Shown piece after piece: positions 1 to 64,000 of a DNA stretch of 64,000 nt. The notes beneath the pieces were generated by a model. That model did no database searches. It was not told where the DNA came from and saw only the letters and a list, made by a program, of their open reading frames with translations. Made by a program: the position numbers and the translations under genes. The DNA comes from Chiridota heheva. Taxonomy: Eukaryota > Echinodermata > Holothuroidea > Apodida > Chiridotidae. Where the stretch lies: positions 644,001 to 708,000 of the forward strand of contig JAIGNY010002044.1 in NCBI GenBank assembly GCA_020152595.1, given 5' to 3'. Within the stretch, counting starts at the first letter, position 1. Each line of letters begins with the position of its first letter.

Positions 1-232
1 ATGCCATGAGGAATCTGGACCTCCCCCTCCCACCCCCACTGTTCTAAAAAAAATTGAGCATGATGAGCAAGTTTCACAAATTCCCTGCCATGCCTCTGGG
101 AACAGGTAAAGTGGTTACTCGAGCAGGAGATTCGATCTGTAGTTGTAAAAGTTTTCACAAACTTGCCAAAAAAGTTACACATACTTTTTGAGAAATTTCT
201 TGCTTTAATATATTGATGTTTTATTTTCACAG
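1..232 (+). other. presumed intron upstream of the first visible exon
   Basis: Sequence before the acceptor at 231-232 (pyrimidine-rich tract, then CAG). A donor-like CAG/gtaaag lies at 105/106. The frame that would join the next exon has a TGA at 64-66, so any exon here would have to be shorter than 40 bases. I see no convincing exon. Confidence 0.4.
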
Positions 233-317
233 ACGTCCAGGACAATGCCACCACAGGTAAGAAGAGGGCGACATTACGAAGAAATCTCGGACATGAATCG
301 GGAAGAACAAAGTCATG
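233..317 (+). CDS. internal exon of a tyrosine-motif tail protein (gene truncated at left edge)
   Basis: An 85-base exon bounded by a strong acceptor (TTTTATTTTCACAG) and a strong donor (CATG/gtaagt at 318). It is open in the frame starting ACG TCC AGG and gives 28 codons plus one base. The frame contains RHYEEISD, with the YEEI tyrosine at 275-277, a motif of the Src-family SH2-ligand type. The leftover G joins the AA that opens the exon at 5090 to make a glutamate codon, so the two exons splice in phase. A donor-like GTAAGA at 256 lies inside the exon and could be an alternative splice site. Upstream exons, with any signal peptide, ectodomain or membrane segment, lie outside the window. The splicing is inferred from sites and frame only. 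Confidence 0.6.
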
Positions 318-1045
318 GTAAGTCTGATTGGATTCAAGGAATGACCTCTCAAAAATAACATTGCATAATATTTGACATCTTTAAGTCATGTTGCTTTCAT
401 TCAAAATGTAGCTTTGATCATCTCAGTTGGGGGCTAGGTGTAGTAATGTTGCAAACAGGGGCAGCTTAGTCATATGGAGAGGACGTGTCAGTAGCAAAGA
501 CCAGACATATCATACAAGATGATTATGGGGGAATCATTCCCCCCTGTCCCTCTTACACGATACCCCCTCCTCCACATGCACACACACACATACCCCTCTT
601 ACACGATCCCTCCTCCCCACACATACAGACACACTCTTCATTTGCTTGCATGCATTTAATTTGAATAGTACTCAAATGGTAGTAGTTTAATATATGTATA
701 CATGCTAGCAGAATGATAATGTGCAATACATGTTAACTTTCTGTGAGAACTTGAAACAAACAGTTATAATTTCTCTTCAAAAAAAAAAACGTACATCAAC
801 CGTTATAAAGAAACAGCATGTTTTGATAGTATCCTGCAAGTAGGTTGTGGTACTTGTAGTGCTGTCACGACATGGCTTTATTATGTATTGATTATCGTGG
901 AGAAAAATATTGCGATATATGGTAGTATCGCAATACTATTCAAGAAAACTGACTCAAGATCCAAATTGTTAATCTCACCAAGATTATATGATCATGGAGT
1001 TACAATTTACTCTATGATATGATCACGACAATGTTCATTTTACCA
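318..1045 (+). other. intron, 5' part
   Basis: Start of the intron that runs 318-5089. It holds CA-rich and C-rich low-complexity sequence around 540-640 and otherwise nothing recognisable. The rest of the intron is occupied by the transposon and repeat entries that follow; 1496-1960 carries a G/C-run dispersed repeat near 1840-1925 also seen near 12820, 15710 and 19600. Confidence 0.4.
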
Positions 1046-1495
1046 GTCTTATAATAGGTCACACCCACCTCACTCACTCCCACCTCCTTATTGGCTCCCC
1101 TCAACCCTCTGCAATAATTGCCATTGTTCCATCACAGTCCATCATGTCTTCTTGCTTGCCCCCTGTACAACCTTCCCAGAGCTTCCCTCGCTTCCCACAA
1201 ATCAATTGCCAAATTCTTCCTGAAAAACCCTCCGATAAAATTATCTCCTTCTTTCGTCATGCTTCCCTCTACAACTATATTCAGTCCTCCTTTCCCATCC
1301 CCCTCTCTCTCTGCTTTGTTTTTTTCACCCATGCACCTCCTCTCTGGATCCCAGCTTTCTGACTTATAGTTCTCGTATATTTCTCAATCTCCCCTGTTTT
1401 CTTTCCTTCCTACCTCTAGAATGATCTAACCTCTTAGGCACAATTTGACCTTTGCTGTTGTGGTGCCGTTAAGCCCTCATACAAACAAACAGATT
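1046..1495 (+). mobile_element. 3' end of an RNase H-type non-LTR retrotransposon (copy 1)
   Basis: The plus strand matches the 3' part of the longer copy at 58431-59999 (which is on the minus strand). It starts near the coding text for GHTHLTHSHLLIGSP and then CNNCHC, the C-terminal cysteine motif of such ORF2 proteins. It runs into the shared 3' UTR (GTGGTGCCGTTAAG) and ends in a (CAAA)n tail near 1485. It is 5'-truncated, as usual for LINE insertions. A third copy is at 22205-22683. The reading frame is broken and it cannot move by itself. Confidence 0.75.
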
Positions 1496-1960
1496 TCCAT
1501 TTGAGTATAAACAACAAGATGTCCATGCCTGTGTTTTTATCAGTTGCCCAACACTAGCTTGAGAATGCTCAAGATTTACTGCACTTCCTTTCAATTTTGT
1601 TTTTTCTTTTTCTAATGAGCTTTGGATGGAGGTGTTTGTTTGATCACAGATACATGTAATTAGTGGAGCCCCATGTTATCAACATTTTGGACAAACATGG
1701 ATGCATCTTCCGCCTTACTGTGCCATCTTCTGCAGGGAAGGTACCAAAAATGTCCAGTGTGTCCTCCATTGCCCTAAGTAAAATCCATATATGCAGAGTA
1801 TAAGTGAATTCACTTACCAAAAAGGCAACCAGGGGCATAGGAACTGGGGGGCCAGGCTCCCAAATCATTTTATTGGGGGGGACAAGTACCATTTTTGCCC
1901 CCTCCCCAATAATGGAGGTCTGACAAGTTGATTTTGAAGAGTTAAGAGTTAGATTCCCTT

Positions 1961-2437
1961 CATAACATAACACGATTACAGGCTAAGAAAGGTTAGTCAC
2001 CCCATAAAAAAGCCTAAATTAACACTATCACCACCACACAAAAAAAAAAAAAAAAATCAAAGATGCCCAGAGTTAGTAAAGAACTTATCAATGTTGACTT
2101 TGAATTTGTGAACAGAATTGGAGCTAACTACCCACTCAGGAAAACCATTCCACTCATTAACAACTCTTTGCAAAAAGCTAAAACGCTTAATATCCATCCG
2201 TGAGAACTCTTTGATCAACTTCAAACTGTTACCACGTGTCACATGAGGATTAGCTGAAACATGCAAGAAATAAGAGGAAGCCAAAGCATTACTACCAGAT
2301 AGGAACTTAAAGTCCTGAATCATATCGCCACGTACTCTTCTTAACTCAAGTGTGGTCAAACCAAGAATTCGCAACCTAGATTCATAAGAGAGATTCCTTA
2401 CTTCAGGAATAAGTCTAGTGGCCTTCACATACTTTCT
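1961..2437 (-). mobile_element. 3' end of a CR1-like LINE (RT C-terminal region)
   Basis: The minus strand is open from 2428 to 2057 for 123 residues containing RNLSYESRLRILGL, LRRVRGDMIQ and RVVNEWNGFPEWVV. This is the well-known C-terminal text of CR1/Rex-group reverse transcriptases, after the thumb region. The 3' UTR follows at lower coordinates. It has an A-run (minus-strand T-run) at 2040-2057, the text GCCTGTAA and the terminal short repeat TGTTATGTTATG at 1961-1972. The element is 5'-truncated near 2437. It lies in the intron, antisense to the host gene. The 3' UTR text GCCTGTAA recurs at the end of the CR1-like element at 29900. Confidence 0.75.
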
Positions 2438-2469
2438 TATTCAAAAGAGAGTTAATTTTTAGGAAAATT

Positions 2470-3235
2470 GCTTCAATTTTGTAAAATTTGCTCTAATTTT
2501 TGAGAAATTTGCTTCTTTCCACCTCCGAGTCCTAAAAAAACTGACCCCGCAATGTGAGATATCTTCTTACGCCACTGAAGGCAACCAAAGCCAAAATAAA
2601 ATGTCATTGAATGTCTGTAATTTAATATGCACTTTTCCGTACTTATGATAACATTCAAGAGTGAATTGCATCAATTTACGGTGTTACTTAAGATATCAAT
2701 TTAGTTCCAGTGTGTTTTCTCTTGGTTTATAGCGTAGTAGAAATCATGATCATGAATTTGCTCTTTTCCACCACTCAAAAAAACTGACCCAGCAATGTGA
2801 AATATCCTCTTACACCACTGAAGGCAACCAAAGCCAAAATAAAATGTCATTGAATGTCTGTAATTTAATATGCACTTTTCCGTACTTATGATAACATTCA
2901 AGAGTGAATTGCATCAATTTACGGTGTTACTTAAGATATCAATTTAGTTCCAGTGTGTTTTCTCTTGGTTTATAGCGTAGTAGAAATCATGATCATGAAT
3001 TTGCTCTTTTCCACCACTCAAAAAAACTGACCCAGCAATGTGAAATATCCTCTTACACCACTGAAGGCAACAAAAGCCAAAATAAAATGTCATTGAATGT
3101 CTGTAATTTAATATGCACTTTTCCGTACTTATGATAACATTCAAGAGTGAATTGCATCAATTTACGGTGTTACTAAGATAACAAATTAGTTCCTGTGTGT
3201 TTTCTCTTGGTTTAAAGCGTAGTAGAAATAATGAA
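2470..3235. repeat. tandem repeat, 243-bp period, about three copies
   Basis: The segment reading AAAACTGACCCAGCAATGTG ... ATTCAAGAGTGAATTGCATC recurs near 2535, 2785 and 3027. The last two copies are nearly identical (243-bp spacing), and the first is about 15 bp shorter and more diverged. Minus-strand open frames of 61-66 codons in each copy are a by-product. The repeat is intronic. Confidence 0.85.
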
Positions 3236-3499
3236 GATTGTAAGATTACATCAGACTCTTCATGGAAAAAAAAAAAATACTTGTTAAGCTGGAAACCTAG
3301 AAAGCAGGAACTTTGCAGTATTTGGGAATTTCCTCTTTGCTAGTTTCTATCAAATGGAAACTAGATACGAAACTGCTGGCCATATTGACTTAGCTATTTA
3401 GATGATTAAAAGTGGTATGGATGCATATCTCCAACCAGCCAGAAAACCAAAGGCTTTGCTTTGAGGTTCAGATGCACAATATGGATTATTTTTTGGCAA

Positions 3500-3860
3500 A
3501 ATCATATTAAGCTCCGCCCACAATTGTATATTACTAAAATTCAACATTTTTCATCCCATGAACATACTCGCACTAGCTATAACGACATATTGTAAGTATA
3601 CCAACATGTTAAGCAAAACAGACATGCATTTGTTAAAATATGAGCATTTCAAGATTTGTATTTACATTAAAATCATATTAAGCCCCACCCACTATGAATA
3701 TTAATGAAATTCAATGTTTATATATCACTAACATGTACACACTAGCAAACAATTTCATTGTATCAACTATAAAACCAAATAGACTTGCAGATGTTAAGAT
3801 ATGAGCATTTCAAGATTTTCACATTAGGCCCTGCCTACTGATTAATATGCATGACATCAC
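3500..3860. repeat. degenerate tandem repeat, period about 160-180 bp
   Basis: The phrases 'atcatattaag(c)cccaccca', 'tgaaattcaa', 'cactagc' and 'atatgagcatttcaagatt' recur in the same order at about 3505-3660 and 3670-3815, and begin again at 3820. The copies differ by many substitutions, so the duplication is old. From 3860 to 4747 I see nothing recognisable. Confidence 0.6.
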
Positions 3861-4747
3861 AACCAAAAATAGGACAGCTTTAGAAGGTTAAGGACACTTG
3901 AAACAAGTAATTACTATATTATTCTTTAATAAACTAAAATAGGAAAAACTTGCATCGGTATCTAAAAGAATAATACTGGAATGGGAATTATTCAATAAAT
4001 TTGAAGAAAACAAGTAATGAATGATGTTGGGTTGTACAACTTTACACATCTCATTTTCTATATATTTTATAGAGGGATTTTATCACGTGAATCTTATTCA
4101 ACTGGAAGCCATTTTGTAGGAAAAAGCATTTCCGCATTGTGCGCTCTATGCATCTGATCTTCACAGAGCTCAGTCACATCACACGTAAAACAAACAGACT
4201 CAGTCCTACTATGCTGATGATGAAAACACACGCTGGGCTGAAAACTCACGTTGGGTATATAAAATACGCGCTGGTTAAAATCAACTGGCCAGATGAATTA
4301 ATTTTCTAATATAAAATGTTATTTTTGAGACAAAATTACCCTCCAAGTACTTCCAAATAATCTTAATCCGTGGATTTTAAACACGACTATAGGTGCAACC
4401 AACGGCACAGCAAGATTCTGGCATAATTATTGTACAAAAATAATCTTATATAACAACATGCAAATGTATGTAAATTTAATTAAGTGTACAGCAGACGACA
4501 GTGTTCTTTGCCCTACAAAACTAAAGTGGCTTTAGCAACATCATGAATATTCATATTTTATTAAATAATTCAATCTGAATTACTAAATTAGTTGCTCATA
4601 TGCAGAACAATTTTCTCATCAAATCTGATGGCAGTTCAGGACATTTTGTCATCTTTGCTTATAATTACGGCAATCTGATATAAGTGTGCTTTTGATCCTT
4701 TTAAACTTATAACAGTTTTTTGACTAATTTTGTTGGGATTTTTATAT

Positions 4748-4945
4748 AGCATAGCATAGCATAGCATAACATAGCCTAGCATAGCAAGGCTAACGTCCCA
4801 AAAGCATCCAGTGCTGGACATTGTATTAAGATGGCCACGGCCTTTGATAACCAGTTGTAAACTCACTGGTTGCAGACCCACCGGGATTCGAACCTGGGAC
4901 AGGCGGGTGAGAGGACAAAGCACTAACCACTACACCACGGAGGTC
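4748..4945 (-). mobile_element. tRNA-derived SINE, family with GCTAT tail (copy 1)
   Basis: Read on the minus strand from 4945: a tRNA-like head with an A-box (GTGTAGTGGTTAGTGC) and a B-box (GGTTCGAATCC). A body follows (CCAGTGAGTTTACAACTGG, TGTCCAGCACTGGATGC, GGGACGTTAG), ending in a pentameric ATGCT/GCTAT tail at 4748-4790. A second copy on the plus strand is at 63133-63301. The A-box and B-box show a Pol III-type internal promoter. Confidence 0.8.
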
Positions 4946-5089
4946 TGTATGCTTCATCTTTTTTTTGTGCCTTCGTTATCGAGAACCTGGCAAGCTTTTA
5001 TCCTTCATAATCCTTATAATTACAAGTTTCTTGATGCGATTTTAGTTGAAAAGTTTTCATGCAGTGATATTTATCATTTTGTTCTTCAG

Positions 5090-5856
5090 AAAATGATGTT
5101 GAACCATATGCCATTGTGGAGGCTGGTATGGCGAGAAGGAAAACAGCGCCCTCAAGAGTGTCTGTGAGGTCAAACGATAGCGACGACTTTGACGGTCTGT
5201 ATGCTAAAGTGAACAGGGATCATAAGGATGAGAGTTCTAACAAAACAAAACCATCTAAAAGTAAGGACGATGATTTTGCGTTGCTTTACGCAAAAGTGAA
5301 AAAGCCTCCAAAAGAGCATGAGAAACTCGGAGTTGCAGCGGGTGGGGCACCAGTTGCTTCACAAGAAAAGAACTTTGACCAGATGTATGCGAAGGTGAAC
5401 AGGCTGAAAAAGGGTGGGAAGGCTGCAGCGTCGTCCAATAGTAACGGAAATGCAGAAATACTTAGCCAAGATTCAAGTTATCAGTCGATCGATGAGGTGA
5501 ATCAGGAACACACTGACAGTGTTGCAAGGAAAGCAGGCATGGTTCACATCGACGACGTTAAATTAGCTCCATGGACAAAGAGGGAACACACATATGCATC
5601 GGTTGATCAAACCGATGAATCTGAAATAGCGCCTTCTAATGTAACTGAAACTCCAAGCAGCTTAAACTGGTCCAGGCCTAGGCATGTTGAACATAGTTAT
5701 GAAGAGGTTGATATTAAGGAACGAACAGACAATTCTGAGAAAAAATCTGATTCCGAAAAAAATCTAAGCAATGATTCAACAAAGTCGCCAACTCACTTGA
5801 ATAGTTCACAGTTGGAAAAACTTGCTGATGATAATATTCAAGAAACAGATTTATGA
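5090..5856 (+). CDS. terminal coding exon: cytoplasmic-type tail with seven further YxxPhi tyrosine motifs
   Basis: Acceptor GTTCTTCAG at 5081-5089. The exon opens with AA, which completes the split glutamate codon from 317, and stays open for 254 codons to TGA at 5854. The tyrosine motifs are YAIV (5107), YAKV (5200), YAKV (5287), YAKV (5386), YQSI (5479), YASV (5593) and YEEV (5698). The three YAKV motifs sit in a repeated module, D-D/N-F-x-x-L/M-YAKV-N/K-R/K, spaced about 30 codons apart. LLYAKV and SSYQSI fit the ITIM pattern, and all eight motifs (with YEEI in the previous exon) also fit the YxxPhi endocytic sorting pattern. The rest is Ser/Asp/Glu/Lys-rich and probably disordered. No membrane segment or enzymatic domain is visible. 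The most likely role is a phosphotyrosine docking tail of a receptor or adaptor, which is inference. The family is not recognised. Confidence 0.75.
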
Positions 5857-6588
5857 AGCACCGCCTCGGGAATTAACCTTTCTAGGTGCAGAAATAGGCC
5901 ACGCCCACCATAGAAATGCAGAAACTGGGTGGGGCAATCAAACTACCCTCAAGTCCGCAATCATGCATGACTAATGTGTTGACACTTAAGATGCTCATGT
6001 GTCCTGCCACAAGTTTTGATCCATTTATGGCACTTCTCCTTTTCTTTAGAGATGTTATCAAAAGGAATAAACAAAATTATGTTGCTAACCGTTCTGGTAA
6101 CGGGAAACGGATTTACAAAGCCCGTAAGCGCAATATTTGTTCACCATCCTGTCGTCACCCAGTCTGTGTGTGCAGACATTTTGTACAGTATATTGCATTG
6201 ACTGCATAAGCGCGTGTCGCTAGTTAGCTGTGCTGTACCAGTACCGGGTAGGATGTTTGCTCCACTTGTTGCTAGGTAAATTCATCCGGTGATTGGATGA
6301 AAAAACTGTCAATCATTTAACTTTGAGAGGTTAATTGTATAGTGATGTAACCATTTTTATATTGTATGTTTTTTTCTTCAAGTTATGTGTAGATGTTCAT
6401 TCAACACTGAAATTTGCAGATGTATCCTTGATAGTTGTTTAGTATAAGATACAGTAATTCATTACAAGGGAATCATTTGAAAAAGAACGATTTGGGTAAG
6501 GACTGGATGTGTGCCTCTACCTAGAGCTTAATGTCTTGGCTTGATTATAATTAGCAGATAGTGAGAGAAAAGTCTCAAAGTTCTCTGA

Positions 6589-6594
6589 AATAAA
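6589..6594 (+). promoter_or_regulatory. candidate polyadenylation signal AATAAA
   Basis: AATAAA about 730 bases after the stop codon at 5856. Another AATAAA at 6066-6071 lies closer. Either could end the tail-gene transcript, and the sequence alone does not decide. Confidence 0.3.
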
Positions 6595-6599
6595 GATAC

Positions 6600-7330
6600 A
6601 TTTGATCAAAAGCTCTTCCAATACTTGAAGGCTGATGTTGGTGCTTCTGACCCAATCAATGAATGAATTTGAGAAAATCAGAAAGGAATTTTTGGTCTTT
6701 TAGGTCTTCATCGGCAATGGAGAAACATTGATAAGGCATTGGGGGTGGGGGTGGGGATCTGTGATATACTGGAGAATTTAGGTGTCACCTGAGGCATAAA
6801 GGAAATATATTTTGATTGATTTTTTGCCATTAAAAGAAATTCATAGATTGTATTATGTGACTTTTGTGCCCATGAAGGAAATATTTCTGTATTTATTTAG
6901 TCACCATATGTTTGAATTCTATGTTTAGACTCTAGGGAGCTGAAAGTTGCTTTTAAAAAAACAAAATATGTACGCTTTTACCTCGTTTGTTCCTCCACTG
7001 GTATCTCTCCTCTCATTGGCTGGCTGATCAGCGGAGAGTACGGACATGGCTCATAGACTCGAGGCTTGTAACTAATGCTTTGCCTCACAATGCAGACTGT
7101 GAAATTGCAATTTTGTGGGTCTTTTTCTGCAGCTTGAAAAAGCTAGTGTTTGTTGTGAGTCCTGTGTGAATATAGCCTCTTAATAGAGCAGTTTAGTGCT
7201 ATGTCTTTTGTTGAGGTCACTCTAGAAGCACATGTTTTTAGCAGTTTTATTTTATTATTTATTATTGTTTTTTTTGTTTGTTTTTTTTTTTTTTTTTTTG
7301 GGTTCAAGGAGCCTTGATAATATGTAGAAT
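6600..7330. other. no recognisable feature
   Basis: AT-rich sequence with a T-run at 7268-7300 leading into the minisatellite. Short open frames here have no coding character that I can see. Confidence 0.4.
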
Positions 7331-8074
7331 ACCCCCCTCCCCCATCACTAAATGTCCCTATCACTGAGTGCCCCATCATGGAGTGCCCCCATCACTGAGT
7401 GCCCCCATCACTGAGTGCCCCCATCACTGAGTGCCCCCATCACTGAGTGCCCCCATCACTGAGTGCCCCATCACTGAGTGCCCCCATTACTGAGTGCCCC
7501 ATCACTGAGTGCCCCATCACTGAGTGCCCCCATCACTGAGTGCCCCATCACTAAGTGCCCCCATCACTGAGTGCCCCTATCACTGAGTGCCCCATCACTG
7601 AGTGCCCCTATCACTGAGTGCCCCTATCACTGAGTGCCCCCATCACTGAGTGCCCCATCACTGAATGCCCCATCACTGAGTGCCCCATCACTGAGTGCCC
7701 CATCACTGAGTGCCCCATCACTGAGTGCCCCATCACTGAGTGCCCCTATCACTGAGTGCCCCCATCACTGAGTGTCCCATCACTGAGTGCCCCATCACTG
7801 AGTGCCCCCATCACTGAGTGCCCCATCACTAAGTGCTCCAATACTGAGTGCTCCCATCACTGAGTTCCCCATCACTGAGTGCCTCATCACTGACTGCCCC
7901 TATCACTGAGTGCCCCCATCACTGAGTGCCCCATCACTGAGTGCCCCCATCACTGAGTGCCCCATCACTGAGTGCCCCCATCACTGAGTGCTCCCATCAC
8001 TGAGTGCCCCCATCACTGAGTTCCCCAATCACTGAGTGCCCCCATCACTAAGTGCCCCTCCCCCCATCACTGAG
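7331..8074. repeat. minisatellite, 15-16-bp unit CCCCCATCACTGAGTG
   Basis: About 45-50 head-to-tail copies of CCCC(C/T)ATCACTGAGTG. The main variation is four versus five pyrimidines (15 or 16 bp), with scattered point changes such as CTAAGTG. No long frame is kept because unit lengths alternate. Confidence 0.95.
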
Positions 8075-9030
8075 TGAAAGAACATGTGTGTTGAGGTTTG
8101 TTGACATAAAAACACTAATATATTTCTTAACTTTATCTTTTTGTGCTAGTGATAAAAAATAAAATGAGTCAAATAGCTTCTTTCACCCCCTGCCAGGCTA
8201 ACATTCACAGAAGTGATTGGAGGCTAGCTTGAGTGCAAAATATAAGCATAAACTAATCCTTGCTTGGAATTCATGTACATTACAAACATGTAATGCTTCC
8301 AAAATTTGTAGAGAAAAAAATCATAAAAATTATATATACTAATTTTGTCAAAGATATCTGCATTGAAAATTGTAACCAGGATTTCATTTGGTAATGTTGA
8401 ATTTTACTAGCCTTTATCAGTTTGCAGACACTGGATTTAGTCGTAGGTGGGCTATTTTAAAAGTGAATATGCGAATTCTTTTCGGCTAAGTCATGTAAGT
8501 TATCCAAATCATTGTAAAACACGACTAGATATGCAAAAAAATCATGTAAGAAAGAATCCCATGTTATTTGAAGAAGTGTATTAGATATGAGAGGTTTGGG
8601 AACAACCCTCAACAATTCCTGTCACCATGGCAATAAAAACTTTAATCTTGGCAACCAAAAAAATTGAAAAATGATCATTTTAGTTGACAGAGAAATAACA
8701 CTTTATGTCTTACTTGTTGACCAAAATAAAAGTTTTGAGTAAGAAATGAACTGAAAATATTTTGGTAGCATGATAAACTTTATTTTTCTGTTCTTTTTTG
8801 CCCCAAAATTACTGGCGGTCCTAATCCCGAATTTTCACACCGTAACTTTGTCCCTACTAGCCCCATGGCGCCAATACAATTTAAATACGATATGATATAA
8901 CTGAGCAATATTATCATACGGACGTAGGAAGTCCCGTTAGCCAGTTAGCGCATGTAATACATGCAGATAGGTGCCTGAAAAAAATCATTTACTTTCGATG
9001 ATTGTTGTGTGTTTTGGAAATGAAAAAGAG
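8075..9030. other. no recognisable feature
   Basis: Non-repetitive AT-rich sequence. I see no splice-bounded open frame or known repeat. Confidence 0.4.
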
Positions 9031-9034
9031 TTGT

Positions 9035-9425
9035 CATTAAAGTATGAAGTTTGTCATTATAGTATGAAGTTTGTCATTAAAGTATGAAGTTTGTCATTAG
9101 AGTATGAAGTTTGTCATTATAGTATGAAGTTTGTCATTAGAGTATGAAGTATGTCATTAAATAAAGTTTGTCATTATTATGAAGTTTGTCAGAGTATAAA
9201 GTTTGTCATTAAAGTATGAAGTTTGTCATTAAAGTATGAAGTTTGTCATTAAAGTATGAAGTTTGTCATTAAAGTATGAAGTTTGTCATTAAAGTATGAA
9301 GTTTGTCATTAAAGTATGAAGTTTGTCATTAAAGTATGAGGTTTGTCATTTAAGCATAAAGTTAATATGAAGTTTGTCATTAAAGTATGAAATTAATATG
9401 AAGTATGTCATTAAAGTATAAAATT
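9035..9425. repeat. minisatellite, 20-bp unit AAAGTATGAAGTTTGTCATT
   Basis: About 19 copies. The block 9185-9345 is nearly perfect. The flanks carry shortened or mutated units (for example 9150-9200 and 9345-9420), the usual picture of a homogenised core with older edges. Confidence 0.95.
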
Positions 9426-10008
9426 ATTTATGCATGAAAACCATCAGGGGAAGAAGGTTTTTTTTTCATTTAAAATTATAATCTAAAACTAGTTTTTTGT
9501 ACTGGTGAGTAACTTTACTATATAACTATGTTGGTGATTAAAATTTTGGAAATGAGGGAACATGGTCACCAGTTTTTTTCTGAGTTGGCGACCACAAAGC
9601 AAAGGCTATTGTCGAGGGTTGTTTGGGAATCAATTACTTGTAATCATAGTATTTGTGTGGGATATGTTTCCTTTTGATTTTCTCCTGATGCAAAAGTTCA
9701 GCTTAAATTGTAGATAATTGACATTTGATCTTTTAGACGTGCAGCTCATTTTGAAATAGTTTTAGACAACTGCCATTGCAAAGATATTGTATATTCATTT
9801 TAGAGAGTTTTTTTTTTTTTTTACGAAATTATTTTCCAACAAAGTGTTTCAAAGTTTGAAAATATTAATTATTTTGTTATTCAATATCATTTACACAGAA
9901 TTACCTCAATTATGAACTTGTATAAGAAATTAAAAAAAGGTTTTTTATTATCAAATATGAAATGCAAAGATTTAATGGTGTTGAAAAGTGACTTCGCTAT
10001 ATACTGTT

Positions 10009-10056
10009 GTGATGTCATACTTGCAGATCCAAGATGATCTGCATGTATGACATCAC
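10009..10056. repeat. perfect-type hairpin, 21-bp arms
   Basis: GTGATGTCATACTTGCAGAT(C) at 10009-10029 and its reverse complement at 10036-10056 differ at one position and are separated by a 6-base loop (CAAGAT). It probably lies inside an older MITE remnant (about 9890-10136) that abuts the next element at a TTAA. Confidence 0.7.
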
Positions 10057-10136
10057 AAATGACTGATAACAAATGACTATAACTCCTCCATGGAATAAGA
10101 TGTCCACATGGTTTATTCACAGCTTTGTCTCTTTAA

Positions 10137-10670
10137 AGGACTACGAACATCTAGCAGATTTAAGACATGTGAAAGAGCATGGAATTCTGAGTAAAACCGT
10201 CTGTACAATTTGTAAAAAGCTGATTTAATTTTCAAGTTAGGATTAAACAAAGTTTCAAGATTTCTTAATTTGTGCAGAATTTGTGATAAGTTAAAGGATT
10301 ACATCTCAAAATCTTTATGTAATTCTTTATATTCTGTTCTTCAAATTCAGCTTCTTGTGAATTTCAGAATGTCTTTTCTAGATACATGATGATTTGGGGG
10401 TATGACCAAGCTCTGAAAACATTTGTGTGAAGTCCAATTCTATATTTCAAATAAAAATGACAGAAATGAAAAACAAAGGTTTTACAAAAAGTGGTGAGGA
10501 TCCTTCCACCTTTGATGTCACACATTATTGTGCAATAACAGCTACAAATTAAAAATGCTGTAAATTGGTTAATTTTAAAGAAATTTTGATGTAATTATTT
10601 GCTCTTTTATTGGTTTACATCATATTTGAAACCAAATAAACCCATGTTCCCTCTAGCTGCCCATACTCCT
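10137..10670. mobile_element. TTAA-flanked MITE, family A (copy 1)
   Basis: A 534-bp segment flanked by TTAA at 10133-10136 and 10671-10674. The ends read AGGACTACGAACATC and (reverse complement) AGGAGTATGGGCAGC, an imperfect inverted repeat. It is clearly homologous along its length to 25757-26304, for example in GATGTCACACATTATTGTGCAATAA and CATCTCAAAATCTTTAT. TTAA flanks are typical of piggyBac-type targets. It has no coding capacity. The family assignment is inference. Confidence 0.65.
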
Positions 10671-10689
10671 TTAATAGTCCTCAATCATA

Positions 10690-10780
10690 TAATATATATA
10701 TATATATATAAATATATAAATATATATGTATGTATATGTATGTACATATATACATGTATATATTTATATATATGTATTGG
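10690..10780. repeat. AT-rich microsatellite (TA / TATGTA)
   Basis: Runs of TATATA with interspersed ATGTATGTA. Confidence 0.9.
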
Positions 10781-10785
10781 CACTG

Positions 10786-11060
10786 TGTAGCATACAAAGC
10801 TAAATCCATCCAAGCCATTAGGCTGGTGCTTATCCCCGGTTTCCATGGCGCCAGCGGATAAAAGTATATGACTTCCCCTGGATAGGACACCAGTGTATCA
10901 CAGATTAACTCCCCAGCAGTGCTGGTACTTATTTTACAGCTGAGTGGACTGAAGCAAGTAAAGTGTCTTGCTCAAGGGCACAATGCAGTGCACATGATGG
11001 GAATTAAACCTGGTACCTTTCGAATACTAGCATGATGCCTTAGCCTCTGCACCTCACATT
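10786..11060 (-). mobile_element. tRNA-derived SINE with Deu-like core (copy 1)
   Basis: Read on the minus strand from 11060: a tRNA-like head (GCAGAGGCTAAGGC as A-box, AGGTTTAATTCCC as B-box). A core follows with GAGCAAGACACTTTACTTG and CACTCAGCTGTAAAATAAGT, resembling the Deu domain of deuterostome SINEs, then TGTCCTATCCAGGGGAAGTC and GGAAACCGGGGATAAGCACC. The same core is at 20450-20690 under a different, better preserved tRNA head. Confidence 0.7.
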
Positions 11061-11559
11061 ATAGGATACAAAATCATGCTTTAATATGTTGCAACAATAA
11101 CAAACATATTTTAACTTTACTTAACACTATTTGTCAAAATACAAATTTGGTCTTTCATGGCATGCTTGCCAAAATTCCTGTAAGAATGAAAACTATTAAA
11201 CAGCATAAGCCAATCATGTGTCAAGGGGCAGCATAATCCAATCATGAGTCAAGGGGCTTAGATTTTTTAAGCTTTTGTGGAATGATGACTTATCAGCTAT
11301 TAATGCAGGGTAATAATTGTAGTATTACATTCATAACAAAAAAAATCAACACATTGGCGAAATATTTGAAATGTAATAACTTCTAAGTGGAATGAGATAT
11401 GAACGTGGCTTTTTCACCAATTTGTAAGTGAACATGTAAATTCACAGGAATTTTTATTAGAAAAGAAGAAATTTGTGGCAAACAATAGAATTCTGCATTC
11501 ATGCAAGTTCAACTTATTTGAAAAAGGACCTAAAATAAAACAATTTTGTGAGATAACCT

Positions 11560-11692
11560 TGTTTCATTTTCTAATATTTGTAGAAATAACAAGATGTTTG
11601 TATTCTTTCTTCACCATTTGGTTTCGCTTGATGTCCTCTTTGATATAAGATGGACTTGCGGGACCGCTGAACTAATCCTTTAACATAGAGAC
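11560..11692. mobile_element. fragment of a long-TIR MITE (family B)
   Basis: The reverse complement of the end (TTAAAGGATTAGTTCAG ... AAATGGTGAAGAAAG) matches both terminal inverted repeats of the complete copy at 61285-61862. The partner end was not found to the left, so this is probably a partial copy. Confidence 0.5.
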
Positions 11693-12929
11693 ACAACTAA
11701 AGAGACGCTCATTCTTACTGCACTAAATATATCTCATTTTTCTCCCAAGGTGGGGAGAGGGGGGGAAGGGGGTGCACTTTATACTAGAAGTGGTAGGGGT
11801 GTGCAGCCCATCAACCATACCTGCAGTATGACAGATTTCTTCCTACCTGCAGTATGAAATTATACAATTTTGATATTTACAGTATGAAAGAAATCAATTT
11901 TGAGTATTGATTATTCAACAAAAATATTGTAAAAATGGACCACCAGTACGAAATTGACCAAGTAAACAGCATTTTGTGGGACCTGCACCTCAGAAATGAT
12001 GCAAAAAAGGCATATGCACTATGAAAATGTTGCCAAAAAAAAAGGAACCTGCCTGGGCAGCACATTAACCTCACATATGGAAGTGCTCCCAACCCCCTCC
12101 CCTTCCCTAGTTTGTTCTTTGAATCAATTAAGTTGTTCCAGTCCCACGGATGTTTTAAGTTCTATTTGAATCATGTACAAACACATTCATGATAGGTCTT
12201 GTTTACACAAACAGACAAAAACATAACCTTCCTCCTCTTATGGTGGCAGAACTGAAGGTTTGAAACAATGGATTCAAAAATAATGAATTTATATGTTGTA
12301 AAAATTTGTATAGGTGTAACCATTTTTTATGTTTTGTACAGAAAGTGTAACAAATTTGACAAGTGTGATTCTGTACAAAGCATATACTTCAATTCGTTAT
12401 TATCGATAAGGTGTCGAATTATTGGTTGACCAATAAATAGATTGGTCGACCAATAGGAAGTTGTGTTTACAGGTGCTTGACAATTCGAGCTTTGTTTGGC
12501 AATTAACACCATCTTGAAAAAATGTTATTTTGAAATATGTGAAGAGTATTATGTGATAGGTTATGTGATCATAGATGTGTGGTATTGATAAGTGAAGTTG
12601 TGAATGTGATTGAGGAATTCTCCAGGTGGTGTCAAGATCAAAAATAGTTTAGTCAACAATTATGTCAAAATATTTAAAGAAAAAAATATATTTGAGGTCC
12701 ACAGTAATTTGGGACCATCAATGACCCCCAAAACCAGAGCAGCTGGCTACTCTCTCTGCAGGGCATGTCTGACTAAATGTAAGTGTTTGATATTAGCAGA
12801 GACATAGGCAGGATTGAGAGGGAGGAAGGGGGGCACAAAGGGTGCACTTACCCTCCCCCACACACACTTTTTTCTTCAAAATTGTTATCTTTTGTATGGT
12901 ATTATGGTATCTTAGCATGATTTTGTGGT
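11693..12929. other. dispersed low-copy repeat and anonymous sequence
   Basis: The stretch 11750-12110 (GGTGCACTTTATACTAG, CTGCAGTATGA repeated, ATTGATGGGCTGCACA-type text) recurs inverted at about 22700-22990, so it is an unclassified dispersed repeat. The G/C-run stretch at 12810-12930 recurs at 15705-15840. The rest shows nothing recognisable. Confidence 0.5.
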
Positions 12930-13165
12930 TTTACCCCCTCCCCCACTTTTGACTGACCCTTTCTTACTTTTGACTGACCCTCCCCCACTTTTGACTGACC
13001 CTCCCTTTTGACTGACCCCACCACTGACCCCTCCCCACTTTTGACCCTCCCCACTGACTGACCTTCCCCACTTTGACTGACCCTCCCCACTTTGACTGAC
13101 CCTTCCCCACTCGACTGACCCTCCCCACTTTCACCCTCCCCACTTTCAACCCTCCCCTCATTGTT
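12930..13165. repeat. minisatellite, about 20-bp unit TTTTGACTGACCCTCCCCAC
   Basis: About a dozen irregular copies of (T)TTGACTGACCCTCCCCAC with internal deletions. It grows out of the pyrimidine-rich end of a dispersed repeat. Confidence 0.85.
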
Positions 13166-13716
13166 CAGTCATTTAGGCATTTTGTTTATCCAGAACACTT
13201 TGTCGGGGAAACATGCATCGATTTGCACAAATAAACACCGCGCTTTAGTCTACTAACGCACGCTACTTGTGCATTTTCAAACTTCGAAAACATATTTTTC
13301 ACAATGTTTACGCCAAATGTGCAACAGTTTCCTGCACAAATTTCCAAGTGAAGGTAGAGATTTAGGCCTCTAAAGGTGACCGAATTTGCACTGGCTGTAA
13401 TGGTAAAATGCATAGTTTTCACTGTCAAACTGGTATTCAGATCTACGCACATTATTATAACATCATCCTGAATAATCGAATGAGCTTGTTTTTGTTCTGC
13501 GTGCTCATAAAGGTACCTGAACTGCAAACTCCATTCAAAATACGACTTCATTAAGTTCCAATTGTGAGCTTGTGGTAAGCGAGTGTTGAGTTTGCAGTGA
13601 GCCTTAAAGTGCATTATTTCTATAAGGGTTGAAAACCATTATTTCTGGTTCTTTTAGATTTTTACCACCTTCAGGGGAAGGGGTTGGGGAGGGGGAGGCA
13701 CCTGTGATTTTTAATG

Positions 13717-14950
13717 TGAGCCTTGCTAAACAGGGGAATCCAAGGAATCTTGCTAAACAGGGGACTCCAAGGAATCTTGCTAAACAGGAGAATCCAAGGA
13801 ACCTTGCTAAACAGGAGAATCCAAGGAACCTTGCTAAACAGGAGAATCCAAGGAACCTTGCTAAACAGGGGAATCCAAGGAATCTTGCTAAACAGGGGAA
13901 TCCAAGGAATCTTGCTGAACAGGAGAATCCCAGAAATCTTGCTAAACATGGGAGTCCAAGGAAACTTGCTAAACAGGGGAATCCAAGAAATCTTGCTAAA
14001 CAGGGGAACCCCAAAAATCTTGCTAAACAGGGAAATCCAAGGAACCTTACTAAAGAGGGAAATCCAAGGAACCTTGCTAAACAGGAGAATCCACAGAACC
14101 TTGCTAAACAGGGGACTCCAAGGAACCTTGCTAAACAGGGTAATCCAAGGAATCTTGCTAAACAGGGGAATCTTAGGAACCTTCCTAAACAGGGGAATCC
14201 AAGGAACCTTGCTAAACAGGGGAATCCAAGGAATCTTGCTGAACAGGAGAATCCCAGAAATCTTGCTAAACAGGGGAGTCCAAGGAAACTTGCTAAACAG
14301 GGGAATCCAAGAAATCTTGCTAAACAGGGGAACCCCAAAAATCTTGCTAAACAGGGAAATCCAAGGAACCTTACTAAAGAGGGAAATCCAAGGAACCTTG
14401 CTAAACAGGAGAATCCACGGAACCTTGCTAAACAGGGGACTCCAAGGAACCTTGCTAAACAGGGTAATCCAAGGAATCTTGCTAAACAGGGGAATCTTAG
14501 GAACCTTCCTAAACAGGGGAATCCAAGGAACCTTGCTAAACAGGGGAATCCAAGGAACCTTGCTAAACAGGAGAATCCAAGGAACCTTGCTAAGCAGGGG
14601 AATCCAACTTGCTAAGCTAAACAGGAGAATTCAAGGAACCTTGCTAAACAGGAGAATTTAAGTTGCTAAACAGGGGAATCCAAGGAACTTGCTAAACAGG
14701 AGAATCCAAGGAACTTGTTAAACAGGGGAATCTAAGAAAGCTTGCTCAACAGGGGAATCCAAGAAACCTTGCTAAACGGGGGAATCCAAAGAACTTGCTA
14801 AACAGAGGAATCCAACTTGCTAAACAGGGGAATCCAAAGAACTTGCTAAACAGAGGAATCCAAGGAACTTGTTAAACAGGGGAATCCAACTTGCTAAACA
14901 GGGGATTCCAAGGAACTTGCTAAACAGGGGAATCCAAGGAACTTGCTACA
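13717..14950. repeat. 27-bp minisatellite with 324-bp higher-order structure
   Basis: The core unit is CTTGCTAAACAGGGGAATC plus CAAGGAAT, repeated without length change from 13717 to about 14610, then in shorter 24-26-bp variants to about 14950. The set of twelve variant units starting near 13890 is repeated, in the same variant order, 324 bp later (12 x 27): the marker CTTGCTGAACAGGAG occurs at 13911 and 14235. Because 27 is divisible by three, several frames stay open. The plus frame 13629-14615 reads a 9-residue repeat NLAKQGNPR, other frames run 13723-14661 (+) and 13604-14338 (-). I see no promoter, splice or homology support for translation. Confidence 0.95.
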
Positions 14951-14999
14951 TTATTTATGAAAATGTGACCCCATTCCCCCTCCATGACTGTGCCACTGG

Positions 15000-17900
15000 T
15001 TATGGAAAAACTTTTTAGTTGTTTAAATTTGAATTTAAAAACAAATACTTGAACAGAAATTGCCTTGAGTTTAAGCAAGTTTGATTTTTTTTGTGAAGTA
15101 TTTGGACTATTTAAAAAAAAAAATATTGATATTAATGCAATCATAGCACTGCCAAATGAAACAAAAAATATATATCGTAATGCAAAGGTATATGTAAATG
15201 TCTTAACATCAAAAGTGCAACCCTTAATAAATGCAATTTTTCTTTTAGATGAACTAATCTCTACACTGAACAAAGCTCACAAATTGCATTCCTTATTTTC
15301 CCCCCGAAGCAACATTAAATTTATTAGGCACTATGAAAGCAAAAATTGTCATCAAAATTGGTCAGGAAATTGACTCTTAGAGCATTTTGAAAACTTTGCC
15401 ATCAATACCCACATTTTCATGCAAATTTGTGATGTATTACAGGGCTATACCATGGCATTTTCTTTTGTTTAAATGCCTGTCATAAATTTCTGGACCAAAA
15501 TTTGTTTACCAGTCTCCAGTCAAATTCTAACAGGAACGTACTCTCCTATTATGTTTTAAATGCATATTTTGTAATTTTGTAATTATAGGAAAAATGTAAT
15601 CATAGGAAAAATGTAATCAGGAAAAATGTAATCATGGGAAAAGAGCCTAGAATGGAGATGAGTGGTGCAAGGTACATTACTCTTTGTCAATGAAATTCAT
15701 CATAGGCAGGATTTGAGGGGGACAAAGGGGGAACTTGCCCCCCACTTTTTTCTCTTCAAATTTGTACCTTTTGTATGGTGATTTTGCATCTTAGCATTCC
15801 CCCCCCCCTCCCCCACTATTCCTCCCCACACACTTTTGGTAAGCACATCCCACCCATGAAATTCCTGGTGTAAAATGTTGTGATTAAAGTAAAGAATTCT
15901 TATCTAAAACTGGATAGACGATCTGCTTCTTCTAAATAAGGGAACTTGGGCACCAGCACTAGACCAAACCAATTATCAGATGGATCATGCAGCTACAATG
16001 ATATATCTATTTTCTTGTTTATCCTACAACCAAAGTTTTGCATTGTATTCTTACATTGTATTGATGTTGCCCTTTGTATATTACAGTAGTTTCGTTTACG
16101 AGCGATGCACAAGTTATTTTATTTGATTGTTTGGCATGCAACAATAGCATCATAACCATAGGCATACAGGGCCATTTCCATTTTGTATCGGGAGGAGGGG
16201 GGGGGGGAGTTACAGGGGGAGGGGTACTTAATCTCAAAACTGCTATTTTTTCAAATTTTTGAAAAAAATTCTTGGTCAATTAACAACAATCTTGTACTCT
16301 CGATGACCTCAAAAACTTGACCTTTAAAATAACCTCGAACACAAAATTGCCTGACCCTTTAATTGTTTTCCTTGCCAAACTGCTAAACAATTTTTTATTT
16401 GATTTTGTAACATTTACATTGTATTGTTTTTTTACAGCTTTTGTTTAATAGCCAGAATTTCATTTATCGCAATATGTTTTATATTATTATTATTATGTAC
16501 TTATGTATCCAGAAATATTAATTGTATTTATATCACATATATTTTAGCAAGCCTTACAGATTGCAACTAGTTAATCAAAGTGAATGATTTATCATGTAAT
16601 TGCAGAGAATTGAGCATCTACGACATGTGACATATTGTGACAAAATTTCATTGTCCAAAAATCTGACATTTTGAAAATGTTATGACAAAATGAACATATT
16701 CAGATGTATTAAAGTTTGTTTAACAATTTGTGACATGTTTCACCCCTTCACTCACACTCATTGGTGATTTGATGGTGCATTTTAATGGTGGATTCCATTT
16801 TTATGAAACAGAAATAACCAAATGATCCTTTCTATGAGTCCTTTCTATGAGTATCACTGGTCATGTGTGAATCTATGCCAATCAAATGTGACAAAGGCAA
16901 AACCGATTTAACATTCTGTGAAAAGGTGCCTTTAAATTATGTGATATTTGAGGCATGTGACAAATTCGAAGAATATTGTTTAAATATTAGGAGAAACGTA
17001 GCTTTTTAAGCACGTTATTTTCCATAAGTGAAAATAGATGGATATGTTGGAAAACTTTTAAATTTTGTCTTGCATTTAGGGGAAAAGTGAAGTGAGAGAG
17101 ATGTAAAAATGAAATATAAATTAATTTTTGTCAAAAAGTAACCTTGTTCTTAGGACTATTAATTTAATATTATTTGCCATCAGCCAACTATACATCTCTC
17201 TAAAAGACAATGGAATTTGTTGACGGGACGCCCATCTAATAGATTGTATAGCAGGGATTGATAAGAGACGCACATGTTAAGAAGCCTTTTTTATTGGGTC
17301 ATCATGCATTAACAATTTTTTTTTTTTTGTCAAATAAGTATTTTAGTACAAACCTTTTTAAAGCCCAACACCTGTAAGATTTGTTAAGAGCAACTTGCAG
17401 TCTTCTTGAAAGTCATAGCCTTGAAGATGTTAATCCCGTCTCCGGTGTTTGTGATTTTACACCACAAATTCGTTCTTGGTGCTACTAGAGTGTAAGATCA
17501 CATTAATGTATTTTAGCTTCAGAAGCGCTGAAACTTTTTTCTCATAAATCTGCTCCTCTGTAAAGATTAGGAATAAAACTCAAACTTGTTTTTATTAGCA
17601 TACCTCTGTTGATTATAATTCAACATTCAGGTATCATAAATGAAGGCAACTTATCGTTGTAGTTCTTCGATCAGAAATCTCTCATTTTTAATTCGTATTT
17701 GTTAAATCTTAGGACCGATTGCATAATGTCCTCAGCAAGGGTGGCGATTTCTTTTCAACATTGTGGGGATGGACCAAGGCAAAATCAAGGGGGGAAAGAA
17801 CATAAGCATATTCATTCCCCAACAAAATTGACGCCCCCAGATGGCTGCCTATGGTCCCCAGATGTCTTTATCCTACCTTACTATTTTAGGCCCTTCCCCA

Positions 17901-20449
17901 TCTCATTCAATGTTTGCCATTGTTTATTTATTTTCCCCAAGTAGGTTAAAACAAATCCAAAATTAGAAATGGGGTGGGGTGGAGAATTTAAAATCAAGGA
18001 ATGAAATATATAAGAAAATAAAAACTTTTGAAGTATTTTTGACACAATTGTTCCAATGGTTTTGTCCAAGATTGTAGTGTAGGAAGAGGGCTGTAATGAC
18101 GTATTCTTTGTGGGTGAGGGTTCAGGTTCATGTGACCTGGTGGTTGAAAGCTATGGCATGTAGTGACTGTGTATAGGACCGTATTTGATGTATTATGTGC
18201 TCTAATTAGCACCCACCCAACATTTTTTGACAGGTAACAATTTATTTGATTGATTTTAAGATTTAAAATAAGTTTTGTTACATTATTTGCTTATTTTGCA
18301 TCTGGCACTTATGTTTTTGTGGTGGTTATAACCTGTTCACACAATGCAGTTCGAACAGCACACTGCACCCGGAGCATGGGTGCTTATCAGATAAAAAATT
18401 TGGGTCTGAAAAGTGGGGTAATTCTATTTTCGTAAGTGCCCTGGGCACTTATTATGTCGAATACTGTTGCTACTGCAGGTTGTGGGAGTGTTTACTCTTG
18501 TGGTTGGACTGCAAAATATATTGTGTGAATGTAAGTTGGTGGATGTTGGAGATATGTGATACACATAAGTAGTTAGTTTGGTGATAGATTCATTGGTTGG
18601 TTAGGTTTTAATGATAGTAAAGAAAATAGATTTGAAATAAGGAGACAAAATGGGTGACTTTGTATCATCAATTGCAACAAAAGAAAGTATATTATGAACT
18701 TGTGTTGTTCAATCCCCTGATGAGTGTTAGTTAATGAGCATTAGAGAATACTAATTACTAATGGAAAAACTTATTTTTGAAGGAAAAAACTAACTAACCA
18801 GAAAGTAGAGATTTGTGATATTCTTGGTTAGCTTTTTTGTTGGAAAATTTAGAAAGATATTAATTTAGTGGTTCATCCTGGTGTGAACATCTTAAAAGAT
18901 TTGCTTAAGGCCACGGACTAAAATTCTTACTGGATAAACGGAAAAGGCTGTGTTTACTGGTTAGGATTCATCTTTCTAAACACTTCAAAATATATCCAAT
19001 GAAGTGCTAATGTAATTTGAATGGGTTTGTGTCTCCTGTAAGGGCGAATCAACGTGCTTCTCTGGTTTAGTGATCAAGGCTTAATCTCATATGATCAGAA
19101 GGTTCAGGGGTGGCACCAGATTTCCAATTAAGAGGGGGGGGGGGGGTATCCTGACATGGCTTATTCTTTTCGAGAAAGGAAGGGGGAAAATTAATAACAA
19201 TCAAAACATTTCCTATCATTTAGAGGTCCCCGATTGGAGAAGAGTGGGCTGTAGCCACGCACTGGCACTACCCATACTATCTTGCCGGTTGTAACAATAG
19301 ATGCATGATGACTTAAATGTAAAGGATGCATTACTAATCATTCATACCTTTTGTTTCCTGTTTTATAAATAGCTTATATTGTCTTTCCATAACATTTCCT
19401 GATGCTTTCCATTCTGTAGGTTTTCATGTTTTACATTAAGATGATAATATTTGAGAGTTTGCTTGCAATTATCAACTCAAGTCACTTGAAATAAAATATT
19501 GTCAATGAAAATGTTTACTCTTTTTTTATATGGATAAATGTGAAACAGTATGTATTTTGCATAACACTTGCTACAATGTTTTAAGCAACAGTATCATTCA
19601 GGGCCATAATTCCGGGGGGGGACAAACACTTTTCAGTGGAATTTGAAAGATCAATACATTTTGAGTAAAATTGTCCTCTTGTCCCACCCACTTTTTTTGG
19701 ATAAGAGACCATGTCCCCCCTTTCCCCTCTTTCCGGATGAGAAATATGGCCCTGGTATCATGCACATGTTGTCAATAGGTTATATTTTACTAATATGCAT
19801 ATGGTGGGCATGGAATATCAATACATGTTATTAGCATACAGTATTTCCTGATATGCAATGACAACATAAAATCAACCAACATGAATGAATGCATATTGCA
19901 ACCACTTTAAACTGTTTTACCCAAGTCTCATTTCTATGGCGATATAGATTAATTTTACCCAACTCAAGTTTGTTTAAACGGGTCTTCCTTCTTGCAAACA
20001 TCTTTTCATTTTGTCTTCCCTGCTGTAAATTCCAGTTCAACCCATTTGAAGTTTTCAACAAGGTTAAAACTGGGTTCAAATAGGGCAAAGTAGATACCCT
20101 AGTTCAACATAGTTCAACCCAGTTGTTCCAATTTTTCATTTTAACCTAGTTAAAAAAACAGGTCAACTGGAATTTCCAGCAGGGTTAAGTCATATTATTA
20201 CTGAAGCTGCGGGAATCATGCATGAAAGATTCGCACCCTTACATCAGCGTTGTTTAGTTTTTCCACATTAGAAAATCAAACATCTTAAGGTCAACAAAAA
20301 CTTTACGCATTACTGCCCTCACACTCCATACATGCAGTACAATTATACATACACTGTACATAACATGAGTTTATTTTAGGAATGGTTTGAAAGGATACAG
20401 CGTGTACATTATTTAAGAAATATTGAGTGAGGGTGCTGCGAGTAGCAAT
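15000..20449. other. long stretch with no supported gene
   Basis: AT-rich sequence with only short open frames. G/C-run dispersed repeats occur near 15705-15840, 16190-16225, 17740-17850, 19120-19250 and 19605-19750 (GGGGGGGACAAG...CCCCCAC type). Short T- and A-runs occur at 7-13 bp. I could not assign any exon, RNA or transposon end. Confidence 0.4.
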
Positions 20450-20690
20450 GTCGGGGCACAATAATGGCATGGGTAGAGCATCTAACTGGTTCTCCAAAAA
20501 GTCCGGAGTTCCAATTCCCACCCAGGGTACCACAGTATGTTCTTAAGCAAGACTAATTTCCGATTGTTCCAGTTGACTCGGCTGTGAAATGAATACCAGC
20601 TTGTTTGCTTTGGAGTTAAGTCGCAATGGGACTGGTGTCCCGTCCAGGAGAAGTCACGTACTCTCATCCGCTTGCACCAAGGAAAATGCA
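20450..20690 (+). mobile_element. tRNA-derived SINE with Deu-like core (copy 2)
   Basis: The head ATGGCATGGGTAGAGCATC, then AGTCCGGAGTTCCAATTCCC, resembles a tRNA with degraded A- and B-boxes. The body has AAGCAAGACTAATTTCCG, TCGGCTGTGAAATGAATACC, GAGTTAAGTCGCAATGG, GGTGTCCCGTCCAGGAG and CTCTCATCCGCTTG. This body is shared with 10786-11060. Confidence 0.65.
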
Positions 20691-20814
20691 AATGAAAACA
20701 GAATTACATACAGGGGTTTCACAAAATATCACATAAATCAGCATAATTAGGTATTTGTTTGTCTTTATTTATAACTTTTCTGTACAATCACAAATAACAC
20801 TAGCATGAGCAACA

Positions 20815-21035
20815 CAAAATCATTTGAAAAATAGAAGTATTACACTGGCATGAGCTTTGAAAAATAGAAGTATTTCACTGGCATGAGCTTTGAAAAATAT
20901 AAGTATTACACTGGCATGAGCAACACTAAATCATTTGAAAAATATTATTACAAAAATACAAAATATTACACAAATACAAAATATTACAATCATACAAAAT
21001 ATTACACAAATACAAAATATTACAAAAATACAATA
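20815..21035. repeat. two adjoining short tandem repeats
   Basis: 20815-20940 has three to four copies of a segment of about 33 bp (GAAAAATAGAAGTATTACAC TGGCATGAGC). 20940-21035 has about six copies of a unit of about 16 bp, ACAAAATATTACACAA. Confidence 0.8.
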
Positions 21036-21636
21036 TGATACCATGAAGCAATCAATATCTTTCCTTAGAAGAAATGGTCCGTCAATCATTCACACTTATT
21101 GCACACATCAGCTCATGATACAAACAAAAGTTTGCAAACCAATTTTTCCCACTAACACGGATGAGTGACTTCAATCACAAAAGTGCCCCAATTACTGCTT
21201 TGTGTACTCATATACACACAAATAAGCTACTTGGCTGTGGTGTGCATGGGAATGGCAGATAATCATTGTTTGGAGTGGAAACACAATACATTGAACTGGA
21301 AGTCTGGTTGGTAATTGTCAAACCCGACTTTCAGAATTAAGTCAGGTGTCAGGTGCGGGTAGGCTTAAAGAGAAACTTTTCGGCATGCTATAATATGTGT
21401 GCTCTGCTTATTAAACTGCAAGAGATGTTTCAAGGCACACATTAGGAAATATGGTACATTTAGTAGTGAATAGCATACAACATAATGCAGGGCATTGTAA
21501 GGCATCAGAATGTGGTTGGTAGGAAGGATAGGGAATAAAATGCACTGAGGACCACATATATTCAATTTGATCAATGTATTGGTTTCCTCAATGTAACTTA
21601 ACTTGAAGCACTGTCATCCAGCTCCAATCAAACAGA

Positions 21637-22119
21637 CAGTCTGGGAGCATGCCTATTAATGGAAACATAAATGTTCCTATTAATGGGAACATTTTGCTAC
21701 ATGGAAGCCACCTTTGTGATATTTCTCATGATCCTTTGCTTTCCTAACGTTAAAGCCTTATGCAATGTTACATATTTCAAATTTGAAATACGTCTGGGAA
21801 AAATATCTTTGCTAAGGGAAACTTAAAACTTATGAAAATATCTTCAATACTGTCAATGGTAAAACTTTTCCACTCCCACTTGTTACGTTCACAATGCCGT
21901 TTTCGAAATATCAGAAGACAATAGAGCTAGTCTTTTAGGCACGAAACAGCCATTTTTAAATTTCAAATGCTTTTCAACATAATAATTTTTAATATTTCAA
22001 GTATATAAATTATAAATTATGACTTTTATTGTAAAATTTTGAGCAATATGGCTGCATGACTTCAATATTCTTGTGTGTTATATATACATGTTCCTATTAT
22101 TAGGCATGCTCCCAAACTG
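21637..22119. mobile_element. MITE with 32-bp TIRs and 5-bp target duplication
   Basis: The left end begins CAGTCTGGGAGCATGCC and the right end, reverse-complemented, CAGTTTGGGAGCATGCC. The similarity continues to about 32 bp with four or five mismatches. The 483-bp element is flanked by ACAGA at 21632-21636 and 22120-22124. CAG termini suggest a hAT-like transposase source, but hAT elements normally leave 8 bp, so the superfamily is open. There is no coding content. Confidence 0.65.
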
Positions 22120-22204
22120 ACAGAGGAAGATTCAGGCACCTAGTTTCGCATTTTCAGAGCATTGATCAACCTGCCCTCATTGCCTCAACCCTGCCCCTTT
22201 TCAC

Positions 22205-22683
22205 TAAGCACTCTACACTCTAGTTTGTTTGATGAGGGCTTAACGGCACCACGACAGCAAAGGTCAAATTGTGACTGAGAGGTTAGATCATTCCAGGAGG
22301 TGGGAAGAAAAGAAATAGGGAGTCTGAGAGAAGTAAGGGGACTAATAGCCAGGAAGCTGGGATCAAGAGAGGAAGTGCAGGGGTGCAAAAAAGGGGTAAA
22401 AGTAGGTAGAGGGGGTGGGAGAGGAGGACTAAATAAGGTTGTAGAGGGAGGCACGATGAAGGAAGAAGATAATTTCATATGGAGGGTTTTTCTGAAAGAG
22501 CTTGGCTATGGAGTTGTGGGGGGTGAGGGAAGCTCTGGGGAGGTTGTATAGGGGATAAGCAGGGAGAACATGGTGGGCTGTGAGGGGGCAATGGCAATTG
22601 TTGCAGAGGGGTGGGGGAGCCAGTAAGGAGGTGGGAGTGAGTGAGGTGGATGTGACCTTTTCTAAGGCAGGTAATGTGGAAAT
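22205..22683 (-). mobile_element. 3' end of the RNase H-type non-LTR retrotransposon (copy 2)
   Basis: Matches 58431-58885 on the same strand: (TTTG)n tail at 22217-22227, 3' UTR with CTTAACGGCACCACGAC, then antisense of the ORF2 C-terminal cysteine region. It is truncated on its 5' side near 22683. The plus-strand open frame across it is a shadow. Confidence 0.75.
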
Positions 22684-22689
22684 TTGAAG

Positions 22690-22990
22690 CATATCAAAAG
22701 AAAGGAGAAACCATTTTTTTGTACACAATGTTAATATTTTTCTTGAATACTCGATATCGCAGGTATCAAAATTGACTTCCATCATACTAGGGGTATCAAA
22801 ATTGTATAATTTCATACTGCAGGTACCAACGAATATGTCGTACTGCAAGTATGGTTTTCGATTGATGGGCTGCACACCTACCACATTTAGTATGAAGAAC
22901 CCTTGAAACTAAAAGGAGAAAGTACTGCAAATTTTGTGTTGGCATATGTGAAAGGAACAGCAACCTCCTCTCCCCCCCCCCCCCCACAAC
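22690..22990. repeat. dispersed repeat, inverted relative to 11750-12110
   Basis: TGATGGGCTGCACACCTACCAC, CATACTGCAGGTA and the AT-rich flank match 11750-12110 on the opposite strand. It ends in a C-run at 22972-22984. Unclassified. Confidence 0.5.
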
Positions 22991-23119
22991 TAAATTTTAC
23001 ATTAGAATACCAACAGTTGAAAGGATCATGACGACATTGGAGGATTGGTGAAAGACCAGCTGGATAGAGATTGGCGGAGACACAAACCTTGCTAAAGAAA
23101 AGTCAGGGAACAGTGTACT

Positions 23120-24265
23120 TGCTAACCATAAACTGAAGCCATTCTCCAGGCTACAGACTTGCAGTCCATAACAATTTTCATAGAAGATGTGCAAGCAGCA
23201 TCAAAGCTTCGCAAACTGAATGGAGAAAGTACTGCAAATTTTGTGTTGGCACATGTGGAAGGAATGGCAAGGCAGGAGTTCAAACATAGGCAAGAGGATG
23301 ACACAAAAGATGCTGACAAAATTCTGCAGTAAACATTTGGAGAGAAGCTGACTTTGGGTGGTATAACTAGCGACATATGCACCCGTACCCAAAGGGAAGA
23401 CGAAAGCATGAATGATTTTGCAGAGGATTAAGTTAATAAGAGTCTCTGGAGATCCAGATTCCGAGTGTACAATTAGAGAACAGTTCCAACATGAACTAAG
23501 GTCTTCATCATGAGGTTTAGAGGAAGTTGAAGAAAAAGGCATCCATCTCCTCCATCGATTTCCGAGATTAGGCAGTAGAGATGGATGACGCTGAAACTTT
23601 TTTGTCTCTAAGACGCCCAGCTAAGAAAACTACTGTACTTTCGACAGCGGCCGATTACTTGGATCCCTGCGAACGCTTTCTCTGTCCATCGGCAGGCAGA
23701 CGGATGTTATAGATTCAATATGCTCTCAGCAACTAGAGATGAATACCAGGCTGGAGAAAATAAAAAAAGAACAAGAGGAAGCTGAATCCACAGAGAGACG
23801 TAGACCCTATGGCCGCAACAACAGGGTCACCATCAAATTTCTTTCATTGCCACCAATGGGGACATTATGCCAGTGAGTGCACCCACCTAACAAGCAGCTA
23901 AACTAACTACACCCACCAGCGACAGCCAGGAACTGGAGGATTGTGGAGAATTTTAGGAGGGAGGCTCAAGAGTGGATTTTTCATCGGTTGTAGATCCTAC
24001 CACCATTGTAGGGATAACAGTTTCAGCTATTGTAGATACCGGCTTCCAAGTGCCAAGCATGACTGAGCATTAATTGTTTTAAGAAAGTTTCCCATATGGC
24101 AATGAATTAGTTATTTAAGTTTAGTGTATTCCCTTTAAGGGCTATTTTGTTACTGAAGTAGAATTGGGAGGTATCTGTATCACGTCTCTGGGAATTTTAG
24201 TGGTGGAGGAGGTGAAAGATGTACCAATGCTGTTAGGTACGAATGTGCTCTGGTAGTTATCTTCA
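23120..24265 (+). pseudogene. Gag and protease fossil of a Ty3/gypsy-type LTR retrotransposon
   Basis: The plus-strand frames, broken by stops and shifts, read a Gag capsid-like stretch (ANFVLAHVEGMARQEFKHR, DADKILQ, TFGEKLTLGG, REDESMNDF). A CCHC-type zinc knuckle follows at 23848-23880 (C-HQWG-H-YASE-C, with the first cysteine replaced). The retropepsin motif IVDTG is at 24029-24043, with the later block VPMLLGTNVL near 24225-24255. Domain order Gag, knuckle, protease fits Ty3/gypsy. No reverse transcriptase, integrase or LTR pair is visible nearby, so this is an internal fragment. It cannot encode a full product as it stands. Confidence 0.7.
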
Positions 24266-24466
24266 GAAGTATGGTCATCTCAACTAGGAATGTGTAATGA
24301 GGTAAAGATAATGCTTAGCATGATATACTTATGGGCGTTGCTCGGGTGGCTAGTAAGGAGGCTGTAAGAGTTCTTTCTGTCAGTAGTGATTTTTGTTCAG
24401 TAAGACATGTGATGTTGAGGTTGTTGTGGGACCCCTAGGAGCAACACGCTTGCCAATGGTGTATCT

Positions 24467-24753
24467 CAGTGATTCTTAATAGGCGGCCCACGGGCCAAAT
24501 CTGGCCCACTAGTCAATCCAATCTGGCCCGCGAACAATAGCCGTAGTGGAAAATATCTGAATGAGATCGGTAAAAATCCCAAAATACTAATTTATTTTGG
24601 TTTTTCCTAGGCAGATCAGTGCACTATAACATCGTGGCTTATCAAGCAAAATGTTTTCTTTAGTTCCGCTATAAAATGGGCAGACTAGCAGCTTGTCAAA
24701 GGAAGGCTGATTGTGAAATATGGCCCTTGGAAAAAATTAATTAAGAAACCTTG
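24467..24753. mobile_element. non-autonomous hAT transposon (287 bp)
   Basis: Terminal inverted repeats CAGTGATTCTTAAT at the left and, reverse-complemented, CAAGGTTTCTTAAT at the right (3 mismatches in 14). It is flanked by the perfect 8-bp target duplication GTGTATCT (24459-24466 and 24754-24761). The next internal text, GGCGGCCCACGGGCCAAATC TGGCCC, is typical of hAT-Charlie-like ends. It has no open frame. The 8-bp duplication is decisive for hAT. Confidence 0.9.
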
Positions 24754-24761
24754 GTGTATCT

Positions 24762-25555
24762 GCTTGGTCAGCTCCTGTTTGCATGCTTGGAAAAATGGAA
24801 AATTGCAGCTTCATGTTAGTAATACCACCACAGAAGATACTGTATGATAATCACTCTTTGCATTGTTTTTTACAGGCATTGACCACATCCATGATGGTAA
24901 GAAACAGAAACAAAGATCGTAAAATCGGGAAAACAAAAGCTTCTGATACAAAGAAAGGCATAAAGTTAGAAATTAACATGGGACAAGTGAAAAGATTCAA
25001 ACTGTGTCAAAGAATTGTGATATAAAGTTTTCAACATTGTGTCGCTAGGTTGCTAAGGTTAAGGCAGCTGGGGTCATAAAAGCAATACATTTTGAACCAA
25101 AGTACAATTGCAGGCAAGTATTTACGCACGACGAGGAGAGTATGTTAGAGGTTTTACTTGCTAGCAGCTGAGATAACAATGTAAAAGAAAAGTAAATTAG
25201 TTCTTTAGAAATCTTTAAACCCTTGAAATACAACAATTCAACAAAATTAATTAAGCATTTAACTTGTTTGTATCATACAGTCAGGTCAGTCCTAAACTGC
25301 TACTTGTAACCATGTATCCAGTACTACCTGTGCATTGCTTGGCCACTAAACCCGCTCCCCCATTCAGCTTGCTGGATGACCAAAAATAAAACCTGTCAAA
25401 GGGCGGATGACCTCATTATGGGTCAACGGCCATCCACGAATACCTGCTGCCTTGCAGGGAGATGCTGGCTCGTCAAAGGCTGTATGCAAACCAGCAGAAG
25501 GCAAGTGGAAACCACTGCTGTATTTTCCCAAGTATAATCATGACGCTCCAAACAC
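24762..25555. other. anonymous sequence
   Basis: No supported gene. The part from about 25380 (GGATGACCTCATTATGGGTC, AGATGCTGGCTCGTCAAAGG) probably belongs to the LINE remnant that follows, but I cannot place its boundary. Confidence 0.35.
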
Positions 25556-25652
25556 AGAATAAGAATAACAGCATGATGCATTTAGCTCTAAACAGAAGTG
25601 ACTGGAGGGCCATGATCGCCAATGTCTGTTCTGGACTTGGCACCTAGCGAGA
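25556..25652 (+). mobile_element. ORF2 C-terminus of a non-LTR retrotransposon
   Basis: Open text LALNRSDWRAMIANVCSGLGT followed by a stop resembles the last residues of LINE ORF2 proteins (R-x-x-WR-x-M-I pattern). The same text recurs at 53618-53690, which shows it is a dispersed repeat rather than a host exon. Confidence 0.55.
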
Positions 25653-25756
25653 GAGAGTATCATTCATATGTAAGGCCTAATACTATGAGTGCAATACTAT
25701 TATCAATCTCAACTTAATTTCCCTACAGTCCAAACTACACATGCCAGCCAGCTTAA

Positions 25757-26304
25757 AGGACTACGGACATCTGGGAGGGACATGTATGGAGTTTAGATAA
25801 GTGAAAGAGCATGAAATATCTTGTAGAATAGCCTTTAAAATTTGTAGAAGGCTTATTTAGTTTTCAAGTTATGACTAAACAGAGTTTTATGATTTGTTAA
25901 TTTGTCCAGAATTTGTGATATACTGAGAGGAACACATCTCAAAATCTTTATATAATCTTTAAATTCTCTTCTTCAAATTCAGCTACTTGTGAATTTCAGA
26001 TGTCTTTTCTAGATCATTGATGATTCAGGGTGTGACAAAGTTCCATCAAATTTTGCCTGAAGTCCAATTCTATATTTCAGACAACATTGACATCGGAATA
26101 AAAAACACAGGTTTTACCAAAGGTGATAACTGATCCTTCCCCCATTGATGTCACACATTATTGTGCAATAAGAGCTGAAATTTGAAAATACTGTAAATTG
26201 GTCAATTTGTAACCAATTTTAATAGAATTGTTTGCTGTTTTAATGGTTTAGATCATATTTTTAAATCAATTGAGCCCATGTTGCCTCTAAATGTTCATAG
26301 TCCT
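25757..26304. mobile_element. TTAA-flanked MITE, family A (copy 2)
   Basis: 548 bp between TTAA at 25753-25756 and 26305-26308. Ends AGGACTACGGACATCTGG and, reverse-complemented, AGGACTATGAACATTTAG (about 14 of 18 matching). Homologous to 10137-10670 throughout. Confidence 0.7.
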
Positions 26305-26628
26305 TTAAGCCTTAAAGCCCCAGGGGTTCAAAATGTGACAAAAAAACAAACACAAATCTTTTTTTTCTTCTTCAAAATTGATTTTCATTAACTTTCCTTT
26401 AATTTTGTATCACTACAGGTTTGGTTTAAGGGCGCTTTAAGCAGTATACACCCTGTTGAAAAGTCTCCTACAATTTTGTGTTTTTTGTATATCTTCGGAG
26501 ATAAGTCTCCGTCATTTGCCTCACACAGTGTTTTAGCCGAAGTAGACTTTCTCAGAAATGGAGATTTAACTTGATCAGTGGGGGCAAGTTATTGGACATT
26601 TGGGTAAATTTCTTAGTTCATCTATTTA

Positions 26629-27380
26629 CTATTCCTCCCTAAGCCTAAGCTGTGCTGCCTCACATACTCTAAGTTGCATAGCTGTAATGAGGAGGAATGC
26701 ATTAGCATTCCTCCTATTGTCCTCTTACTGTTATTGAAAGCTGGAGATGTAGAAGTCTACCCTGGCCCTATCACACGAAAAGGAGAGCAAAATAATTCTG
26801 CAGATGAAAACATTTCATCAATTCTCAAAGACATAAATGATAACCTTCAAGCAAGGTGGAGGACACACAACAATCTCTGCAGGATGAATGTGAAGAATTG
26901 AAACGTAATTTGGACCTAGTGCAAGCCCGATGTAATCATTTAGAATCTCAGGCAAGACGTGAAAATCTGATCTTTTACGGAATTAATGACGACAAAAAAG
27001 AAACTTGGAGCGAAACTGAAAACAAGGTGAGAACCATCATGTAGGACAAATTAAATGTTGACCCATCCCAAATTGAAATTCAGAGATGTCACCGCTTAAA
27101 TGCACGATCATCTCCTCGACCTTTAATAGTCAAGTTCCTGAAGTATAAAGATAAAGAACATGTTTTGCATGAGGGAATTAAATATCTATGAGATGGTGTC
27201 AATCGGGTATCTGAAGATTTTTTAAAACAAGTCAGGGAACATCAATTTTTTTTATTACCTTTCTTGAAAGAAGCCAAAAGCTTTAAGAAAAAGGCAACCA
27301 TGCATTTTGATAAGCTAATCATTGAAGGAGAGGCTTTTATTTGGGACCCCAACGCGCAGAATATCAAGAAGCTAAAATAA
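26629..27380 (+). pseudogene. CR1-like ORF1: 2A-like leader, coiled coil and RRM-like domain
   Basis: The open stretch around 26674-26901 begins with a hydrophobic run (IVLLLLLKA) directly followed by GDVEVYPGP at 26743-26769. This is the 2A-like ribosome-skipping motif D-V/I-E-x-N-P-G-P except that N is Y. A frame change near 26855 then gives a coiled-coil-like part (LQDECEELKRNLDLVQARC) and the block LESQARRENLIFYGI, followed by EIQRCHRLNARSSPRPLIV KF. This is the RRM-like core of L1-type ORF1 proteins. Stops at about 27041 and 27189. ORF1 is an RNA-binding chaperone in this class of element. Confidence 0.7.
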
Positions 27381-27440
27381 TGGCATGGCCAGAGCCCCTG
27401 TGAGATAAATTCACAATGAAGCATCGTTGAATCACCATTT

Positions 27441-29854
27441 ATGCCAACGACTGACTTTTTCATTCAAGTAAATGATGAAAATTTATGTGAGGAAAATTCA
27501 CTACCTGGTACATACTATATGTCATTGAATGATTACAGAATTTTAGCATGGAATATTTCTGGACTTCGCACCAAGGTGCAAATTCCAGATATTCATAGAT
27601 TTATGGAATATTTCCATATCTTATGTCTTTCTGAAACATGGCTAAGTCACCCCTCAGAAGTCCAATTGGATGGTTACTCCGAAGTTTCATTGATCCGTAA
27701 ACGTACGACGGGCGCCAAAAGGAACTCTGGTGGTATCTCTATTTTTTACCGTAATTATCTTAAGTTGAGTCACGTGACTAACCTCAAGCGTGAAACACAC
27801 ATATGGGTACGCATTGCAGATCAAGAAAATGAAAACAACGTATTTTTGTGTGCAATTTACATACCGCCAGAATCTTCTACTTATCAGCTTATGGTGATAT
27901 ATCAGTTTTGATTCTTTAGAGGAGGATATGGTGTTTTGAGAAGCCTATTTAATGATTTTGAATTTATAATTACAGGTGATTTAAAGGCACGCACATCCAA
28001 TCTACCTGATTTTATCGAAGAAGACTATTTATTCTTTTACTCCCGGCGCAAATGAAAATTGTTGAGGAAGAAAGGGAAACAACTGTCAGCTTCTCTAAGG
28101 ATAATGAAATAAACAATTATGAGAGAAGACTGGTTGAATTGTGTAAACTGTCGTCGCTCAGAATTTGTAACGGTAGACTACCACCGACGGATGACTCTGG
28201 TAACTTTACTTATGTTTCTAAAAATGGCAACAGTGTCATTGATTACGTAATTGTGTCACAATCACTCATACTTTTGAACGCTATCAAGAATCTTGAAATA
28301 GTTGATATGTGTAATTCTCATCACTTCCCAATTACTTTCAACTTTATATTTAATGATAAAAATTCAAAAAGCAACAAAACAGTCAGTATAAATGATATAA
28401 TATCAATTCCTTTTTGTAAATTTAACTCGTATATCAATAATCATGAAAAGTATATGCATACTTGGAGATCGGAAAAAGTTTGTGATATCATCTCCGTTGT
28501 GAAACTTAATGTTTAGGAAGGTAATATAAATCAAGCCATAAGCTCATTTCAGAATGCTCTTTATAATGTTTAGGGGTCAAGACGCATACCCAGTCCTTCT
28601 AGTAATTATATTAAGAAAAAAGTCAATAATTGGTATGACAAGGAATGTAAACAATTTAAACAGATTGTCAATAGAGCTCTGAGAACGTATCGAGCTTCAA
28701 ACAGTCCAACAGATCGGGACAGTTTTTGTGAGGCTAGACAAAACTACAATGCACTTTTACTGAAAAAGAAACACAATTTTTTTGATAACAATTAAAGCCT
28801 ATCATATTATTGATGCGGCTAGGCTAAAAGATTCAAAAAGGTTTTGGTCATTCTTCAAGAATACTAAGCATATTTCTAACAGTATTACTGACCATGAATG
28901 GTATGATTATTTCAAATCTGTTTTTGACGTTAGAGCTGATGATATTATACTTGGCATAGATTTTAATGATTTCAACAATTACGAAATTGACGGTTTGAAC
29001 CGTAATATTGATTTTGATGAGGTGGAAGATGCCATAAAGTGTTTAAAATATGGAAAAGCGTGTAGTATAGACGGAGTATCACCTGAAATAATAAAAACTG
29101 CTTTAAACAATGTGATTCAAACCATGCATGATTCATTCCAAAAATGTTTTACTCTTGGTATTTTCCCGGACCAATGGAGAGTTGGGCTAATTCATCCAGT
29201 TTACAAAAAAAGGGATAAGAAATCCCCATCGAGTTATAGACCTATTAGTTCACTATGTATAACGAGTAAGATTTTTACACGCATTCTAAATAACAGGTTG
29301 TGTTGTTGGTTGAATGATTCTGAAATTTTATCTCCAGCACAGGCTGGCTTTAGGAAAGAGTATTGTACAATAGATAATTGTTTCATAATTCATACAGCGA
29401 TTTCAAAAGCCCTTCGTTCTCCTAGAGGTAAATTACATGCCACATTTATAAATCTAAAAGCTGCATTTGATAATATTGATAGGAATATATTTTTTAACAA
29501 ATCATTCAAATAGGTGTCAAAGGACAACTCTTGAAAATGGTATATGACATGTATGGAGATGTTAGATCAAGGGTTAAATGTGATAGTGGTTTATTATTTG
29601 CAGAGTTTGGTTGTACTACTGGCGTCAGGCAAGGGGACAACTTATCCCCTATTCTATTTGCTTTGTATATGAATGATCTCGAGGATGTACTTAACAACTG
29701 CGCTTATCCCTGTATAGCTATAAATAAAAGAAATATCTGCTGCTTGCAATATGCTGATGACCTTGTTATAATTTCGTACAATGCATACTCTCTACAAAAA
29801 TTGTTGAATGATTTTGAAATTTTTTGTAAGTTGTATAGATTGTATAGATTGTAA
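27441..29854 (+). pseudogene. CR1-like ORF2: APE endonuclease and reverse transcriptase
   Basis: 27441-27911 reads the endonuclease start (YRILAWNISGLRTK, LSETWLSH, GGISIFYRN). 28052-28516 carries its C-terminal half (NSVIDYVIVS, then CNSHHFPITF, the SDH-like catalytic site altered to NSHHF). 28782-29513 is RT (YGKACSIDGVSPEIIKTAL, SSYRPISSLCITSKIF, ATFINLKAAFDNID), where the first catalytic region reads INLKAAFD in place of the usual D-x-x-K/S-AFD. 29531-29854 has GVRQGDNLSPILFALYMNDL and YADD (29750-29761). Stops at 27909, 28514 and 29511 and shifts between them rule out a working enzyme. Confidence 0.8.
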
Positions 29855-29939
29855 TGTGAAAAGGGGCCAATGGCCTGTAACGAAATAAATGTAATGTAAT
29901 GTTTATATGAATGTTACGACAATAAACTTTTCAATTAAA

Positions 29940-30177
29940 AAAATCAAAATAAAGAAAATATTGACATAAATATGCAAATTTTAGGCAAAAAAAAGACCAA
30001 TATTTTTAAGCTTGTATTTTTTCCTGTGAGAATGAAAATGGAGGATTTTTTAAACATATTTAGATTGTTTGTAAAATTTCCTTTCCAATGATATGTCTAT
30101 TTTTTTCTTTCTTCAAGCAAAACCTGCAAAAACAATGGAATACAAAAAATCACCACTGAAACAACTCACGAAAAAGC
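29940..30177. other. AT-rich spacer
   Basis: No recognisable feature between the LINE end and the tRNA-like sequence. Confidence 0.4.
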
Positions 30178-30256
30178 CACACACACAGCCGGTATTTGAA
30201 CCCAGAGAGTGCACGTTGCCAGCTCGCACACTATCCACTACGATACTTTCAGTACA
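30178..30256 (-). mobile_element. tRNA-like sequence (SINE head or tRNA pseudogene)
   Basis: The minus strand reads GTATCGTAGTGGATAGTGTG as an A-box-like D arm and CTGGGTTCAAATACCGG as a B-box-like T arm. I could not fold a complete acceptor stem. A tRNA-derived repeat is more likely than a functional tRNA. Confidence 0.4.
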
Positions 30257-30373
30257 TGGGTTTGTTTTTTAACTATAATGTATTTTGGTATTGGTATAGT
30301 ATTCTGTCTTAGATCAAATACAAAGATGCTTTTAAAATCAAACATGGTATCATCTTTTTTTCCATTTGACTAG

Positions 30374-30549
30374 ATTCAGGGGATTTGAAAGTGGAAGGAT
30401 AATTCTGAATGCTAGGAAGAAAGTGCTCTCGGACGACGAAAAAAGATCTTTCAATTGTAGAGCTTTAAAGTTTCGGAAAAAACCAATGATGGGAAAAGAG
30501 AAAAAGAAGGAGTGGGATAGATTACTAAAAAAAAAAAGGCTGGCAAACA
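30374..30549 (+). other. candidate isolated coding exon, basic protein
   Basis: Bounded by CATTTGACTAG before 30374 and a consensus donor ACA/gtgagt at 30550. The frame is open for 58 codons with FRGFESGRIILNARKKVLSD, then a Lys/Arg-rich stretch ending WDRLLKKKRLAN. The composition is coding-like and strongly basic. No neighbouring exon could be linked to it and the family is not recognised. It might belong to a host gene running to the right (possibly the BEN locus), which is speculation. Confidence 0.3.
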
Positions 30550-30559
30550 GTGAGTGAAA

Positions 30560-30995
30560 TTCATCTGTGATTTCTTTCATTTTCTTGAAGTAGGCATTTT
30601 AGGTTTAGTTTTACCCAGTGAAGTTCGGGTTAATTAAAAAAAAAAAATCAGCAGGTAGCTAAAAACAAAGCAATGAAACACTGTTTGTGGAACGTTTTGA
30701 TTACTATAACTCATGAAAATAAATAGCATAGACACAGTCTTCAGAAGTCTTAAGTGGTACAGCTAGTTAAAATATGGCTGTTTTAAAATGAACCAAATTT
30801 AAATGCTCAATACGATCAATACTGATTATTACCTGTATACTTTAGTTTCATTTGGGTTGTTATTGTTTATTTTCAAAGTATTATACACACTGCTGAGTAT
30901 TGTATTGTATACATGCACAAATATGCATAACATTCTGCCCCAGTTATTGTTAAACATGTATTAAATAGCACAAATAATTTTCTTCAATGTTTTTA
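30560..30995. other. anonymous AT-rich sequence
   Basis: No recognisable feature. Confidence 0.4.
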
Positions 30996-30999
30996 TAGA

Positions 31000-31172
31000 C
31001 TTAGGAGTGGAGAATTGGATGTGGGGGCTAAGAACTTTATAGCGGAGACCGTCGTGCCAGACAGTTTCAAAGGCCTTCTCAACATCGAGGAAAAGGGCAT
31101 GGGAGGGGTTGCCCCTATCGGCATAATGGTACAGACTCTCAGAGATTTTAAGAAAAAAGCAAGACAAGAAAT
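31000..31172 (-). mobile_element. reverse transcriptase fragment of a non-LTR retrotransposon
   Basis: The minus strand reads YADRGNPSHALFLDVEKAFE followed by TVWHDGLRYKVLSPH. This is the RT block with the first catalytic aspartate (LFLDVEKAFDTVWHDGL in intact relatives). The homology is about 55 codons long and truncated on both sides. Confidence 0.7.
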
Positions 31173-31209
31173 TGGATGCACATGTGCAGTTACATATCTT
31201 TTGCTGTGG

Positions 31210-32400
31210 TTGAAGGCTTATTGACTGAAATTTGTATTGTTTCTTTTTATGTGGACGAAAAGACAGCTTTACTCGTGAGTGAAGGAGAGCTTTTAAAATT
31301 TGTCTCATCTGTGGGTGATAGACGTGCAGACAAAGACATCTGCAAAAAGCGCAGGACAAGGTCCCAGTACCAGTGGCACCAGCACTTCAAGAAAGGGGAA
31401 ACTTTTAGAAAAACTGTGCAGGAAATTGAAAATGAAGACGAAACGTGTGTAAAAGTTTATCAGAAAATTGACACTGGGTAGCTTGGTTGGGATTTTAAGA
31501 CAGCCACCTATAAACAAGTCAGGAAACAGCAAGGTGGAGGGACAAGACAACTTTCTGTCCCAAAACTCGTACAGCAGAGGATTTACTAAATTTATCACAC
31601 GACTTGTTCTTCAAAGATCCGCTAAAGGGCAAATGGATAAATTTGAAATGGAGATAATCTGATTTCCAGTGGAAGAAGGTTGACCAAAAAATGTGAATTT
31701 GAGCAACAGCCATTCGATATTGCTTGAACTGAAATGGTGCACCAGCCATTGCGTAAAACGGAGAAGAAATGTGAGTTAAATGAAGCTAGTAATGAGACAG
31801 ACAATGATGACGGGTCACCACTAGACAGTAGATCGTACAGTTTACACGGGAACCAAAACGTGGAGAAAGAGAATCAGAAAATTTGAGTCAGGTGGCTTGA
31901 TTGGGATTTAAGACAGCCACCTATAAACAAGTCTGAAACAGGAAGGTGGAGGCACACAACAAATTTCTGTCCCCAAAACCAGTATTGCAGAAGATTTGCT
32001 AAAATTATTACAAGACTTGTTAATTCAAAGACCGTGAATCATCTTAAGGGCAATGGCTAAATATTTAATGGAGATATCCCATTTTCAGTGGAAGAAGGTT
32101 CCAGCGGGCACAAAGTGGGACAGTTATGAAGAGATTAAATTGCTGTCTGAGATTTTACCTGAAAACAAAACAACTTGAGGATAGTGACACAGGCAGTCAG
32201 ACTGCAGACAGTGAAGAAACTGTCCATCTAATAGAAATTGTTGAAGTTGACTTGGTAGGTAATGAACTGTCCTCTACGGAAAAGGACGAGTTACCATGTG
32301 TAAATTTTAGTTCAAAGATTGAAATTTTTGAGAAATTAAAGTTCCCAGTTTTACAGTCACAGGAGGGCACACACCCTCAGACACTATGCGCCCACTGTTG
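31210..32400 (+). pseudogene. decayed coding-like sequence with an internal duplication, unidentified
   Basis: 31210-31481 is open (VSSVGDRRADKDICKKRRTR, then a Lys/Glu-rich stretch). Two segments of about 215 bp, 31478-31680 and 31885-32115, are homologous: both read, across small frame changes, KTATYKQV, GGGTR/Q-Q-L/I-SVPK, (T/I)AEDLL, then the nucleotide text CAGTGGAAGAAGGTT. 32126-32401 is open again and acidic (DSDTGSQTADSEETVHLIE). I recall GGGTR...VPK blocks from uncharacterised invertebrate proteins, often in transposon-rich regions, but cannot name the family. Stops and shifts make this a fossil. Confidence 0.45.
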
Positions 32401-32479
32401 ATCTACAATCAGAGACATCAACTCAGAGCGTCGTACACGTGTGCAATGAGAGCGACGTGACATTTAATTCTTTTCTCTC

Positions 32480-34165
32480 ATACTATTTCGCTCCGTTTTC
32501 ACTTCACTTTGCACCAATTTGTTTTTTATCTTCAATTTTCGGATTTTTCTCTGTGGATGGGCTTCTGTCCTCGGTGAGATTGTTTCTTTGATATTTTCTC
32601 TTTCGTTCTGACCAGACTTTTGCACCTTTCGTTACTAGTACAGCGGTTCTCATATAGTAGTTCCACAACTTTTTTTCTAGCTGTCTAGGGTTTCTCGGCC
32701 CTTGATTTTTTCCTTTTATTATGATGAAGCGCTTGTGCATTTACCTTGACCCTTTCTCCCCTCTCCGTTACCAACCTGCTACCTCCATTGACAATTCTTC
32801 TAGCCCAATCCCCAAAGTCTTAATCATACATGCCACCAACAAGTAAGAAAGCTTTAAAAAAGTTTCTCCCTTCCTCATACATAAAGCGCTCTACAACCTT
32901 TTCGATACCCTCCCCAAGGTCTCTACCCTCAGATCCAGCAATGTCCTGGTGCACTGCACCAGGGACACTCAAACCACCACCCTCCTCTTTACCAAAACCC
33001 TAGCCAACACTGGTATTGACATCACAGTCACCCCCCATCGTTCCCTGAACTTCAGCAAAGGCGTCATACGCACCAGAGATCTTGCCTACGTATCCGATGA
33101 TGACCTCGTGGAGGAACTGGCAAGCCAACACATTATTGAAGCCCGTCGTCTTGTTCTCAAAAGAGACGGAGCCGAAACACCCACCAATACCATCTTCCTT
33201 ACTTTCGCCACACCAACTCTCCCCTCCCACATCATTGCCGGCTACCTAAGAATCCCAGTCGCCCCTTACATTTCTAACCCTCTATGTTGTTATAATTGCC
33301 AGAGATATGGCCATGGGATAAACTTCTGCTGCAGCCAAGCGCGCTGTGGTAACTGCAGAGCCCCCATGACAACACCTCCTGCACCAACACCCCACTCTGC
33401 ACAAATTGTGACGGTAATCACCCAGCCAACCATCCCTCCTTCTCGGAAGACTGCCCCACCTGGCTTCAGGAAAAACAAATAATCAAACTTGAAACCTTTA
33501 ATCCCAACATAACTTACCCAGAGGCCAGGAAGCAATTCCTCGCTTCCCTCCACACCAAGCCTTCCGACTAGAACGTAGTCTCCTCTAACACCAATACTGC
33601 CCCCCTAACACAACTAACACAACTAAAACTGACTCACATGCCCAAACCGACCTTACCTGGCTCTTTTTACCCAGTCCTAAGCCCATCACCATTGCCAACA
33701 ACCCAAGCACACCCAATACCCACACCACCTCCACTACCACTTCTCTCCTCAACCTCCCTTCCTACTCTAAAGCCCCCACCAACACCAACAATACCATCAT
33801 ACATCAAAATACAACCAACCAGGCTAACAATCAAGAAACCAACCAACAAACAACCAATTAAAAAACAATCAATCAACAAACAACCAATCAACAAACAACC
33901 AATCAACAAACAGCCTGCCACCCAAACTCACATGCATGACACTGAAGCGAATATAGATTGTTCGATTACCGAACACACCGATCATACTTCTCGTTCAATT
34001 TTCAAAAACAATCGCTCCCAAAGCAACAGATCCAAAGAAAAAACAAGCCAACTCAGGCCCAACAGATCTTCCTCCAGATAACCCCCTGCCTCCTTATGGC
34101 ATGCACCACAAACAATTACAATAACACCCACAACATCATACAATGGAACATCTTATATATCTGAT
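32480..34165 (+). mobile_element. 5' half of an RNase H-type (I-superfamily) non-LTR retrotransposon
   Basis: Contains a 5' UTR, ORF1 (Gag-like) and the first codons of ORF2, then stops abruptly near 34165. ORF2 starts at 34096 and reads NNTHNIIQWNI, the usual beginning of an APE endonuclease, before a stop at 34162. The C-rich coding style matches the 3' fragments at 1046-1495, 22205-22683 and 58431-59999, so this may be the missing 5' part of that family. The link is inference, because no overlap exists in the window. Confidence 0.7.
32721..33571 (+). pseudogene. Gag-like ORF1 with CCHC zinc knuckles
   Basis: Start ATGATG at 32721. In-frame TAA at 32844-32846, then open from there to about 33365. 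The text VHCTRDTQTTTLLFTKTL and NTGIDITVTPHRSLNFSKGV is typical of ORF1 proteins of I- and Jockey-type elements. A CCHC knuckle is at 33286-33330 (C-YN-C-QRYG-H-GINF-C). After CGNC the frame slips near 33365 and continues in another frame as CTNCDGNHPANHPSFSEDC, a further knuckle-like block, to a stop at 33569-33571. A Pro/Thr-rich region with a short CAATCAACAAAC tandem repeat (33845-33915) follows to 34080. Confidence 0.7.
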
Positions 34166-34169
34166 TAAC

Positions 34170-34487
34170 TGCTTAATACAACCAATAAAACTCAGGCTAC
34201 TAAAGCTTTCGCCATAAACCCTTACTTTAGGCCAACTCATGCCTCTCCGGTATGCACACTCATGGAAGCTATACATCACTCAGAATTTCAAGTTTGTAAT
34301 TTTACAAAGCACTAGGAACAACTTATAACAGTTTTGCACAAGCAAAATAATTTAAGTATATTTGATGTACTGAGAGGAACGATTTAGAAATGCTTAGTTA
34401 TTAATAATAAAAGGATTTGAGAGTGAATTTTTAAACAATGCCATGTGCATGTATGTACAAACACTTTATTGTAATTTCTCTTTTCAT
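34170..34487. other. anonymous sequence
   Basis: No recognisable feature. Confidence 0.4.
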
Positions 34488-34990
34488 AGTTTCTCTCTTA
34501 CCATCTCATATTCGATTTTGAAATGTCATATGGAAAATTTCATCTTTGTATACAATTAATTAGCTGTACTTGAACAGCCTGGAGAGAAAATGATGCCTTA
34601 GGGGGCAATTTGAGAAGGTAATAATACCACTTGGCCTCATAGCCCAGTGGTAGAGCAACTAAATGGCAGTCGGTGGTCTCAGATTCGAATCCCGATGAGG
34701 GCATATGATTTTCTCTCACCAGTTCATATTCGATTTTCAAACGTTCATGGAGAACTTCATGCCATACTATCTATGAATACAATCAATCAGCTGTACTTGG
34801 AACAGCCTGGAGAAAATGATGCCTAAGGGGACAATTTGAGGGGGTAATACCACTTGGCCTCATAGCTTAGTGGTAGAGCAACCAAACGGTAGTCGGGGTG
34901 TGGGTTCGATCCCGATGAGGGCATATGATTTTTCTCTCACCTGCTCATATTCCATTTTCAAACGTTCACATGCAGAAATTCATTCCATAC
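34488..34990 (+). repeat. tandemly duplicated tRNA-derived SINE, 224-bp period
   Basis: CTTGGCCTCATAGC occurs at 34630 and 34854. Both copies have a D-arm/A-box (TAGCCCAGTGGTAGAGCA or TAGCTTAGTGGTAGAGCA) and a T-arm/B-box (GATTCGAATCCC or GGTTCGATCCC), with a near-complete acceptor stem (GGCCTCAT with ATGAGGGC). The flanking CATATTC(G/C)ATTTT...CAAACGTTCA and CAGCTGTACTTG...CAGCCTGGAGA text is repeated too, with a third partial copy at the left end (34495). The shared flanks argue for a SINE or duplicated repeat rather than tRNA genes. Confidence 0.7.
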
Positions 34991-34999
34991 ATTTCATAC

Positions 35000-35530
35000 C
35001 ATTTTCACCAATTCATTTAACTCTCAAAGATAAAGATTTCTGCCACATCATGTCAAAAAGAGTGATAGGTGAGAAAAGCAGTTTTAAACCTTTGAAACAT
35101 ACCTAAACCCTGGATGAATGTAATTTATTTAATCTTGGACTATCATTCTGTCCCACTACTTTGTTAAACTTTATTGAATCATAACCAATGGCACCAACTG
35201 TTTGCAGAAGGTGGAATTCTTCCATTCACCAGAAGTTGCAAAATGACCCAAGGTACAACACTTTTCAGCCATTTAAGAAAAAGCTTTAGCTTTTATTCCA
35301 GCAACTGGAAAAATCCGACACTTGCGCTCCTGTTGCAGGAATCAAAAAATAAGTAGACACTTTATTATCATTGAGACAAAAATTATGTGTTTTATAATAA
35401 ACTTGTTGATACCCAGACATCACACACACTGTCATGTTTCATTAATATATATATATCAAGTTGATTCAAAGGACACAAGCATCTTCCTGTATTTTTACTT
35501 ATGGATTAAGTCGTGGATTTACTATTCAAT
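35000..35530. other. anonymous sequence
   Basis: Nothing supported. A short ATATAT run occurs at 35446-35456. Confidence 0.4.
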
Positions 35531-35539
35531 TATGTTGAA

Positions 35540-36600
35540 TGCACCTTATTTGGTAGATGTCAATTTACTCCAGGCTAGACAAACTCATGAAAAGCTTAAA
35601 CAGAAGCTTGCTCAAACAAGGTCTGACATTCATTTTCTATCGTGCTGTAAAACATTGGATCTTATACCTAGGGGTTTCATGCTGAATAACCCTTCTCGGA
35701 AATGCTTCCAGGAACAATGCACCACAGCGACTTATCAAAGGACTTCGGAAAAGCTACTAAGGATCTTGACATTACCCAGTGCATATGCTGAACAACAAAA
35801 ACCTTCAAACAAATTTGAACAGTTGTGCATGTTTCTTTCTAGAATCTTCAACAACCCACCAGTTATAAAGGCACTCCCAACTTTGTCAAGGAACTTCTGA
35901 AGAAAGAAACAAGATGTCATTTTGACATGGAAGAAGAAAAAGCTTCAAGATTTTATAGGCAAATTACCTATAAACACAGCACTACAAGAGAAGGAAGTTA
36001 TCCCAGATTTGACCAACAATCATCATGCCATCAAAATATGCTGCCTAACGGTGAGATTTCCAGTTTTCAATTTACCAAGCCATGAGAATTATCAGAGAGT
36101 GAATGTAGCTTGCTTGATTTCCTTTTGTTCCACCCCTTTCATTAGATAATGAAGAACTTCATAAGGATATTCACAAGTACACATCTCGCCTATGCAAAGC
36201 TGAATTTTTCAGTTCCGACAACACATCAGCTAATGATTATACTCCTGAGTTGGGTCCTTCAAAACGCCATCTCTTTGGACCCCCCGCCCCCCTTCCCTGT
36301 GGGAAGAAATGCCACACTAGATACCCATATCCTAAATTGCAAAGCAGTTAGATGCATTCCTAAATGACTTGAAAACACACCAATCAAAGCTTTGTGAAAA
36401 TTTAACTTTTAAACAACGACATGGACTCCACGATCTTCAAAAGAATAACAGCATCATAATCAAGCCAGCGGATAAGAGATGCAGCACCACTGTTCTTAAA
36501 AAAAGTAGATACAGAGAGAAGATGTGTCACAACTCACCAACAAGAATTTTTAAAATCGACTTAATACTGAATAAATCCAATGAAGCCCGAGGTGGGGCTA
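35540..36600 (+). pseudogene. N-terminal part of a Penelope-like / GIY-YIG-type retroelement ORF
   Basis: 35322-35900 is open. Its second half reads a Lys/Gln-rich region, then HFLSCCKTLDLIPRGFML. That resembles the non-catalytic N-terminal part of proteins in which a reverse transcriptase is followed by a GIY-YIG nuclease. After several shifts, 36369-36776 contains LTFKQRHGLHDLQKNNSIII KPADK (36447-36476), the conserved (I/V)(I/V)IKPADKG block just upstream of the RT palm. The RT itself is absent: the sequence is lost near 36600. Assignment rests on remembered family patterns and needs a profile search. Confidence 0.5.
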
Positions 36601-36989
36601 TTCCCTTACATTCTTTTGATCTGTATGTCTTCATTCAGAAACCAATTGTCCCAAGAGCAATTTTTCTTCTCGGTATAAATCTGTTACGTTTCCTTGTTTG
36701 GTTATTATGGAATCAACACTTAAACAAACCATGTTCTATAATTGATAAACGGCGATCATTGGTCGGAACTAAATAGCATACTATATAAGATACTATGCTT
36801 CCATGCTTTACCCATTTCTACATCAAACCTATAAATCACTCAAACAGTCAAATATAATATTCAAAACATACACGAGAAGTTGAATTTGTCTTTATCACTT
36901 TTACACAGTAATTTTCTGATCCAGTCTAATGTTTTGTTAATTGTTTGAGATCAACATTTGCAATCGTGCCTCGAGTACCTCTGGCAATA

Positions 36990-38545
36990 GCAGCGAAGAA
37001 GAATTTCTTATTTCCAGGATAAAAACACCAGCAATATAGTCAGCATTTTTGTCAAGGAAGGGGTTGCACTCAACCAAAAAACAGTCAAAAGTATAAATGC
37101 TAAGTGGAAAGGGGAGAGAACTATTTTGGACAAGCCTAGAGCAAGTAACGTTCAGCAGATCTAGATACCCTCATATCTGAAAATAAAGAGATAACGTCAG
37201 TAAAGATTCAAAAGGAATTGATTTCTGCATTTGGACTTTCAGTTGATGTGTCCACTATCAAGCGCATCAGGAAAAAAATTGGGTTGGGTATGCTCCAAAC
37301 CATTATACGCCAACTAATCACAAACAAAAATCAAACTTGAGGCTGGAGTATTTAATTTCCTCTTTGGAAAGATAAGACACTTTTGATAATGCAATATTTA
37401 CTGACGAATGCTCAGTAGATTTATGACAATACAATTCCGTCAGAAGTGGAAGCTACCAGAACTTAATGGAAAACCAAAACACCCCACAAAAGTTTATGTC
37501 CTGGCCGGCATATCAGCGTGTGGTGCCACAGAAATACTAATTTACGATCGAATAATCATTTTATATAGATTTTAATCAGAAGAAGGGCAAGCTTAAGTTT
37601 ATAAGAAAAGTTTTTTCAAAAGGAGATCAAAGGTTTATTCAGGACATGACCCAAACACATTAGTGACCTTCATAAAGTAATTCATGAAGAAGAACAACAT
37701 CCACTGGTGGCCAACACCTCCCCGAGATACAGATCTGAATCTAATAGAAATGGTATGGTATGAACTCAAGAACAACATCCACTGGTGATCAAGATCTACC
37801 GGAGATACAGATCTGAACCCAATAGAAATGGTATGGTATGAACTCAAGAACAACATCCACTGGTGATCAAGATCTACCGGAGATACAGATCTGAACCCAA
37901 TAGAAATGGTATGGCATGAACTCAAGAACAACATCCACTGGTGATCAACATCTCCCGGAGATCTGGATCTGAGCCCCATAGGAATGGTATGGCACCAATT
38001 CGAGAACATCCACCGGTGGCCAACATCTCCTGGAGATCCGGATCTGAGTCCCATAGGAATGGTATGGCATGAACTCGAGAACATCCACCAGTGGCCAACA
38101 CCTCCTAGAGATCCGGATCTGAATCCCATAGGAATGGTATGGCATGAACTCGAGAACATCCACCGGTGGCCAACACCTCCTAGAGATCTGGATCTGAATC
38201 CCACAGGAATGGTACTGCATGAACTCAAGAACATCCACCGGTGGCCAACACCTCCTGGAGATCCGGATCTGAATCCCACAGGAATGGTATGGCACGAACT
38301 CGAGAACATCCACCGGTGGCCAATACCTCCTGGAGATCCAGATCTGAATCCCACAGGAATGGTATGGCACGAACTCGAGAACATCCACCGGTGGCCAACA
38401 CCTCCTGGAGATCCGGATCTGAAGCTCATAGAAATAATCTGGCACAAATTCAAAAACAACATCCATTGGTGGCCAACGCCTTCCGGAGATCCGGATCTGA
38501 ACCCCATAGAAATGGTTTGGCACCAACTCAAGAACAATTCCCCAA
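36990..38545 (+). pseudogene. Tc1/mariner-type transposase fossil
   Basis: In order: an HTH region (VALNQKTVKSINAKWKGERT and SVKIQKELISAFGL, VDVSTIKRIRKKIG, 37060-37290), the first catalytic aspartate in FDNAIFTDEC (GAC at 37403-37405), and the block KPKHPTKVYVLAGIS-ACGATEI (37470-37535). A degraded RFIQDMTQTH (normally QDND, second aspartate) is at about 37630-37660. The C-terminal WWPTPP-x-DPDLNPIEMVW region is last and has expanded into the repeat listed next. Many stops and shifts occur. Inverted terminal repeats were not found. DD34E-type Tc1 is inferred from DLNPIE, whose E is the third catalytic residue. Confidence 0.75.
37690..38545 (+). repeat. minisatellite made from the transposase DLNPIE coding segment, 11 copies
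   Basis: Eleven head-to-tail copies of a 75-78-bp unit, marked by the codons for (N/P)-(I/T)-(E/G)-M-V-W at about 37743, 37821, 37899, 37976, 38051, 38126, 38200, 38275, 38350, 38427 and 38503. Each encodes approximately H-x-WPTPPGDPDLNPIEMVW HELKN. Copies 1-3 are 78 bp and carry TGG TGA where others have TGG CCA. Copies 4-9 are 75 bp and have GGA (Gly) where copies 1-3, 10 and 11 keep GAA (Glu). All unit lengths except small junction changes are multiples of three, so a plus frame (37984-38568) and a minus frame (38537-37635) stay open. Confidence 0.9.
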
Positions 38546-38569
38546 TTAAGAGCTATCAGTTGACTTGAT

Positions 38570-39440
38570 AGTTAGTAATAGACAACAAGTTACCCTATAC
38601 TGAAAACCTTCTATTAATTAGAATACAGAATTATGACATTTGCATGTAACATTATTGCAAGTTTTAGCGTTTAGCATGTTTAGCAATAAAAAGTGATAAA
38701 ACATGTATCTGTAACAATGAAACATTAGAAAATAACGTCTAACGAGTGACGTTTATGCTAACTTAGTGTACAGTGAAGTTAGTGTATCCTAGCTTATCCT
38801 ATTGTTCGGTCATTCATGTCTTCAGTATATGTGTAAGCCTGTGCCAGTATGCCAGGCCTAAGTCAGTAACTTGTAAATTAGGGCCTAACATTAGTCTACA
38901 AGTATGAGGTGTCTGCGAGGTGACTATAAGTTCTAATATCCAATAACTTTATTGTAGTTAAAATACACGTCAACTGAAATCAAAAGTTATCAAAACGTTT
39001 AAAAATATGTCTGTTGACCAGTGTCACAACCAAACATATCACAACCACCATAACAATTTGTATGTTTGAACTTTTACCCATAATTTTGCTTGTAAAGCTA
39101 CACAGTTGGAGAGGAAGTGGCTTATAAGTACTAGGTAAAATGGCTTGTGTGCCTAACAAGGGTTAGTATGTAGTAGGTAAAATGACCACTTTCTATCTAA
39201 CAAGTGTGGTAGTGGGGTTTACTGCATTTCTCTTTTAAACAGCTGTGCATCTTTGTGCAAAATACGCAAGAAGCTTTTATTACTTTGAAGGACCACAAGA
39301 AAAACTGTGACACTAACCCAAAATGCAGACTAATAAATTCGGCAAAATCAAAACTCGGTACAATCAGCAAAATTATTCTCGACAGAGTTAATTAAAAAAT
39401 CATTGCTGAAACTGACAGAAGAACACCGCTGCTGTGCTAA
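38570..39440. other. anonymous sequence
   Basis: No recognisable gene or repeat. Confidence 0.4.
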
Positions 39441-39451
39441 AGTAGTTTACA

Positions 39452-40275
39452 TTGATTAAAAACAAACCACAAAATTCATTTATTTGTTTCAATATTGTGG
39501 ACTTTGACCCTTTCACCACCGAGGAATTACTGACGCCTTATCATTTGCCCAGCAGTTTGACACAATCACAAACCAAGAGTGGAATACCATTTATGCAGTG
39601 TAGGAAATCTTTTCTTTTAACCAACGAGACCTCTTGTATGAAGCAATTCGAGAATGATATGTTTGACATCACAATGTATAGCTTTGACGGGGCTGAAGTA
39701 TGTGAGCTTGTCGGTACATACCTTATGCACCAGATCACCCAGAAATACAATAACGACAACATTGGTTTATAAAGAGACGATGGCCTCGCAGCATTTAATG
39801 AGCCCCCACGAGTAACAGAGCAATTAAAGGACTTTTGCGAAATATTTGGAAAGTATAAACTGAAAATCACCATTGAAGCTAACCTGAAGGTTTTTAAATA
39901 CCTTGATGTTACCCTAAATCTCACCAAGAATGAGTACGGCCCCTATATAAAACCGAACAACACTCCTTTATCATACACGCCAAATGCAACCACCCACCTT
40001 CGAGCCTAAAAAACATCCCCGAAGCCCCAAACAAATGACTCAACGAAATTTTATCAAATGAAGATATCTTTGATAAAGTCACCCCTGTTTACCAACGAGC
40101 GCTCGACAATAGTGGTTATTCTTATCAATTGAAGTACCAAGAACCAGCGCAGAAAAAATAGAGAAACCACCAACGTAACATCACCTGGTACAACCCCCCA
40201 TTTAACAAAAATGTTACCACCATATCGGAAAAGAATTCCTCTAGCTAGTCCACAAACACTTCTCACCCAACAATA
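39452..40275 (+). pseudogene. reverse transcriptase fragment, Penelope-like / GIY-YIG-associated family
   Basis: The text SFICFNIVDFDPFTTEELL corresponds to the first catalytic aspartate block (usually DFYPSITEELL), then DMFDITMYSFDGAEVCELVG, then IGL-stop-RDDGLA, where the RT catalytic pair DD is at 39776-39781. A TAA at 39770-39772 replaces the tyrosine codon before RDD. Downstream in another frame are KITIEANLKVFKYLDVTLNL and, after further shifts, NITWYNPPFNKNVTT and HKHFSPNNKLHE. These are conserved in a widespread invertebrate RT family associated with GIY-YIG nucleases. The family name is inference. The fragment is cut near 40275 by piggyBac-derived sequence. Confidence 0.6.
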
Positions 40276-40940
40276 AACTTCATGAGCATGATGGAATCAT
40301 ACCTCAGCACAGGATATACACCATTCATGGACAATTACTACACTTCTCCCGTTTTACTACAGAAGTGGCTATACATAAGCAGGTGGCACATTATGGTTAA
40401 ACAATAAAAGGGTGCCAAAAGAAATTGCGGATGCAAAACTAAAAGAAAAGAAGGTGATGCACTATAGCCGACTCACGCTGATGAAGAAAGATTATATTTT
40501 CTCCCTGTGCATTCAACAGCACATGGAAACAACAGATGTTGAAACAATAAAAAGTAAATCCAGTCACCAACGAGAAAGTTCTTGCCCCTGAATGTTGATT
40601 TATCAGAGATCGGATGGTATCATCAAATAATTTCGAAAGGAAATCCTTGAAGTGGTGAAAGAAATGCTTTTTTTCTCCATATTATTAGTTTATGTTTTGT
40701 GTACCTATGGCTTGTACATAGAGTGGCACAATGGTGTCAAAGTAAAACCTGTCCTACAGTTTTTCATTGAACTTGTAAGTACATTGCTTGAAAGCTGTGG
40801 GCCTCTTCCAAGCTTTCAAATGACAGTTGAGAGAAAATGTGCTGCTTTACTTTTATGCTTAGAGGGAAGACATTCCCTGTTTGGCACAGAAACCTTGATA
40901 CCAAGGCAGCAGCCCCTGCTCCCCCTTTCTTACACCACAG
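40276..40940 (+). pseudogene. piggyBac transposase C-terminal region, unit 1 (longest)
   Basis: Starts with MESYLSTGYTPFMDNYYTSP, the block of DDE_Tnp_1_7 (piggyBac) transposases that carries a catalytic aspartate (MDNYYTSP). Then KGVPKEIADAKLKEKK-type text, the insertion-domain end, NVDLSEIGWYHQIISKGNPL plus KWWK (read best in other units), FFIELV and CLEGRHSLFGTETL. It is broken by shifts and stops. Only this unit keeps the MDNYYTSP part, so the other seven copies descend from a segment starting at the KG(V/A)P codons. A donor-like CAG/gtataa ends it, about 290 bp before the BEN exon. Confidence 0.7.
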
Positions 40941-41229
40941 GTATAATATTCCATTATTATAATTTTTTCATTTATACCCCACAGATTTTTCTAACTTAAA
41001 AACTCTTGCATAGTTTTTCAATCTCGATCAGCCATACCTCAATTACAAAAAGAGCTGTTATAAAATAAAAAAGCAGAACTATTTATGTAGCCAATAGAGG
41101 GGATATTGTCAAGGCCTGTGTACCCTCCTTTCTACCTTTTCCACTGATTGTCAAAGTGTTGTAATTAAAAGCACTGGGTACTTGTAATGACCCTTGCATA
41201 CATTTAAGTATTTCTTTCATCCATTCTAG

Positions 41230-41401
41230 ATACCGGAGAATGTTTACCAGTATGCCCTCAGTGAGAGCAGAATGAATGCAGTTAGACTTTTAGCGTTAGC
41301 TCTTTTTACAGAAGAAGAACTAAAACAATCAACTGTCACTGGCCGCTCAAGACATGGAAGCAAGCAGCGGCTTGACATGGCCAAAGTGAAAATAATAGAA
41401 G
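41230..41401 (+). CDS. BEN-domain exon, copy 1 (intact)
   Basis: 172 bases, open in the frame ATA CCG GAG: IPENVYQYALSESRMNAVRL and then LALALFTEEELKQSTVTGRS, RHGSKQRLDMAKVKIIEG. The hydrophobic LLxLxLFxxEEL followed by S-V-T-G-R and a basic QRLD is the pattern of the first half of a BEN domain, a DNA- and protein-binding module of chromatin regulators. The leftover G would join AT of the last exon to give aspartate. The match to BEN is from pattern memory. Confidence 0.6.
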
Positions 41402-41696
41402 GTAAGCGCTGACTGCAATTGTGTTTCCTATATGTAATGAACCTCCCACAACTTCCTCATTTCTGCATAACTAGGGGTCTGACGATACCATCCCACGCAA
41501 AAGCATTCCGCAGGTTGGGATTTAGAACTATCAGACAACTTAATTCAAATTTTAGTGTAGGCTTCTTTATTGCACATAATTGTGTTGACTATCGACGATA
41601 TTCAGTACAACATCCTAGGCCACACTGCACATTGTTATCCAAATACAGCTACATGTAACATAATGAACTGTGTTCTGAGACAAATTTCTGAGGAAA

Positions 41697-42235
41697 AGGG
41701 TGCCTGCAAAAAAAGCGGATGCAAAACTAAAAGAAAAGAAGGTGATGCACTGTAGCCAACTCACGCTGATGAAGGAGAAAGATCATATTTTCTCCCTGTG
41801 CATTTAACAGCACATGGAAACAACTGATGTCGAAACAATGAAAAGTAAATCCAGTCACCAACGAGAAAGTTCTTGCCCCTGAATGCCGAGATATCAGAGA
41901 TCGGATGGTATCATAAAATAATTTCAAAAGGAAATCCCTGAAGTGGTGAAAGAAATGCTTTTTTTCTCCATATTATTAGTTTATGTGTGGTGTACCTATG
42001 GCTTGCACATAGAGTGGCACCATGGTGTCAAAGTAAAACCTGTCCTACACAGTTTTTCATTGAACTTGTAAGTCTATTGCTTGAAAGCTGTGGGCCCCTT
42101 TCAAGCTTTCAAATGACAGTTGGGAGAAAATCTGCTGCTTTACTTTTATGCTTAGAGGGAAGACATTTCCTGTTTGGCACAGAAACCTTAAGACCAAGGC
42201 CGCAGCCCCCTTGCTCCCCCTTACTTACACCACAG
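41697..42235 (+). pseudogene. piggyBac C-terminal remnant, unit 2
   Basis: Starts at the KGVP(A) codons and ends at the CAG/gtataa donor-like site. A one-base insertion (CCCCCTTGC) makes the frame end LLTPQ, which would be in phase with the BEN exon if spliced. This frame is specific to this unit. Confidence 0.6.
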
Positions 42236-42527
42236 GTATAATATTCCATTATTAGTTTTCCATTTATACCCCACAGATTTTTTTAACTTAAAAACTCTTG
42301 CATAGTTATTCAATCTCGATCAGCCACACCTCACTAACATAAAGAGCTGTTATAGAATTAAAAAGCAGTGTACTCAGAACTATTTATGTAGCACAATAGA
42401 GGGGATGTTGTCAAGGCCTGTGTACCCACCTTTCTACACCAGTGATTGTCAAAGTGTTGTAATTAAAAGCACTGGGTACTTGTAATGACCCGTGCATACA
42501 TTTGAGCATTTCTTTTATTCATTCTAG

Positions 42528-42699
42528 ATACCGGAGAATGTTTACCAGTATGCCCTCAGTGAGAGCAGAATGAAGGCAGTTAGACTTTTAACGTTAGCTC
42601 TTTTTACAGAAGAAGAACTAAATTAATCAACTGTCACTGGCCGCTCAAGACATGATAGCAAGCAGCGGCTTGACATGGCCAAAGTGAAAAAAATAGAAG
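42528..42699 (+). pseudogene. BEN-domain exon, copy 2 (nonsense)
   Basis: Same 172-base exon and splice sites, but AAA CAA has become AAT TAA, a stop at 42624-42626. HGSK reads HDSK. Confidence 0.7.
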
Positions 42700-42998
42700 G
42701 TAAGCGCTGACTGCAATTCTGTTTCCTATATATAATGAACCTCCCACATCTTCCTCATTTCTGCGTCAGTCAACTAGGGGTCTGAAAATACCATCCCATG
42801 CAAGAGCATTCCGCAGGTTGGGATTTACAACTATCAGACAGCTTCATTCAAATTTTAGAATAGGCTTCTTTATTGCACATAATTGTGTAAATTATCGACG
42901 ATATTCAGTACAACATCCTAGGCCACACTGCACATTGTTATCCAAATACAGCTACATGTAACATAATGAGTTGTGTTCTGAGACAAATTTCTGAGGAA

Positions 42999-43534
42999 AA
43001 GGGTGCCCGCAGAAAATGCGGATGCAAAACTGAAAGAAAAGAAGGTGATGCACTGTAGCCAACTCACGCTAATGAAGAAGAAAGATCATATATTTTTCCT
43101 GTGCATTCAACAGCACATGGAAACAACTGATGTCGAAACAATGAAAAGTAAATCCAGTCACCAACGAGAAAGTTCTTGTCCCTGAATGTTGATTTATCAG
43201 AGATCGGATGGTATCATCAAATAATTTCGAAAGGAAATCCTTTAAGTGGTCAAAGAAATGCTTTTTTCTCCATATTATTAGTTTATGTGTTGTGTGCCTA
43301 TGGCTTATACATAGAGTGGCACAATGGTGTCAAACTAAAACCTGTCCGACAGTTTTTCATTGAACTTAGTAAGTCCATTGCTTGAAAGCTGTGGGCCCCT
43401 TCCAAGCTTTCAAATGACAGTTGGGAGAAAATCTGCTGCTTTACTTTTATGCTTAGAGGGAAGACATTCCCTGTTTGGCACAGAAACCTTGATACCAAGG
43501 CAGCAGCCCCTGCTCCCCCTTTCTTACACCACAG
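42999..43534 (+). pseudogene. piggyBac C-terminal remnant, unit 3
   Basis: Best copy of the text NVDLSEIGWYHQIISKGNPL (43179-43240), the region linking the RNase H-like fold to the C-terminal helices in piggyBac transposases. Stops and shifts otherwise. Confidence 0.65.
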
Positions 43535-43824
43535 GTATAATATTCCATTATTATAATTTTTTCATTTTATACCCCCCAGATTTTTCTAACTTAAAAACTC
43601 TTGCATAGTTATTCAATCTCCATCACCTCACTAACAAAAAAAACTGTTACAAAATTAAAAAGCAGTGTACTCAGAACTATTTATGTAGCACAATAGAGGG
43701 GATGTTGTAAAGGCCTGTGTACCCACCTTTCTACACCACTGATTGTCAAAGTGTTGTAATTAAAAGCACTGGGTGATTGTAATGACCCTTGCATACATTT
43801 GAGTATTTCTTTTATTCATTCTAG

Positions 43825-43996
43825 ATACCGGAGAATGTTTACCAGTATGCCCTCAGTGAGAGCAGAATGAAGGCAGTTAGACTTTTAACGTTAGCTCTTT
43901 TTACAGAAGAAGAACTAAAACAATCAACTGTCACTGGCCGCTCAAGACATGGGAGCAAGCAGCGGCTTGACATGGCCAAAGTGAAATTAATAGAAG
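43825..43996 (+). CDS. BEN-domain exon, copy 3 (intact)
   Basis: 172 bases, open. It differs from copy 1 at a handful of codons: R-M-K-A instead of R-M-N-A, LLTLALF instead of LLALALF, and KLIE instead of KIIE. Splice sites are kept. Confidence 0.6.
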
Positions 43997-44296
43997 GTAA
44001 GCGCTGACTGCAATTGTGTTTCCTATATATAATGAACCTCCCACATCTTCCTCATTTCTGCGTCAGTCAACTAGGGGTCTGACAATACCATCCCATGCAA
44101 GAGCATTCCGCAGGTTGGGATTTACAACTATCAGACAGCTTCATTCAAATTTTAGAATAGGCTTCTTTATTGCACATAATTGTGTAAATTATCGACGATA
44201 TTCAGTACAACATCCTAGGCCACACTGCACATTGTTATCCAAATACAGCTACATGTAACATAATGAACTGTGTTCTGAGACAAATTTCTGAGGAAA

Positions 44297-44837
44297 AGGG
44301 TGCCTGCAAAAAAAGCGGATGCAAAACTAAAAGAAAAGAAGGTGATGCACTGTAGCCAACTCACGCTGATGAAGAAGAAAGATCATATATTTTCCCTGTG
44401 CATTCAACAGCACATGGATGGAAGCAACTGATGTCGAAACAATAAAAAGTAAATCCAGTCACCAACGAGAAAGTTCTTGCCCCTGAATGCTAAGATATCA
44501 GAGATCGGATGGTATCATCAAATAATTTCGAAAGGAAATCCTTGAAGTGGTGGAAGAAATGCTTTTATTCTCCATATTATTAGTTTATGTGTGGTGTACC
44601 TATGGCTTGCACATAGAGTGGCACAATGGTGTAAAACTAAAACCTGTCCTACACAGTTTTTCATTGAACTTGCAAGTCCATTGCTTAAAAGCTGTAGGCC
44701 CCATCCAAGCTTTCAAATGACAGTTGGGAGAAAATGTGCTGCTTTACTTTTATGCTTAGAGGGAAGACATTTCCTGTTTGGCTCAGAAACCTTAAAACCA
44801 AGGTAGCAGCCCCTGCTCCCCCTTACTTACACCACAG
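44297..44837 (+). pseudogene. piggyBac C-terminal remnant, unit 4
   Basis: As in the other units. It has a 4-base insertion (ATGGATGGAAGC) shared with unit 5. Confidence 0.6.
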
Positions 44838-45123
44838 GTATAATATTCCATTATTATATTTTTCATTTATACCCCACAGATTTTTTAAATTAAAAATCTT
44901 GCATATTTATTCAATCTCGATCATCACCTCACTAACAAAAAAACTGTTACAAAATTAAAAAGCAGTGTACTCAGAACTATTTATGTAGCACAATAGAGGG
45001 GATGTTGTAAAGGCCTGTGTACCCACCTTTCTACACCACTGATTGTCAAAGTGTTGTAATTAAAAGCACTGGTGATTGTAATGACCCTTGCATACATTTG
45101 AGTATTTCTTTTATTCATTCTAG

Positions 45124-45292
45124 ATACCGGAGAATGTTTACCAGTATGCCCTCAGTGAAAGCAGAACGAAGGCAGTTAGACATTTAACGTTAGTTTTTTT
45201 TTACAGAAGAACTAAAACAATCAACTGTCACTGGCTGCTCAAGACATGGGAGCAAGCACAGCTTGACATGGCCAAAGTGAAAATAATAGAAG
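45124..45292 (+). pseudogene. BEN-domain exon, copy 4 (two compensating frameshifts)
   Basis: 169 bases. A net 2-base loss in the LFTEEEL codons (GTTAGTTTTTTTTTACAG) shifts the frame. A 1-base loss at CAGCGG (now CACAGC) restores it, so exon length stays compatible with the downstream frame but the middle of the domain is scrambled. Confidence 0.7.
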
Positions 45293-45591
45293 GTAAGCGC
45301 TGACTGCAATTGTTTTTCCTATATATAATGAACCTCTCACATCTTCCTCATTTCTGCGTCAGTCAACTAGGGGTCTGAAAATACCATCCCATGCAGGAGC
45401 ATTCCGCAGGTTGGGAGTTGGAACTATCAGACAACTTAATTCAAATTTTAGTGTAGGCTCCTTTATTGCACATAATTGTCTTGACTATCGACGATATTCA
45501 GTTCAACATCCTAGGCCACACTGCACATTGTTATCCAAATACAGCTACATGTAACATAATGAGTTGTGTTCTGAGACAAATTTCAAAAGAA

Positions 45592-46133
45592 AAGGGTGCC
45601 CGCAGAAATTGCGGATGCAAAACTTAAAGAAAAGAAGGTGATGCACTGTAGCCAACACACGGTGATGAAGAAGAAAGATCATATATTTTCCCTGTGCATT
45701 CAACAGCACATGGATGGAAACAACTGATGTCGAAACAATAAAAAGTAAATCCAGTCACCAACGAGAAAGTTCTTGCCCCTGAATGCCGAGATATCAGAGA
45801 TCGGATGGTATCATAAAATAATTTCGAAAGGAAATCCTTGAAGTGGTGGAAGAAATGCTTTTTTTCTCCATATTATTAGTTTATGTGTTGCGTGCCTATG
45901 GCTTGTACATAGAGTGGCACAATGGTGTCAAACTAAAGCCTGTCCTACACAGTTTTTCATTGAACTTGTAAGTCCATTGCTTAAAAGCTGTAGGCCCCAT
46001 CCAAGCTTTCAAATGACAGTTGGGAGAAAATGTGCTGCTTTACTTTTATGCTTAGAGGAAAGACATTTCCTGTTTGGCACAGAAACCTTAAAACCAAGGT
46101 AGCAGCCCCTGCTCCCCCTTACTTACACCACAG
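45592..46133 (+). pseudogene. piggyBac C-terminal remnant, unit 5
   Basis: Same structure. The text CLEERHFLFGTETLKPR is open from 45914 to a stop at 46100. Confidence 0.6.
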
Positions 46134-46426
46134 GTATAATATTCCATAATTATTAGTTTTCCATTTATACCCCACAGATTTTTTTAAATTAACAAATCTT
46201 GCATATTTATTCAATCTCGATCAGCCATACCTCAATAACAAAAGAGCTGTTATAAAATTAAAAAGCAGTGTACTCAGAACTATATATGTAGCCAATAGAG
46301 GGGATGTTGCAAAGGCCTGTGTACCCACCTTTCTACACCACTGATTGTCAAAGTGTTGTAATTAAAAGCACTGGGTGATTGTAATGACCCTTGCATACAT
46401 TTGAGTATTTCTTTTATTCATTCTAG

Positions 46427-46595
46427 ATACCGGAGAATGTTTACCAGTATGCCCTCAGTGAAAGCAGAACGAAGGCAGTTAGACTTTTAACGTTAAACTC
46501 TTTTTACAGAAGAACTAAAACAATCAACTGTCACTGGCCGCTCAAGACATGGGAGCAAGCACAGCTTGACATGGCCAAAGTGAAATTAATAGAAG
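46427..46595 (+). pseudogene. BEN-domain exon, copy 5 (same compensating shifts)
   Basis: 169 bases with the same net -2 and -1 changes as copy 4, though the first site differs in sequence (GTTAAACTCTTTTTACAG). Copies 4 and 5 therefore share ancestry or have exchanged sequence. Confidence 0.7.
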
Positions 46596-46893
46596 GTAAG
46601 CGCTGAATGCAATTCTGTTTACTATATATAATGAACCTTTCACATCTTCCTCATTTCTGCGTCAGTCAACTAGGGGTCTGAAAATACCATCCCACGCAAG
46701 AGCATTCCGCAGGTTGGGATTAGAACTATCAGACAACTTCATTCAAATTTTAGTGTAGGCTCCTTTAATGGACATAATTGTGTTGACTATCGACAATATT
46801 CAGTACAACATCCTAGGCCACACTGCACATTGTTATCCAAATACAGCTACATGTAACATAATGAGTTGTGCTCTGAGACAAATTTATGAGGAA

Positions 46894-47432
46894 AAGGGTG
46901 CCCGCAGAAATTGCGGATGCAAAACTAAAAGAAAAGAAGGTGATGCACTATAGCCAACTCACGCTGATGTAGAAGAAAGATCATATTTTCTCCCTGTGCA
47001 TTCAACAGCACATGGAAACAACAGATGTCGAAACAATGAAAAGTAAATCCAGTCACCAACGAGAAAGTTCTTGCCCCTGAATGCTAAGATATCAGAGATC
47101 GGATGGTATCATCAAATAATTTCAAAAGGAAATTCCTGAAGTGGTGAAAGAAATGCTTTTTTTCTGCATATTATTAGTTTATGTGTTGTGTACCTATGGC
47201 TTGTACATAGAGTGGCACCATGGTGTCAAACTAAAGCCTGTCCTACACAGTTTTTCATTCAATTTGTAAGCTCATTGCTTGAAAGCTGTGGGCCCCATCC
47301 AAGCTTTCAAATAACAATTGGGAGAAAATCTGCTGCTTTACTTTTATGCTTAGAGAAAAGACATTCCCTGTTTGGCACAGAAACCTTAAAACCAAGGCGG
47401 CTGCCCCTTGCTCCCCCTTACTTACACCACAG
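46894..47432 (+). pseudogene. piggyBac C-terminal remnant, unit 6
   Basis: Open from 47188 (QFFIQFVSSLLESCGPHPSF, LEKRHSLFGTETL) through the donor-like site, which reads CAG/gtatga here. Confidence 0.6.
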
Positions 47433-47716
47433 GTATGATATTCCATTATTATTATCCATTTATACTCCACAGATTATTTTAACTTAAAAACTCTTGCATA
47501 GTTATTCAATCTCCATCACCTCACTAACAAAAAAAACTGTTACAAAATTAAAAAGCAGTGTACTCAAAAGTATTTATGTAGCACAATAGAGGGGATGTTG
47601 TAAAGGCCTGTGTACCCACCTTTCTACACCACTGATTGTCAAAGTGTTGTAATTAAAAGCACTGGTAATTGTAATGACCCTTGCATATATTTGAGTACTT
47701 CTTTTATTCATTCTAG

Positions 47717-47887
47717 ATACCGGAGAATGTTTACCAGTATGCCCTCAGTGAGAGCAGAACGAAGGCAGTTAGACATCTAACGTTAGTTTTTTTTTTACAG
47801 AAGAACTAAAACAATCAACTGTCACTGGCTGCTCAAGACATGGGAGCAAGCAGCGGCTTGACATGGCCAAAGTGAAAATAATAGAAG
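47717..47887 (+). pseudogene. BEN-domain exon, copy 6 (frameshift)
   Basis: 171 bases. A net 1-base loss in the T-run region (GTTAG then ten T) is not compensated, and the CAGCGG site is normal. The frame is lost. Confidence 0.75.
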
Positions 47888-48189
47888 GTAAGCGCTGACT
47901 GCAATTGTGTTTCCTATATATAATGAATCTCCTACATCTTCCTCATTTCTGCGTCAGTCAACTAGGGGTCTGACGATACCATCCCACGCAAGAGCATTCC
48001 GCAGGTTGGGATTTAGAACTATCAGACAACTTAATTCAAATTTTAGTGTAGGCTCCTTTATTGCACATAATTGTGTTGAATATTATCCACGATATTCAGT
48101 ACAACATCCTAGGCCACACTGCACATTGTTATCCAAATACAGCTACATGTAACATAATGAGTTGTGCTCTGAGACAAATTTATGAGGAA

Positions 48190-48725
48190 AAGGGTGCCCG
48201 CAGAAATTGCGGATGCAAAACTAAAAGAAAAGAAGGTGATGCACTATAGCCGACTCACGCTGATGAAGAAAGATTATATTTTTTCCCTGTGCATTTAACA
48301 GCACATGGAAACAACTGATGTCGAAACAATGAAAAGTAAATCCAGTCACCAACGAGAAAGTTCTTGCCCCTGAATGCTAAGATATCAGAGATCGGATGGT
48401 ATCATCAAATAATTTCAAAAGGAAATTCCTGAAGTGGTGAAAGAAATGCTTTTTTTCTGCATATTATTAGTTTGTATGTTGCGTGCCTATGGTTTGTACA
48501 TAGAGTGGCACCATGGTGTCAAACTAAAGCCTGTCCTACACAGTTTTTCATTCAACTTGTAAGCCCATTGCTTGAAAGCTGTGGGCCCCTTCCAAGCTTT
48601 CAAATAACAGTTGAGAGAAAATGTGCTGCTTTACTTTTATGCTTAGAGGGAAGATATTTCCTGTTTGGCACAGAAACCTTAAAACCAAGGCGGCAGGCCC
48701 CTGCTTCCCCTTACTTACACCACAG
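48190..48725 (+). pseudogene. piggyBac C-terminal remnant, unit 7
   Basis: Same structure as units 2-6. ATA replaces ATG in the QMTV codons (QITV), as in units 6 and 8. Confidence 0.6.
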
Positions 48726-49020
48726 GTATAATAATCCATTATTATTAGTTTTCCATTTATACCCCACAGATTTTTTTAACTTAAAAACTCTTGCATAGTT
48801 ATTCCATCTCCATTCAACCATACTTCATTAACAAAAAGAGCTGTTATAAAATCAAAAAGCAGTGTACTCAGAACTATATATGTAGCCAATAGAGGGGATG
48901 TTGCCAAGGCCTGTGTACCCACCTTTCTACACCACTGATTGTCAAAGTGTTGTAATTAAAAGCACTGGGTAATTGTAATGACCCTTGCATATAATTGAGT
49001 ATTTCTTTCATTCATTCTAG

Positions 49021-49192
49021 ATACCAGAGAATGTTTACCAGTATGCCCTCAGTGAGAGCAGAACAAAGGCAGTTAGACTTTTAACGTTAACTCTTTTTAC
49101 AGAGGAAGAACTAAAACAATCAACTGTCACTGGCTGCTCAAGACATGGGAGCAAGCAGCGGCTTGACATGGCCAAAGTGAAATTAATAGAAG
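49021..49192 (+). CDS. BEN-domain exon, copy 7 (intact)
   Basis: 172 bases, open: IPENVYQYALSESRTKAVRL, LTLTLFTEEELKQSTVTGCS, then RHGSKQRLDMAKVKLIEG. Identical, as far as I can see, to copy 8 at 52123. It is followed 628 bases later by a last exon whose frame is broken (49821-49910). Confidence 0.6.
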
Positions 49193-49820
49193 GTAAGCGC
49201 TGACTGCAATTGTTTTTCCCATATATAATGAACCTCTCACATCTTCTTCATTTCTGCGTCAGTCAACTAGGGCTCTGACAATATCATCCCACGCAAAAGC
49301 ATTTTGCAAGTTGGGATTTAGAACTATCAGACAACTTAATTCAAATTTTAGTGTAGGCTCCTTTATTGCACATAATTGTGTTGAATATCATCCACGATAT
49401 TCAGTACAACATCCTAGGCCACACTGCACATTGTTATCCAAATACAGCTAACATAATGAGTTGTTAAGTGAGACAAATTTAATATACACCTATAATATGC
49501 GGAAATGATTAACCCTGTGCAAATTAACAATTATGGTTTTTAACATTCGTCTGATACATGTATGTAGATTAATCCTTCTTCTGGCTTTGGCAAAATTTCA
49601 GAGGGGCTATTTCACGTTTAGGAGAACGCAGGGGATGGGGGGGGGGGGGTGCTAAGCTCCCAATAGCCACCTCCACCTAAAGTTGATAGTCCTGAATATA
49701 AAATTGCTTTCTTTTATGTTGATTTATTAGTAAGGACTGAAAACAGAATGATAATACAATCATTACATGATATTTTTGCCTATTTAGATATTCATCTGTT
49801 TTACTTTTTTTTCTTTGCAG

Positions 49821-49910
49821 ATTTTATGAAAAAAAAACTTTAATTGCCCTGTACCTGAAACACGAAAAGTGATCGGAGATGAGTGTAGAGAGCTGATTCG
49901 ATATGGATAA
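49821..49910 (+). pseudogene. last BEN exon, copy A (frameshifted)
   Basis: Acceptor TTCTTTGCAG. Relative to copy B at 52910 an A-run (ATGAAAAAAAAACTT) adds one base, so the frame reads FMKKKL and a stop. The rest, encoding NCPVPETRKVIGDECRELIR Y, is preserved in the wrong frame. Confidence 0.7.
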
Positions 49911-50729
49911 CATCAATAATCCAGTATTTTATATAATGCTTACACATACAGCTTATGTATCTATATATATCTCTATATACTGTATATATATATATATCTC
50001 AATTATGCGACACGGGTACAAATGTGTCATAAGAAATTTCAACCATAGCATAATGTACGACAAATTTGTCATAAACGCATGAACCCTGATTGTGATATTT
50101 CATTGTTGAAGGATATGTATTACACTGCCTGTAATCATGTTTTTAATTGTCTACATTGTATGTGGTATGAAATGCATGCAAAGTTGCATATCTTTTTCAG
50201 GACTTTTTGGAAGAGTGGGATGGGGGGGAGAATGGGGGCACACAAGCACTTAATGAGGGGGAACTTGGGCAGATTCTCCATATATCCCTGTTATATTTTT
50301 GATTTATTTTTTGCAAGGGGGATTTATTTTTTGCAAGGGGGATTTATTTTTTGCAAGGGGGATTTATTTTTTGCAAGGGGGGCACGGGGGCTGGCCACGG
50401 GCCTGATCTTTTTGTAGGCTTATAATAACAACACGGTATCTGTTACATCAGGATAACGTGCTTCAACCAAGATCCTCTTGATAAAAGTGTGATTTGCAAA
50501 ATAAAAAGATTGTAGATATAAACTTCTATTAAGTGTAATTTTAATTGATCAAAGTACCACATTAGCTAAGATGAAATGTGAACATTACATGCTTTCACTT
50601 GAAAATATTGAAATCTGCCTATCTTGATAAACATTTTATCAGCATGGGATATGTTCTTTGTTATTCTGACTTTTGTTTCATTCCCAGAAATAATCACCTT
50701 CGTTTGAGTGTAAATTTTCAATCCCTATT

Positions 50730-51115
50730 CAGAACCTCATCTGCACAATAAAGGTCTCGTTTTGGGAAAGACCTCATCTGCACAATAAAGGTCTCATAAT
50801 GGGAAAGACCTCATCTGCACAATAAAGGTCTCGTTTTGGGAAAGACCTCATCTGCACAATAAAGGTCTCCTTATGGGAAAGACCTTATCTGCACAATAAA
50901 GGTCTCATAATGGGAAAGACCTCATCTGCACAATAAAGGTCTCCTTATGGGAAAGACCTAATCTGCACAATAAAGATCTCCTTATGGGAAAGACCTAATC
51001 TGCACAATAAAGGTCTCGTAATGGGAAAAACCTCATCTGCACAATAAAGGTATCATTATGGGAAAGACCTCATCTGCACAATAAAGGTATCATTATGGGA
51101 AAGACCTCATGTGTA
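50730..51115. repeat. 37-bp tandem repeat, about 10 copies
   Basis: Unit GACCTCATCTGCACAATAAA GGTCTC followed by (G/A/C)T(T/A)(T/A)TGGGAAA. Variation is concentrated in the four bases before TGGG. The duplicate locus at 55035-55110 has only two copies. Confidence 0.95.
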
Positions 51116-51372
51116 TTAAAAGTTCACTAAATTTGCAGATTATTTGTCCTTAGTTTTAAGATTTCTTCCAGACCGCTTGTTTTGCAAACATTGGGGTCCA
51201 TATTCCAAATATAAGCCTAAGGGTGCACAGTGAAACTTATTTTGCTTTATCAATTAAATTAAACATACAGGATAACTGTAGCACTGAATAATGTCTTGCG
51301 GTATACTGTATATAAGTGTTACACTTTACAACTTTTCATTATGTACCGTCTTGTCATTAATTATTTCATATA

Positions 51373-51828
51373 GCCAACTCACGGTGATGAAGAAGATCAT
51401 ATTTTTTCCCTGTGCATTCAACAGCACATGAAAACAACTGATGTCGAAACAATGAAAAGTAAATCCAGTCACCAACGAGAAAGTTCTTGCCCCTGAAAGT
51501 TGATTTATCAGAGATCAGATGGTATCATAAAATAATTCGAAAGGAAATCCTTGAAGTGGTGGAAGACATGCTTTTTTCTCCATATTATTAGTTTATGTGT
51601 TGTGTGCCTATGGCTTATACATAGAGTGGCACAATGGTGTAAAACTAAAGCCTGCCCTACACAGTTTTTCATTGATGAAAGCTGTGGGCCCCTTCCAAGC
51701 TTTCAAATAACAGTTGGGAGAAAATCTGCTGCTGTACTTTTATGCTTGGAGAAAAGACATTCCCTGTTTGGCACAGAAACCTTAAAACCAAGGCGACTGC
51801 CCCTTGCTCCCCCTTACTTACACCACAG
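51373..51828 (+). pseudogene. piggyBac C-terminal remnant, unit 8
   Basis: Clearest piggyBac match: from 51551 the frame reads LKWWKTCFFLHIISLCVV, as in the KWWKK-x-FFHLLD helix of DDE_Tnp_1_7 proteins. Then QFFID, a short deletion, and SCGPLPSFQITVGRKSAAVL. Ends at CAG/gtataa. Confidence 0.7.
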
Positions 51829-52122
51829 GTATAATATTCCATTATTATTAGTTTTCCATTTATACTCCACAGATTTTTTTAACTTAAAAACTCTTGCATA
51901 TTTATTCAATCTCTATCAGCCATACCTCAATAACAGAAAGAGCTGTTATAAAATTAAAAAGCAGTGTACTCAGAACTATATATGTAGCCAATAGAGGGGA
52001 TGTTGCCAAGGCCTGTGTACCCACCTTTCTACACCACTGATTGTCAAAGTGTTGTAATTAAAAGCACTGGGTAATTGTAATGACCCGTGCATACATTTGA
52101 GTTTTTCTTTTATTCATTCTAG

Positions 52123-52294
52123 ATACCAGAGAATGTTTACCAGTATGCCCTCAGTGAGAGCAGAACAAAGGCAGTTAGACTTTTAACGTTAACTCTTTTT
52201 ACAGAGGAAGAACTAAAACAATCAACTGTCACTGGCTGCTCAAGACATGGGAGCAAGCAGCGGCTTGACATGGCCAAAGTGAAATTAATAGAAG
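52123..52294 (+). CDS. BEN-domain exon, copy 8 (intact, paired with intact last exon)
   Basis: 172 bases with TTCATTCTAG acceptor and GAAG/gtaagc donor. Open and same sequence as copy 7. Its trailing G joins AT of the exon at 52910 to make an aspartate codon, giving a continuous BEN domain of about 86 codons ending in a stop. This is the one combination in the array that can encode a complete C-terminal BEN domain from adjacent exons. Upstream exons carrying the rest of the protein were not found. Confidence 0.65.
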
Positions 52295-52909
52295 GTAAGC
52301 GCTGGCTGCAATTCTGTTTCCTATTTATAATGAACATCCCACATCTTCTTCATTTCTGCGTCAGTCAACTAGGGCTCTGACAATATCATCCCACGCAAAA
52401 GCATTTTGCAAGTTGGGATTTAGAACTATCAGACAACTTAATTCAAATTTTAGTGTAGGCTCCTTTATTGCACATAATTGTGTTGAATATTATCCACGAT
52501 ATTCAGTACAACATCCTAGGCCACACTGCACATTGTTATCCAAATACAGCTAAGATAATGAGTTGTGTTCAGAGACAAATTTAATATACACCTATAATAT
52601 GCGGAAATGATTAACCCTGTGCAAATTAACAATTATGGTTTCTAACATTCGTCTGATACGTAGATTAATACTTCTTCTGGATAGGGCAAAATTTTTGGGG
52701 CTATACCACATTTAGAATGCGAGGGGGGGGGGGGGAGTGCTAAGTTCCCAATAGCCACCTCCACCTAAAGTTGGTACTGTCCTGAATATAAAATTGCTTT
52801 CTTTTATGTTGATTTATTAGTAAGGACTGAAAACGATTAATAATACAATCATTACATGATATTTTTGCCTATTTAGATATTCATCTGTTTTACTTTTTTA
52901 TCTTTGCAG

Positions 52910-52998
52910 ATTTCATGAGGAAACACTTTAATTGCCCTGTACCTGAAACACGAAAAGTGATCGGAGATAAGTGTAGAGAGCTGATTCGATATAGATAA
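52910..52998 (+). CDS. last BEN exon, copy B (intact)
   Basis: Acceptor TATCTTTGCAG. Reads (D)FMRKHFNCPVPETRKVIGDK then CRELIRYR and TAA at 52996-52998. The F-x-x-HF...C/W-x-x-C-R-x-x-I arrangement is what closes a BEN domain. No AATAAA is obvious directly downstream; the 37-bp units contain AATAAA (first at about 55042). Confidence 0.65.
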
Positions 52999-53041
52999 CA
53001 CCAATAATCCAGTATTTTATATAATGCTTACACACAGATTA

Positions 53042-53290
53042 TATCTATCTCTATATATCTCTCTATATATCTCTCTATATATATCTCTCTCTGTATTTTG
53101 CATTTCTTTTTTGTTCACATTGTTTTGCATTAATTGTTGTGTCGCTGCGCCATGAGCATCACTTTTGATTAATACTGGCACATAAGTATTCATTATTATT
53201 ATATATATATACATATATTATATAAATATATATAGAGAGAGAGATGGTGAATGGTGAGAGAGAAAGACGAAGAGAGAGAAAGAGAGAGAA
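53042..53290. repeat. microsatellites TATATCTC and GAGA
   Basis: (CTCTATATAT)n at 53047-53095, TA runs at 53198-53233, and GAGAGA/AGAGAAAG purine tracts at 53233-53292. Confidence 0.9.
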
Positions 53291-53617
53291 TACAGTAGAG
53301 CAGCTTGACTTGCAGATTGTGATCAATTCACAGATACATGATCTTACACATACAACACAATCCAGGAGGAAAGTAGAAACCTAGCCTAAAGCTGACAATG
53401 GACAGCCTGCATTCAAAACAACATCACGTACAGGGTAGATGTATATACTGACTATGCTGTAGTACTAGCCTATATGTGTTTATGTACAGTACTTGTACTG
53501 ACATGTTAAATAGTTTGACTGTTAGTTTCGTAGTTGTGTCAGAGGGGCAGCAAGTTAAATATGTCCAAAGCTTAGACAAGTGGGCAACCAAGTACAGCCT
53601 AAGTAACAGTAAGTTTA

Positions 53618-53692
53618 TGCATTTAGCTCTAAACAGAAGTGACTGGAGGGCCATGATCGCAATGTCTGTTCCAGACTTGGCACCAAGAGAGA
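53618..53692 (+). mobile_element. ORF2 C-terminus of a non-LTR retrotransposon (second copy)
   Basis: LALNRSDWRAMIAMSVPDLA, nearly the same nucleotides as 25575-25645 with one base missing after ATCGC. It lies in the 790-bp segment absent from duplication copy A, so it may have arrived with that segment. Confidence 0.55.
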
Positions 53693-54085
53693 GAGATATT
53701 TACTTTTATTTCTCAGTAAATGAAAATCATTTTTGTAAGAAATAAAAATCTAATCGTATCAGAGGTAATATTTTTAATTTAAACTTAATGAAAAACTCTG
53801 GCATAAAATTTCACATGCTTTATCTAAATTTTGCGACACAGGTACAACATGTGTCATACGAAATTTCAACCATAGCGTAATATACGACAAATTTGTCATT
53901 AACGCGAACCCTGATTGTGATATTTCATTGCTGAAGGATATGTTTTACACTGCCTGTAATCATGTTTTTAATTGTCTACATTGTATGTGGTATGAAATGC
54001 ATGCAAAGTTGCATATCTTTTTTAGGACTTTTTGCAAGGGTGGGGTGGGTAGAGGGGGGGGGGGGGTGGGCACACAAGCACTTAA

Positions 54086-54632
54086 CACCTTGGGTGCCAT
54101 ACGACGTAGATCTAAGTCAGACAGCCCCAACCGTTTAGTGCCAAATGACGTAGATCTACGTCAAGGCATCTAAACTTCCCACAATGCTATGTAACAATTT
54201 AGATCTTAATGAGCTACAGCTACTATGTACTGAAGATTGTCAATTACATGTAAATCTACATAGAGAATGTTGTATTGAGACATATCTACATTTCGTTGAT
54301 ATTTCTTTGGCAATAGTTTACGAAAAATGGCTCAGAGAAGAGAAGAAAACTTTGTTTCTGCGGAAGAAGCAGCCGAGCTGCTTGCCGATTTGGATTCAGA
54401 TATGGATGAAATCAACGAGGATTCTGATGACAGTTATGATGTGTCTAGCGAGGATTCATGTGATGAAAATTCAGATTCAGATAATGTTAGTGATGTGAAT
54501 ACTAGTTTAGCGACTTTTTCGGTAAATACCTTTATTTGTTCTTACAATATTTTATAATGAAAATATGGTTTTTTAAGGGTGAAACTCTGGCCCAAGGGGA
54601 AAATCTTGAAAAAACGTGTGGCACCCAAGGTG
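54086..54632. mobile_element. non-autonomous piggyBac-type transposon, 547 bp
   Basis: Perfect 13-bp terminal inverted repeats CACCTTGGGTGCC / GGCACCCAAGGTG, flanked by TTAA at 54082-54085 and 54633-54636. The subterminal region carries the palindrome-like GACGTAGATCTAAGTC and GACGTAGATCTACGTC. The paralogous copy A has a single TTAA at 50250-50253 with the same flanks (CACAAGCACTTAATGAG), a true empty site. TTAA duplication and these ends define piggyBac. Confidence 0.95.
54327..54557 (+). CDS. truncated piggyBac transposase N-terminus inside the transposon
   Basis: 77 codons: MAQRREENFVSAEEAAELLA followed by a highly acidic region (DSDMDEINEDSDDSYDVSSE). piggyBac transposases typically begin with such an acidic, disordered N-terminal region before the DDE domain. 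The frame is uninterrupted but ends shortly after an internal junction near 54525. None of the catalytic aspartates is present, so no transposase activity is expected. The element would need a transposase from elsewhere. Confidence 0.6.
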   Translation: MAQRREENFVSAEEAAELLADLDSDMDEINEDSDDSYDVSSEDSCDENSDSDNVSDVNTSLATFSVNTFICSYNIL

Positions 54633-55034
54633 TTAATGAGTGGGCACTTGGGCAGATTCTCCATATATCCCCTTTTTTTTGTTTTGATTGATGTTTTTTA
54701 AGGGGGGAACGGGGGCTGGCTACGGGCCTGATCTTTTTTGTAGGCTTTTAATAACAGCACGGTATCTGTTACATCAGGATAAGGTGCTTCAATCAAGATC
54801 CTCTTGATTATAGTGTGATTTGCAAAATAAAAAGACTTCAGATATAAACTTCTATTAAGTGTAATTCAAATTGATCAAAGTACCACATTAGTTCACATTA
54901 GCTAAGGTGAGATTCTGCCTATCTTGATAAACACTTCATCAGCATGGGATATCTTCTTTGTTATTCTGACTTTTGATTCATTCCCAGAAAAAATCACCTT
55001 CGTTTGATGTATTTTTCAATCCCTATTTAGAACC

Positions 55035-55110
55035 TCATCTGCACAATAAAGGTCTCATTATGGGAAAGACCTCATTTGCACAATAAGATCTTATTATGGG
55101 AAAAACCTCA
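55035..55110. repeat. 37-bp repeat, two copies (paralogue of 50730-51115)
   Basis: ACCTCATCTGCACAATAAAG followed by GTCTCATTATGGGAAAG, then a second unit with one internal deletion. Confidence 0.9.
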
Positions 55111-55385
55111 TGCGTATTAAAAGTTCACTTAAATTGCAGATTATTTGTCCTTATATTATTAAGATTTCTTCCAGACTGCTTTTGTTTTGCAAACATTGGG
55201 GTCCATATTGCAAATATGAGCCTAAGGGTGCACAGTGAAACTTTTTTTTTTTGCTTTATCAATTAAATTAAACATACAGGATAACTGTGGCACTGAATAA
55301 TGTCTTGGGGTATATGTATGTGTTACACTTTACAACTCTTCACTATGTACTGTCTTGTTATTAATTATTTCATGAATGTGAATTG

Positions 55386-57220
55386 TTTTGGAAATAGAGA
55401 AAAATAAAGCGTTTCCAGCTGTAGGCTATGTTATTTTCTGCTTTTGTTTTGTATTGGAAACTGACTATTTCATATGTAATACTGTGGCAGCACGTAGGTA
55501 TAATTATATTTTAAAGATCTATACGCATTTAATCTTTTAAACTTGTTTTCCCTTCTTAGCTTTACATTTTTCCTGTTGCCTTTATACTTTTATACTCTTA
55601 TCTTTTTAACATGTCGTATAATATCTATGTTTACATTATTCTTAATTTTATGTATTTTATATTTTCATTTTGTAAAGCACTTAGAGCTTATTGTTAGAAT
55701 AAATGTTGTAGATATGTAATTTAATAATAATAATAACAATATAAGTGCTCACAGCATATTGTATGTTTTCCAATTACTTTTGTCATGATCCTACTAGTAA
55801 ATTAGAATACTACTTATCTTACACTATCAGAACTCATGTAGTGCTGGCACAAAAGTAATGAAATACTTGTTACAAACCACTATCCTCACTGTACCCAGAC
55901 TTCTCTCAAACTGTCAAATAGACACTTCCACACATCAACAAAAATGGATCCGTGCACACTGATTAACTAAGCAGGAGAGTAAATGGAATGAAATTTGCAA
56001 AACCTGCAATTCTAGGAAATTGCATGACTAAGAAATGTGTTCTGGATTATGATTGAAAATTGACTCTAATCCATGTCTTAATTTTAACTTCCAACCTACA
56101 TTACCTGCACTCGAGGTCACTAAAAACATTTCTGCGCTATAAATTAATTCCCATAGACAGTAGTAGCATCAGGGTTTTTGTCATGAGGGGCATGAGAGGG
56201 ACAATCTTGTCTCATGGGAGGGGGCAAAAGCTTATCCATCAGAAAAAAGATGCCATTTGACAAAAAAATGGGGGGGGGGGGGAGCTCAGCAAGTGGGGCG
56301 GAAAAGCAATCTTATGGGGATGGGGGCCCACAAGCCTCTTGCTCTAACAACACTTTCCTTAATCTTCACACTCTGACCTCTGTGTGGTAAACTTTACAAC
56401 TTAAGTTTACACGAAGTTACATATCTCAAAATAAGTATATGTGAGCAAATCTCTTCTCCTAGCAGTGCATCGGAAAAGTCTGCATGTTATGGTAACCCAT
56501 TATGTAAACATCAGAACACGTTTTGAAAAGAAGAAAACATTCTTTCAATTTTACAGATATAATATCAAAGTCATAACCTACTGTACTGAGCAACATCCCA
56601 TGATTGAGCAATATTCCAGAGGGTGTAGACAGTAAGAATGCAAAATGCATTCAGATGCATGCCCATAGTAGTCTCTTTTTTATGTTAGTAGCGTAAATAT
56701 GCCTCCTGTCGAGGAATGAATCTTTCCTTTTTGAACATAGCATATTTTCCTTTGGCCATATAGATTAGCCATAAGCATAAGTGAAGGAACCGAGAGGCAC
56801 AGGGCCCACGTGCTCTCCCAATGTTGAACTAAGTCAATTTTTGTTTACCATTAAACTAGTGTTGTAGCATATCTTTATGAAAGTCAGTGCAGCTGCAGTG
56901 AAATTTGTTTACTATCAATGTCAGATTATGACCATGGAAAGTAAGGTGAAGTGTGTGGAAATCCCTGGTGTAATTGCTACTTGCTTGTGCTGGATTGTAG
57001 TTTCTGTTGTGAGCAATATACATGTAGACCCGACAGTTTTTAGATTGTCGGGGCTTAAGACACAAAATGTATTGCGAGGTTTAGATTTTATGATTGAATG
57101 ATCATACAATAATGTGTGCTATACTGAGTTGCCATACCTTAACCCCCTTTTGAGGTTTACCAGCATTTCCATTTTATTCATGATTCACCTGAATGCTGCA
57201 ATCACAACTATACCTGCAAC
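55386..57220. other. anonymous sequence; possible LINE/SINE 3' tail near 55660-55740
   Basis: TTTGTAAAGCACTTAGAGC ... TTTAATAATAATAATAAC at 55670-55738 looks like the 3' tail of a LINE2- or SINE-type repeat. A G-run repeat is at 56265-56340. The rest shows no supported gene. Confidence 0.4.
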
Positions 57221-57221
57221 C

Positions 57222-57395
57222 ACTTTCTATCCTTTCTGTAAAAGTCATTCACCATACCTCACATGACAGACCGTGTGCCTTTTATCCTTTCTGTATAAGT
57301 CATTCACCATACCCCCATTGCAGACTGTGTCTTCTATCCTTTCTTTTTAAGTCATTCACCTCGCACAGCAGACCGTGTGCCTTCTATCCTGCAGG
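57222..57395. repeat. tandem repeat, about 55-60-bp unit, three copies
   Basis: TCTATCCTTTCTGTAAAAGT CATTCACCATACC ... GACCGTGTGCCTT recurs three times with point changes and small deletions. Confidence 0.75.
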
Positions 57396-57711
57396 TATGC
57401 CATTCCCGATTATATCCTCCGATGGCAGCTTCCCAAACTTTTGACCTTTGACACGCAAACAGCTTCAATATGAGTAAGACCTCGTTGTGACAAATTACGA
57501 GATGCTCAGGTTTCATCCATAGCCGCCTATTAACATACAAGTTCAGAAACAAAATTGCTTTTAAACTCCTCATAAAATGTGTGTTACAAAGTGAAGGAAA
57601 GTGCTTTATTTTGTACTAGAAACTATCCTGGTAATTAATATCAATCTGTTGCTATCATTACTACCATTAAAATATCTGAAATATTCCGCCTACTTGCCTA
57701 TGGCATGAAAA
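57396..57711. other. anonymous sequence
   Basis: No recognisable feature. Confidence 0.4.
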
Positions 57712-57990
57712 AATGCTTCTTCCGTCTTCATTGCCCTGATTGTGTCCATATTGTTTCGTCGATTCCCAGCAGGGCAAGATTGTAATTGTGCATTTCCACT
57801 GCAACTTGAGCAGTCTTACCAGTGTCGTACATGGTCCTTACATCCCATGTTCCCATCTTAATAGGCACCCTCGTCGACAGAAGGGTATTTGGCTTCGTGG
57901 CCTCCGTAGACTTACGGCTTTCAAAGCAAGAGTTGAGAGAAATTCTACCTCCCGCCCCCCACTCTCTATTTCCTTCCTTCCATTAACGTC
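57712..57990 (-). mobile_element. APE endonuclease start of a non-LTR retrotransposon
   Basis: The minus strand reads STRVPIKMGTWDVRTMYDTG, then KTAQVAVEMHNYNLALLGID and ETIWTQSGQ. This corresponds to the endonuclease N-terminus GTWNVRTM(Y)-x-x-GK...LLG(I/L)-x-E-x-RW, with N to D and SE to DE changes in the active-site region. About 90 codons remain. Both ends are truncated. It may be the 5' part of the family whose C-terminus occurs at 25556 and 53618 (inference). Confidence 0.65.
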
Positions 57991-58414
57991 GCATAAGCAG
58001 ACAAATACAACCCATTTAACTACAAGTATCATCTAAGCCTACATAATTTAAATCATAATCTAGAAGTCTGATTGGTCTAATGGTCACTACATCAGTATAA
58101 ACTGTAATCACAATATCTGAAGCTATTGCTGCAAACTTAACCTGATGTGCAACAATGAACTTGGTGTAAACTACGGCTATCACGATATATCAATTATTGC
58201 GATATCGTCTTATTACTTTTTCCATGACAAACACATGGTGATATGTCATTATTACATGTAAAGAGCAAATTCAAGCAATATTTTGTTAAGCAGATTATTC
58301 ATAAACATTATCACTGAATGGCATACAAGTTGCATTTGTAATTGTTTGATATTACATCTATATCTCAAAGCTCTATGAAAAATTGAAATTTGCAAGATGA
58401 AAATCTCATATTTC
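57991..58414. other. anonymous sequence
   Basis: AT-rich, with CACGATATATCAAT text also present near 60390 and 890 (weak dispersed similarity). No gene. Confidence 0.35.
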
Positions 58415-58430
58415 GGAAAAGTGTTCCTAA

Positions 58431-59999
58431 TGTTTGTTTGTTTGATGAGGTCTTAACGGCACCACGACAACGAAGGTCAAATTGTGCTTGAGAGGTCAGA
58501 TCATTTTAGAGGTAGTAAGGAAAGAGACCAGGGGGAGAATGAGAGAAATTCAAGAACAAAAGCCAGAAAGCTGTGATCGAGAGAGGAGGTGCATGGGTAA
58601 AACAAAAACAAAGTAGAGAGGGGGTGGAAGAGGAGAATTAGATATGGTTGTAGAGGGATGCATGCTGAAGGAAGGAGATTATTTTATCTGGAGGATTTTT
58701 CTGGAAGAACTCAGCAATTGAGTTGTGGGGAGCGAGGAAGCTCTGGGAAGGTTGTACAGGGGCAAGCAAGGAGAACGTGTTGGATTGTGAGGATGCAGTG
58801 GCAATTGTTACAGAGGGGTTGGGGAGCCAATAAGGAGGTGGGAGTGAGTGAGGTGGGTGTGACCAATTCTAAGACGGGTAATATGAAGCGTTGTCGATCA
58901 GAAAGGTTGTTGATGGTGGATTTGATCGGGATTGTGGGCTGGATAACATGGAGTTTATCAATTTGGAAGTTCCATAAGGTTTGCCAGCGGTCACGAACAA
59001 GAGAAGCGATAAGCGGTTTGATGTCAGAGAGGGTTTTGGGAAAAGAGGAAGGAGGGAGGTTAAGGGCAAGCTTAGCGGCTGTATCAGCCCTGTCATTGCC
59101 AGGGATGCCAACATGGCTGGGTATCCAGAAGAAAAGAACACTTTTCCTGCAGAGGGTGGGAGAAAAGAGTTTCCGGAGGAGGAGGTGGCAGGTGAGGTTA
59201 TCCCATTTAAGATTGAGTAATGAAGTAAGAACAGCCTTTGAGTCAGAGAAAATGGCAAAGTGACTAAGAGGAGAGAACTCAATAAAGTTAAGGGCAAGGA
59301 GAATGGTCTTAGCCTCGGCTGAAAAGATGAATGAGTAGTCAGGAAGTCTGCTACTGAGGGTGATGTCTTGGATGATGGCAGCAGCAGCTGTCTTGTTGCC
59401 TTCCTTGGAGCCATCAGTATAGATGGAGGTGTAATTTGAGAGTTGGTCTTTGATTTGGTTGTGGAAATTGATGAAGAGGTTAGGGTGAGTTTGAGTTTTG
59501 TTATAAATGGAGAGGTCTAGGTGGACAGAAGGAAGGGGGGTGGGCCCAAGGAGGAAAAGTGGGCCAGTTGAAAGAGGTCTGATTTAATGCGTAAGCTGAA
59601 GGGAGGCGATAGGGTTTTAGTCCTATTAAAGAGGGAGGAGAAATTGGGGTACCTAATGAGGTTGTAAACAGGGTTCTGGGTGTTGGTGAGGACTCTAAAA
59701 GCATAGGAGAGGCTAAGCTTTTTACATCTAAGTAGAAAGGGGGGTTCGTTGGCTTCAACATGAAGGCTAGTGATTGGGGAGGTCCTGTAGGCTCCTAGAC
59801 AAAGCCTGAGGGCTTCATTTTGGATGGTGTTAATGAGGTTGAGGTATGAGTTGTGAGCAACACAGTAAACAATATTGCCATAGTCAAGCTTGGCACGAAT
59901 GGTGAGCCTGAAAATTTTGAGGAGAGCATAGCGGTTCCCTCCCCAAGTAGTGTTGGAAAGCAGACGGAGGAGGTTGAGGGAGCTAGTGTTCCTAAATTT
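58431..59999 (-). mobile_element. 5'-truncated RNase H-type non-LTR retrotransposon with 16-bp target duplication
   Basis: On the minus strand from 59999: RT thumb/connection region, RNase H, C-terminal cysteine region, 3' UTR and a (CAAA)n tail at 58431-58445. Flanked by GGAAAAGTGTTCCTAA at 58415-58430 and 60000-60015, a perfect 16-bp target-site duplication. So this is one insertion truncated on its 5' side during reverse transcription. It is the longest of three copies of the family here. Confidence 0.9.
58650..59999 (-). pseudogene. ORF2 C-terminal half: RT end, RNase H and CCHC-like region
   Basis: The minus strand reads RLTIRAKLDYGNIVYCVA and NEALRLCLGAYRTSP (RT C-terminal part), then YTDGSKEGN (RNase H first aspartate), FSAEAKTILLAL (glutamate), FSDSKAVL (second aspartate) and WIPSHVGIPGNDRADTAAK (histidine and last aspartate). 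So all RNase H catalytic residues are visible. It closes with IGHTHLTHSHLL-type text and CNNCHC. The RNase H places it in the I-superfamily of LINEs. Several frames are needed to read it, so it is probably inactive, and it lacks endonuclease and RT palm. Confidence 0.8.
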
Positions 60000-60015
60000 G
60001 GAAAAGTGTTCCTAA

Positions 60016-61284
60016 ATTAGTGGTCACATGATGAATAGCTCTGGCTATAAACTTCAGTCCAATGCATCCAAACTCACTAGCCTTCATAACTCACCGATGA
60101 AAACATCCTTTTAAAAGTCCAAATGAATCCTCAGCCCCACATTACATGCACGACTTGGTACTGCAGTAACCAAATCCACAATACCTGGCCCTTCACAATA
60201 AGTTCCATTGTGTGCAAATAGATGATTGGGAGTGTAATTACTGATGCGTAAAATCACTGAACTATCAGCGATGGCTTTCTTAATTGCTTCTATAGCAGTC
60301 TAAAAGTCATACCTGCCGAAATGGAGGTTCTTGCGGGTTAAAATTTGTAGCGAGGATTGGGCGTAATGATTACTCAGATATCGAGATGTGGTGATATATT
60401 GCCATATATTTGTCTATAAATCGCATTGATACCTGATTTACCCATATCATGCCCTAGTGTAGACATACCTCATCATCACCAATAAAGTTTTGGGTAGCGT
60501 GAGGAATTGCCTGACTGTCTTGTAGCTTCGGCTGAAGACCTTTGGCCTTTGACCTCTGAAAAGCTCTTGATCCACCTCTTCCAAAGGAAATATGCTTTGG
60601 TATTCTGTAATGATGCCATGTAATTTGAAATATTTGAAAAATTTATCACACAGAAGAACAAAAACAAATAATATTGGTGAATAATACCGGTATACAGGCC
60701 TATAGTATAAATACTTTACAAGGAATATTCCCATGAAATTTCATTTTTATGTATCTGACAGAGAAAATTATAAAAATAAGTTGGTAAAAAAAGTCATGAT
60801 GATATCTCATTCCTAGAAGTTATTAAACTTGAAAGATTTTTCTTACCCGCATAAAACTGACTTTTGTACCGAGTCTAAGTCATCATTATGATGTCATCAC
60901 AGCGCTTCCTGTACTAATCTTTATGTATTTCTTTGAAAAGTGCTTGCCAATTTTTCATACTTCAAATTTAAGTGACAAGAACAGATTGGAAAACATTATT
61001 GTCAATTATATTTACACTAATCTTAATCGATTTAGAAGAAAAAATGTTCCTAATCATTTAGAAAATATGAAATTAAAATTGTAACGTGCTGAGCGAAGCA
61101 CATTGGGTAAGGTCCTTGGTTCAAGGTGTAAGGCGACCAAACAAGCAGGCATAAGTCAACAGTAACTGTTAAAGTAAAGAGACGCTTATTGCAGGGTCTC
61201 TACAAACTTAAATCAAAAAAATCAAAAAAATTAAAAAGAGATAAATAAATAAAAGCAATTCACTTTAATAGGTTAGCCAGACCT
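60016..61284. other. anonymous sequence
   Basis: No supported gene, RNA or transposon end. Short A-rich stretch at 61205-61255. Confidence 0.4.
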
Positions 61285-61862
61285 AAAAGATTAGTGCAGG
61301 AGTCAGCAAGTCCATCTTATATGAAAGAGGACTTCAAAAGCAACATAATGGTGAAGAAACCATTCAAAAATCTTTTTTCTGTTAGGAGATAATTAAGTTT
61401 GAAGTTTGGTATTATTTGTGTAGAAACGACTGAAATCAGACTAGTTGTGATGTCACTGCCTCAGATTCCTCAAAGTTTTTATGTTATTCCATCATATAAT
61501 GTCCTTCGATTTTGAGGCTTAAAACCATTAGATATGTCAGAAAAGTAGAAAAACATAATCTTGTAAGGATAATTAAAATTTACCACCTGAAGAAAATTTG
61601 AGAAAAAATAATTTAAATAGGAAAAAATTAAAATACATTTTCTTTAAAATACATTAACAATTGTCAAGAATGTGAGAATAAAGGTGCCTACCATCCATGT
61701 GGTAGACTTACTACACCAGTCATTTCTACAAAGATATGACAGACCTTTAAACTTGAATATCTCCTTAACGGAATAAGATTGTAGGTGTCTTCACCATTTT
61801 GTTTGTCTTTAGATCCTCTTTCATATAGGATAAACTTGCTTGACCCCTGAACTAATCTTTAA
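61285..61862. mobile_element. MITE with terminal inverted repeats of about 80 bp (family B)
   Basis: Left end AAAAGATTAGTGCAGGAGTC, then AGTCCATCTTATATGAAAG and AATGGTGAAGAAACC. Right end reverse-complemented TTAAAGATTAGTTCAGGGGT, then AGTTTATCCTATATGAAAG and AATGGTGAAGACACC. No open frame. The right flank is TTTAAA, so a TTAA target is possible but eroded. A partial relative is at 11560-11692. Confidence 0.75.
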
Positions 61863-62279
61863 ACTAAGCTTAAGTCCTTATTTGCTTACGTATTCTGTGT
61901 GTTTACAGCTCTACACTCAATTAAACCTTAAACTGAAGACAAATGTTCACAATACCCACTAAATTATTCATTAAAAAAGTACTCAGCTCACTGGCCAAGT
62001 ATGTGATAAGGACCAGCTAATCAGAGAATGCCAAATCTAACTTAAGCTAGCTATCTGCATAAGGCAGTAGGCTTATGTAACACACATTCCAATCTACCTC
62101 TAGTATAAAGATCAGACTCAATTATGCAAATTAAAGGAAGGCATGGGATGAGATACACCTATTGTGCAGCTCACAGAACAGAAGGTCAGCTCAGGACAGC
62201 TCTAGAAATATATCAAGGTCATATACTTCAATGAATTAACTTTCTAATTACACAATACTTCAATACATGTCTTGTTGTG
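61863..62279. other. anonymous sequence
   Basis: No recognisable feature. Confidence 0.4.
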
Positions 62280-62810
62280 AATGTCCACACTGGCAGATGA
62301 CAATATATTCCAAGAAATTAAAGATTATGCACTGTGTGTAACCTACATCGTCTAGAGGATAAATATCACTTTGTGCTAGAATGTCCCTTCTATGAGGACA
62401 TTTGTAAAGTTTTCATTCCTCAGCACTTTAGATCACCACCACTCATATGCTTCGTTTAAAACACTTCTAAGAATTCCTAATGAATCTGTAAGTTTAAATT
62501 TAGCCAGGTTCATAAACAAAGCTCTTCAAAAGCGCAAAGAATCTTTAACATAATTATTGTGTTGTATAAATCAATAATTACTTTATGGTTCAACAATCCC
62601 ATATCCATTTGGCTTTGAATATTCATTTATTTTTGATTACTTTTGTTGTTGTTGGTATGGGCATGTATTTTGTGTCTACGTTCATGTTTTTTTTTTTCTG
62701 TTTAAAACATTATTAATTCTTTTCTTTGATCAGAATTTGTTAAATCAATGTACTTATATTTGTTTGTAAGTAATAGGCTGGAGGCCTGAACATTGAATGA
62801 AAATAAATAA
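62280..62810 (+). mobile_element. 3' end of a non-LTR retrotransposon (ORF2 cysteine region and 3' UTR)
   Basis: The plus strand reads CNLHRLEDKYHFVLECPFYE then DICKVFIPQHF. After one frame change near 62450 it reads SFKTLLRIPNESVSLNLARF INKALQKRKESLT and a stop at 62549-62551. The C-x(n)-EDKYHFVLECP block is the usual ORF2 C-terminal zinc-like motif of many LINEs. The 3' UTR contains GGCTGGAGGCCTGAACATTG AATG-AAAATAAATA, ending near 62810. It is 5'-truncated. The clade is uncertain. Confidence 0.7.
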
Positions 62811-63132
62811 CAAAAATACTAGCTGGACAACAAAGATGATAAGACTGAAAAAGTTTGACCTCAACTTATCCCAGGGTAACACTCCATGAAAACTAAGGTT
62901 ATGCCTTAGTGCCAAATGCACAGATGTTTCAATATTTAAGAAGCTACCAAAGGTACCCACCTATACTTATGAGAACCAGCCTGATGACATCTCCTTCTTG
63001 GCGATTTAGTTGTGTGTCCTCATTTACTTCCATAGCTTCCTCGCTCTCATAGTTGCTGGTCCTTGTTCTATAAGCAGATAGAAAAATTAAACATTATTAA
63101 TCACAGAACATTTTTTGTATTCCTATTAAAAC
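62811..63132. other. anonymous sequence
   Basis: No recognisable feature. Minus-strand open frame 62754-62960 has no support. Confidence 0.4.
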
Positions 63133-63301
63133 AGACCTGTAGTGGTTAGTGCTGTCCTCTCACCTGCACGACCTGGTTCGTATCCCAGTGGGTCTGCAGC
63201 CAGTAAGTTCACAACTGGTTATCAAAAGCCGTGGCTGTCTCGATATAATGTCCAGCACTGGATGCTTTCGGGACGTTAAACCTTGCTATGCTATGCTATT
63301 A
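63133..63301 (+). mobile_element. tRNA-derived SINE, family with GCTAT tail (copy 2)
   Basis: Head CTGTAGTGGTTAGTGCTG and GGTTCGTATCCC, body ACAACTGGTTATCAAAAGCC and TGTCCAGCACTGGATGC, then the short tail TGCTATGCTATGCTATT. Same family as 4748-4945 with about 12-15% visible difference. Confidence 0.8.
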
Positions 63302-64000
63302 AGGTCTCGAGATTGCCCGTGTTACACACACTTGGACCAGCTGATCAATGACAGAGGACTAGAGAAGCAAAACCTATCAGCATCCATGGACAACAGGGTG
63401 AGTCGAGTGGAGGAAATTAATCAATGAAGTCTGAGGTCGCTCGACCTGATAATGATGTTGATATTGATGAGTAAGGGTTAAGCACAGCCTGATTATTCAA
63501 GGGTCCTCCGTCTTCCAAGTGACAGAGTTGGGCTCGTTCTGCTTCAGTGACCCAGTATGGCCACCCACCGGGACCATGCTGCATATACTTATGAGTTGGC
63601 ACACCTGTCGCCGGTTGATTACCCCTTACTCTACCAGCACTTTTTTGAAAACGTGCTTGGGAAGCAGGGTCAAAGATGGGGTGCCCAAAACGGTGATAAT
63701 ATCACCGCGTGGTAGAGTGAGGGAAAAAACATGAAATGTGATTCATCAAAGAACATTAAATAATGTGAATAATACTTCTGTGATTTATTGCATAGCAAGC
63801 TGACTCATGGAATTGATATCTTCATAGTGAAAGAGAAGAAGTGATAAAACGTGCTATTATTCACCACATAATATTTGTGCATTTGTTTTACTGCATTTTC
63901 CTCTTTAAAGGTCTATGGACCAGTACAAAACCTTTGTGTTCAAAAATTAAAATTAAATTCAGAGCATTAAATTCTGAGTTACATAGTTTTTGAATTGTGA
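63302..64000. other. anonymous sequence with a small inverted repeat
   Basis: CCCCTTACTCTACCAG at 63622 and TGGTAGAGTGAGGG at 63710 are imperfect inverted repeats about 75 bp apart, possibly a tiny MITE or hairpin. No supported gene to the window end. Confidence 0.35.

Follow-up and report, generated by a model that had tools for sequence, protein, structure and literature searches.

BEN domains are DNA- and chromatin-binding modules. They are found in NACC1, BANP, BEND3 and Insensitive (PF10523), and excerpts from an account of solved BEN-DNA complexes describe a last helix that reads bases and a loop between helices 3 and 4 that contacts the backbone or the minor groove (PMC11472053). The locus described here lies in a window of 64,000 nucleotides from Chiridota heheva, and its joined exons match the BEN profile. 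It differs from these proteins in that an intron splits the domain, the first half is present in eight copies, and the gene is known from its closing part alone. As in the tandem exon duplications set out in excerpts of PMC9013439, some of them mutually exclusive (Dscam, MHC), one internal exon is repeated head-to-tail with its splice sites and has a length not divisible by three; unlike them, the array is half broken, its copies are nearly alike, and their use as alternatives is only a possibility. A third comparison is with piggyBac transposons (PF13843), since a remnant in the array can be aligned with the C-terminal DDE region of a piggyBac from the same genome; this remnant is long dead and was multiplied by duplication instead of transposition. 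Literature searches gave no match for a BEN domain with tandem exon duplication, nor for invertebrate BEN-domain expansion or domain architecture, and titles and the opening lines of abstracts on BEN domains with piggyBac transposase held none on such a pairing.

Eight exons of 169-172 bases with clean splice sites, each encoding the first half of a BEN domain, are followed downstream by two closing exons. Seven lie head-to-tail at a spacing of about 1.3 kb, and the eighth is 3.1 kb further on.

41230-41401, + strand: BEN first-half exon copy 1, 172 bases, intact frame
42528-42699, + strand: BEN exon copy 2, 172 bases, in-frame stop TAA
43825-43996, + strand: BEN exon copy 3, 172 bases, intact
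45124-45292, + strand: BEN exon copy 4, 169 bases, middle scrambled by indels
46427-46595, + strand: BEN exon copy 5, 169 bases, middle scrambled by indels
47717-47887, + strand: BEN exon copy 6, 171 bases, frameshift
49021-49192, + strand: BEN exon copy 7, 172 bases, intact, same sequence as copy 8
52123-52294, + strand: BEN exon copy 8, 172 bases, intact
49821-49909, + strand: closing exon A, encoding the second BEN half, frameshifted, with an approximate end
52910-52998, + strand: closing exon B, intact, encoding the second BEN half with C-terminal helix and stop

The original prediction of eight 172-base exons with conserved splice sites, four damaged frames and two closing exons holds in all but length: in order, the copies measure 172, 172, 172, 169, 169, 171, 172 and 172 bases. 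The acceptor ATTCTAG and the donor GTAAGCGCTG are present in all eight. Copies 1, 3, 7 and 8 have intact frames; copy 2 is interrupted by a stop, and copies 4, 5 and 6 by indels. Since copies 4 and 5 are each three bases shorter, they keep the reading phase, though the domain is scrambled in its middle part. Being adjacent, homologous, bounded by splice sites and in one orientation, the exons form a tandem exon duplication; with four of the eight damaged, an open frame is not possible from every copy, as it would be in a mutually exclusive cluster.

The BEN identity was borne out by the PF10523 check proposed for it. The scan covered copies 3 and 8, each joined to closing exon B, and both exceed the curated cut-off of 23.2 bits (33.1 bits, E 6.7e-8, and 31.6 bits, E 1.9e-7), the match spanning positions 1-68 of the 76 in the profile. 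Elsewhere in the genome there are 29 BEN matches at E<=10, 20 of them above the cut-off. The intron within the BEN domain agrees in place and phase with that of same-genome paralogues: by eye, GT follows this phase-1 position in five of six paralogue loci read, and the sixth, L064, has GC. PDB sequence searches with the BEN piece and two piggyBac pieces yielded nothing usable.

The arrangement can be explained by two duplications, as read from their joins.

40406-49480, + strand: seven contiguous units of about 1.3 kb each, sharing one founding join
48245-55373, + strand: second tandem duplication, 48245-51369 copied as 51369-55373, junction at 51369

The founding join, from intron 2 to piggyBac, is common to all six internal junctions (at about 41687, 42990, 44287, 45583, 46885 and 48181), with only a few bases at the join varying. 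The second copy of the 3.1-kb segment holds two stretches absent from 48245-51369, one of which is a piggyBac insertion at 54082. In the ancestral state, a dead piggyBac would have preceded the penultimate exon of a host BEN-domain gene. Duplication across the intron 2-to-piggyBac join would then have created a unit of about 1.3 kb that ran from the piggyBac C-terminus through an intron and the BEN exon to the start of intron 2, and unequal exchange probably raised its number to seven. The 3.1-kb duplication would have followed, copying the last unit together with its closing exon and 3´ flank, and copies 2, 4, 5 and 6 and closing exon A would have decayed later. The eight units originally counted are thus seven contiguous ones and an eighth inside a separate duplication. 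A decaying tandem gene family, one of the readings first offered, comes close; what was duplicated is one exon, not a whole gene. Another was a satellite array that includes an exon by chance, and its head-to-tail units of one length have that look. We rejected it, and give it practically no weight: a genome-wide DNA search of 1.1 Gb found the unit, at the sensitivity of that search, at this single locus only, there are just eight units, and the array has a single founding join and ends in gene and transposon sequence. The array is mainly the product of ordinary local duplication, with half of the copies decayed and half apparently usable.

A C-terminal part of a piggyBac transposase adjoins every exon, as originally claimed, on the same strand and in the same order in each unit.

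40280-41000, + strand: piggyBac remnant copy 1, from the C-terminal end of the DDE domain, aligned with L056 over 40280-40874
41694-42292, + strand: piggyBac remnant copy 2
42997-43595, + strand: piggyBac remnant copy 3, L056 alignment
44294-44894, + strand: piggyBac remnant copy 4
45587-46192, + strand: piggyBac remnant copy 5
46892-47488, + strand: piggyBac remnant copy 6
48188-48785, + strand: piggyBac remnant copy 7
51369-51888, + strand: piggyBac remnant copy 8, truncated at the second duplication junction
54082-54636, + strand: non-autonomous piggyBac insertion bounded by TTAA on each side, present only in the 3´ flank of copy 8

Its identity follows from a collinear alignment to the genomic relative L056 (C-terminal DDE region, pairwise E 3.6e-28). 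When piggyBac frames from the same genome served as queries, 16 of 17 matches at E<=0.3 fell inside the array, on the + strand, as against none of three for reversed-protein controls; L060 was left out of both query sets, its longest frame being of low complexity with its best match (E 0.001) outside the array. Three translated pieces of the remnant stay below the PF13843 cut-off of 22.4 bits (one at 13.1 bits, two without a match) because they are too decayed. Copy 1 carries additional piggyBac sequence upstream, to about 40280, and another repeat interrupts its 5´ side at about 40283. No piggyBac termini were recognised in the array remnant, nor was the cysteine-rich C-terminal part that we take to be typical of piggyBac seen in it by eye. 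The element at 54082-54636, by comparison, has TTAA on both sides, inverted ends and a related full-length copy.

Constant strand and order would also suit a transposon or fusion gene in which transposase and BEN domain are joined and the pairing is functional. Three of the 29 other BEN matches do have a piggyBac match no more than 11 kb away, where about 0.07 would be expected if they were evenly spread. The piggyBac frame, however, is broken in all four units translated (1, 2, 3 and 8), and L056 is matched piecewise, which makes the piggyBac a passenger. In the 30 piggyBac loci fetched, no BEN match falls below E 0.97, and the piggyBac neighbour in C3695 is not detectably like the array remnant (no match at E<=0.1). 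In C354 we read 500 bases at about the corresponding distance from the sister BEN copy, leaving out the 1.5 kb between; only the 104 bases closest to that copy can be aligned with the C3695 stretch, and its piggyBac is matched by none of the 500. Nor is the order constant between loci, the piggyBac preceding BEN here and in C3695 and following it in C3176 and C459. From the 30 loci, the comparison of C3695 with these 500 bases of C354, and the order, we judge a functional fusion very improbable; the pairing looks accidental, the duplication unit having happened to include a dead element.

The passenger offers a measure of neutral change beside each exon. With gapped columns and intron 2 left out, the intact copies (1, 3, 7 and 8) vary in 10 of 172 exon columns and 94 of 714 flank columns (p 0.0055), and none of 119 overlapping flank windows is as low as the exon. 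The damaged copies (2, 4, 5 and 6) have no such deficit (15 of 166 columns against 78 of 739, p 0.67). Because the deficit is confined to the intact copies, these were probably constrained. The comparison is post hoc, the copies having been sorted by intactness, and among the 70 possible four-copy sets the intact one comes only second; for all eight copies together, the exon is not significantly slower than its flanks (p 0.13). The intact splice signals, first read as persisting despite damage, are indeed seen in all eight copies. They carry little weight as evidence of use, since about 17% of flank columns vary and four given bases would stay unchanged in all copies by chance about half of the time (0.83^4 = 0.47). 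We therefore rejected splice-site conservation as proof of use, identity being expected at such divergence (about 7%).

Some of these data suit an entirely dead 3´ remnant of a BEN gene, drifting neutrally, its apparent constraint arising from gene conversion and the choice of groups. Half of the exons and one of the two closing exons are broken, and the surroundings are rich in transposons. Pairwise pN/pS among intact copies is 0.40-0.85, not strongly below 1, with few changes. Indels are as frequent per base in the exon (5 in 172) as in the piggyBac and preceding intron (24 in 761; p 1.0), which fits decay of the array as a whole; intron 2 was excluded because copies 1 and 8 are unrelated there, and including it (34 in 1021) again gives p 1.0. 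By eye, no upstream exon was recognised in ORF lists, translations and sequence covering parts of the window and 70 kb of flanks, so the locus may be a dead gene fragment. Against this stand the reduced change in intact exons only, the frame of closing exon B, open through to its stop, and copies 7 and 8, which have no exon substitution against 113 in the surrounding 1593 bases and are substitution-free from 11 bases upstream of the exon to 10 downstream. Gene conversion could account for the likeness of these two copies: the introns also hold substitution-free runs of 151 and 131 bases between them, and trees of different array segments conflict. Taken together, a dead fragment is a real but lesser possibility.

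We favour, as the probable explanation, that this is the 3´ end of a host gene with a BEN domain, that its penultimate exon was locally amplified, and that the intact copies were constrained, the gene probably having been expressed. It would be transcribed with at least one of copies 1, 3, 7 and 8 spliced to closing exon B, to which copy 8 lies nearest; the choice of copy and the upstream exons are our inference. Because the exon starts in phase 0 and ends in phase 1, a message with two copies loses its frame, and each protein would hold a single copy; both pairings tried (1+3 and 7+8) gave early stops.

A special case of a living gene, counted within its probability, is that these four copies are chosen singly. 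A BEN transcription factor would then select among at least three exon versions (copies 1, 3 and 7/8), varying the first half and keeping constant the C-terminal recognition helix that reads bases, in an array midway between birth and decay. The reduced change in the four intact copies as a group, not in one alone, agrees with this, as do the intact splice sites and the non-coding outcome of double inclusion in the two pairings. Six residues distinguish the intact copies, including an R/C difference in TG[R/C]SRHG, which we would tentatively place in the helix 3-4 loop; with base reading left to the last helix and the loop contacting the backbone or minor groove, exon variants would tune specificity, not swap it. 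Yet the first half encoded by copy 7 is also that of copy 8, and the remaining copies differ little, unlike diversified exon arrays; the broken half keeps its splice sites and would yield many dead messages, and the signal of constraint is modest and was obtained post hoc. We regard selection among copies as rather unlikely.

The locus shows cleanly how an exon array begins: both joins can be identified, each exon has a passenger transposon next to it that serves as a neutral yardstick, and the copies divide into some that probably retained coding constraint and others that did not. Were RNA to reveal the use of several copies, the locus would represent an alternative exon cluster at an early stage, within a DNA-binding domain; should RNA show no such use, it would be a well-documented exon duplication without that outcome. 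As to the neighbourhood, Pfam on eight ORFs of the window outside the array returned a reverse transcriptase, an endonuclease just under its cut-off and otherwise weak matches only, and the parts of the window and flanks searched hold frames resembling transposons or repeats, together with a single receptor-tail-like gene.

The array is best explained by amplification of the penultimate exon of a host BEN-domain gene. Judging from sequence, it is fairly probable that this exon duplicated locally within a gene that remained in use. The exon encodes the first half of the domain, and each copy lies beside a piggyBac remnant:

41230-52294, + strand: eight BEN exon copies (copies 1-8), core splice signals identical
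start 49821, + strand: closing exon A (second half of the domain), frame-shifted
start 52910, + strand: closing exon B (second half of the domain), open to a stop at 52998

The Pfam BEN profile (PF10523, cut-off 23.2 bits) was scanned against copies 3 and 8, each joined to closing exon B, and both exceeded the cut-off (33.1 and 31.6 bits, respectively), which bears out the domain assignment of the original prediction. The splice signals that it described as intact are so in all eight copies, and both closing exons follow as it stated. Its four damaged frames are likewise found: the frame is open in copies 1, 3, 7 and 8, interrupted by a stop in copy 2, and disrupted by indels in copies 4, 5 and 6. 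Of its array of eight units, the eight exons stand but the arrangement does not: self-comparison resolves seven contiguous units, with the eighth inside a separate 3.1-kb duplication (48245-51369 to 51369-55373).

The seven units all stem from one founding event, because each of the six internal joins connects one and the same intron 2 position (GACAAATTT) to one and the same piggyBac position (AAAAGGGTGCC), with minor variation at the join itself. Units diverge by ~4-10% (piggyBac plus preceding intron), and the piggyBac, intron and exon trees disagree, as expected from exchange between units; gene conversion is likely active in the array. The window spans 644001-708000 of contig C2033, and at the sensitivity of a genome-wide DNA search (1.10 Gb in 3744 contigs), the unit has no copy elsewhere. 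The joined BEN protein gave 12 matches at E<=0.001, all at the array locus. The PF10523 search listed two matches at default E; at E<=10 it gave 34 (41 candidates scored), of which five fall in the array; 20 of the remaining 29 pass the family cut-off. Twelve of these 29 stop at profile positions 43-48, close to the end of the array exon. The intron dividing the domain is probably ancestral, since a GT occupies the same phase-1 position in five of the six paralogue loci whose DNA was inspected by eye.

Any protein would take at most one exon copy, because the exon starts in phase 0 and ends in phase 1, and joining two copies would shift the frame and bring in a stop; both copy pairings tried ran into stops. 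The simplest reading would be that a single copy works, probably copy 8, and that the others are relics at various stages. Use of the copies as alternative exons, a special case of a gene in use, would draw on the four open copies, and we consider it improbable. Such alternative first halves would serve more to tune binding than to redirect it, because the closing exon would encode the last helix, which is the base-reading element in solved human BEN complexes, and the helix 3-4 loop contacts the backbone, plus the minor groove in some of them (PMC11472053, in part). For the BEN domain of the array, we infer the assignment of residues to helices. No upstream exon of the gene was recognised by eye in parts of the window and of 70 kb of flanking sequence. 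A dead 3´ gene fragment could look like this and would also have accumulated the damaged frames; set beside the reduced change in the intact exons and the open closing exon B, it seems rather unlikely.

Across all eight copies, 20 of 166 exon columns were variable vs 121 of 707 in the flanks (p 0.13), and indels per base were alike (5 in 172 for the exon, 24 in 761 for piggyBac and preceding intron; p 1.0). With gapped columns and intron 2 excluded, the intact copies varied at 10/172 exon vs 94/714 flank columns (p 0.0055) and the damaged ones at 15/166 vs 78/739 (p 0.67). None of 119 overlapping 172-base flank windows was as low as the intact-copy exon, and the exon-to-flank ratio of this set was the second-lowest of all 70 four-copy sets. 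Copies 7 and 8 have no exon substitutions vs 113 in the surrounding 1593 bases (Fisher p 1e-5, indels uncounted and a few repeat-rich bases poorly aligned), and their substitution-free run goes beyond the exon by just 11 bases on the 5´ side and 10 on the 3´ side. Judging from these figures, the intact copies were probably constrained; however, the intact/damaged grouping was post hoc, picked with the data already seen, conversion is likely, the introns too contain substitution-free stretches (151 and 131 bases), and intact pairs give a pN/pS of 0.40-0.85 on very few changes, the identical copies 7 and 8 yielding no ratio. Pairs involving damaged copy 2 gave 0.84 to 3.63.

On the piggyBac remnant, which looks like a passenger of the duplication, PF13843 stayed below cut-off (one of the three pieces reached 13.1 bits). 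Ten piggyBac frames of the same genome, those with a + strand frame of >250 residues among 30 fetched loci, gave 17 hits at E<=0.3, 16 of them in the array on the + strand; an eleventh (locus L060), low-complexity and matching outside the array at E 0.001, was excluded. Reversed proteins placed 0/3 hits in the array. Locus L056 matched copy 1 at 59% over 658 columns (pairwise E 3.6e-28), piecewise and with shifting frames, from MDNYYTSP to GRHSL; no counterpart of its cysteine-rich C-terminus was seen in the array. The remnant of copy 1 is interrupted on its 5´ side at ~40283, and the 84 preceding bases have matches on three further contigs (83-88%), which indicates that a dispersed repeat breaks it. 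Frames resembling retroelements were seen by eye upstream of copy 1, at ~35300-40283; the one scanned (39446-39769) had no Pfam hit.

The genome holds at least 117 piggyBac matches, and three of the 29 BEN matches outside the array have one less than 11 kb away (contigs C3695, C3176 and C459; ~0.07 expected from an even spread). BEN/piggyBac order is not constant among the three, so this proximity likely reflects shared repeat-rich regions. At 54082-54636 lies a non-autonomous piggyBac of 547 bases, flanked by TTAA and bearing inverted ends. It matches both ends of L051, a 2.25-kb element on contig C3007, at 96% and 94% identity, and in the duplicate flank, that of closing exon A, the TTAA site (50250) is empty.

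Each closing exon is followed by a 37-base minisatellite (50734-51110 for A, 55031-55111 for B) containing AATAAA, 10 times across 10.2 units behind A and once across 2.2 behind B; canonical polyadenylation hexamers are lined up here after a gene end. Open frames with many YAxV or similar tyrosine motifs (by eye), located at 5068-5856 and ~11 kb outside the window on its upstream side, are apparently the receptor-tail-like end of a host gene; a Pfam scan of the 5068-5856 frame gave no hit. A minisatellite of ~46 units (13721-14948) holds four open frames of 313-335 residues, two per strand; its 27-base period is divisible by three, which keeps them open.
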